A DNA stretch of 40,638 nucleotides. It comes from Calditrichia bacterium. Lineage in GTDB: Bacteria > Calditrichota > Calditrichia > JAJRVZ01. Location of the stretch: positions 1 to 40,638 of the forward strand of contig JAGLYF010000059.1 in the NCBI GenBank assembly GCA_023132435.1. Reading direction: 5' to 3'. Below the pieces are notes generated by a model. That model was not told where the DNA came from. It saw nothing but the letters and a program-made list of their open reading frames with translations, and did no database searches. Made by a program: the position numbers and the translations under genes. Shown here one piece after another: positions 1-40,638 of the stretch. The number at the start of each line of letters is the position of its first letter. Positions within the stretch are counted from its first letter, which is position 1.

Positions 1-130
1 TCCATTTTTCTACGGAATTTCCTCATTTGCCCTTTAACGGCAAATTTCAAAATGGCCGAATTAAAAAATAGATTAAATAATCTGTGTTAATCCGTTCAAT
101 CCGTGTCATCCGTGGTCTATTAAAAGATAA
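1..130. repeat. dispersed intergenic repeat, copy A
   Basis: This stretch closely matches 1497-1626 in the same orientation. Both carry a small hairpin (TTCCAT...ATGGAA or a close variant), then GGCAAATTTCAAAATGGCCG, then an AT-rich spacer, then the doublet pattern AATCCG...TCATCCG. A third copy of the right half is at 32258-32375. No coding potential is seen here. The copy is cut by the window edge, so its left boundary is unknown. Confidence 0.75.
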
Positions 131-187
131 ATAAATCGTTGCGGCTGCTGTCTGCCCGGCTCAGACGGGCGAGAAATCAATTTACCT

Positions 188-523
188 TCAATTATCACCT
201 GAAAGTTCCTCAAGCGCTTTTTCATACCAATCTTCAACGGTCTCAATCATACGATAGTCCGGATAGGTCATTAAAAATTTTTCCGTTTTGGATTTCAATT
301 GCTGATATTCTTTTTGACTGTATAAGGCCAGTAACTGGATATATAGAATCTCTGAAAGGAACGGATCATTGGTATAGATAGTCCTGGACTTTTCACCGAT
401 ATCGACAACCTGCTGCCACATTTTTTGTTCAAGATCGGTGTCATTAAAATATTCAGCGCTTTTACGGCCAATCTCGTCCAGGGTCAGCATGATATTCAGG
501 TACATTGTGCCGGCGTGTTGCAA
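188..523 (-). pseudogene. C-terminal part of a frameshifted CsgG/TPR-type protein
   Basis: This 111-codon frame begins with TTG and overlaps the end of the 496-1365 gene by 28 bases in another frame. It is mostly helical (LDEIGRKSAEYF, YIQLLALYSQKEYQQL), as expected for the end of a TPR region. Just upstream in this frame is a TGA stop, so the fragment has no independent upstream reading. Removing two bases (or adding one) near 523-526 would join N-E-Y-L directly to L-Q-H-A-G-T-M-Y-L. The join gives a protein of about 400 aa. The sequence shows the two overlapping frames; that they were once one gene is inference. Restart at TTG, or an assembly error, is possible. Confidence 0.6.
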
Positions 524-1365
524 ATCAGATATTCATTATGTGTCGCATTCCATTCCTTCTGCTGTTCTGGTGTCAACGATTGGTATTGCGGTGACATCAC
601 AATATCGGCAAATGTAAAAAACTTCGGGGCCTCAATTCTTTCCCTGAGATTATTTAGTTTAGCATATAACTGTGCGATTTCGCGCTGCTGCCGGTGTTTT
701 TTAAACGCTTTTAGAAATTTATAGGCTTCGGCCAATCCCTCCTGGGCCCGGTAAAACAGGGGATCCAGTTCTGTCGCTTTGGTGAATTCGGTTTCTGCCT
801 GCGCGTAACGCTTGTGATCGAGGTGATCAATTGCGATATAATACCGGGCCAGGGCATCTACCGATTTCGTATCGGGCTTCCTCGGAACCGGCCGTTCTTT
901 CAGGTTCAAGTGTAGCCGGAGGTCGGTGACCAGTTCTGTTTCCAGTTCAAAGATATCATCAATGTCACCCTTTATATCAAGAGCATGCAAGATGGTACCA
1001 CTTTCCACAGCCACAAGTTTCATATCGATCCGGATCACATCATCATTGACAATATAGGCACCATAGATTAGCTGATCAGCCTGTAGCAATTTTCCTACTT
1101 CTACAGCGGACCCTTCTTCGGTCAATCCGGTCAGACTGAGCGCTTGTTCCTGCAGTACTTTTTCCAGTGATTCCCGTTCAATTATTTTAATATCCGGTAT
1201 GCCGCTTAAGTCGCTGATCAGCATATCGGTCAACCCTTTGCTCAGCCACTGATATTCCGGATCAGCAGTCGTATTTTCAAAATATAATACAGAAAGTATG
1301 TTTTGTGCACTTATTGAAGAATATAAAATTAATAAGAAGATTAGGATATACCTTGGTTTTTTCAT
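496..1365 (-). CDS. CsgG/FlgO-like envelope protein with TPR region (frame broken at 3' end)
   Basis: The protein begins with a hydrophobic signal peptide (MKKPRYILIFLLILYSSISAQ). Residues about 22-140 resemble the CsgG/FlgO-like domain: SVLYFENTTADPEYQWLSKG, then DMLISDL and IIERESLEKVLQEQ, where a short-lived effector-like module reads protein names or binds partners in the periplasm. From about residue 165 there are TPR-like helices (ALARYYIAIDHLDHKRYAQA). The start is supported by GGAGG upstream of ATG. The frame stops early at 496, and the remaining helical sequence continues in another frame at 188-523. The family often occurs in FCB genomes as a periplasmic partner of adenylate cyclases or secretion proteins, but no such partner lies in this window. 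Specific function is unknown. Confidence 0.75.
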   Translation of the reverse strand: MKKPRYILIFLLILYSSISAQNILSVLYFENTTADPEYQWLSKGLTDMLISDLSGIPDIKIIERESLEKVLQEQALSLTGLTEEGSAVEVGKLLQADQLIYGAYIVNDDVIRIDMKLVAVESGTILHALDIKGDIDDIFELETELVTDLRLHLNLKERPVPRKPDTKSVDALARYYIAIDHLDHKRYAQAETEFTKATELDPLFYRAQEGLAEAYKFLKAFKKHRQQREIAQLYAKLNNLRERIEAPKFFTFADIVMSPQYQSLTPEQQKEWNATHNEYLICNTPAQCT

Positions 1366-1496
1366 TTATTGCCTCCGGCGGCCTATCTTTTATGTTCTTT
1401 TTGCTTGATCAAAAAGAACCAAAAAATCAAGGCCCCTTGAAATTTGCCTGCTTGTCCGCCCTCTGGCGGGAGCAGCCTCAGAAATTCCGGAAAAAT

Positions 1497-1626
1497 TCCA
1501 TTTTTCTATGGAATTTATTCATCTACTCCGGGACGGCAAATTTCAAAATGGCCGATTATATTTATAATCTTTTTATTTCCTTATCAGCGTAAATCCGCGT
1601 CATCCGCGTTCTATTCTCTAGCGTAA
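1497..1626. repeat. dispersed intergenic repeat, copy B
   Basis: This copy matches 1-130 along almost its full length and 32258-32375 over its right half. It includes a hairpin with arms ATTCCAT / ATGGAAT near 1496-1516, the core GGCAAATTTCAAAATGGCCG near 1534-1553, and the TCCGCGTCATCCGCG block near 1594-1608. At its right end it runs into the reverse complement of a T9SS sorting-tail stop region. The neighbouring stretch 1376-1496 has further small palindromes (TTTTTGATCAAGCAAAAAG on the minus strand; CCGCC...GGCGG) and no gene. Confidence 0.8.
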
Positions 1627-1698
1627 AAGAATCATCTTCTTTACATCCTTGATTTCACCCACCTTGATCATATAATAATAGACACCACTATTTGCATA
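1618..1698 (-). pseudogene. relic of a T9SS (Por-type) C-terminal sorting tail
   Basis: Read on the minus strand this gives Y-A-N-S-G-V-Y-Y-Y-M-I-K-V-G, then E-I-K-D-V-K-K-M-I-L-L-R and TAG. That is the standard end of a type IX sorting domain (SGVYxY...KKMxLLR). There is no PNPFNP motif or cargo protein in frame upstream; the nearest upstream gene on this strand, the MBL-fold gene, ends at 1847 and is unrelated. It is therefore an orphan tail, either from a deleted cargo gene or moved in with the dispersed repeat that follows the stop. Confidence 0.8.
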
Positions 1699-1720
1699 AC
1701 TATTAATTATTCGGGCGAAG

Positions 1721-1751
1721 GCTTTCAAAATAATTTAAATAATTTTGAAAG
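1721..1751 (-). terminator. AT-rich hairpin downstream of the MBL-fold gene
   Basis: Arms CTTTCAAAAT and ATTTTGAAAG form a 10-bp perfect stem, with further pairing after one mismatch. It lies about 100 bases after the stop of the 1847-2632 gene. No clear U-run follows, so it may be a terminator or just a palindrome. Confidence 0.35.
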
Positions 1752-1846
1752 GAATTATTGAACTCTATGTATGATTTTTTACTATATTCACCAGATCATT
1801 AAATACCGCTAAGTCTTCACTGGCAAATTCAATTTTCTTCACCGTA

Positions 1847-2632
1847 CTAAATTTTATTTGCTTTAACTGTGATCGAGCCACCGGCACCTAAGGGAATATA
1901 ATTTTTATCATAAGCACGCTGGAGTATTTTGCGGCCTGTTTCCTCACAACCAAAACAGGCGGCCACATGTCGTACTTTATACTTCTGAAAATCGGCTATA
2001 ATTTTATATTTTTCTTCTTTACCCAGGCCGCTAAAATGAAATCCGCCCACTACCATAAAGATGAATTCATCCGGGAAGGTTTCTTTTGTCCTTTGAAGGA
2101 TTGCTTCAATACCGTAGTGCGCGCAGCCAACAACAATAATAATTCCTTTTGACGATCGGATAGCTATGGCTTGTTCCCTGAATATTCCTAAAAATTCGCC
2201 AAGCGAAAATACATCGGGGTATAGTTCTTCTACAGACAGAACACGGTGTACTTTTTTTGTGAATATTTCTATGTTCTCAGCCAAAAGCGCAGGAAATTTA
2301 TCAGGGATATAAACCGATACATCCCGGTTTAGATTTAAAAAATCTTCTAATCCGCCAATGTTGCCCAGACGGCTGTGAGAGATTAAAAGAAGTTGAATAG
2401 AACGAGGATCAATGCCCAGTTTATTCATGTTTTCCAGCAAAATCAACCCGTCACTGCCGGTATCAAAAAGGATTTTAATATTCCCAACCTGGATAAAACA
2501 GGAAAAACCGATCCCGGTCTGCATATCGTGATCCATAGAAACGCTGTCATAAAGCACGGTAAGCTGTACATCCATAATTTTTTGGATTTGTTGTTCGGAC
2601 CTCATATTATCCGAAAACATATTGTTTTCCAC
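1847..2632 (-). CDS. MBL-fold protein, COG1237-like, with degenerate metal-binding motif
   Basis: The overall pattern matches the family that includes the beta-ribofuranosylaminobenzene 5'-phosphate synthase-like MBL proteins: LTVLYDSVSMD near the start, ILFDTGSDGLILLENMNKLG, a beta-lactamase motif region, VVGCAHYGIEAIL, and VVGGFHFSG. The usual HxHxDH is replaced by H-S-R-L-G-N (about residues 84-91), so two histidines and the aspartate are absent. The later G-C-A-H and G-G-F-H histidines remain. Catalysis as in the family is therefore doubtful. The start is uncertain: GTG at 2632, ATG at 2620 (GGA about 9 bases upstream) or ATG at 2605. The gene lies downstream of maeB on its own strand order reversed (it follows maeB's 3' end). 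Confidence 0.8.
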   Translation of the reverse strand: MENNMFSDNMRSEQQIQKIMDVQLTVLYDSVSMDHDMQTGIGFSCFIQVGNIKILFDTGSDGLILLENMNKLGIDPRSIQLLLISHSRLGNIGGLEDFLNLNRDVSVYIPDKFPALLAENIEIFTKKVHRVLSVEELYPDVFSLGEFLGIFREQAIAIRSSKGIIIVVGCAHYGIEAILQRTKETFPDEFIFMVVGGFHFSGLGKEEKYKIIADFQKYKVRHVAACFGCEETGRKILQRAYDKNYIPLGAGGSITVKANKI

Positions 2633-2695
2633 ATTATTGTATACTTTAACTTTTTAAATATATTCTGCAAAATATAGGTCACTGATTTCCTGAAA

Positions 2696-2822
2696 TTACT
2701 TATCCTCCTTTATCGCGGCGGCGTCAACAGCGCATACGGTAGTCAGGTTCACGACCTCTTCCACAGTTGCCCCGTACTGTATTAAATGAGCCGGCAGGCG
2801 TGTTCCCATCAGCATTGGACCG
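2696..2822 (-). pseudogene. out-of-frame C-terminal end of the malic enzyme/PTA gene
   Basis: In the frame beginning near 2820 the sequence reads G-P-M-L-M-G-T-R-L-P-A-H-L, then G-A-T-V-E-E-V-V-N-L-T-T-V-C-A-V-D-A, and ends at TAA 2696-2698. That is the conserved end of the phosphotransacetylase-like domain (GPhLxGhxxPxhhhxxGxTVxxhVNhxxhxAVDA). The main frame stops at 2809, so a net shift of +2 (or -1) near 2820 separates the last 40 residues. Joined, the protein would be about 752 aa, the usual MaeB length. Confidence 0.8.
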
Positions 2823-4953
2823 ATATCGGTATCGCTTCGGCCATATACTGCAATGAATGCAGGGTCAGGTTGCCGGACTGCAGATCGGGAAAGATCAGAA
2901 CATTGGCATTCGATTTTAAAGTGGAAAACGGGAAATAACTTTCGCGCAGCGCCAAATCGCGGGCAGCGAATAATTGCATTTCACCGTCGATTTCCAGATC
3001 AGGATAGCGTTTTTTCACCATTTCCGTGGCTAGGCGAACTTTGATCGTGTTAGGGTGATCCACGCTGCCAAAGTTGGAAAAAGACAGCATGGCCACGCGT
3101 GGTTCAAAACCCAGCGAACGGCATTTCATTGCAGCCAGAATGGCGATCTCGGCAAGATCTTCGGCGTCTGGATTAATATTTACGGTGCAATCAGCCAGTG
3201 AGACCACGTCTTTCGGCAGCAGAATAAGATAATAGCTGGAAATATGCCTGATATCCTGCGCAGTTCCTATAACCTCCAGAATCGTACGCAAACTTTGAAC
3301 ATAATGGGTAGAATAACCGGCAATCATCATATCGGCATGGCCCTTGTGCACCATCATAGCGGCATAATAATCCCGCTGGCTCATATGCTGAACGGCCGTG
3401 GCACGCATAACGCCGCGTCTTCGGCGCATGGCAAAATATTCGTCAACATATTCTTCAAAATACTGGCTGCGTGCTGGATCGATCAGGGTTACGCCGCTCA
3501 AATCCAGACCCAGCAGATCAATTTCACGGCGGATTTCTTCTTCGTTGCCTAACAAAATGGGTTTTGCGATACCTTCGTCTATTAAAATGCCCGATGCGCG
3601 CAGGATAGTTTCGTTGCTTCCTTCTGAAAAGACCACTCTAAGCGATTTTTGGCGCGCCCGCATAATTAATGAACGTAACGTTTCCCGTCCTGTGCCTAAA
3701 CGGACGGCCAAATTGTCTTCATATGCCTCACTCTCCATTTTAAGATTTGCCACCCCATCCTCTATGGCCTGACGGGCAACTGCAGCGGATTCCCTTACTA
3801 AAATGCGCGGATCAATCGCTTTAGGCAAAAGATATTCCGGGCCAAAGCTAAAGTGTCCGTGACCATATGCCCGTTCGACCTCCTCTACCAGTTCCTCCCG
3901 GGCCAAATCAGCCAGAGCACGGGCAGCAGCCAGCATCATGTTTTCCGTAATAGCTCCGGCTTGCACATCCAGTGCGCCGCGAAATATATAAGGAAAGCTT
4001 AGTATGTCCATAACCGCGTTAGGATATTGATCCAAACCAGTAGCTACTATTACATCCTGACGGCTGCCTTTAGCTTCCTCATAACCAATTTCCGGGTCGG
4101 GAGTAGCCAGGGCAAAAACGATAGGGTACCGGTTCATGGAACGAATCATTTTCAGGTTCAGAACCCCTCCTGCCGAAGCGCCGATAAAAACATCCGCGTC
4201 TTTTAAACCATCCGCTAAATTGTGGGCTTGCGATTCCCTGACAAAAGGCTGTTGGTAATCGTACAAATCGGTCCGTTGCGAATGCAGCAAACCATTTACG
4301 TCATAAATCAGGATATTTTCAGGATTGACGCCCAGGCGTTTAAACAGCCGCGCACATCCTAGGCCAACCGTTCCGGCCCCGCAAATAACCATACGGATTT
4401 CATCAAGCTTCTTTTCTACAAGATCCAGAGCGTTTAACAGAGCAGCGGCAGCGACTACAGCCGTGCTGTAAAGATTTTCATGGAATACCGGAATTTTAAG
4501 ATTTTCACGAAGACGGTCATAAATATACAGGCCCTCCGGCGCTTTAATATCTTTTAAATTGATTCCGCCAAAAGTAGGCTCCAGCATGATTACGGTTTCG
4601 ATAAAACGGTCGGGATCTGTCGTGTTCAGCTCAATGTCAAAAACGTCGATGTCGGCCAGGCGCTTAAACAGCACAGCCATTCCCTCCTGCATGGGCTTAG
4701 CTGCCGCCGGCCCTATATCTCCGAGGCCGGGGATTGCCGTGCCGTTGGTAATTACACCGACCAGGTTCCCTTTTGCTGTATATTGGAATACTTCTGTTTC
4801 TTTCTTCATAATTTCCCGGGAAGGATAAGAAGCGCCGGGTAAATAGGCCAGACGCATTTCTCTTGGCGTAAGACAGACTTTTGTAGCCTTAACCTCGATT
4901 TTACCCGGTTTGGGACTTTTATGGTATTTGAGTGAATCTTCCTGATTGATCAT
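2809..4953 (-). CDS. maeB: NADP-dependent malic enzyme fused to phosphotransacetylase-like domain (MaeB type)
   Basis: Malic enzyme decarboxylates malate to pyruvate in the cytoplasm with reduction of NAD(P). Residues about 15-410 form the malic enzyme part: TNGTAIPGLGDIGPAAAKPM, the helix HENLYSTAVVAAAALLNAL, and the dinucleotide-binding GAGTVGLGCARLF. Residues about 425-714 resemble phosphate acetyltransferase (RVVFSEGSNETILRAS...), a regulatory, usually non-catalytic domain in MaeB. Start ATG at 4953 has a GGGG-type ribosome site. The frame ends at 2809 with S-V-Q-C, about 40 residues short, because of a frameshift near 2820 (see 2696-2822). Whether this is a true mutation or a sequence error cannot be told here. 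The upstream neighbour on this strand is a PEP-synthase-like gene, which suggests a shared role around pyruvate/PEP. Confidence 0.92.
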   Translation of the reverse strand: MINQEDSLKYHKSPKPGKIEVKATKVCLTPREMRLAYLPGASYPSREIMKKETEVFQYTAKGNLVGVITNGTAIPGLGDIGPAAAKPMQEGMAVLFKRLADIDVFDIELNTTDPDRFIETVIMLEPTFGGINLKDIKAPEGLYIYDRLRENLKIPVFHENLYSTAVVAAAALLNALDLVEKKLDEIRMVICGAGTVGLGCARLFKRLGVNPENILIYDVNGLLHSQRTDLYDYQQPFVRESQAHNLADGLKDADVFIGASAGGVLNLKMIRSMNRYPIVFALATPDPEIGYEEAKGSRQDVIVATGLDQYPNAVMDILSFPYIFRGALDVQAGAITENMMLAAARALADLAREELVEEVERAYGHGHFSFGPEYLLPKAIDPRILVRESAAVARQAIEDGVANLKMESEAYEDNLAVRLGTGRETLRSLIMRARQKSLRVVFSEGSNETILRASGILIDEGIAKPILLGNEEEIRREIDLLGLDLSGVTLIDPARSQYFEEYVDEYFAMRRRRGVMRATAVQHMSQRDYYAAMMVHKGHADMMIAGYSTHYVQSLRTILEVIGTAQDIRHISSYYLILLPKDVVSLADCTVNINPDAEDLAEIAILAAMKCRSLGFEPRVAMLSFSNFGSVDHPNTIKVRLATEMVKKRYPDLEIDGEMQLFAARDLALRESYFPFSTLKSNANVLIFPDLQSGNLTLHSLQYMAEAIPISVQC

Positions 4954-5040
4954 GATTAACCCCGCTCGTTATTAAAAATCCGATCTCTGTTTTTCTAAAA
5001 TGAATTATATACCTTCTTAGAATTTTTAATCCAGGTGATA

Positions 5041-5160
5041 CTATCTCACTAAAACAATCTTTCTTACTTTATTATATTCACCGGCTTTTAATCTATACAA
5101 GTAAAGACCACTAGCTAGATTATTTGCGTTCCAAATATACTTGTATCGACCTGCTGCCAT
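5041..5160 (-). pseudogene. T9SS sorting-tail fragment overlapping the 3' end of the PEP-synthase-like gene
   Basis: On the minus strand one frame reads M-A-A-G-R-Y-K-Y-I-W-N-A-N-N, then L-A-S-G-L-Y-L-Y-R-L-K-A-G-E-Y, then N-K-V-R-K-I-V-L-V-R and TAG at 5041-5043. This is a near-perfect type IX tail (AGxYxhxWNAxxLASGhYhYRLxAGxxxxxxKhhLhR). A TAA lies directly upstream in this frame, so the breakpoint is close to 5160. The first 41 bases are used in another frame as the last codons of the 5120-10228 gene. The rest fills most of the gap to maeB. Confidence 0.85.
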
Positions 5161-8100
5161 TTATTCTTATTGGGAAGCGTTCCAAAGTTTCATTAAGTAC
5201 AGATAAGAATGAAGCTACCGGTCGTGCCTGTAAAAGCCATAAGCAGCTGTCTTCTATTCCGAATTCGATGTCCAACGGATAGCCGTAGGCTTTTTCCAGG
5301 GAAGCGGCAATCCTGACCAACTGACAGAGCTCCACATATTCCAGCGCAGGCCGCAATCGCTGATGATAAAGGGTTTGTGAACAAACGGTGCCGAATCCTG
5401 CGCGCCGGTTAAATACAATTTGTTCGGTTTTATCGCTGGTAATATAGCTGAAACGAAGCGCCTCTTTTTCAGAGTCGGTTTCCTTTGATACAGTAACCTG
5501 ATCCGCAGCGACTGTTCCGGAAACCACGCCTTCTCCAAGGCCTAACCCGGCGTTAATAACCATTTCTCTGAGATTACCCCTGGGGATATTAACCGTCTGC
5601 AAAACGCCGGATACCCGGGAATTGACCATGCGCTGCACAACCACGCCGCCGCCGGTCTGGGCGGCATCCCCGCCTAAAACGGTCCGGTTATGGATAGCAC
5701 GTTCGGTCCATAAACCGCTCCAGGTTCGTTTTAGATAATGGAGAAGCTGATCTTCACCGTGGATATATAAATAGGTCTCAAATTCACCCGCGCGGGCCGC
5801 TGCTTCGGTATCTTCTTCCTGTGAGGAAGAACGAATGGCTACATAGACCGGGTCGGAGTCCTGATTCATTCTTTCTTTTACAGACGAAACGCGGGTAATT
5901 TCCTGATAGGATTTAATAACCGCACGGCGCAGCTCATCCGGAAGTTGTATACGTTCCCAAAGACTGCTGATTTGCAGATATTTCTGCTGGTTATTCAAAT
6001 CATCCCGACGCAGAACGGAATTTATGGCTTTACGAAGAGAAGACCCCTGAGCAGCCCGGCGGCCCGCTCCCGCTTCCGTTCCGGTCACAGTTGTATCCAG
6101 CGCCTCCATGAAGGCTTTATTTGTAACCGCAAACCAGGGCGGAATCACATCGCCCCCGGCGAGACGCTCTATCTCTGCAAGATTGGCTGCTTTCCAGCCG
6201 ATCATCTGAAACAGTTCAAAACCGCCATCGCTGTGGTCAATTACATAACAATCGATAAGATTTTTTCTTGTTTCAGCATCTCTGTCAGCCATTTGCTTTT
6301 GCAGTTTGCTAATTGCAGAACTGGTTTTTCGATCTATGGTAAGAATCGTGTCTATGCGCTCCAGTTGGCGCAATAAGTGGCGCACATGGGGATCATCATC
6401 CCTTTTATTCGAAAGACGTTTAATTTCCCGGACCAGTTTTTTCCTTAAAACAGAGAGACGGCCTACTGCCAGCGATTCGAAATTATCCTTACCGAAATCT
6501 TCATCTGCGGGCTTTTTTATATCACATGCAACCAGAGCTGCTGCGGCGCTATCAACCGCTCGCTTATGGTGAATAGTATCCAGCCTTAAAGAAAGAACTT
6601 CGTAAGCACAATCGGAAGAAGGAATATCGCTTTCGGCTTTGTGAACGGTTTCCATAAAACTGCTTTTTAATTCAGCCATGATCACCATCAAATAATCCCG
6701 CGCATCGGTTGCCAAAGCAGGATTGTTAAAAAGAACCGTCAAAAGAATACCCTTATCCATGTGAATCATTCCTGTTTCAGCGGCAGGCTCATTTAGTAAG
6801 ATTTCAAATATGGCGTATCTTGCCGTTATGGGATCAGAGCAGCGGCGCAGGACATTTTCCAACTGATGCCGGGCGCGCAGCCGCTTGCCGCGCAGATTCA
6901 GGATTTCCCTTTCTTTCTTGACAGCAGCAAGCATCGCATTCGCGCCCCTGTATAAACGGAATCCTTCATGAAGAGCCCGGATGTCCCTTTCCTGACCAAG
7001 CACACGCATATTCCCGGCCAGGGCGTCTAAAATGAGCAGATCGTCTTCCCGCAGGGTGTATTCTTTCTCGTGAATATCGGTTCGGATACAAACGTTAAAA
7101 TCGTTTATCTTCTTCTGTAGTATCTTATATTCAAGCGATTTATAAATCAGAATTTTCTGATCGCCGGAATCGGTCCGCCACTTGCCCGAAATAATGAGCG
7201 CCGGTTTGTGGAACTGCATGGCAATAAGTCCGGCATGGCTCAGAATACCGCCGCCAGTGGAGACAATCCCGTCCGCGTAATAAAGGAAAGTTGTATCTTC
7301 AGGCCTTATGGATGCAGCTAACAATATTGATCCCGGGAAGTCCTGCGGATTACGCCCCTCCGTTCCGAAAAGAGCTTTGCCGACGGAACGACCCGGTGAG
7401 GCTTTCAACCCTGTTACAATACGCTCGCCGCGCAAAGGCGCTTTCTCCGGAGGCAGGATACTCTGTTTTATTTCGTTGAGAAATTGAGCGGCTTCCGCTT
7501 CGTCGTCAGTGCCGATTAGTTCGGGCAGGGTATCAACAAAATTGTTGGCGCGCAACAGGGCGGCAAGTTTGGATGCTTCATAACAAGCATTTGAAATCCA
7601 TGGTTTAGATTTATTTTTGCGTCGTTTATATACAACCTGGTCACGAATAAAAAAAGCAAGACGGATCATACCGTCTGCTCCTCGCAGCACGTAAAAACAT
7701 ATTTCTTCACCGCGCAGAGCAAGAACAGCGCTCTGAACGAGATAACCGTTAACGCTTCCGGTTGTATTGAAAGTTATACTTCGTTCCAGCGGTCGCACCA
7801 GACGTGCCATCCCAATGGCTGCGGCTATTTTGTCTGATCCGGCAGCTAATAGTTCGGCAAATAACTCGGCTTCATGTACGCGAAAAAAAAGATCGGAAGA
7901 CTGAGGTTTGAATCCTTCGTTTGTTTGAATAAGTTCACCGCGTGTAACGGACTGCCGGAGTGGATTAAGCGTCCCTTCTTCAAGATCCAACTGTCCGGGA
8001 TGTCTGTCAGCTTCCTTTGCGGCTGGTAGGGCAATATCGAGACCCGGTTCGCGGATTATGTTTATGAAATCTTCATAAAATCCGGCCGGGGGAAGACCTG

Positions 8101-10228
8101 TATAGATATCTTCATAATTGCCCTCGCCGGACCAGACTGTTTGCCGCCGCCCGGTTGGTTCATCCACAAAACCGGTCAGAATATTGCTGCGGTTTTTAGT
8201 CAGAATGTTTTTAAGCGGGAGGAAACCCCATCTTAGAAAAAAATCCGTCCAGGCTTCAGCTACTTTCCGACGCGCTTCGCTTTCGAGAGCCAGAGAGCCA
8301 ACTGTCCAGTCTAGATCCATAAAATAGGGAGCCATGCGGAATATATGGCGCGCTTTCCTGCACATGTCTCCCAGGTTGAGGGCGCGTTCCTTATCATAAC
8401 GGGCGTGAATCCGCGTTCCTTCAATCAGGATGTCGAATTCCATGCGCTCAAAAAAAGTTCGGATAGCATCCAGAGAAATATTAGGATGCTGGTCCAGTTC
8501 ATAATTGCTGACGCCAAAATATTCCAAATCAATCATGCCTCCGCGTAGAGACGGGGCAAAATCGATGCGTAAAAAAGCAGGATGGTTGCGGAATCCAAAG
8601 TAATAGTGAACTTCATTGCCATAGCAGAAAATATCAACATGGGGAAATTGCTCCTGGCCGTGCAGCATCTGCCGGGCAAAGCCGTCGATGAGCAGCTCCA
8701 CGGAAAAAGGGATCTGCGAAGCGGAAGATTGATCCTGCGGGGCCGGTTCGAAATCGGCATAACGAATTTTGTCCAGGACAAATTGAATGCCATCCTTAGT
8801 AGCAATAAGTATATCCACAGTGCGGTTTGGCGACCGGCCTTCTTCGAGCAGTCTGAAACCGAGGCTGAGACCCTGCTGGTGCAAATATCTCTTCAGACCG
8901 TGCAGGGTACGCACTTCGCCCAGAGAATGGGGATCTTCAAAGGACTGTACGAGCCGGGTTAAATCCGCCGAAAGCTGCGGCTGATCCGTATTTTCATCCA
9001 ACTCAGCAAAAATTCTATTTCTCATTTCCCGATATAGCCCGGGTAAAACGGCGCATTCGTCGCTAAAAGGCTTGAATAAAACCACGTAGTCTTCCACAAT
9101 TTGATCCATCCGGCCGATCATATCCCGGACTTTTTTCACGTTGAGCGGACCCACATTTAGAAAATCGCTCAGGAGGGCGGCATGATTTAAATTGTAGGAT
9201 CGAAAACGGGTGATGGGATCATTCTCGTCTTCTCTGCCGTGTTCTTCAGAAACCTGACCACCGCAAGCGACAATAAGAAATATTTCAGAAGACCGCCAGG
9301 CGCCCCTGCATTTTTCTAATAGAAACGATTCCGCTTCAGACACTATAAAGGGAGGCGAACCATCTATGGCAACGCCGATTAAGGTTTGTACTTCCAATCC
9401 CAGATTAAGGCGGCTCCAACCAATCTTTGCAGTAACATCATATAAAAGTTTTTCACCGATTATTTTTTCAGCACGGATAAAATCATTATGTAAAGACGAT
9501 AAAATACCCGGAACAGGCTGAAACCAGAGCAGATCCATATGGGTGGCGCGGGTGTATGCAAGATAGGGAACAAAAAACTTGTAATATTCTTTGCCCAGCA
9601 CGATTTCCGCCACATCAGGCGGAACGGCTTTTCCGGAGCTGTCTAAAAGCCGGGCAGCCAGCCGGCGCAGGTCCATATTATCTTCTTCCAGATACAGCGC
9701 CAGGAACGGGTCTTTATAGCGGAATCCCTCTCCCGGATCATAATGCTTGATAAGCGATTGGATATCAAGCATCGCCTCTGTTTCGGTAAAGGGTGTTCTT
9801 TCCATGTTCATCCGCCCGGCCAGGAATTGGATAAAGTCAAGGGTTACTTTTAGAATTCCTTTTTCAGCTAACCGAACGGCGTATTTGAGCGCGCGAAGGG
9901 CCAGATTTTTATCACGGGCGCTAAGCATCGTTTTTGTGAAAGGGAGTGGATCAGGGCCTTTCACTGCCGTTTCTTCCAGGAAAGTAAAAAGATGTTCGGC
10001 AATAGGGCCGGAGCGTTTTTGCAGCAGGGGGAATAGCGGCTCTAAATCGGAAATTGTTGATTTGGAAAGCGGTTCTTGGCAAAGCAGGCGAAGTTTATCA
10101 CAGTCTTTTTTTACCTGATCGGGGCGGGCCATTACGAGGTTGAACTGAGCAATTATGGACCTGATAAGGTGATTATTGGAATCGGTCATCTTTTCAGGCT
10201 GAATGGATTTTTGTTTTGTCTTTGCCAT
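5120..10228 (-). CDS. giant PEP-synthase-like protein: helical N-terminus, phosphohistidine swivel, ATP-grasp
   Basis: The C-terminal part, residues about 1340-1690, is the PEP/pyruvate-binding ATP-grasp domain of PEP synthase and PPDK: GWKAANLAEIERL, then AIRSSSQEEDTEAAARAGEFE, VVVQRMVNSRVSGV, GLGLGEGVVSG and LDIEFG...LWLLQARP. A PEP-utilising swivel motif lies earlier, at about residue 990 (GGGILSHAGLIAMQFHKPAL), with the phosphorylatable His. In classic PEP synthase the order is ATP-grasp, His, TIM barrel; here His comes first and no PEP-binding TIM barrel is seen. The first about 900 residues are helical and not recognised. ATG at 10228 has AGGTG upstream and is preferred to GTG at 10240. 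The last 13 codons come from an out-of-frame T9SS tail fragment. It may phosphorylate pyruvate or another acceptor; that is inference. Confidence 0.85.
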   Translation of the reverse strand: MAKTKQKSIQPEKMTDSNNHLIRSIIAQFNLVMARPDQVKKDCDKLRLLCQEPLSKSTISDLEPLFPLLQKRSGPIAEHLFTFLEETAVKGPDPLPFTKTMLSARDKNLALRALKYAVRLAEKGILKVTLDFIQFLAGRMNMERTPFTETEAMLDIQSLIKHYDPGEGFRYKDPFLALYLEEDNMDLRRLAARLLDSSGKAVPPDVAEIVLGKEYYKFFVPYLAYTRATHMDLLWFQPVPGILSSLHNDFIRAEKIIGEKLLYDVTAKIGWSRLNLGLEVQTLIGVAIDGSPPFIVSEAESFLLEKCRGAWRSSEIFLIVACGGQVSEEHGREDENDPITRFRSYNLNHAALLSDFLNVGPLNVKKVRDMIGRMDQIVEDYVVLFKPFSDECAVLPGLYREMRNRIFAELDENTDQPQLSADLTRLVQSFEDPHSLGEVRTLHGLKRYLHQQGLSLGFRLLEEGRSPNRTVDILIATKDGIQFVLDKIRYADFEPAPQDQSSASQIPFSVELLIDGFARQMLHGQEQFPHVDIFCYGNEVHYYFGFRNHPAFLRIDFAPSLRGGMIDLEYFGVSNYELDQHPNISLDAIRTFFERMEFDILIEGTRIHARYDKERALNLGDMCRKARHIFRMAPYFMDLDWTVGSLALESEARRKVAEAWTDFFLRWGFLPLKNILTKNRSNILTGFVDEPTGRRQTVWSGEGNYEDIYTGLPPAGFYEDFINIIREPGLDIALPAAKEADRHPGQLDLEEGTLNPLRQSVTRGELIQTNEGFKPQSSDLFFRVHEAELFAELLAAGSDKIAAAIGMARLVRPLERSITFNTTGSVNGYLVQSAVLALRGEEICFYVLRGADGMIRLAFFIRDQVVYKRRKNKSKPWISNACYEASKLAALLRANNFVDTLPELIGTDDEAEAAQFLNEIKQSILPPEKAPLRGERIVTGLKASPGRSVGKALFGTEGRNPQDFPGSILLAASIRPEDTTFLYYADGIVSTGGGILSHAGLIAMQFHKPALIISGKWRTDSGDQKILIYKSLEYKILQKKINDFNVCIRTDIHEKEYTLREDDLLILDALAGNMRVLGQERDIRALHEGFRLYRGANAMLAAVKKEREILNLRGKRLRARHQLENVLRRCSDPITARYAIFEILLNEPAAETGMIHMDKGILLTVLFNNPALATDARDYLMVIMAELKSSFMETVHKAESDIPSSDCAYEVLSLRLDTIHHKRAVDSAAAALVACDIKKPADEDFGKDNFESLAVGRLSVLRKKLVREIKRLSNKRDDDPHVRHLLRQLERIDTILTIDRKTSSAISKLQKQMADRDAETRKNLIDCYVIDHSDGGFELFQMIGWKAANLAEIERLAGGDVIPPWFAVTNKAFMEALDTTVTGTEAGAGRRAAQGSSLRKAINSVLRRDDLNNQQKYLQISSLWERIQLPDELRRAVIKSYQEITRVSSVKERMNQDSDPVYVAIRSSSQEEDTEAAARAGEFETYLYIHGEDQLLHYLKRTWSGLWTERAIHNRTVLGGDAAQTGGGVVVQRMVNSRVSGVLQTVNIPRGNLREMVINAGLGLGEGVVSGTVAADQVTVSKETDSEKEALRFSYITSDKTEQIVFNRRAGFGTVCSQTLYHQRLRPALEYVELCQLVRIAASLEKAYGYPLDIEFGIEDSCLWLLQARPVASFLSVLNETLERFPIRINGSRSIQVYLERK

Positions 10229-10294
10229 CTTGCTATGCACCTGATTACCCGGCAGGCTGATTCGCCTACCGGCGAACGCTAAGACGTAAAGTAA

Positions 10295-10410
10295 ATAGGT
10301 CCACGAATTTCACGAATGAGTACAAATTTAGTTTTAATTTATTTTCTAACTAAGAAATCTACAGAAAATCTATTTTTAATTCGTGTAAATTAGTGTAATT
10401 CGTGGATAAA
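10295..10410. repeat. dispersed inverted repeat with CCACGAAT ends
   Basis: The left end reads CCACGAATTTCACGAAT and the right end is an inverted, slightly longer version ending ATTCGTGG. A related sequence is at 40446-40505. The adjacent CGCTAAGACGTAAAG (about 10275) recurs inverted at about 38273. The rest of the 10241-10511 gap holds no gene. Confidence 0.65.
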
Positions 10411-10511
10411 AACCTTTGCGTCATTGCGAGAAATGAATTATCAAGGTTAACAATTGACAATTTATTATCTTCATAAAATGATCAAATTCTATTCTCATTC
10501 TTTGTATTATA

Positions 10512-12290
10512 TCAGATTCCTGCATAAAATAAATAATAGACTATTATTGTAACTAAAATTCCCACAAGAATGTTCATAATTGTCCCGGTTTTTAAAAAAT
10601 CAGAAAAGCGGTATCCCCCCGGATTATATACCATCAAGTTAGTCTGATAGCCGATCGGCGTGGCAAAAGACGAAGAAGCGGCAATAGCAATGATGATCAT
10701 AAACGGTCTTGGGTCAAGGTTCAAGTGAATAGCGGTCGAAAGAGCGATGGGAAAAATCAGAGCAGCAGCGGCATTATTGGTGATTATCTCCGTATACAGG
10801 CTTGTTATGAAGAATATCCCGGCTATAATCCCGATAATACCAAAACCACCCAGAGAATTAATCAGATAAGTTGCGAAAATATCGGCAATGCCGGAATTGG
10901 CAATGGCTTTTCCGATCCCGAAGGCGGAAGCGATAACGATCAGCACATCAAAATCAATAGCATTTTTTGCGTCGCCATAACTGATGATCTTTGTTAGAAT
11001 CATTATCCCGGCTGTGATGGCCGCGGCAATGAGCATGGATTTAATTAAACCGGTTGTTACGGCTATAATCATTAAGGTTATGAGTATTAAAGCAAAATTT
11101 CCCTTTTTCTTTGGTTTTGAGTATTCTTTGATACTGGTAGATACCAGAGAAAAATCGGTTGAGTGGTACCATTTGCGCTCAAAATCATTTTTAGCTAAAA
11201 GGAACAAGGTATCATTAGGCTGCAATACAATATCGCCAACTTTCTTTTCGATGCGTTTACCGCTGCGGTGGATACCCAGGATAACGGCGTCGTATTTTGT
11301 ACGAAAACCACTGTCTCTAACTGTTGATCCCAGTAAGGGAGAAGAATTAGACACAACCGCCTCAAAGGTTCTGAATTTATCGGAATCAATATTCTTCAAA
11401 TCAAAATCAGCGTCTTTTAAAACATGAAGACCCGGTGTTTTTTGCAGGTCATAAATGGTTTCCGGCAGTCCGGTAAAAAAAAGCGTGTCATTATATAATA
11501 TTTTTTCTTCAGGTGTAACCGGGGCAATCTCATTACCGTTTCGTACAATCTGAAAGAGAAACAGGCCGCGCAGGTGGCGCAAGTTAGCCTCTTCGATAGA
11601 CTTGCCGATATGCGGGTAATCCTTGTCCACTTTCATTTCGATTACAAATTCGCGCGTAGATTCGCCAAATTGGGCCATTATGTCTTTCCTTTCCGGCAGC
11701 AGGTGATATCCACCCAAAGAGAAATAGATGATACCAATAATAGCGACCGGCAGGCCGACCTTGCCAATCTCAAAAAATGAAAATCCTTCCAGACCGGAAT
11801 CCAACAATAAGCCATGCACAACCAGATTGGTGCTGGTACCGATAAGGGTGCAAATTCCGCCTAATATTGCGGCATAAGAGAGCGGAATTAAAAATTTTGA
11901 AGCGGCAAGATTATTTTTTTTAGACCATCTTTTTATCACGGGAATTAATGAGGCGACAATTGGTGTGTTATTTAAAAAAGCGGAAAGAAAAGCAACCGGC
12001 ATCATTAATCGAAAATAAATCCATTTATCGGCTTTATTCCCAATAAATTTTTCAATGGCCAATCCGAATGTGGTTGAGCTTTGCAGGGCACCGGCTACGA
12101 TAAACAATACACCGACAGTTAACATACCCTGATTGGAAAAGCCTGAAAACGTTTCATCAATAGAAACGATGCCTCCCAAGTAGAGTACTATAAGAGCGCA
12201 AAATATGATTAGCGACGGTTTATAGATTTCTTTAACCAGTAAGATGGTCATTAAAATGATGACTACTGCAGTGTAATAAATTTCAAACAT
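10512..12290 (-). CDS. SLC13-family (DASS) permease with two TrkA-C domains
   Basis: This is a 592-aa inner-membrane permease. Residues about 1-200 and 390-592 are strongly hydrophobic, with family features such as FLNNTPIVASLIPVI, IGTSTNLVVHGLL, a C-terminal TEIITNNAAAALIFPIA and SSSFATPIGYQTNLMVY. Between them are two soluble TrkA-C/RCK-C-like segments (about 215-285 and 300-370), each with a TLFF or TLFLL core. Such SLC13 proteins commonly move sulfate or other divalent anions with sodium. Start ATG at 12290 follows AGGGA. It is divergent from an Rrf2 regulator 94 bases away, which makes shared control likely. Substrate is not shown by sequence; sulfate or another sulfur oxyanion is inferred from the neighbours. 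Confidence 0.88.
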   Translation of the reverse strand: MFEIYYTAVVIILMTILLVKEIYKPSLIIFCALIVLYLGGIVSIDETFSGFSNQGMLTVGVLFIVAGALQSSTTFGLAIEKFIGNKADKWIYFRLMMPVAFLSAFLNNTPIVASLIPVIKRWSKKNNLAASKFLIPLSYAAILGGICTLIGTSTNLVVHGLLLDSGLEGFSFFEIGKVGLPVAIIGIIYFSLGGYHLLPERKDIMAQFGESTREFVIEMKVDKDYPHIGKSIEEANLRHLRGLFLFQIVRNGNEIAPVTPEEKILYNDTLFFTGLPETIYDLQKTPGLHVLKDADFDLKNIDSDKFRTFEAVVSNSSPLLGSTVRDSGFRTKYDAVILGIHRSGKRIEKKVGDIVLQPNDTLFLLAKNDFERKWYHSTDFSLVSTSIKEYSKPKKKGNFALILITLMIIAVTTGLIKSMLIAAAITAGIMILTKIISYGDAKNAIDFDVLIVIASAFGIGKAIANSGIADIFATYLINSLGGFGIIGIIAGIFFITSLYTEIITNNAAAALIFPIALSTAIHLNLDPRPFMIIIAIAASSSFATPIGYQTNLMVYNPGGYRFSDFLKTGTIMNILVGILVTIIVYYLFYAGI

Positions 12291-12361
12291 TTAGTTTCCC
12301 TGAGAAAATAATTTGCAAATTAGGATTTTCTTTATTATACTACACAAACTCTATTAACTCT

Positions 12362-12381
12362 GTATACTTTAAAGAATATAC
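12362..12381. promoter_or_regulatory. GTATA-N10-TATAC inverted repeat next to the Rrf2 start
   Basis: The arms GTATA and TATAC flank ten AT-rich bases just upstream of the Rrf2 ATG, in the 94-base divergent gap shared with the SLC13 gene. It is placed like an autoregulatory Rrf2 operator, but no consensus can be confirmed by eye. Confidence 0.35.
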
Positions 12382-12384
12382 GAA

Positions 12385-12822
12385 ATGCTTTCTAAAAAAT
12401 CAAAATATGCTATTATTGCTTTAATTCATTTGGCAAAACGTTATGGTGATGGACCGATCATGATCGGCAGGATCGCAGAGGATGAAAATATACCTAAAAA
12501 ATTTTTAGAAGGTATTTTGTATGAATTAAAAAACTCTGGTATTGTCAATAGTCACCGGGGTAGAAGTGGTGGATATTATTTGATTAAAAAACCGCAGGAA
12601 GTGTATCTGGCCCAAATCATGCGTCTGTTCGACGGGCCTATCGCCCTTATACCGTGTGTTACCTATCAGTATTATGAACCCTGTCCCGAATGCAAGGATG
12701 AAAAAACCTGTTCCATTCGCCATGTTTTTAAAGAGGTCAGGGATGCAACCGTTGAAATTCTAAAAAAGGCTACATTAGCTGAAATGATACGTATTGAGGA
12801 AAAACTCATAAAACAACTTTAG
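12385..12822 (+). CDS. Rrf2-family transcriptional regulator (CymR/IscR-like)
   Basis: The 145-aa length and the opening MLSKKSKYAIIALIHLAKRY are typical of Rrf2 proteins. The winged helix-turn-helix covers residues about 1-80 (IAEDENIPKKFLEGILYELKNSGIVNSHRGRSGGYYL). A cysteine cluster follows, C-V-T...C-P-E-C...C-S-I-R, at about 91-113. It may bind an Fe-S cluster as in IscR, or be only a variant of that loop as in CymR. The gene is the first of a likely operon with the barrel and TauE/SafE genes (40-base gap). With those transporters, a role in sulfur supply control is reasonable but inferred. No clear ribosome site precedes the ATG. Confidence 0.9.
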   Translation: MLSKKSKYAIIALIHLAKRYGDGPIMIGRIAEDENIPKKFLEGILYELKNSGIVNSHRGRSGGYYLIKKPQEVYLAQIMRLFDGPIALIPCVTYQYYEPCPECKDEKTCSIRHVFKEVRDATVEILKKATLAEMIRIEEKLIKQL

Positions 12823-12862
12823 TTTTTTTTATTTTAAACTATACTAAATAGATAGACTAAAT

Positions 12863-14173
12863 ATGTATAATATGGATTTAAAAATTTTACAAATCCTGGT
12901 AATTATAATTTTATTGAATGTATTCTACTGCAATAACAAGGTATTTGCACAGTTTTCCATGAGTGCAGAAGTCCGGCCTCGTTTTGAGTGCCGAAACGGA
13001 TACGGTAAACTGCCCACTATAAATGATAAACCCGCTTATTTTATCAGCCAAAGATCTCGTTTTAATCTTCATTACAAAAATTCAAAGGTTAGGTATGCGC
13101 TGGCCCTGCAGGATGTGCGGGTCTGGGGAGATGACACCATATATAAAGCCACCGGTGTGCATGGCAGCGAAGCAAGTATAGATCTGCACCAGGCTTATTT
13201 TGAGTGGCTGTTCAGTAAAAAAAGCTCGTTCCGCATCGGCAGGCAGGTATTTGCCTATGATGATGAACGTTTACTCAGCACACGTAACTGGAACCAACAC
13301 GGTATTGCCTACAACGCCCTGCTTCTGAAAACACAACTGGAAGAATGGAATGTACATCTGGGATTATCTTTGAACAACAAAAAGGAAAACAAATTTGGTA
13401 ATTATTACGAACAAGAAAAGATGAAGACTCTTAATTTCTTGCATCTAAGACGATCCATCAAAGATATCGGTTATTTCTCATTAGTGGCTATTGCTACCGG
13501 TTATACGGCTTCGGACAGCAGTGAGGTCATTTATATGCGGGGAACTATTGGAGGATATCTATTTCTAAATACACCTCCATTCAACTATTCACTTTCCGGC
13601 TATTTTCAATTCGGAAAGAATAAATACAGCATACCGGTTCAGGCATATTTATGGACTTCCGGTATACAGTGGGAAAGTAAACAGTTAACTGCCCGTGCAG
13701 GTATAGATTATATATCAGGTAATGCGGAATGTCGCAGTGGAAATATTAACAGGCAGTTCGATCTGTTATATGGATCCAGACACCGCTATTACGGAACGAT
13801 GGATTATTTTAGTGATTTTTCCAAAGCAACTAATTCCCGCGGTCTGACCGATGTCTGGTTAAGCACCTCCTATGAAGTACTGTTCAATACCAGTATTCGG
13901 GCGGATTTTCACCGTTTCACACTTCAGGATAATAGATCAATTATTAAAAGTATCGCTGATGGCAGTAATATTTTCGGTAATTATATGGGAACTGAGCTGG
14001 ATTTCACCATAGAGCATAAATTACTCCCATGTTTAAGACTATACGCCGGTTACTCGTTTTTTAATCCTTCCGATTATATGCGTACAATGCAATCTGTAAG
14101 ACTTTCAGATCGAATGCCTCAGTGGGCCTGGATGATGTTAGATTTCAGGCTAACACTTTTTGAAACAGATTAA
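12863..14173 (+). CDS. outer-membrane beta-barrel, alginate-export-like
   Basis: A hydrophobic N-terminus (LKILQILVIIILLNVFYC...VFAQ) looks like a signal peptide, with cleavage after A-Q. The rest alternates aromatic and polar residues, as in beta strands, and has the alginate-export type pattern: EVRPRFECRNGY, SQRSRFNLHY, ALQDVRVWGDD and FRIGRQVFAYDDERLLSTRNWNQHG. The last residue region (WAWMMLDFRLTLFETD) is an outer-membrane closing strand with acid end. It is expected to sit in the outer membrane as a solute channel. It follows the Rrf2 gene by 40 bases and precedes a TauE/SafE gene, so it may be the outer-membrane entry or exit for the same anion. The start may be the ATG at 12863 or 12872. 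Confidence 0.8.
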   Translation: MYNMDLKILQILVIIILLNVFYCNNKVFAQFSMSAEVRPRFECRNGYGKLPTINDKPAYFISQRSRFNLHYKNSKVRYALALQDVRVWGDDTIYKATGVHGSEASIDLHQAYFEWLFSKKSSFRIGRQVFAYDDERLLSTRNWNQHGIAYNALLLKTQLEEWNVHLGLSLNNKKENKFGNYYEQEKMKTLNFLHLRRSIKDIGYFSLVAIATGYTASDSSEVIYMRGTIGGYLFLNTPPFNYSLSGYFQFGKNKYSIPVQAYLWTSGIQWESKQLTARAGIDYISGNAECRSGNINRQFDLLYGSRHRYYGTMDYFSDFSKATNSRGLTDVWLSTSYEVLFNTSIRADFHRFTLQDNRSIIKSIADGSNIFGNYMGTELDFTIEHKLLPCLRLYAGYSFFNPSDYMRTMQSVRLSDRMPQWAWMMLDFRLTLFETD

Positions 14174-14218
14174 GGTGTTTTCTTTGGCAAATAAAACATT
14201 TCAAAAGGGAGTAAAATC

Positions 14219-15049
14219 ATGGAAATAACAGTCGGATTATTCTTAGTGCTTTTTATGATGGCCTTCGCCTGTGAATTTATCGACTCGTCTATGGGTATGG
14301 GTTATGGGACTATATTGGCCCCAACATTGATCATTATGGGTTTCGATCCTTTAGTTGTGGTACCCTCTATTTTGCTTTCACAAGCTTTTGGCGGTTTAAC
14401 GGCCTCTGTATTTCACCATCAATTCAGGAACGTATCTTTTAGTCGTACATCGAAAGATTTTAAAGCTTTTTTGTATATAAGCGGATTTGGTATTGTAGCT
14501 ACAATTTTTGCGGCTTTACTGTCAATAAACTTGCCCAAAATCGTCTTGAAAACTTATATCGGAGTGCTTGTTTTAACAATGGGTATAATCATATTGCGGA
14601 ATTATGCTTTCAATTTTTCCTGGAAAAGAATGATCGGGATAGGGATTTTAAGCGGCTTTAATAAAGGTATGTCCGGAGGCGGTTTCGGTCCGGTAGTAAC
14701 CGGAGGACAGATTTTATCCGGGCAAAGTCATAAAAACGCCATTGGCGTAACCACATTGGCAGAAGCGCCTATTTGTCTTGTTGGCTTTGTTACATTTATC
14801 ATTGGCCGTACCGTATTGGAATTAAACGGCCGGGTTTTAAGTATGCCCTTTGCCGATTTTATGGATCACCTCTTTGCCCCGCACATGCTCTGCTGGGAGT
14901 TATTATTAGCCTTATTGTTAGGTTCTGTATTTGTAACCCCGTTTGGAGCTTTTACGACGCGAATTATTAATCAGAAAATCATGCACTTTCTGGTTGGCGG
15001 CCTGATTACCCTTTTAGGAATCTGGACGCTTGTTAAAACATGGATGTGA
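14219..15049 (+). CDS. TauE/SafE (TSUP) family permease
   Basis: This 276-aa protein has about eight hydrophobic segments and both family repeats: ACEFIDSSMGMGYGTILAPTLI near the N-terminus, and GILSGFNKGMSGGGFGPVVTGG in the middle. Members move sulfite, sulfoacetate, taurine-derived sulfonates or similar across the inner membrane. GGGAG sits just before the ATG. It is the third gene after Rrf2 and the barrel, and the divergent SLC13 permease adds to the case for an anion or sulfur cassette. Direction of transport is not shown by the sequence. Confidence 0.88.
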   Translation: MEITVGLFLVLFMMAFACEFIDSSMGMGYGTILAPTLIIMGFDPLVVVPSILLSQAFGGLTASVFHHQFRNVSFSRTSKDFKAFLYISGFGIVATIFAALLSINLPKIVLKTYIGVLVLTMGIIILRNYAFNFSWKRMIGIGILSGFNKGMSGGGFGPVVTGGQILSGQSHKNAIGVTTLAEAPICLVGFVTFIIGRTVLELNGRVLSMPFADFMDHLFAPHMLCWELLLALLLGSVFVTPFGAFTTRIINQKIMHFLVGGLITLLGIWTLVKTWM

Positions 15050-15116
15050 TAATACCTTTAAGTGTAAAATTTTAAGCAGACAGAAAACTATGCAATGGCC
15101 ACGCCTGTCAAACCCC

Positions 15117-16085
15117 TCATATCTGTTCGACCTGTTCCTCCAAGGCCGCTCGTATAGGCATGTATGAAAGACCGAGCTCCCTCGTAGCCTTGCTTCCGTC
15201 TACCTGCAATCCATGCTTCATTAAACGCATCTGATCCACTGACATATCGAGGATTGGCGGTTTCTTCACAAGATTGGCAAGTCCTGTTAGAAGATGTGCC
15301 CCGAGAATGGTGAGTGAATCCGGCAGCACGAGTTTCGGTAACTTTGTACCGGAGATATCTGAAAGCGTCCGGTTTATGTCGCCGAACGTCATGTTTTCGG
15401 AAACGATCATATACTTCTCGCCAATGTTATCCTCCTTCTCAAGAGCCTTGACTATGGCCTCCGCCACATCTCGCACGTGTACAAACGGGAATGTGCTGCC
15501 TGTGAGAACCTGAGCCGGCATCTTTCCACGAATCACGTTCCTTATGTATCGTCCGGCAGTTTTTGGATCATCTGGCCCCAGAACTGCCCCAGGATAGATC
15601 ACGACCAGCGGAAGTTTTTCCTTTTCGTATAGCTCCCAAGCGATGAGGTCACCTGCGCGTTTCGTCTGTGCGTATTCAGTAAAACACTTTGTTCCCATCT
15701 CACTGGCTTCAGTGACTGGCCACTCTGCATTGCCATAAACCGCTGCGGTGCTCACATGCACAATCTTCGAAATCCCAGTCTCGATGGCAGCTTCCATCAC
15801 ATTCCTCGTCCCGTTGATGTTCACATCGTGATATATGCGCCGGTTCGGGGTCCAGAACTCGTAGAAGTTTGCAAGATTGACAACCCACTCGCAGCCCCTC
15901 ATTCGGCTCAAAAGAGATTGCTTGTCCGTGACATCTCCACGAATCACAATGGCACCGGCCTCTTCCAGTTTTCCGACTTGACTTGTCACTCTGGCAAGGC
16001 AATAGAGTTCATACTGAGTCTCTTTCAAGCGTCTGATGAGATGTGTACCAATGAAACCTGTTCCCCCTGTAACAAAGATCTTCAT
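15117..16085 (-). CDS. NAD(P)-dependent epimerase/dehydratase (extended SDR)
   Basis: The protein opens with the Rossmann signature MKIFVTGGTGFIGTHLIRRL and has the catalytic tyrosine-lysine pair YAQTKRAGD (about residue 143), with STAAVYG before it. The 322-aa length and the late PFVHVRDVAEAIVKAL region fit nucleotide-sugar or HpnA/dihydroflavonol-type reductases. ATG at 16085 is chosen because AAAGGTGG lies upstream and the Rossmann loop starts there; an earlier ATG at 16127 adds 14 unneeded residues. Its codons are GC-richer than those of its neighbours, a possible sign of transfer. It is divergent from the MarR gene. The substrate is unknown. Confidence 0.88.
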   Translation of the reverse strand: MKIFVTGGTGFIGTHLIRRLKETQYELYCLARVTSQVGKLEEAGAIVIRGDVTDKQSLLSRMRGCEWVVNLANFYEFWTPNRRIYHDVNINGTRNVMEAAIETGISKIVHVSTAAVYGNAEWPVTEASEMGTKCFTEYAQTKRAGDLIAWELYEKEKLPLVVIYPGAVLGPDDPKTAGRYIRNVIRGKMPAQVLTGSTFPFVHVRDVAEAIVKALEKEDNIGEKYMIVSENMTFGDINRTLSDISGTKLPKLVLPDSLTILGAHLLTGLANLVKKPPILDMSVDQMRLMKHGLQVDGSKATRELGLSYMPIRAALEEQVEQI

Positions 16086-16207
16086 TATTACCACCTTTCG
16101 CCTGTTGAGGTGTATCTCCTGTTTCATATGCTTCTAGCGGATTAATGGCAATTTAATAAATTGTGATGCGATTTTGAAGTAATTTATTCTACGTAATCAT
16201 ATAAAAT

Positions 16208-16224
16208 ATTTAGATTTTCTAAAT
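16208..16224. promoter_or_regulatory. perfect 7-3-7 palindrome upstream of marR-like gene
   Basis: ATTTAGA-TTT-TCTAAAT lies about 70 bases before the MarR ATG in the divergent gap. Such short inverted repeats are typical MarR operators. Confidence 0.5.
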
Positions 16225-16242
16225 AACTATTGATATATACTA

Positions 16243-16252
16243 CGATATTCGT
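16243..16252 (+). promoter_or_regulatory. shared motif CGATATTCGT, copy 1 (MarR promoter)
   Basis: CGATATTCGT occurs here, about 40 bases before the MarR ATG, and again exactly at 16817-16826 before the barrel/RND genes. Both lie inside TATA-rich sequence. A shared site of this kind suggests that MarR controls both transcripts. Confidence 0.5.
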
Positions 16253-16293
16253 TATATTCGAAATAGGTAATAAAAATAGGTATATAAAATATT

Positions 16294-16758
16294 ATGAATG
16301 AAGATATACTTTCAAAGCAGATTGAAGCAGTAAACAAAGCATTCCACCAGATCTGGTTTGCAATAATGTTTAACCGACCCGATTATAAATCGGAAAATAT
16401 TCAAAAACTGTCATTTATAGAAATGCATCTTATTGGAATGGCTTATAAACACCCTGATATGATCCTTAAAGAAATTCGTGAATACTTGCGCATTCCACAA
16501 ACAACGCTCAGTAGTATTATTGCAAAACTGGAGAAGCAGGGAATTTTGCGTCGGGTAATTAATCATCGTGATATGCGTTCTTTTTCCCTGGAGGTAACCG
16601 ATGTCGGCAGGAAAATCCGGGATACACACAAAGAACACGATTTAAAACAAGCGAAGGAGTTAATTTTAGCTCTGGATGAAAATGAAAGGGATGAATTCAT
16701 CCGTATGTTCCAGAAAGTATCAAATAAAATGAGCCGGACACAAATTTCTGATGGATAG
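16294..16758 (+). CDS. MarR-family transcriptional regulator
   Basis: At 154 aa it has the MarR length and layout: a helical dimerisation start (QIEAVNKAFHQIWFAIMF), a winged helix with EIREYLRIPQTTLSSIIAKLEKQGILRR, the wing INHRDMRSFSLEVTDVG, and a C-terminal helix. Family members bind palindromes near their own gene and an efflux operon, and often release DNA on binding a phenolic or lipophilic ligand. Here the downstream genes are a barrel, an RND exporter and a LolA-like protein. Only weak ribosome site sequence precedes the ATG. Confidence 0.9.
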   Translation: MNEDILSKQIEAVNKAFHQIWFAIMFNRPDYKSENIQKLSFIEMHLIGMAYKHPDMILKEIREYLRIPQTTLSSIIAKLEKQGILRRVINHRDMRSFSLEVTDVGRKIRDTHKEHDLKQAKELILALDENERDEFIRMFQKVSNKMSRTQISDG

Positions 16759-16816
16759 TAAAAAACTCAGTTTTGTAAAAATTAACATAAGGGCATTTTT
16801 TTTGAAACATATATAC

Positions 16817-16826
16817 CGATATTCGT
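16817..16826 (+). promoter_or_regulatory. shared motif CGATATTCGT, copy 2 (barrel/RND promoter)
   Basis: This second exact copy lies in ATATACCGATATTCGTATAT, a partial palindrome, about 170 bases before the barrel gene. The 233-base gap 16759-16991 also has a possible short leader frame (see rejected list) and no other gene. Confidence 0.5.
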
Positions 16827-16991
16827 ATATAATGAATGACGATATAAATCATTAAAGTGTAAAAAAAGGTTATGAAAACATTTTTTTTAGATAATTATAG
16901 CGAGTATCGCACATCACTAAATATGTATAATAATAATTATACAATTAACCGAATTTGGTTATGAAAAATTTAATCATGATTCGGAGAAAAA

Positions 16992-18302
16992 ATGCTTAAT
17001 AAATTAATTCTAATTTTACTTTTAACCACTTTTAGTTTGCCGGCACAAAGCCTTTTTGACGATGCCTTGCAGGAAGATTCCTCTTCCTCAACCGCACTCA
17101 ATTATGAATTGAACGGATATGTTCGGGGCGACATTTATGTGGGTCCTGTTCCGGAAAAATCCGGGTACGAAACCAAAGACAGGTATGGAGAAGCGGTTTT
17201 TAAACTTCGCCTGCGCAAAGGTCAGTGGGGAGATGCCTATAGCGAATTGCGATTTCGCAACAACAACGATGAAAGCTCGACTTCCACTTTCATCCTGCGC
17301 GAAGCCTACGTAAACGCTTATACGGGACCTTTTGATATGCGCATCGGGCAGCAGGTGGTACAGTGGGGTAAGGCGGATGGATATAATCCAACCAATGTAA
17401 TCACACCAATAAATTTGCTTATTTTTTCCCCTGATGAAGATGACCGCCGGATTAGCAATATTCTAATCCGTTCCTATTATAACTGGTCTGAATTTCGTCT
17501 GGAAGCCATCTGGATTCCGGTTTACGAACCATCGGTATTGCCCTTCACGAACGTCCAATTGCCGGATGGCATTCAACGCGGCGAAGCGGATTATCCTAAT
17601 GAAGAAATTAAACATAGTTCCCTTGCCCTGAAGTTGCACTTTGAAGGGACCTCCGTCGACGGTTCTCTTTCATATTATAACGGGTTTCTGCCCATGCCCG
17701 GCCTTTCAGCCTTTACGGAAAATAACAATCTGAATATTTATCCATCTGCTTACCGTGTACAAATGGTGGGCGCTGATTTTTCAACTACAATCGGGGCTTT
17801 CGGATTACGTGGAGAATTTGCTTACAGAAAACCGGATAAAAAGGAGAATACCTGGCAATCCATTCCCCACAGGCAGGTCGAGTATATTTTAGGGCTGGAT
17901 CGCGAGTGTGGTAATTTCAGTCTGATTGTTCAATACATCGGTAAACATGTTTTCGAATATAAGGATCTTCCTCAAATCCGGCAAAGCAGGCCGGAATTCA
18001 TCAAATATAAAATCGCCCTTTGGAACCGGATGCTTTCCGGTCAGCTGAAAGAATGGAGCAACGCCATTTCTTTTCGCCCTGCCTTAAAATGTTTTCACGA
18101 AACACTTGAACTGGAACTGTTGGGACTAATCAACTTCAGTACAAAAGAAATCTTCATCAAACCAAAAATCAGTTATGATTTCGCGGATGATCTACGAGTC
18201 ACCGCCGGAGCTCAGATTTATCACGGGCTGGAGGACACACTTTTCGGCATGCTGGATGAATACAGAAGCGCAGGATTTGTCGAATTGAGAGCATCATTTT
18301 AG
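16992..18302 (+). CDS. outer-membrane beta-barrel protein (DUF1302-like)
   Basis: A short signal peptide (MLNKLILILLLTTFSLPAQS) is followed by a 436-aa barrel-like sequence with regular strands and a C-terminal FVELRASF ending in Phe. Features like LNGYVRGDIYVG, LRFRNNNDESSTSTFILREAYVN, FDMRIGQQVVQWGKADGYNP and SNILIRSYYNWSEFRLEAIWIPVY match DUF1302-type outer-membrane proteins that travel with RND exporters and LolA-like proteins. GGAG lies before ATG. The RND gene starts 9 bases after its stop, so the two are co-translated. Function: probably the outer-membrane channel or lipid/solute receptor of the exporter; inferred from context. Confidence 0.82.
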   Translation: MLNKLILILLLTTFSLPAQSLFDDALQEDSSSSTALNYELNGYVRGDIYVGPVPEKSGYETKDRYGEAVFKLRLRKGQWGDAYSELRFRNNNDESSTSTFILREAYVNAYTGPFDMRIGQQVVQWGKADGYNPTNVITPINLLIFSPDEDDRRISNILIRSYYNWSEFRLEAIWIPVYEPSVLPFTNVQLPDGIQRGEADYPNEEIKHSSLALKLHFEGTSVDGSLSYYNGFLPMPGLSAFTENNNLNIYPSAYRVQMVGADFSTTIGAFGLRGEFAYRKPDKKENTWQSIPHRQVEYILGLDRECGNFSLIVQYIGKHVFEYKDLPQIRQSRPEFIKYKIALWNRMLSGQLKEWSNAISFRPALKCFHETLELELLGLINFSTKEIFIKPKISYDFADDLRVTAGAQIYHGLEDTLFGMLDEYRSAGFVELRASF

Positions 18303-18311
18303 GAGTTAATA

Positions 18312-20600
18312 ATGGATATGAATAATTTATCAGAGAAAATAATCAAATTTCGCTGGCTGATTATAGCCGGTTTTGTCCTGATAACCGTTTTGCCGGCCAG
18401 CCAGATACCTAAAGCCCGGATGAATCCGGATATGTTGACCTACTTGCCGGAGAAAATGGATTCCCGGCTGAATAAAAGTCGCATTGAAGAACTATTCGGC
18501 GGCTCAGAGATGATAATGGTTCTGGTAAAATCGGATGATGTGCTTAAATCGGAAACTCTTAAACGTATCAAAAAAATGTCCCGCCAGATGAAACGGATCA
18601 AAGGGATTGATAAAGTGATGTCCCTGTTTGAGCTGAAGCATATCAAAAGCGAAGATGGAGCAATAATTGTCAATCCGGCTGTCAAACGGATTACCGGGAA
18701 TGATGTTGACTGCATGATTTTACGTGATGAAATTCGTGAAAACGATATGGTTTATGGCAATGTGGTATCCAAAGATTTTCAGGTTACGGCGGTTATAGGC
18801 ATGGTGGAAACAGGTACATCGGATGAAATTTTGTTAGCTGAAATTGAAAAGCTCATTCAGAATAATCCTGGTGATGAAGAAGTCCTTATCGGCGGAACAC
18901 CCTATTCACGTTATAACACCGGCCACAATACAAAAAAAGATTTAGGTCTGTTACTACCGCTGGGCCTGCTAATCATGCTGGTGTTTCTGTATATCTGCTT
19001 CAAACAGTTGCGTGGTGTTTTTCTGCCATTTTTAGTCGTACTAATGTCGATTCTTTTTTCAATGGGATTGATCCCTTTACTTGGTTGGGAATTAACGGTA
19101 ATAACAATAATTCTGCCGGTTATATTAATTGCCGTTGCTAACGATTACGGCATCCACATGATCGCCAAATATCAGGAAGATAATATTCCAGGCAATACTT
19201 TTAATAAAAAAGAATTGGCCAAACGCATGTTTCGCAGCCTTGGGCTACCCATCTTACTTACCGGAATAACCACCATGGTTGGAATGCTGTGTTTGCAGGG
19301 CCATATTATGATTCCTGCCGGGCAGTTGGGTATTTTGGCTGCAGCGGGTATTTTATTTGCCCTGGCCGCCAGTCTGTTTTTTATTCCTGCCGTGATCTCA
19401 TTGCTTCCTAAAACCAAACCGGTTATTTTGACTGATTCCACCGGCCGTAAAAAGCCTGTATTGGAACGTATACTTGCTTTGTTTGGAAATCTTGTAACGG
19501 ATCGGCCTAAAACAGTGATTCTATGCGCTCTGCTTTTTTGCACCCTCACCTCAGTCGGGATATTTTCCGTTTCTGTGAATACTGATCCGATTAATTACTA
19601 TGAAAATGATCATCCGGTGGCCGTTTCAGCAAATCTGATCAACAAGAAACTTGGTGGATTTTTTCCGGTGTCTGTTGTTTTTAAAGGCGATATCAAAAAT
19701 CCGGCTATTCTGAAAAAAATAGACCAATTGGGAAAAGAAATCGGCGCATATCCAGAAGTAGATAATACCATTTCAATTGCTCGTGTTGTAAGGCAAATGA
19801 GTCGTGTGCTCAATGATAAAGACGAAGCAGGATATGATGCTATCCCTGAAACCCGCAATGCTATCGCACAGTACTTTGAACTATACAATATGAGCGGCGA
19901 TCCGGATGATTTTGAAAAAATGGTCGATTTTACCTATGAACACGCCATCATCACTGCCCGAATTAACACTTCCAGCACACCCGTACTGAGGCGGGTTGTC
20001 GACCGAATAAGAGATAGAATAGAGAATGATCCCGATATTTATATGGTGGGCGGTATCGCTGATGTTTTTTCGGACCTCTCAGCCAAAGTAGTCAGCGGAC
20101 AGTTTATCTCACTTGCTCTGGCTTTGGTTGTGGTTACCTTGCTTTTGATGGTTCTGTTCCGCTCTTTTTCTGCAGGAATCATTACTGCCATTCCATTGGT
20201 GCTCTCTATGGTCATTCTTTTTGGTTTGATGGGCTTGCTGAATATCGAACTTAATGTGGTTACTGCCTTGTTATCATCCATTATGATTGGGGTAGGCATC
20301 GACTATACTATTCATTTCCTGTGGCGTTATAAAGAAGAACTCCATAACGAATTGTCATATTCAGAAGCCGCTAAACATACGCTGCTGAGTACAGGCCGGG
20401 GTATCATGTTTAATGCTTTTTCGGTAATCATCGGTTTTGTTGTGCTGTTAATGTCCAGTTTTGTGCCGGTCCGTTTTTTCGGCTTTCTGGTAGTAGTTTC
20501 CATTTTTGCCTGTCTGATCGGCGCGCTGGTAGTCATCCCGGCTCTGGTTATCGTTTTAAAACCAAAATTCCTTGAACCCAAAGCAGCAAAAGTTCTATGA
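18312..20600 (+). CDS. RND-superfamily exporter, MMPL/HAE3-like
   Basis: The 762-aa protein has the two-fold RND layout: an N-terminal membrane helix (about 10-30), a periplasmic loop, a helix cluster (about 210-360) with a VILIAVANDYGIHMIAKY segment, a second loop, and a second cluster (about 600-745) with IMIGVGIDYTIHFLWRYKEE. The Asp in NDYG/GIDYT is the usual proton-relay site. Such proteins export lipids, hydrophobic compounds or biosynthetic products across the inner membrane using the proton gradient. GGAG precedes ATG and the gene is coupled to the barrel gene. Substrate is not identifiable. Confidence 0.9.
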   Translation: MDMNNLSEKIIKFRWLIIAGFVLITVLPASQIPKARMNPDMLTYLPEKMDSRLNKSRIEELFGGSEMIMVLVKSDDVLKSETLKRIKKMSRQMKRIKGIDKVMSLFELKHIKSEDGAIIVNPAVKRITGNDVDCMILRDEIRENDMVYGNVVSKDFQVTAVIGMVETGTSDEILLAEIEKLIQNNPGDEEVLIGGTPYSRYNTGHNTKKDLGLLLPLGLLIMLVFLYICFKQLRGVFLPFLVVLMSILFSMGLIPLLGWELTVITIILPVILIAVANDYGIHMIAKYQEDNIPGNTFNKKELAKRMFRSLGLPILLTGITTMVGMLCLQGHIMIPAGQLGILAAAGILFALAASLFFIPAVISLLPKTKPVILTDSTGRKKPVLERILALFGNLVTDRPKTVILCALLFCTLTSVGIFSVSVNTDPINYYENDHPVAVSANLINKKLGGFFPVSVVFKGDIKNPAILKKIDQLGKEIGAYPEVDNTISIARVVRQMSRVLNDKDEAGYDAIPETRNAIAQYFELYNMSGDPDDFEKMVDFTYEHAIITARINTSSTPVLRRVVDRIRDRIENDPDIYMVGGIADVFSDLSAKVVSGQFISLALALVVVTLLLMVLFRSFSAGIITAIPLVLSMVILFGLMGLLNIELNVVTALLSSIMIGVGIDYTIHFLWRYKEELHNELSYSEAAKHTLLSTGRGIMFNAFSVIIGFVVLLMSSFVPVRFFGFLVVVSIFACLIGALVVIPALVIVLKPKFLEPKAAKVL

Positions 20601-20620
20601 AAAATAGGATTAAAAGATGA

Positions 20621-20670
20621 AACCACAGAGACCTCAGAAAAACACTCCGTGTACTCTGTGGTTATTTTTT
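20621..20670 (+). terminator. AACCACAGAG hairpin with T-run after the RND gene
   Basis: Arms AACCACAGAG (20621-20630) and CTCTGTGGTT (20654-20663) flank 23 bases and are followed by TTATTTTTTA. It looks like an intrinsic terminator but is also one of the genome's CCACAGAG repeats (see 24904-25000). It would separate the LolA-like gene from the RND operon, or reduce its level. Confidence 0.55.
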
Positions 20671-20702
20671 ACACATACCTTATGTTTCAAAGGAGCAATA
20701 TC

Positions 20703-21500
20703 ATGAAAACCAAAATATATGCAGTCATTCTATCACTCGTTTTTTCTGTTGTAGCATTACGTGCCCAATCGCAATTGACCGGCCAGCAGATTCAGGAAAA
20801 ATCCATTGAAGCCACACGGGTCGCCGGGGTTGAAGCGGTTGCCACCATGACTATCATTGATAGAAAAGGTCGTCAACGTGTACGCAAACTGGCCCAAATA
20901 TCCAAATTATATGACAACGGTAAAACCGAAAAGAAACTGATCCGCTTTCTGGCCCCGGCCGATGTGAAAGGCACCGGTTTCCTGACCTTCGATTACCGTG
21001 AAAATGATGACGATAAATGGCTTTATATGCCGGCTCTGAGAAAGACTCGGCGTATTGTCAGCTCAGAGAATGCTAAAAGTTTTATGGGCTCAGAATTTTC
21101 CTATGCCGATATGACGCCACCGACCGTTGAAGACTTTACATATAAGATTTTAGGTGAAGAAGAAATTAATGGCGTCCTGTGTTGGAAAATAGAAATCACC
21201 CCAAAAGATGATGATATTGCCGATGAAAATGGTTTCTCAAAAAAAATATCTTATATCGGGAAGCAGAATTATGTGATCCGCAAAGTGGTATATTTTGACC
21301 TCGATGAGGAACTGCATAAAGAGTTTACCGTCTATGAAATAAAAGAACTGGACATCCAAAACCGTAAGTACCGTTTGATGCACATTGAAATGGAAAATAA
21401 ACAGAGTGACCGGAAATCTATTATGAAAGTGGAAAAAATAAAGTTTAAACCGAATGTAAAAGATGAGTATTTCACTACACGGTACCTCGAGCGTGAATAA
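20703..21500 (+). CDS. LolA-like outer-membrane lipoprotein-sorting protein
   Basis: A signal peptide (MKTKIYAVILSLVFSVVALRAQ) leads into the LolA-like fold of this RND-linked family: VATMTIIDRKGRQRVRKLAQ, KLIRFLAPADVKGTGFLTFDY, DDKWLYMPALRKTRRIVSSENAKSFMGSEFSYADM, and ILGEEEINGVLCWKIEITPK. Family members act in the periplasm and carry lipid or lipoprotein from the exporter to the outer membrane. ATG at 20703 is preferred over an earlier frame start because AGGAG lies just before it and the signal peptide begins there. A terminator-like hairpin lies between this gene and the RND gene. Confidence 0.88.
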   Translation: MKTKIYAVILSLVFSVVALRAQSQLTGQQIQEKSIEATRVAGVEAVATMTIIDRKGRQRVRKLAQISKLYDNGKTEKKLIRFLAPADVKGTGFLTFDYRENDDDKWLYMPALRKTRRIVSSENAKSFMGSEFSYADMTPPTVEDFTYKILGEEEINGVLCWKIEITPKDDDIADENGFSKKISYIGKQNYVIRKVVYFDLDEELHKEFTVYEIKELDIQNRKYRLMHIEMENKQSDRKSIMKVEKIKFKPNVKDEYFTTRYLERE

Positions 21501-21630
21501 ATTCAATTGGCTAAACAATTAACCTGATCTATTCATAGCGCGGTGAACCGCAAGTGCCTAAAGTTAAAAGTGATCTAAAGTGACTAAAATAATTTTGCTA
21601 AAAAAACAAAGTTTTTGGTTATAACATCAT

Positions 21631-24600
21631 CTATTCTGGTCTTTTTACCCGAATAGGGTCAGCGGGTTGGGGCAAGATTTTCACTTCTTTCTCTTTGAGT
21701 AATTCCAGCGCAATTTCAACCGCTTTTTCAAGTTGAGGATCATGCCCCTGATTGACCAGTTTTGATTCCTGCTCAACTTCAATATCCGGTGCGACACCTT
21801 CGTTTTCTATATCCCACTCACCGTTAAGATTATAAAAGCCACCGCGTGGTGCTGTAATGTAACCGCCATCAACTAAAGCTGGTACATCCCAGATACCAAC
21901 CAGGCCTCCCCAGGTGCGCGTTCCCACCAGTGGTCCGATTTTTTTCAACCTGAACATGTAAGGAAGCATATCACCTCCGGAACCTGCTGCGTCATTAATA
22001 ATCATTACTTTTGGCCCGTATAAGGCAGCATTGGGCGCCAAAAACGGCTGCCGATCACCAACCGGATTATTGAAGTAGCCAAGAAGTTCCCTGGATAGAA
22101 GGTCAACTATATAATCAGCGATATATCCCCCACCGTTAAATCGCTCATCAATAACAGCACCTTTTTTGTCCTTCTGGGCAAAATAATAACGATTAAAACT
22201 TTTGTATCCTGCAACCGATGTATTAGGCAACCAAACGTATGCCAATTTACCTTTGGACATTTCGTCCACTTTGCGACGGTTGTTCTCGATCCAGGCAAGA
22301 CGCCGCAAACCGGTTTCATCTTTAACCGGGACAACTGTCACCTCACGGGCGCCGTCCATACTCGGTTTACCGTTAACTTTAATTGTAATTTGCTTCTCGG
22401 CTGTCTGATCGAAAAGACTGTAAAGATTCATTTTGTCTGTTAATTCCACCCCCTTAACCGTGAGTAGATAATCGCCTTCGCGTACATCGATCCCCGGACT
22501 GCTTAACGGAGCACGTAGATCCGGGTTCCAGTTTTCACCTGTATATATTTTTTCAATGAGGAATCTTCCGTTTTCAATTTTATAATCTGCACCAAGTAAA
22601 CCTACCGGGACTTTTTCGACATCCGGCAGATCACCGCCACCGGTAAAAGAGTGCCCTATAGAAGTTTCACCACCAAGAATATCAAGAATATAAGTAAGAT
22701 CGGTACGATGACGTACATGATCGACCCAGGGTGCATAGGTCTTGTATGCCCAGTCTAAATCCAGTCCATGTACATTTTCTACATAAAAGTAGTCACGCTG
22801 GAAGCGCCAGGCCTCCCGGAATATCTGTTTCCACTCAGGGGTTGGATCCACTTTCATTTGCATTTCTTCCGTTTTTATTTTCCCTTCCCCGGATTTAACC
22901 TCATCATTCGCATCCGCAATAAACCATTGATTGTCTTTCGTAGAATAGAGCAGTTTTTCACCATCATGGGAAATCTCATAGTTATAAACACCACTCACAA
23001 CATCTTTTGCCTCACGGTCTTTGAGGATATAGCGATGAAGTTTAAGACCTTCTTCGTTAGGGATGGCTTCCAAATAGAACACTGTACCTTCTTTTCCCGT
23101 ATTCAGACCACGATAATCCCTCGCAGGAACGTCCAAAGCCAGGATCCTTTGGTCAATCCCTTTAAAATCAATCTTAACTTCCGGTTTCTTTTCTTTGTCT
23201 TTCTTGTCATCTTCATCCTCATCTTCGGTCTCATTTTCTGCACTTTCGTCATCACTTTCCGGAAGTAGTGGTGAAGGTTCATCTGCCGCAAGAACAGCCA
23301 TATAAATAGCTCTTCGTATTGGCCGTTCAAGGGAACTTAAATCCAACCAGCCTACATTCAATCCGAAATCCGTACTCGAAAGAAAATAAAGATATTTACC
23401 GCCGGCATCCCAGGCCGGGGATTTACAATCAGACAATCCATCGGTTAGTTGAAATGACTTTTCCCGGTCTAAAGAATAAACAAAGATGGCATTATATTGA
23501 TTGGTTAATCGTTTTGTATATGCGATCCATTTAGAATCAGGTGACCACTCAGGATAAATAGTCCGTTCCGGATGAGCAAAACCTTCGTTATCGATAAGAA
23601 CCGCGTCACCGTTCGCGATATTCAAAACCCATAAATTACGATCGGTATCAACGAAGCTGATATACCTGGAATCAGGTGACCATACCGGTGTATAATAGAA
23701 AGTAGGATTTTCAAGTTTAATCTTCTTTTTATTCTGACCGAATTGATCGGTGATGACTAATTGATATTCACCACCTTCATCTGAAAACCAGCTAATTTGT
23801 TCACCATCGGGGGACCAGGCAGGATTCCGATCAGCAATTCCGGAGCTACTGGTAAGATTGCGAACATCACCTTTTTCAGCCGGTATAGTAAAGATATCAC
23901 CCCTGGCTTCAAACACGGCCCTTTTCCCACTTGGAGAAAACGCGAAAGCGGTTACTCGCGAATCTACTTTTTCCCAATGAGGACGGGCCCATGGAAAGTC
24001 ACCACGAACGACGATGGATAGTTTTTGAGGTTTGCCGTTCGTTGGATCAAGAACATAAAGATAACCTCCATTCTCAAAAATGAGTTTATTGTCGCCGGAT
24101 TCCAGATTTTTACAATCAAATTCTTTAAAAAAAGTGACCTGGTTTAAAACTTTTGTTTGAATATTATAGGACCAGACATTCATGGCAAAATCACGATCGC
24201 TCAGGAAATATATGACATCACCAATCCATACCGGATTTTTATCGTTTGCTCCATCCCACGGTAATTTCTGCTCTTCATAAGTTTTTAAATCGATAATACG
24301 GATGGGATTGTTTTGTCCGCCGCGGTAATTACGCCATTCTTTTTCCCAGGGAAATATTTTTTGATAAACGATTTTTTGACCATCCGGGGAGAACTTACCC
24401 TCAGCAATTCGGGGGATTGGTAATGGCTTTGGCATTTTCTCTTCGATATTTATGGTCCAGAATTTAATAACTCTTCCAATTGGAGCGCTTCCGCGGCTAG
24501 ATGCAAACATAATACGCTTTCCATCATGGCTCCAACCCCGGACCACATCGACAGCCGGGTGCCAGGTAAGTCTGGTCGGTTCACCCCCTTCAACAGGAAT

Positions 24601-24876
24601 GATATATACATCGGTATTGCCATCATATTCTGCAGTAAAAGCAATTAACTTCCCATCAGGTGAAAAATGAGGATTTGTTTCAATTCCGGGGAAGGTTGTC
24701 AGTCGCTGAGTATTATTGCCGATTCGATCAGCAACCCAAATATCATTGGCGTATACAAACGCGATATGTTCATCGCTGATATCGGGATTGCGTAACAGAC
24801 GGGTCTCCTGTGCCGAAAGTTGGAGCGAAAAGACGGTTAGAAAAATTATAATGGGATGAATGTAATGATGGCTCAT
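21631..24876 (-). CDS. tricorn protease homologue (periplasmic S41 protease with beta-propellers)
   Basis: The 1,081-aa protein starts with a signal peptide (IIIFLTVFSLQLSAQ). Residues about 25-530 contain repeated WD/TolB-like strands (HFSPDGKLIAFTAEYDG, WSHDGKRIMFASSRG, WSPDGEQISWFSDEGG), forming the propeller region. A strongly acidic linker of D/E/K residues is at about 540-570. A TSIGHSF motif near 740, a PDZ segment (about 790-850) and the S41 core (NDAAGSGGDMLPYMFR near 965; ENEGVAPDIEVE near the end) complete the tricorn plan with Ser, His and acid residues present. It degrades peptides. GAGGAG precedes ATG. It is a single gene, not clearly in an operon. Confidence 0.93.
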   Translation of the reverse strand: MSHHYIHPIIIFLTVFSLQLSAQETRLLRNPDISDEHIAFVYANDIWVADRIGNNTQRLTTFPGIETNPHFSPDGKLIAFTAEYDGNTDVYIIPVEGGEPTRLTWHPAVDVVRGWSHDGKRIMFASSRGSAPIGRVIKFWTINIEEKMPKPLPIPRIAEGKFSPDGQKIVYQKIFPWEKEWRNYRGGQNNPIRIIDLKTYEEQKLPWDGANDKNPVWIGDVIYFLSDRDFAMNVWSYNIQTKVLNQVTFFKEFDCKNLESGDNKLIFENGGYLYVLDPTNGKPQKLSIVVRGDFPWARPHWEKVDSRVTAFAFSPSGKRAVFEARGDIFTIPAEKGDVRNLTSSSGIADRNPAWSPDGEQISWFSDEGGEYQLVITDQFGQNKKKIKLENPTFYYTPVWSPDSRYISFVDTDRNLWVLNIANGDAVLIDNEGFAHPERTIYPEWSPDSKWIAYTKRLTNQYNAIFVYSLDREKSFQLTDGLSDCKSPAWDAGGKYLYFLSSTDFGLNVGWLDLSSLERPIRRAIYMAVLAADEPSPLLPESDDESAENETEDEDEDDKKDKEKKPEVKIDFKGIDQRILALDVPARDYRGLNTGKEGTVFYLEAIPNEEGLKLHRYILKDREAKDVVSGVYNYEISHDGEKLLYSTKDNQWFIADANDEVKSGEGKIKTEEMQMKVDPTPEWKQIFREAWRFQRDYFYVENVHGLDLDWAYKTYAPWVDHVRHRTDLTYILDILGGETSIGHSFTGGGDLPDVEKVPVGLLGADYKIENGRFLIEKIYTGENWNPDLRAPLSSPGIDVREGDYLLTVKGVELTDKMNLYSLFDQTAEKQITIKVNGKPSMDGAREVTVVPVKDETGLRRLAWIENNRRKVDEMSKGKLAYVWLPNTSVAGYKSFNRYYFAQKDKKGAVIDERFNGGGYIADYIVDLLSRELLGYFNNPVGDRQPFLAPNAALYGPKVMIINDAAGSGGDMLPYMFRLKKIGPLVGTRTWGGLVGIWDVPALVDGGYITAPRGGFYNLNGEWDIENEGVAPDIEVEQESKLVNQGHDPQLEKAVEIALELLKEKEVKILPQPADPIRVKRPE

Positions 24877-24903
24877 ACTGTTCTCCTCTTCAAATCATTG
24901 GTA

Positions 24904-25000
24904 GTGTAAAAAATAACCACAGAGCACACAGAGTAATTATTTGATATTTAATAACTTAAACGAGTTTATTCTTTTCTCCCCCTCTGTGTACTCTCAAATT
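24904..25000. repeat. ACCACAGAG / CTCTGTG inverted repeat
   Basis: AACCACAGAGCACACAGAG near 24917 pairs with CTCTGTGTACTCT near 24983. Its left side, GTGTAAAAAATAACCACAGAG, also matches the reverse complement of 20646-20673. The motif is a common intergenic repeat in this window. Confidence 0.65.
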
Positions 25001-25212
25001 TTTAACATATAATTCCTCGTTTTATTCGATCTTTTGATTAATTTACATTTCCCTAAATAACCTGGATTCACTAGCAGAAATTCTTCTTACTCACATCCCA
25101 TTCATATAAACAAAAAATAAGCAAGTAAACCAGGGATTAGATCCTGGTGTTTTTCCATATCATAAATAACCATTCTACCAATATTAATTTTATAATAGAT
25201 CCTTTTAGAGTA

Positions 25213-25300
25213 TCACGCCAGCAGGCAGCCTGCCCGCCAACTGGCGGGGATCCGCCCTCCGGCGGACACAGAGTGTTTTTCTGTGCCCTCTGTGGTTTCG
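25213..25300. repeat. GC-rich palindromes plus ACAGAG repeat
   Basis: Successive hairpins are GGCAGCCTGCC, CCCGCCAACTGGCGGG and TCCGCCCTCCGGCGGA, followed by CACAGAG...CTCTGTG. The remainder of 24877-25485 is AT-rich, with inverted ACACTACCAA motifs near 24890 and 25335 and no gene. Confidence 0.6.
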
Positions 25301-25485
25301 TATTATTATCCCTTTTTTCATTTTTTCATAGAACTTTTGACACTACCAAATCATTTAGCTAAAGTAGAATATATAAAAAATGAGAAAATAAAAAAAACAG
25401 AAGTTTACACCGACCTAAACAAGAATTTCAATAAAAGACAGTCCCGTGTATTTTACAACATCATAATCATTGCCCGGCGCAGGTG

Positions 25486-26730
25486 TTAGTACAAAACCCG
25501 GGTACGAATGGTGCCTTCAATATTTTCAAGTGCCGCTCGTAATTCTTTTGATTTTTCCCGGGAATCAAAGGGTTCAATGTCCAGAACAACATAGCCGATT
25601 TCATTTTTTGTTTCCAGATATTGCCCGACAACGTTTATTTCTCTATTGGCGATCAGGGCATTGATCTTTTTTAACATCCCCGGCCGGTTTTCATGGATAT
25701 GCAACAGGCGGGTCGCCTGTTCGTTGGGTCGTAAATTGACATTGGGGAAATTAATGGCTCCTTCGGTATTCCCCAGATCACTGAAATTTATCAGTTTATT
25801 TGCAACCTCTGTACCGATATTTTTTTGAGCTTCCTGTGTAGAACCTCCGATATGCGGTGTCAGGATTACATTCTTGATGCCGATCAGCGGAGATTCAAAG
25901 GGATGCTGTGTTGAATTGGGCTCATCAGGAAAAACATCAATGGCAGCGCCACGAAGTTTGCCCTGTTTTAAAACTTCAGCGAGGGCATCAATATTGATAA
26001 TCCGGCCACGGCTGGCGTTTAACAAACAAGCGTCGTCCTTCATCAATGCCAGTCGATCCTTGTTCAGCATATTAATGGTGGTTTCATCTTCCGGTACGTG
26101 AAAGGTGACGATATCTGCGATTATTAACAGGTCTTCCAGGGTGTACGCCGGTCTGGCATTTCCCAGCGGTAAACAGGTTCGGATATCATAATAGATGACC
26201 TGCATCCCCAGTGCTTCCGCTAAGATGGAAACTTGGGCTCCGATATGACCATAGCCGATAATTCCGATGATTTTTCCACGTAGTTCATTGCTGTCTTTTG
26301 CTGATTTTATCCATTGATGGTTATGGGCAGCCATGCTCTTTGGGAAAATGCTGCGCATCAGCATAATGGCCAGACCGATCACCAGTTCGGCTACTGACCG
26401 TGTATTGGAATGGGGCGCATTGAAAACCGGTATCCCCATTCGCGTGGCCCGGGCAAGATCAACCTGATCGGTACCGATACAAAAACAGCCAAGCGTGATA
26501 AGTTTTCTGGATTGCTCCAATACCGATTGATTGATGGGTGTACCGGATCTGATACCGACAATGTGGGCCGTTTTGATTTTTTCAATCAGAGAAGTTTCTG
26601 ATGTGACGGCCGGCCAGGTTTCCACCTGAGAATACTCGTTCTCCCGAAAAACTTCAATGGCCTGTGGATGGATGTTTTCAAATAAGACGACTTTGATTTT
26701 ATCTTTGGAGAGGGAAAGCAGATTTTTCAT
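25486..26730 (-). CDS. serA: D-3-phosphoglycerate dehydrogenase
   Basis: The first step of serine biosynthesis: 3-phosphoglycerate is oxidised by NAD to phosphohydroxypyruvate in the cytoplasm. The 414 residues match the short E. coli-type SerA: KVVLFENIHPQAIEVF, the dinucleotide motif GKIIGIIGYGHIGAQVS (about 150-165), ALMKDDACLLNASRGRIINIDALAEVL, and AAIDVFPDEPNS...ILTPHIGGST with the catalytic His. An ACT domain for serine feedback fills about residues 340-414 (RLLHIHENRPGMLKKINALIA). ATG at 26730 follows GAGC. It stands alone, divergent from the DUF3160 gene. Confidence 0.94.
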   Translation of the reverse strand: MKNLLSLSKDKIKVVLFENIHPQAIEVFRENEYSQVETWPAVTSETSLIEKIKTAHIVGIRSGTPINQSVLEQSRKLITLGCFCIGTDQVDLARATRMGIPVFNAPHSNTRSVAELVIGLAIMLMRSIFPKSMAAHNHQWIKSAKDSNELRGKIIGIIGYGHIGAQVSILAEALGMQVIYYDIRTCLPLGNARPAYTLEDLLIIADIVTFHVPEDETTINMLNKDRLALMKDDACLLNASRGRIINIDALAEVLKQGKLRGAAIDVFPDEPNSTQHPFESPLIGIKNVILTPHIGGSTQEAQKNIGTEVANKLINFSDLGNTEGAINFPNVNLRPNEQATRLLHIHENRPGMLKKINALIANREINVVGQYLETKNEIGYVVLDIEPFDSREKSKELRAALENIEGTIRTRVLY

Positions 26731-26824
26731 AAAGAGCTCTTAAAGTTTTGTTATTCCTTTACCACCAAAACCTTTGTTATTTTAGTAATGTTTTCCTATG
26801 AAACTAATACAGATCAGATTTATA

Positions 26825-26884
26825 ACCCACCCCCTATTTCCCCCTCCCTCATCGGATTAGGGAGGGGGATAAAAGGGGGTGGGT
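26825..26884. repeat. large C/G-rich hairpin
   Basis: ACCCACCCCCTATTTCCCCC... pairs with ...GGGGGATAAAAGGGGGTGGGT over about 25 bases with a CATCGGATT loop. It lies in the 530-base gap between serA and the DUF3160 gene, where no other gene was seen. It resembles dispersed C-rich repeats; a terminator is less likely as no T-run follows. Confidence 0.65.
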
Positions 26885-27197
26885 CAATATGTATTTAATT
26901 CAAAATAAAATATAGGGAATAATATCCATACGTTCGATTACCCGACAAGGAATTTTAAAGAATATATTGTCAATGATCAATGACAAATGATCAGTTATTA
27001 GAGATATGCTGGATCCGATTATATAAAACCTATCAGAAACGGGTATGAAATTTTTTCGTTTACCCCGAAAAAAATTCGTATTTATTAATCCATTATTTGA
27101 GAATTAATTCTGAAAGAATATTATGATTTACTCAGGTATCATAGTGAATTATAGATATTAACAGTTCTGTGAAGATACATAATTACACCTAAAAAAA

Positions 27198-27226
27198 TTG
27201 GCATATGATTTGCAATAATGTATATT
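27198..27226 (+). promoter_or_regulatory. candidate sigma70-type promoter of the DUF3160 gene
   Basis: TTGGCA, 17 bases, then TATATT lies 35 bases before the chosen ATG. It is a pattern match only, and FCB promoters can differ from this consensus. Confidence 0.35.
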
Positions 27227-27260
27227 ATCATACGTAAATTTTATGCGAGAGGTTAAAGAA

Positions 27261-29711
27261 ATGAAGTTATATAAATATTTAACCATAATTATCATCATGT
27301 TAGCTGGTCAGCGTGTTGATGCGCAAATGATAGCTGACATCAGCGATGATATCTCCACTGAATTTGCCATCTATCATCCTTATCCGGCCGATTTTACACC
27401 ACAGGTTCCGGCCTATACGGTGAAAGCGGATTTTTCCAATGTGCTTAATTTTTCGTTGTTTGAACATGTGTTTGACGAATATGAATTAAACCTCCTGCGG
27501 CAAAATCATTTCGCCGTTAAAAAGAGCTGCTATACCCAACTCTATGATATCTATAATATAAGCACTTTTGACGGGACGCCGATATTCGTGACCACTGATG
27601 CGGTTTTGCATATCTATCACGTTTTGTACGATAAAATGCTGGCTGTGATTGAAATGAACAAATTCGTACCGGCGCTGGACGATTTGACAGATAAAATGAT
27701 CGACCAAACCAGTTACATTTATGAAAATGCCGGGAGTCCTCTAGCCAGAGAAGCGGCTAAACACAATCTGGCCTTCCTGTATGTCGCCCGGAGTTTATTA
27801 CAACCGTCGAATTCCACGGTACCACCAGTGGTATCAGCACTGGTCGATTCTGAATTAATCCTTATTTCAGAAAGTGATGGATTTCACTATTCACCTGTCT
27901 TGGGCTCCTTTTCCAAGCTCGATTACAGCCAGTTTATTCCGCGGGGACATTACACGCAAAATGATACTCTGAGAGCTTATTTCAAGACCATGATGTGGTA
28001 TGGCTGGACGATATTCACTATGGAACCGGATCTGTTCGGCGAATTGAGTGCCCGGCATACCTTGCAGGCCCTGCTGCTGACACAGCAACTGTTTGCCATT
28101 TTGGATAACAAATCGTTATGGGAAAACATCTATATTCCGACTGTCTTTTTTGTTGGAAAGACAGATGATCCCAATGTCTATGATTATAAAGATATTACCG
28201 ATCAGATCTATGGTCCGGATTTTATTTATCTGTCCGCCGACAATCTGGCCGATTCATTATTGCTTGCTAAATTCATGGCCGAAGCCCGCCAGCTCCCGCA
28301 GCCGGCCATCCCGAACTGGATATATGGTACGTTTGTTACCTATAAAGGATTTCGATTCATGGGGCAGCGTTTTATCCCGGACTCGTATATGTTTGCCCGT
28401 CTGGTGTATCCGTATGTCGGAAGCGCTGACTATCAGCGCTGGATGCCGAAAGGTCTGGATATTATGGCTATCTTAGGATCCGAGCGGGCCTACGCTATTC
28501 TGGATTCGGTTTATAATGAAACATCCTATCTGAATTACAGTGAACAGATCAGTAAATTCAAAACCGAATTTTCGCTGAAATCCCCTGCGGACTGGGCGCA
28601 AAATTTGTACTGGAACTGGCTGTATTGCCTGATGCCGCTGCTGTATCAAAAATCAGACGGGTATCCCTATTTTATGTGCACGACGGCCTGGACGGATAAA
28701 GAACTGTTTACGGCATTGGCCTCCTGGACGGAACTGCGTCACGATGCCATTCTCTATGCAAAGCAAAGCATGAGCCCCTGCTGTATACCTCCCGGTCCAC
28801 CGCGCAGTTATGTGGAGCCCAATCCTCACCTCTATGCCCGTCTGGCCAGCCTGGTCAAATTTACACGTGATGGCCTGCACAATCGCGATTTACTGTTGCC
28901 GGGCTTTCGGGAAAAATTAAATCTGTTTGAGTCCCTGCTCTTATTCCTCCGCGATGTATCGATAAAGGAATTGGAAAATATACCGCTTTCTGTTCAAAAT
29001 TATGAAAACCTTTTCTGTTTCGGCAAAGTCATGGAAGACCTGATCGTTGAAAAACCCGACCCACAACAAATCTGGGAGAAAGATACGGATGACATGGCAG
29101 TTATTGCCGATGTCCATACCGACTCAAATACCGGTCGATGCCTGGAAGAGGCGGTGGGCTATCCGCTGGAGATATATGTCATCGTCCCGGAAGGTGATGA
29201 ATTGCGCCTGACCCAGGGAGCCATTTTTTCTTATTATGAATTTAAACAACCGATCTCTGACCGGCTGACAGATGAGCAATGGCGTGAAATGTTGCAGAAC
29301 AAGAAGGAACCAGATCTTCCGTCATGGAGTGCCGGTTTTATGGATGTGCTGGCATCTGCACCTGATTTATTAGATGGATCACCTGAAAATATTTATGATA
29401 AGGTATTTACATATATTTCTGACTCACCGCATAACTACACGGTTGAAGATTTTCAACTCTTTCAGAACTATCCCAATCCCTTTAACCCTGTTACAATGAT
29501 CAATTATCAATTACCAGAGATCAGTGATGTTGATATATCTATTTTTAACTTGTTGGGGCAAAAGGTGGCCACCCTGGTATCAAAAAGGCAACCGGCAGGC
29601 ATCTATCAGGTGGTGTGGGATGCGACGGGGTTTGCGAGTGGCGTCTATTTGTATAGAATAATGACAGATAAAGGATTTATCGAAACGAAGAAACTGATAT
29701 TGTTAAGATGA
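27261..29711 (+). CDS. DUF3160 protein exported by the type IX system
   Basis: The first residues ([22 protein letters not shown]) are a signal peptide; ATG at 27261 is chosen since GAGAGG lies just upstream. Residues about 40-640 match the DUF3160 family: [29 protein letters not shown] is its hallmark, followed by [10 protein letters not shown] late. A complete T9SS sorting domain fills about residues 730-816: [61 protein letters not shown] and KKLILLR. It is thus expected to go through the Sec route, then the type IX pore, to the cell surface or medium. The DUF function is unknown. It is the only intact sorting tail in this window. Confidence 0.92.
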
Positions 29712-29774
29712 AAAAGCCATACCGATTTATTTTTTAAATTAAATTAGTACACCAGAAGGTTATTAATACGCCAA

Positions 29775-31337
29775 TCAGTGAAATGACAAGTTCGGATATC
29801 TATTTCGATAATATTCTCCTTTATAGCATCTCAAAATATACGCCAAATAATCTATATCATCTCTATCCCTTATTAAAAAGGTTTCTAAAATCGATTTACT
29901 GCCATATTTTTCAACCAACTTCTTCACAAAATTGACACTAATAGATTCAGACTCAATAAAGCTACGAATTGCATCCGTTTCCGGTTCTGATAAATTTCCC
30001 TCTTTTTTTTCAAGTCCGCTTAAAAGATCATTGAATGATAACATGATCTCCATGCCTTCATCGGGATTATAAAATAAACCAATTCCATCATCAGAATCTA
30101 ATATATCTTGCGGATATGAGTAGTTTGGCCATGGATTTTTTAAATTATGCCTCTCCATCACTCCCTTAACCTTCTTTTTATCCTGACTTTCATATTCCAA
30201 ACGATGTTGTTTTTGTATCGCCGACGCCATAGAATGTCCGTCCGGAAATACTATTAAATTGTCGCCATGAAATTTTCTAAAATTCTGATAATGGACTTTA
30301 TTACTTTCTTTCGACTTTTTTAACAGTGAATCGTAAAATCTGTAAATTATTTGTGGTGATTTCCGAATAAAATCTTTTTTTATCTCCTCAATATCATCTG
30401 CGCTTAACTCACCACAATCAGATTGCAGACCAGACCAATACCATTCGCCATTCCATGGTACTAAGCTGCCCAATATAATCTGCCCAATTCTGAATAGCCT
30501 GCTTTCCTCGCCAACTCTAATCAAATATTTTCTATCATTGATGATGTTGTTAACTTCAAGCATATCATTATATATTTTTTCCATTTTATAATACGACAAA
30601 TGTCTTTGATACCAACTTCTTAATTCAATACGTTCATCACCGGATATATCAAGCACACAGGCTAAAATATCCGGAACTCCCAGACCTGACCAATTTGTAG
30701 AATTTTGACACATGAAATCATCGATAACAGGAATATCTTCTCTTCCGCCATTTTCGTCAATATAATTTTTATAACTATGGCGGAATAAATAAGAATGTTT
30801 GCCAAGCCATATTAATTTTTTCTTTACCTGCCAGCCATATAGATTAGAACTATTAAAGAATTTTTTTAACGTAGAATTTTTAAGCGAGGTGATTTTATTA
30901 CTTTGTCCTTCAAAAAAATTAAAGACTACCCCTGCAATAAAATAGATATCTCTATGACCTGGAGATATAGTGTAGTCAGAGATCAGCTCGGTATATTTAT
31001 TCCATAGCAAATAGTGTAGTCTTTCTTTACTGATAGCCTGATCAGGCGCATGCATGTTACAAGGCAGTGAATATGGCAGTGGAGTGCCGAATAGATCATT
31101 ATTATAGAATTCAAGACTTTCCCAAATCCCTACTTTGCTCAAAACATCTTCGGCAAACTCAACAATTGTCTCAGACAACTCGCTCAATTTATTTTTGGGT
31201 AAAACTAATGTATCATAGGAGAATGATTTTTGAGATTTAGCAAGTAAAGTATAAAGTTCATAACTGATTTTCGATAATTCTTTAATTTCAATTCCTGATA
31301 TTAAATTCGATCTGTTCTTTTTAATGTTTTGTGACAA
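29775..31337 (-). CDS. uncharacterised 520-aa protein
   Basis: The frame opens with TTG and GGAG lies about 10 bases upstream. No signal peptide or membrane segment is seen. Notable parts are AISKERLHYLLWNKYTELISDYTISPGHRDIYFI in the first third, a central charged region with YHFYDSLLKK-type helices, and a C-terminal IGLFYNPDEGMEIMLSFNDLLSG. These resemble DUF3843-type proteins only loosely, so the family call is weak. The AT-rich codon use and its position beside a broken hicAB locus suggest accessory DNA. No catalytic motif was recognised. Confidence 0.7.
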   Translation of the reverse strand: MSQNIKKNRSNLISGIEIKELSKISYELYTLLAKSQKSFSYDTLVLPKNKLSELSETIVEFAEDVLSKVGIWESLEFYNNDLFGTPLPYSLPCNMHAPDQAISKERLHYLLWNKYTELISDYTISPGHRDIYFIAGVVFNFFEGQSNKITSLKNSTLKKFFNSSNLYGWQVKKKLIWLGKHSYLFRHSYKNYIDENGGREDIPVIDDFMCQNSTNWSGLGVPDILACVLDISGDERIELRSWYQRHLSYYKMEKIYNDMLEVNNIINDRKYLIRVGEESRLFRIGQIILGSLVPWNGEWYWSGLQSDCGELSADDIEEIKKDFIRKSPQIIYRFYDSLLKKSKESNKVHYQNFRKFHGDNLIVFPDGHSMASAIQKQHRLEYESQDKKKVKGVMERHNLKNPWPNYSYPQDILDSDDGIGLFYNPDEGMEIMLSFNDLLSGLEKKEGNLSEPETDAIRSFIESESISVNFVKKLVEKYGSKSILETFLIRDRDDIDYLAYILRCYKGEYYRNRYPNLSFH

Positions 31338-31543
31338 AGTATTTAAACTCCATTTAAAACTATAATTCAGTTAAATTGGCCATAATTTACAAAAAAGGAA
31401 ATGAAATTAAAAAAAAGACATTTTAGAAATGGTACTTAGCAATAGGAGGGAGATTAGAGCAATTAAACCTGGTTGAGGAAAGGAACACTAAACTCCATTG
31501 ATATATTGCATACTTCCTGATTTTACAATATATTCTTATCAAT

Positions 31544-31633
31544 ATGACCAAGCAAGACAAGCTGATTCGTACAATATTAGATGGATTATCCGACAAAAAT
31601 ATATACTTCAATGATTTATGTAATTTAATATAA
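31544..31633 (+). pseudogene. truncated HicA toxin
   Basis: The 29-residue frame MTKQDKLIRTILDGLSDK... then NIYFNDLCNLI and TAA matches only the N-terminus of HicA mRNA interferases. The catalytic GSHHIF-type histidine and the rest are missing. Twelve bases after the stop an intact HicB begins. So the toxin is dead and the antitoxin remains. Confidence 0.7.
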
Positions 31634-31645
31634 ACAGGGCCCGAG

Positions 31646-31858
31646 ATGAACTATCGATATGAAATAATTATTCACTGGAGTGATGAAGATAATATTTTTG
31701 TGGCTGAAGTACCCGAACTTCAGGGATGTATGGCGCATGGTAAAGATTATGATGATGCTTTAACCAATATTAAAGAAGCCATAGAGTTATGGATTGATAC
31801 AGCGAAAAAATATGGAGATACGATTCCACAGCCAAAAGGCCGCTTAATGTATGCTTGA
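31646..31858 (+). CDS. HicB-family antitoxin (orphan)
   Basis: The 70-aa sequence opens with YEIIIHWSDEDNIFVAEVPELQGCMAHGKDYDDALTNIKEAIELWI, the typical HicB partial RNase-H fold, and lacks the longer DNA-binding tail. It would neutralise HicA, but the upstream HicA is truncated to 29 codons. It may remain as an orphan that controls its own promoter, or be residual. No ribosome site is clear. Confidence 0.85.
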   Translation: MNYRYEIIIHWSDEDNIFVAEVPELQGCMAHGKDYDDALTNIKEAIELWIDTAKKYGDTIPQPKGRLMYA

Positions 31859-31974
31859 AAAATATTAATCCTTTGTGAATTAGATTGATTTAATATTTCC
31901 GGGTAATTATTAGATCTTGAAGGAGGATACAAATAAGCAATACAAATTATAATTATCTGTAATGTACAATGATG

Positions 31975-32215
31975 CCACCCCAAAAGGGGTTTTACTATTT
32001 TATAGGGTATAAATCTACAAGAGACATTTCACCGCTACGCGGTTTTAATTTTACAACTAAATTAAACAATACCGGAACCCCGGGCGTGTAATGTCTATAG
32101 AAAACCTCTATTTTGATTGACCTGAAACCCCAGCGGAGTGATATATTATTGATATATGGCATTCAGCCTATTACATATACCGTTATTTCCAGCCGGACGG
32201 ATGTCAGTGTTGTAT
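31975..32215. repeat. degenerate palindromic-repeat region
   Basis: The stretch has CCCCAAAAGGGG (about 31977-31988), CCGCTACGCGG (about 32032-32042), GAACCCCGGGCG and CCCCAGCGGAG in AT-rich DNA. No gene is seen in 31859-32408. Similar GC palindromes separated by AT sequence form dispersed repeats in many FCB genomes. Confidence 0.5.
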
Positions 32216-32257
32216 AAATACTAATGTAATTATTTATAAAGCAAATATGGAATATAT

Positions 32258-32375
32258 CAGGCAAATTTTAAAATGGCCGATCATATTTATAATCTTTTAA
32301 TTTTTTTATCAGCGTAAATCCGCGTCATCCGCGTTCAATTTTCTATCGTAAAAGAATCATCTTCTTCACATCCCC
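32258..32375. repeat. dispersed intergenic repeat, copy C, with T9SS-tail end
   Basis: GCAAATTTTAAAATGGCCG, an AT-rich spacer and the TCCGCGTCATCCGCG block match copy B at 1534-1626. The minus strand at 32343-32372 reads G-D-V-K-K-M-I-L-L-R and TAG, the last codons of a sorting tail, exactly at the same place relative to the repeat as in copy B. Confidence 0.75.
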
Positions 32376-32408
32376 AAATCCCAGGTGTAATCAAAGGGAG
32401 GAAAATTC

Positions 32409-33554
32409 CTATTCGCTGATTAATTTCCTCTCCGTACCATCGTCCAATTGTAAGTTTTCAATATCAGGCATGGTTTGGCCGATTATGCCTTTCATTTCTC
32501 CATACATTCTGGTAGTGCTGTCGATGACACGCTGGATCTGCATCTCACGCATATCCCAGATAGCCTTCATCGCGGTTTTTTCTTTCTGCAACTGGGTGTG
32601 CATCTGGGTGAAGGTCTCAACAATGGTTTCCACTTTCTGGCGAAATGAAGGACTGGAGAGGTAGCTGTACATCGCTTCCATTTTGTCATCCTTGCCGATG
32701 AGGGCTTGGTTGGCAAAGTTCACCTCGATAAGCTGCTGACGCAGCGCGGTAGCCAGGCCTATGGCTGAAGCATGACAGGTGAGCCAGATTCCCTTGTATT
32801 CACTAAAATTCTCAAAATCCTTTGGCAAGGCTTTGGAAATTAAAACAGCAATATCCGCACCGGCAGCACGTTGATCCTCCTTCAGTTTTTCAACCCATTT
32901 TTCAGCCCAGTTTTGTGTATTCTTGGCTTCCCATAAGATCACACCACTCTTCTGACGGGATGGACTGTAGACGGTGTGTATCACATCCGCACCCATTTCA
33001 CCCTTTGGTACCGGTTCCAGTTCGTCATCCTTGAATTGCCGGGTTAAGACTTCCAGCAGGTCATCTTCAAAGACCTCTCCCTGCCGCTCCATTGAACTCT
33101 GCTGACCCTTACGCTTCATTTCATCAACAAGACGGTTCAAATCGGTGATTTGTTTATCCCTTTCTTTGAGCTTCATAAAATGCTCATCACTGAATTTTTT
33201 AAGTAATTTTTCTTCTATCGTTTTTCGTTCCTCGTCCAGTTTACGTTGTACGGTTAATTCAATTTCTTTTTTTTCCTCTTCCAACCGGGCACGATCACCG
33301 CGCAGTTTTTTCTCATTTTCACGGGCTTCATTCAGACTTTTTTCCTGTGCTTCAAGCCGGGCCTGCATCGCTTCTTTCTCTGCTTTTTCGGTTTCGGCGG
33401 CCAGTTTGGCTGCCTCATCTTTGGCCCTTGCCACCTCTGACTGAAGTTTTTCATCAAAATCATGCTTGAGATGTTCCTCAATCTGACTTGTCATTGCCTC
33501 GGAAAGCGGGAACTGATGGTGACATTTGGGACATTGAATTGTTAGATCTGACAT
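32409..33554 (-). CDS. DUF2130 protein with N-terminal zinc ribbon and coiled coil
   Basis: The start IQCPKCHHQFPLSEAM has a CxxC-type knuckle. From about residue 30 to 165 the sequence is a long charged coiled coil (E/K/R-rich: EAAKLAAETEKAEKEAMQAR). The remainder matches the DUF2130 family (GEVFEDDLLEVLTRQF...ELEPVPKGEMGADVIHTVYSPSRQKSGVILWEAKNTQNW...AVLISKALPKDFENF), which resembles restriction-endonuclease-like folds with a D...E.K pattern (DVIHT...WEAKN). AAGGAG precedes ATG. Function is unknown; a DNA-related or defence-related role is inferred. Confidence 0.9.
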   Translation of the reverse strand: MSDLTIQCPKCHHQFPLSEAMTSQIEEHLKHDFDEKLQSEVARAKDEAAKLAAETEKAEKEAMQARLEAQEKSLNEARENEKKLRGDRARLEEEKKEIELTVQRKLDEERKTIEEKLLKKFSDEHFMKLKERDKQITDLNRLVDEMKRKGQQSSMERQGEVFEDDLLEVLTRQFKDDELEPVPKGEMGADVIHTVYSPSRQKSGVILWEAKNTQNWAEKWVEKLKEDQRAAGADIAVLISKALPKDFENFSEYKGIWLTCHASAIGLATALRQQLIEVNFANQALIGKDDKMEAMYSYLSSPSFRQKVETIVETFTQMHTQLQKEKTAMKAIWDMREMQIQRVIDSTTRMYGEMKGIIGQTMPDIENLQLDDGTERKLISE

Positions 33555-33614
33555 AGATTCTCCTTTATGGCATTTTTATTAACCACTGAGGGCATTGAGA
33601 ATAATATTACTATT

Positions 33615-33789
33615 TGGAACTTGGAACTCGGAATTTGGAATTCGGTGTTTTATGCTCATTTCTCGTTTCATATCACTTGCAGCTCGCTACTCGTTTTTTG
33701 CTTTTCGAAATCTGTAATAATCAATAAATCCAAAGTGGCAAGTAACGAGAAACCAGTAATCAGTTCCAAGTTCCGAGTTCCGAATTCCT
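33615..33789. repeat. nested arrays of 7-bp units in inverted arrangement
   Basis: Four units of [T/C]GGAA[C/T]T run from 33615 to 33642. Seven units in the pattern CTCATTT, CTCGTTT, CATATCA, CTTGCAG, CTCGCTA, CTCGTTT, TTTGCTT run from 33655 to 33703. Three inverted units (TGGCAAG, TAACGAG, AAACCAG) run 33736-33756. Four inverted units AGTTCCA, AGTTCCG, AGTTCCG, AATTCCT run 33762-33789. The outer arrays are inverted relative to each other, as are the inner ones. No gene overlaps. Confidence 0.7.
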
Positions 33790-33811
33790 AATTATTATCA
33801 GTGATTTTATT

Positions 33812-33985
33812 TTACTTATACATTTTCAAAGTTTCTTCCAGTCTCTTGATAATATCTTCAATTAATAATCCGGGTTTTGTCACTTTTATTGCCGTGTGCC
33901 AGCCGAGGATCCAGGTAACCAGTTCTGGACTGATCGGGGCCTCCATTTTTATTAGAAGGGTACCATCCTTTTTTGTAGTATACAT
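33812..33985 (-). pseudogene. C-terminal relic of a WYL-domain transcriptional regulator
   Basis: The minus-strand frame gives GTLLIKMEAPISPELVTWIL, then GWHTAIKVTKPGLLIEDIIK and RLEETLKMYK with TAA at 33812. This is the end of a WYL regulator (LxhxVPhxPELhxWILGxGxxhxVhxPxxLxxxhxxxLxxxLxxY). Only 57 codons remain; the helix-turn-helix and the WYL core are absent. A palindrome (33990-34010) lies directly upstream. Confidence 0.75.
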
Positions 33986-33989
33986 ATAA

Positions 33990-34010
33990 AAACGACATGT
34001 TTTGTCGTTT
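33990..34010. promoter_or_regulatory. palindrome AAACGACA-N5-TGTCGTTT, copy 1
   Basis: Two 8-base arms with a 5-base centre lie just before the truncated WYL frame. An identical pair of arms with the same spacing is at 38301-38321, before the AbiE-like operon. A common operator of one regulator is the natural inference. Confidence 0.6.
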
Positions 34011-34020
34011 AATAAAAATA

Positions 34021-34097
34021 AACCACAAAGTTCTCAAAGAAGGCACAAAGATCACAAAGAAAAATCAATTTATAAAAACTTTGTGTCCTTTGTGGTT
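34021..34097. repeat. AACCACAAAG hairpin with T-rich end
   Basis: AACCACAAAG (34021-34030) pairs with CTTTGTGGTT (34088-34097), with CACAAAG units between and TTCTTTTT after. It is a relative of the CCACAGAG repeats and may act as a terminator before the kinase gene. Confidence 0.6.
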
Positions 34098-34215
34098 TTC
34101 TTTTTAGTGAAGCGCAGAGAACACATTTTTCTTGCATATACATTTTGATATAACTATTTTAATACGATTTATAGTACCCCCCTATATTTTCTTTGGCATT
34201 TTGAGGCATTCATCT

Positions 34216-36951
34216 ATGATAGGTAAAACCATTGGTCATTATACCATCATTGAGAAATTGGGCGAGGGAGGGATGGGTGTCGTCTATAAGGCCAAAGATT
34301 CCAGACTTGATCGATTTGTCGTCCTGAAATTCCTGCCCTCTATGATCAGTATTAATTCTCAGGTTAAACAGAGGTTTATTAGGGAAGCAAAAACAGCATC
34401 CTCACTTGACCATACCAATATATGTACGATTTATGAAATTGATGAAACTGAAGAAAATCAGATATATATCGTTATGGCTTATTACCCGGGTAAAACTTTA
34501 AAGGATATCATAAAAAAAGGACCTCTGGATAAAGACACCGCAGTAAATATAGTACTTCAAATCGCAAGTGGATTAGCAAAGGCCAATAAGGCGGGAATTA
34601 TTCACCGCGATATAAAACCCGGTAATATTATTATTGCAGACGATGGTACGGTTAAAATTATTGACTTTGGATTGGCAAAAATTTCCGGTGATAAGGATAT
34701 TACAGCATCGAAAAGTTCTATGGGAACAACCACCTACATGTCGCCTCAACAAATCTGTGCGGAGCCTGTTGATGAGCGAACGGATATCTGGTCGCTAGGT
34801 GTTGTCTTTTATGAAATACTAACCGGAAAACCGCCCTTTAGAGGAGAATATGAACCGTCGGTCATCTATTCCATTCTTAGTGAAGATCCACAACCGGTGT
34901 CAAGTGTCAGACCGGGCATACCGTCTGCACTCGATCATATCATAGAAAAAGCACTTGTAAAAGATCCACGTTTCAGATACAAAAACATGAATCAATTGAT
35001 TCATGACCTGGAGGAACATCCAGGTAGTAGAACCGGAGAGAAAAAAGAGGGAATTCTTCACAAAGGAAAGTCAGAATATACAACAATACCTGTATGGAAA
35101 CGACCGGCATTTATTTTCGCACTATTACTTCCGCTGATAATTATCACCTTGTTACTCTCAAGTGTATTTATTGACCGGGTAAGCATCAGGCACGATGTGA
35201 TTGTCATCGATGAAATTCTCCTGAATAATATTATACCGGAAGATGACCCGCTTATGGGAGGAATGATAACATATCTGATGAAGGATGCTTTTCTTCAATC
35301 CGGTGATAAAAGTGTGATGCCTTATAGTAACTTCAGGAAGCTGTATCCGGAAAATGAGCCGGAATTAAAAATATCAGGAGACTTAACCTTTAAAGACACG
35401 GGTTTCAATCTGCGTATTAATATCTATAAACCGCAGTATGCAAGTATCCTCAGTTTTCTCAATTATAATGAAATATTAGAATATCCCATTTATGATCCTT
35501 CCGTACTTTTAAGCGAGGTGATTCAAAATATAACCCGGCATGTATTAAAATCAGAAAAGAAGACATCAACATTTACAGAAAGCTGGGATGCTTTTGCAAA
35601 TTTTTATAAGGGTGAAATCGCCTGGAATAAATTAAATATCCCGGAAGCAAATTTAAATTTCAAAAATGCCTTGAATATCGATCCAAACTTTGTTCTGGCA
35701 AAATTGCGCCTGGCCAGTGCACTTTCCTTCGCAGGCAGTAATGTTCCGGCAAGCCAATTTGTGCAGGCGATAAAACCAAAGTTGAATTTATTGAGTGAGA
35801 TTGATTCATTAAGAGCAGAGGCCTTAATTGCCAGGTATTCAAATAATATTGCAAGAGAAATTACTATTTTGCGTAATGTATATAATAAATTTCCTTTGAA
35901 TAAAGAAGCGGCATATGAAGTTGCCGAGTCATATTACCGGATTTGTGATATAAATAATGCGATCCCCTATTACAAAAAGGCGCTAAAACTGGATAGTGAT
36001 TTTCAACTCGCTTACAACCATCTGGCTTACTGTTATAGTCAAATGGGGGATCATCAAAAAGCATTGAATAATTTTCGTATTTATAAAAATCTGGATTCGA
36101 CGGCCAATGCTTATGATAGTATGGGAGATGGCTACATGGCAGCAGGTTTGCTTGATAGCGCTATCTGGGCACTTGAAACAGCGGTTAAAATTGATTCTAC
36201 CATAGATTATCTATACTGGACATTATGTGAAATAAACTTAAAACGAGGAGATCTAAACCAGGTCTTTAACAATGCAAAAAAATATATCCGTCATTGTACG
36301 GGCATCGATTCCGAAGCGAGAGGTCGTTATCTAATGGGGCTGACTGCTTTCTATAAAGGTCATTTTGATAAAGCCTTATTTTATTGTCAAAAGGCTCTTA
36401 AAATGCACGATACGTTTGATGTAATATCACGAAATCATGATTTACACTGGCTTTTGGCACAAATTTATCTACGCCTGGGTAATATGCAGGCTTTTAATAA
36501 AGAATTATATGAGATGGAAGAAATCATACAAAAAAATAATATTAATTCAAGTAACTATAGACGAGGGATCTATAAATTTTATCTTCATCTTAAAGCCTGC
36601 CGGGCAGCTAAAATGGGAAATCTTTACGAAATCCTGCCTATCATTGAGGAATTTGATGGTCCGATACGACACAAGGTAGCCGATCATGGGTCGGCTTTCG
36701 ATATATCTTTTTTCAATGCTTCGTTTGGTGAAATGCTAATGAGACCAAATATAAACAGGCACGATTTGGCAGAGAAACAGCTAAAAAAATCACTTAAATA
36801 TAATCAAAATGATGCCCTGTCTAATTTTTATCTTTCTCGCATATATAATAAAAAGGGAAATTCATCCCTGGCTGATATTCATAGGCAAAAATTCAGTCAA
36901 ATCTGGAAGGATGCCGATCCGGATTTATTAAGAACCATCGGCGCACGGTAA
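34216..36951 (+). CDS. Ser/Thr protein kinase with membrane helix and TPR sensor region
   Basis: The kinase domain fills about residues 1-265: GEGGMGVVYKAKD P-loop (16-24), catalytic-lysine region VVLKFLP (Lys about 38), HRDIKPGNIII (about 130), DFGLAK (about 153) and MGTTTYMSPQQ. A single hydrophobic helix (FIFALLLPLIIITLLLSSVFI) at about 298-320 is followed by an extracytoplasmic part with many TPR helices up to about 900, for example NALNIDPNFVLAKLRLASAL and YYKKALKLDSDFQLAYNHLAYCYSQMGD. ATG at 34216 with GAGG upstream is preferred to the TTG at 34132. It is the PknB-like transmembrane sensor kinase common in FCB bacteria. The partner is unknown; it lies between broken and intact TA-like modules. 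Confidence 0.92.
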   Translation: MIGKTIGHYTIIEKLGEGGMGVVYKAKDSRLDRFVVLKFLPSMISINSQVKQRFIREAKTASSLDHTNICTIYEIDETEENQIYIVMAYYPGKTLKDIIKKGPLDKDTAVNIVLQIASGLAKANKAGIIHRDIKPGNIIIADDGTVKIIDFGLAKISGDKDITASKSSMGTTTYMSPQQICAEPVDERTDIWSLGVVFYEILTGKPPFRGEYEPSVIYSILSEDPQPVSSVRPGIPSALDHIIEKALVKDPRFRYKNMNQLIHDLEEHPGSRTGEKKEGILHKGKSEYTTIPVWKRPAFIFALLLPLIIITLLLSSVFIDRVSIRHDVIVIDEILLNNIIPEDDPLMGGMITYLMKDAFLQSGDKSVMPYSNFRKLYPENEPELKISGDLTFKDTGFNLRINIYKPQYASILSFLNYNEILEYPIYDPSVLLSEVIQNITRHVLKSEKKTSTFTESWDAFANFYKGEIAWNKLNIPEANLNFKNALNIDPNFVLAKLRLASALSFAGSNVPASQFVQAIKPKLNLLSEIDSLRAEALIARYSNNIAREITILRNVYNKFPLNKEAAYEVAESYYRICDINNAIPYYKKALKLDSDFQLAYNHLAYCYSQMGDHQKALNNFRIYKNLDSTANAYDSMGDGYMAAGLLDSAIWALETAVKIDSTIDYLYWTLCEINLKRGDLNQVFNNAKKYIRHCTGIDSEARGRYLMGLTAFYKGHFDKALFYCQKALKMHDTFDVISRNHDLHWLLAQIYLRLGNMQAFNKELYEMEEIIQKNNINSSNYRRGIYKFYLHLKACRAAKMGNLYEILPIIEEFDGPIRHKVADHGSAFDISFFNASFGEMLMRPNINRHDLAEKQLKKSLKYNQNDALSNFYLSRIYNKKGNSSLADIHRQKFSQIWKDADPDLLRTIGAR

Positions 36952-36977
36952 TTATCTCATGACCTTTGTTTTTTAAA

Positions 36978-37060
36978 CCGCAAAGATCACTCCGAATACT
37001 CGGGGGATTCGCCTACCCCGTAAAACAGGGCTTACAGCGCGGGGAACGCAAAGATATTTA
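36978..37060. repeat. ACCGCAAAG repeat in GC-rich palindromes
   Basis: AACCGCAAAGAT and GGGGAACGCAAAGAT repeat the same ending, with CTCGGGGGATTCGCCTACCCCG between. It is related to the other short repeats but is too short to classify. No gene lies in 36952-37155. Confidence 0.45.
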
Positions 37061-37106
37061 TCCACAAACCATACTTGAAATCTACGTTTGATTATCTTAA
37101 TTAAAT

Positions 37107-37130
37107 TATCGTGAATCGCGATTCGCGATA
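37107..37130. promoter_or_regulatory. 24-base palindrome before the HTH/nucleotidyltransferase pair
   Basis: TATCG-T-GAATCGCGATTC-G-CGATA is symmetric except for one T/G pair. It lies 26 bases before the HTH start, the expected place for an autoregulatory operator. Confidence 0.6.
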
Positions 37131-37155
37131 CAAGATAGTTAAATCGGGGTAAGAT

Positions 37156-37653
37156 ATGAAAAAACACAGGGGAATGCGCTCACAGGACATTGTAGTATTG
37201 CTCAAAATAGCTACTTTGCGTACGAGAGAATGGTTTGTGAAGGAACTAGCATTTGCGCTTGATATTAGTCAATCGGAAGTCAGCGAATCGTTAAACCGTT
37301 CCCAAATTGCAGGTTTGCTCTCTGCCGACAAAAAGAGGTTGATGAAAAACAATCTACTGGATTTCCTTGAACATGGCCTGCGCTATGTATATCCGGCTGA
37401 ACCGGGTGCCATTCAGCGCGGCATGCCCACCGCGCACAGCGCGCTGCCGCTTAATAATTATATTTCAGCCGAAGAATCTTATGTCTGGCCATGGGCAGAA
37501 GGTGAAGCGCGCGGTCAAGCCATTGAACCCTTGCACCCCGGCGTGCCGGGAGCCTGCGCCAAAGATCCGGTTTTGTATGAATTCCTAGCTTTAGTGGACG
37601 CCATACGCCTGGGTCGTGTGCGGGAAAAACAGCAGGCCATGAATGAATTATAA
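37156..37653 (+). CDS. HTH antitoxin-like protein paired with a nucleotidyltransferase
   Basis: This 165-aa protein has a winged helix at about 10-60 (REWFVKELAFALDISQSEVSESLNRSQIAGLL) and a characteristic C-terminal part: HGLRYVYPAEPGAIQRGMPTAHSALP, SYVWPWAEGEARGQAIEPLHP and VLYEFLALVDAIRLGRVREKQ. That pattern occurs in the small HTH proteins encoded just before AbiEii-type nucleotidyltransferases, where they are thought to act as antitoxin. The gene is followed after 48 bases by such a nucleotidyltransferase, here shortened. A palindrome upstream (37107-37130) suggests self-control. RBS GGGG-type. Toxin-antitoxin function is inferred from context. Confidence 0.75.
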   Translation: MKKHRGMRSQDIVVLLKIATLRTREWFVKELAFALDISQSEVSESLNRSQIAGLLSADKKRLMKNNLLDFLEHGLRYVYPAEPGAIQRGMPTAHSALPLNNYISAEESYVWPWAEGEARGQAIEPLHPGVPGACAKDPVLYEFLALVDAIRLGRVREKQQAMNEL

Positions 37654-37701
37654 AAACGGATTTTATAATACATACCATATATACAAACATTGGAGCAATT
37701 G

Positions 37702-37989
37702 GTGCTGCATACAAAAGCACAAAGTATTGAAGCTATTAAGACCATTGCCAGAGTATTAGATGATTTAAATGATCAGGTCGTTTATGTAGGTGGCGCAGTA
37801 GCCGGGTTCTACGCCAATGATCCTGGTGCCCCGGAAGTTCGTCCAACCAAAGATATTGACATTGTTTTAGAAATCGCATCCGCATTTGCACTGGAAACAA
37901 TCCGGCAGAAACTGGTGCATCTCGAACCGGCAACCCAAACCCAGCGCTATGAGATGTTTTATCAAAAATTAAAAGAGATTATCGGATGA
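37702..37989 (+). pseudogene. shortened AbiEii-like nucleotidyltransferase
   Basis: GTG at 37702 has GGAG six bases before it; a TTG at 37690 is an alternative. The N-terminal half has the nucleotidyltransferase start (QVVYVGGAVAGFYAND...) and the DxD motif (TKDIDIVLEIAS). After only about 25 more residues the reading jumps to a C-terminal-like end (ATQTQRYEMFYQKLKEIIG) and stops. Family members are about 250-300 aa, so a large internal deletion that kept the frame is likely. It is probably inactive. Confidence 0.65.
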
Positions 37990-38023
37990 CTTTTAGCTAA
38001 CTCAACAACGTCGAGTATTTCAC

Positions 38024-38057
38024 CATTCACCAATTGTCAGGGCTCAATTGGTGAATG
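38024..38057. terminator. 13-bp perfect hairpin after the nucleotidyltransferase
   Basis: CATTCACCAATTG and CAATTGGTGAATG form a perfect 13-bp stem with an 8-base loop, 35 bases after the stop at 37989. It lacks a strong T-run but may stop transcription or be a repeat. Confidence 0.55.
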
Positions 38058-38094
38058 ATAAAATTTCACGTTTTTATTCGGGAATAATTTCACT

Positions 38095-38216
38095 GTATTT
38101 CGTACGCCACCGCCAGGTGGGCGACCGACGCGGTTGAAAATCCCGCTTTTTATCGGGGTCGCCCCTACATCTGCTCCTTGTTCCGTTTTACGGGGAGTGA
38201 CCTCGTAAAACGAGGC
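38095..38216. repeat. GC-rich palindromic repeat region
   Basis: This gap segment has GCCACCGCCAGGTGGGCGACC and CCTCGTAAAACGAGG hairpins, richer in GC than the genes around it. No gene is seen in 37990-38534. Confidence 0.5.
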
Positions 38217-38300
38217 AAACAGCAAATTACATAATGACCGATTTTTGATTTAAAAAATGGAAAAATATTTTTTCTTTACGTCTTAGCGGTTAATTCTTTT

Positions 38301-38321
38301 AAACGACAAGATCTGTCGTTT
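38301..38321. promoter_or_regulatory. palindrome AAACGACA-N5-TGTCGTTT, copy 2
   Basis: The arms and spacing are identical to those at 33990-34010; the five centre bases differ. It lies about 210 bases before the AbiEi-like gene. Confidence 0.6.
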
Positions 38322-38490
38322 GTTAATCTTTTTTACCGCAATAGCAAAGTTTTTTTAGAACTAAGAACCAGGGCAAAGAATGATATGCTATACTATACAA
38401 TCTGCTTTATAATCTCTGGATTACATTTGATAAAGCGGTAACTTGGATTATCGTTAATAAAAACATTTTTTTCTTGCATTTTCTCAGATT

Positions 38491-38524
38491 GTTCGCTAAT
38501 ATTACACGTACGTGAAACGCGAAC
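38491..38524. promoter_or_regulatory. nested palindrome at the AbiEi-like promoter
   Basis: GTTCGC (38491-38496) and GCGAAC (38519-38524) flank a perfect CACGTACGTG (38505-38514), ending 10 bases before the ATG. AbiEi antitoxins bind inverted repeats near their own promoter, so this may be its operator. Confidence 0.5.
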
Positions 38525-38534
38525 GAGGCAAATA

Positions 38535-39539
38535 ATGCGAACAAAAATCATAATTGATCAGGCATTTCAGGCACTAAAAGACTATATTAAAATAGAAATG
38601 GACTGGAAAATATTAAAGAACAACAAAGGAACAACGGATCATGTTGTGATGCTTAAAATAAATACGAATAAAGTAAAAGCTGCTGTTATGGAAAAGGGAG
38701 AAATAAGAAATTTTCACATTCCACAACTAAAAAATATGGAAGAACAAAATCAGAATTTTATTTTGATCGCTAATAACATTTCCAAACCATTGAGACAAAA
38801 ACTACGTGAGGCAAAAATTAATTTTATTGATAGTGCCGGTAATGCTTCGATAAATATTGGTGATATTCACATTTATGTGGAAGGAGTAAAAGGCGATACC
38901 ACCTTAAAAAGAGCAAGAATCTACCGGGCATCTAATCTAAAATTAATCTGGATGATCTTGCAGAAACCCGATTATCTGAACAGACCTTATCGTGAATTAG
39001 CTAAAATTGCGCAGGTTAGTCTGGATACGATTTCTAAAACATTGAATGCTCTGAAAAATCAGGGATTTATCGTTATGATTGATAAAAAAAAGAATAAACT
39101 CGTGCATAAAAATGACCTATTCAATAAATGGTTAAATGGATTTGAAGACACTTTGAAACCCAAACTCAAAAGGGGGACCTATCGCTACGCTGGTAAAGAT
39201 TTTAATCAGCAATGGCCAAACACCAAATTTCTATCAAATAAAATTTTGTGGGGTGGAGAACCCGCTGCAGCCAAACTGACCCAGTATCTTATACCTGAAA
39301 TATTTACAATATATACTAATTTGACTGATATTGAAATACTAAAACAGTATCGAATGGTAAAGGACGCTGAAGGAAATATTGAAGTCAATCAATTGTTTTT
39401 CAATCCGGAAATATTCCGGCATAATGATCTGGTTCCGCCATTACTAATCTATGCGGATTTACAGATAACCGGTGAAGATCGCAATATTGAAACGGCCAAA
39501 TTGATATATGAGAAGTACATCGCTAATATCCTTCAATAA
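38535..39539 (+). CDS. AbiEi-like type IV antitoxin / transcriptional regulator
   Basis: This 334-aa protein resembles the AbiEi_2/COG4861 family: a mixed N-terminal part (HVVMLKINTNKVKAAV..., FIDSAGNASINIGDIHIYVEG), a winged helix at about 130-190 (RPYRELAKIAQVSLDTISKTLNALKNQGF), and a C-terminal part with LSNKILWGGEPAAAKLTQYL and PPLLIYADLQITGEDRNIETAKLIYE. Family antitoxins sit before AbiEii nucleotidyltransferases and repress their own operon. Here the toxin-like gene overlaps its end by 32 bases, consistent with coupled translation. It carries operator-like palindromes upstream. Confidence 0.85.
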   Translation: MRTKIIIDQAFQALKDYIKIEMDWKILKNNKGTTDHVVMLKINTNKVKAAVMEKGEIRNFHIPQLKNMEEQNQNFILIANNISKPLRQKLREAKINFIDSAGNASINIGDIHIYVEGVKGDTTLKRARIYRASNLKLIWMILQKPDYLNRPYRELAKIAQVSLDTISKTLNALKNQGFIVMIDKKKNKLVHKNDLFNKWLNGFEDTLKPKLKRGTYRYAGKDFNQQWPNTKFLSNKILWGGEPAAAKLTQYLIPEIFTIYTNLTDIEILKQYRMVKDAEGNIEVNQLFFNPEIFRHNDLVPPLLIYADLQITGEDRNIETAKLIYEKYIANILQ

Positions 39540-40344
39540 ATTCAGATTTACTAATCTGGAAGAAATATTAAAAGTGTTGGAAAAGGCACTGAATCAATTA
39601 GGTGTTGATTTTTATCTTATTGGTGCCCTGGCCCGTGATATTCAACTCAAGGGTGTTCATGGTATTGAACCACCGCGGGCAACCACGGATGTTGATCTGG
39701 CTGTACTGGTAAAGGATATCGAAACATATCGCCGGTTAATGCAAGCACTAACAAATCGCTTCAATTTTACAGAAGCCAGTGAACCCTATCGACTGGAATA
39801 TAAAGATGGGACATGGATAGATTTATTGCCCTTTGGAAAAATTGAATCTGAGGATAGAAAAATAAAAATAGGGAAGAAGAGAATAGTCGAATTGTCGTTG
39901 ATAGGGTTAAGGGAAAATTTAGAATTTACAAAAGAAATCCAATTTGAGGATGGATTCAAAATAAAAGTTGCGACACTTGCCGGAATCTGCCTACTCAAAT
40001 TTTTTGCTTGGAATGGCCGGCCTGTTCAAAGAGAACGCGATATAAGTGATATAAGTTTTATTCTGGATAAGTACATCGATATTTATGAAGATGAAATATT
40101 TGAAAAGCACAACGATTTATTGGATAGTGGTTGGAGTGATACTCTGGGCGCAAGAATCCTGGGCCGACATATTAAGACTATTCTAACCAAAGAACAAAAA
40201 ACCTGGGAGAAGTTTATTACTATTTTAGAATCGAATTTATCAGAAGAAAGTCTATTGCCGATTATTTTTTCCCGCTTTAATAATAGATCAATTACAGAAA
40301 ATATTGAAATGTTAAAGCAAATCAGGACTGGTATTTGTGAATAA
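39508..40344 (+). CDS. AbiEii-like nucleotidyltransferase toxin
   Basis: This 278-aa protein has a nucleotidyltransferase core: FYLIGALARDIQL (about 36-48), the metal-binding TTDVDLAVL (about 63-71), WIDLLPFG, and a C-terminal motif KFFAWNGRPVQRERDISDISFI with a conserved basic/acidic set. That matches the COG4849/AbiEii branch, which transfers nucleotides to RNA or protein and stops growth in related systems. It overlaps the AbiEi-like gene by 32 bases. All key motifs are intact, in contrast to the shortened relative at 37702-37989. Toxin activity is inferred. Confidence 0.85.
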   Translation: MRSTSLISFNKFRFTNLEEILKVLEKALNQLGVDFYLIGALARDIQLKGVHGIEPPRATTDVDLAVLVKDIETYRRLMQALTNRFNFTEASEPYRLEYKDGTWIDLLPFGKIESEDRKIKIGKKRIVELSLIGLRENLEFTKEIQFEDGFKIKVATLAGICLLKFFAWNGRPVQRERDISDISFILDKYIDIYEDEIFEKHNDLLDSGWSDTLGARILGRHIKTILTKEQKTWEKFITILESNLSEESLLPIIFSRFNNRSITENIEMLKQIRTGICE

Positions 40345-40394
40345 TTCGTTCGATTTGTCGGCACTTGTAACTATATGCAGAAGATTCGAACGAA
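40345..40394. terminator. hairpin after the AbiE-like pair
   Basis: TTCGTTCGA and TCGAACGAA form a 9-bp stem with a long loop of about 32 bases directly after the stop at 40344. No T-run follows, so terminator use is uncertain. Confidence 0.4.
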
Positions 40395-40445
40395 CCAAAA
40401 GAAATAATAAAAAATAGTGATCAATACGAATAAGTCCACTAATTA

Positions 40446-40505
40446 CACAAATTTTCACGGATTAATAAAGGACCCAATATAAAATCTTTTAATTCGTGAA
40501 ATTCG
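40446..40505. repeat. ATTCGTGAA inverted repeat related to 10295-10410
   Basis: AAATTTTCACGG and TTCGTGAAATTCG are inverted to each other and match the ends of the repeat at 10295-10410. The repeat ends exactly where the intron-like sequence starts. Confidence 0.5.
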
Positions 40506-40638
40506 GTACGCCAAGAAGGGTTTATATATCAGTTGGTGAAATTCCAACCCGTCAATTGACTGTTCGGACGGTAGTGAAAGGAACGATAATGTTCCGCGGG
40601 AGGACATAATATATGTTCGAGTTCCCTGGTAGCGAGTA
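40506..40638 (+). ncRNA. probable 5' end of a group II intron (domain I), cut by window edge
   Basis: GTACGCC resembles the GTGYG/GTGCGCC 5' end of bacterial group II introns. It is followed by consecutive hairpins: GTTGG-TGAAATT-CCAAC (40532-40548), CCGTC...GACGG (40549-40571), and GGAAC-GATAAT-GTTCC (40580-40595), with GTAGTGAAAGG between. This order is usual for domain I. The reverse transcriptase would be outside the window. The call is by pattern only. Confidence 0.45.

Follow-up and report, generated by a model that had tools for sequence, protein, structure and literature searches.

The window analyzed here, a 40,638-nt stretch of DNA from a Calditrichia bacterium, carries the decamer CGATATTCGT on the + strand at 16243-16252 and 16817-16826, and the question is whether the two copies mark the operators of one local repressor. 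The initial annotation had reported exact matches at 16243 and 16817, upstream of a MarR gene and a barrel gene, respectively, and had proposed a small regulon that includes an envelope-export set. The window sequence confirms both copies and their positions: the first precedes marR (16294-16758, + strand), and the second precedes the barrel gene (16992-18302, + strand). The marR product, a 154-amino-acid (aa) regulator assigned to its family by Pfam, is the predicted binding protein for both sites. A third exact copy, at 27580, lies within an 822-aa open reading frame (ORF).

The first copy lies in a promoter-like setting. A phylogenetic footprint and a scan of the own genome delimit a proposed MarR operator, site 1 (TACTACGATATTCGTTATA, 16238-16256), and its core ACGATATTCGT (16242-16252) encloses the first decamer. 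A -35-like hexamer, TTGATA (16230-16235, + strand), was found by promoter scan and in the alignment with homologues, and a -10-like hexamer, TATATT (16253-16258, + strand), by promoter scan; they are separated by a 17-nt spacer and reach 10 of 12 matches, a level at which the scan found 5 sites where 5.7 were expected. Site 1 sits exactly in this -35/-10 spacer, and the -10-like hexamer overlaps the operator edge. Judged from the sequence, the predicted operator unit is the palindrome ACGAnnnTCGT between the -35 and -10 elements instead of the decamer. MarR-family regulators generally act on a small palindrome that overlaps the regulator's own promoter, with the target genes adjoining. The window locus appears to follow this picture, as both the sequence and the footprint place a palindromic putative operator over the promoter of marR itself, and the element at 16243 is predicted to be an autoregulatory MarR operator. 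The perfect inverted repeat ATTTAGA-TTT-TCTAAAT, which the initial annotation had pointed out nearby, is present at 16208-16224. However, an inverted repeat with 7-bp arms (loop of 0 to 8 nt) arises in 966 of 2,000 shuffles of the first intergenic stretch, so this palindrome stands at chance level, is unremarkable, and finds no support as a regulatory element.

Eight promoters of marR homologues outside the window were compared: L080 and L105 from the Desulfobacteraceae metagenome-assembled genome (MAG) G074, L107 from G076, L106 from G067, L112 from G202, L113 from G150, L114 from G430, and L115 from G457. Two of the genes are broken, that of L080 by a frameshift and that of L107 by truncation. 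The pattern TTG-N9/11-ACGAnnnTCGTTAT occurs with at most two mismatches within 200 nt upstream of seven of the eight homologues, in its N11 form at L114 and in its N9 form at the others that match; the most distant homologue, L115 (37% identical), departs from the full pattern at four positions. The 385 distinct control upstream regions, taken from 44 loci, all have at least three mismatches, so that none attains the level of the seven homologues. The contrast is smaller for the bare core, which is found with at most one mismatch at seven of eight homologues and in 18 of the 385 controls. Mean pairwise identities were calculated over seven aligned homologue promoters, leaving out the window and L115. 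The half-sites ACGA and TCGT are 71% and 86% identical, respectively, in contrast to 37% for the three central bases between them; the -35 block (63%), the left spacer (74%), and the -10 block (77%) are conserved as well, and the flanks score 26% far upstream and 48% after the -10 block. A TTG stands at the -35 place in all seven, that of L114 being 2 nt further off, and L106 has the perfect palindrome TATAACGACAGTCGTTATA. Six of the seven promoters come from one bacterial class and are not independent, so common descent explains part of this conservation. The sequence of site 1, its position, and its conservation are observed directly. The initial annotation had named a decamer that is not kept near orthologues as a ground against its proposal; the exact decamer is indeed not kept there, only the half-sites are, and these follow marR rather than the barrel and pump genes.

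These comparisons bear on two other accounts of site 1. The shared decamer might be a chance similarity in A+T-rich DNA, and as a bare word it is indeed weak evidence. Some exact 10-mer is common to both A+T-rich intergenic stretches in 763 of 2,000 dinucleotide shuffles, one copy in the window lies within an ORF, and the 3.70-Mb own genome holds 14 exact copies, compared to 4 of the reversed control. The initial annotation had counted a decamer common in the genome as an argument against its proposal, and three of the 14 copies stem from one repeat. In a crude ORF call (ORFs of at least 80 aa), nine of the 14 fall within ORFs and five outside them; the repeat, on contig 141 (around TCATTCGATATTCGTTAT), carries one copy inside an ORF and two outside, at positions 1570, 3403, and 4255 of locus L116, within 2.7 kb, and thereby inflates the genome count. 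Since nine copies fall in ORFs and three in one repeat, the decamer was discarded as a genome-wide motif of a large regulon. On the other hand, the shuffles drop to 12 of 2,000 when the common 10-mer must contain at least four G/C bases, as the decamer does, and the footprint at the marR homologues has no counterpart among the control regions. The genome scan, the promoter alignment, and the control regions largely refute chance for site 1, and we give this account almost no credence. The decisive support for an operator is comparative, rather than a shuffle count. The conserved block might also be a mere σ70 promoter that was kept by common descent and holds no operator, in keeping with the conservation of the -35, the -10, and the left spacer. 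A plain promoter spacer, however, would hardly show conserved half-sites around a variable center, and both half-sites are conserved here while the bases between them are not, which makes a promoter alone very unlikely.

The preferred reading of site 1 as a MarR operator was followed into eight genomes, in which TTG-N9-ACGAnnnTCGTTAT was scanned with up to two mismatches against a reversed control. The totals amount to 37 versus 27 in the own genome and 28 versus 22 in G202, and lie below the control in the other six genomes. Because totals at this level resemble the control, only matches with no or one mismatch are interpreted. Among the matches listed, the marR promoter is the sole perfect one in the own genome, and a single other place, on contig C260, has one mismatch. 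G074 has two listed matches with one mismatch, at its intact marR promoter (contig C22) and at C33:4411, which is position 4411 of L080, before an orthologous barrel/RND operon; the promoter of its frameshifted marR copy (C33:4009) has two mismatches. For G150 and G202, the single listed match with one mismatch is the marR promoter in each case. The marR site of G430 has the N11 spacing and is missed by the N9 pattern, and the one-mismatch match of this genome (C39) lies elsewhere; the matches listed include none from G067 and G076. The 19-bp palindrome TATAACGAnnnTCGTTATA, allowing up to three mismatches, stays below the control in all six genomes scanned. In the own genome, site 1 (two mismatches) ties with three places among the matches listed, which for this palindrome include none from G067. 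As a separate observation, G037 carries an identical promoter-like 26-mer, TTGACAGTTATACCGATACTCATTAT, on contigs 51, 261, 278, 389, 401, 448, and 474, and a one-base variant on contig 197; this is perhaps a repeated element.

The MarR protein exceeds the Pfam cut-offs for MarR (PF01047; 35.3 bits, cut-off of 24.6) and PF12802 (33.8 bits, cut-off of 27), and thus has the winged-helix MarR domain in common with known autoregulated local repressors of the family. Its best NCBIfam matches, BilQ (39.8 bits) and FabT (37.4 bits), remain far under their cut-offs of 125 and 200, and its best solved-structure match is the FabT-type 6jbx, making it only a distant relative of any named regulator. As a literal word, the operator pattern gave no match in a literature search. 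The segment PQTTLSSI[IV][AG]KLEK, presumably the DNA-reading helix, is common to six of the seven MarR proteins aligned (the window protein included, the broken genes of L080 and L107 left out) and differs in L115. Homologues of marR are rare. Nineteen of 60 relatives, the own genome included, match at an E value of ≤0.001, the best match besides the own gene being 30% identical (E value, 5.8e-10). Among the 30 genomes or records behind the pump cassettes described below, five have matches; three are strong (G067, G074, and G076), and G075, G080, and further places in G074 and G076 give weaker ones. Within the class of G074, 6 of 389 genomes have a homologue at an E value of ≤1e-12, and these include G074 and G076. 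In G067's phylum, to which three KSB1 MAGs of the sample belong, 1 of 82 genomes has one, namely, G067 itself. For the phylum that contains the Prolixibacteraceae MAG G071, the count at an E value of ≤1e-12 was 0 of 395, in a search without a positive control. G074's order has homologues in 5 of 389, all found in earlier searches, and no plasmid-borne homologues were found. Elsewhere, marR homologues precede a PEMT/ICMT-like methyltransferase (L105 and L114), a molybdopterin oxidoreductase (L105), a ferredoxin (L107), or a PQQ-type propeller protein (L106), and with such varied neighbors, this MarR group is not restricted to pumps. The L105 neighborhood spans 5951-9503, and L112 looks similar to L105, L107, and L114 by eye. 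In G150 (L113), RND and LolA genes immediately precede marR, and an ORF that is transposase-like by eye stands in front of the remaining part of the RND gene.

The second copy of the decamer belongs to site 2 (16802-16833, + strand), a second proposed promoter/operator that was delimited by the exact decamer, repeat D4, and the analogous site of L080. It comprises TTGAAA (16802-16807), the core CCGATATTCGT (16816-16826) with the decamer, and one of two -10-like options, TATATA (16826-16831) or TATAAT (16828-16833). It departs from the pattern in its spacing, in a CCGA half-site, and in its right arm, and the promoter scan called no promoter there. On sequence grounds, site 2 must be regarded as much weaker evidence than site 1, because it has four mismatches to the N11 pattern, a level that 52 of the 385 control regions reach or beat. 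Less surely than for site 1, we predict it to be a divergent second operator copy that controls the barrel-RND-LolA operon.

Repeats within the locus hint at the origin of site 2. A seven-codon ORF, MNDDINH* (16832-16855, + strand), resembles the start of MarR, MNEDILS (repeat D3, 90% over 20 nt), and repeats D3 and D4 together give site 2 the appearance of a marR promoter and gene start with 36 nt missing. The ORF is possibly what remains of a duplicated 5' end of marR. A two-segment chain, devised after the repeats were seen, scores 20 compared to at most 17 in shuffles (0 of 1,000 as good); gapped alignments were not significant, with 989 of 2,000 shuffles as good in a permissive form and 171 of 2,000 in a stricter one. 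Among the loci searched, L080 has a 38-codon marR-like stretch after its site and before the barrel gene (39% identity; E value, 5.8e-6), which suggests that the operator was captured via a decayed marR copy. For L080 it is equally possible that a complete marR once stood in the operon and decayed in place. L082 likewise retains a shortened marR-like N terminus in translation, next to a decayed site, ACTAAGATCGG. These remnants could also mean that MarR binds site 1 only and that site 2 is a nonbinding leftover of the duplicated marR promoter, with the pump operon outside the regulon. The likeness to a shortened promoter with its start codon, the deviating spacing and right arm, and the marR-like remnants ahead of this operon in both L080 and L082, with the site of L082 decayed, all fit this account. 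However, the decamer at site 2 is perfect, -35- and -10-like hexamers remain, and the operon site in L080 equals the intact marR promoter of G074, with one mismatch each. We therefore regard a nonbinding leftover as improbable.

The genes behind site 2, here read as a second operator, form a three-gene set on the + strand. The first encodes a DUF1302-like outer membrane beta-barrel (436 aa), with a PF06980 match of 39.3 bits (cut-off of 23.2) that covers residues 81-142 only. It is followed by an HAE3-like MMPL/RND transporter (18312-20600; 762 aa; Pfam MMPL, 183.1 bits), whose best NCBIfam match, TIGR00921 (HAE3), reaches 292 bits, below the cut-off of 351.9. The last encodes a LolA-like periplasmic lipoprotein-sorting protein (20649-21500; 283 aa; LolA_like PF17131, 202.5 bits), which also matches DUF1329 (PF07044; 29.6 bits, cut-off of 23.1). 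The next ORF lies on the other strand and is of the Tricorn type. Upstream of marR, the gene list and Pfam place an epimerase-type gene on the opposite strand (15117-16127), and the interval that it mostly fills, 15001-16000, has a GC content of 0.495, compared to 0.397 and 0.314 in its neighbors. Just upstream, 12385-15049 holds a parallel set of an Rrf2-type regulator, an Alginate_exp-type barrel, and a TauE/SafE exporter.

The three-gene set resembles AmeABCD, the monoterpene efflux system that serves monoterpene tolerance in Castellaniella defragrans, in which a DUF1302 outer membrane protein, a LolA/DUF1329 periplasmic protein, and an HAE3 RND pump are encoded together (PMC6394551). The DUF1302 barrel and the LolA/DUF1329 component are both present in the window above the Pfam cut-offs. 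By gene layout, however, the three do not include a fourth, AmeC-like gene, and the window set is thus likened to AmeABCD and not classed as one. The LolA-like gene comes last in the window, whereas the pump comes last in AmeABCD (PMC6394551). The word "regulator" does not occur in the main text on AmeABCD (PMC6394551), whereas the window set has marR upstream. By analogy, the window set probably exports hydrophobic compounds.

The operon was followed through 31 loci, 29 from the genome collection plus a Haliovirga plasmid and G037. By tblastn, marR was found in only one of them, L080, as the frameshifted gene. A scan covered the 700 nt ahead of the barrel gene in 26 of the 31, leaving out L064, L065, L066, L075, and L076, in which the barrel is incomplete or at a contig end. 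Five of the 26 (L068, L080, L081, L085, and L092) have a core with no more than one mismatch, and L080 is the sole one with a core in a noncoding promoter context. The exact cores of L068 and L092 fall within other ORFs (136-1107 on the - strand and 173-1378, respectively), although that of L092 also fits the N11 pattern at one mismatch, and the matches in L085 lie inside an ORF (4265-5368); these were set aside as chance, and the L081 match, which has no promoter context, was not retained. Comparing the promoters of orthologous cassettes, as the initial annotation had suggested, thus yields support from L080 and none from the other 25 of 26 loci, and L080 is the one other operon that links the operator to the pump outside the window. 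In G067, marR has its perfect site, yet the 700 nt next to the barrel gene of this genome's cassette, L072, contain no core at one mismatch or fewer. Together with the sites in the window and L080, this indicates that the operator goes with marR and extends to the pump operon where marR adjoins it.

Other regulators occur at the remaining loci. A TetR gene lies between the barrel and RND genes in nine of the 31 (L067 to L070, L072 to L074, L076, and L079); the window has none there and has marR upstream instead. All nine have the orthologous barrel and RND genes, as in the window, and LolA was found in six (L067, L070, L072, L073, L074, and L076). The contigs of L069 and L079 break off in or close to the RND gene, and in L068 no LolA was found though the contig continues for 2 kb. 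The eight TetR cassettes scanned (all but L076) yielded no promoter-context site ahead of the barrel gene. In L086 an AraC-type gene stands upstream, and in L077 a TetR and an AraC-type gene do. The TetR gene inside nine of 31 loci suggests that the regulator has been exchanged. In the closest relative of the cassette, L065 (RND, 88%), a 798-aa ORF that is TonB-dependent-receptor-like by eye (1210-3606) lies between barrel and RND. Plasmid NZ_AP027060.1 of Haliovirga abyssi (Fusobacteriota; L063) carries a barrel-RND-LolA set with a 47% identical RND protein, possibly a sign of horizontal spread.

With the decamer at the marR promoter and before the pump set, the repressor probably controls both. 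We infer that a MarR dimer would bind ACGAnnnTCGT in the -35/-10 spacer of its own promoter and repress marR by keeping RNA polymerase off. At the divergent site 2 in the barrel-RND-LolA promoter, the same MarR may hold the export set off, until a ligand, probably a hydrophobic compound handled by the pump, would free MarR and turn both promoters on. We consider this model, with an operator at site 1 and the same repressor controlling itself and, through site 2, the pump, to be probable. It keeps the regulon of the initial annotation, which is backed by the homologue footprints and by one Desulfobacteraceae genome that repeats the two-promoter pattern, and amends it in that the palindrome is the unit and site 2 carries much less weight than site 1. 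This kind of control is ordinary, the known local autoregulation of MarR proteins, plus a possible exchange of regulators.

For a MarR group that falls under every NCBIfam cut-off, the locus offers a concrete predicted operator, ACGAnnnTCGT between -35 and -10, and a link to a DUF1302/HAE3/LolA-like export set that many MAGs carry. More tentatively, and with more doubt than confidence, the operon may have changed masters: it has its own TetR in at least nine of the 31 loci, and marR could have landed beside it here and, separately, in Desulfobacteraceae. In both lineages it would have been partly duplicated, leaving a decayed copy, made up of promoter-operator and initial codons, to act today as the promoter of the operon. 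If such operator capture took place, the MNDDINH* ORF and the 38-codon marR-like stretch of L080 would be its scars, and if the regulator was exchanged in this manner, the locus would show how a pump operon comes under a new repressor.
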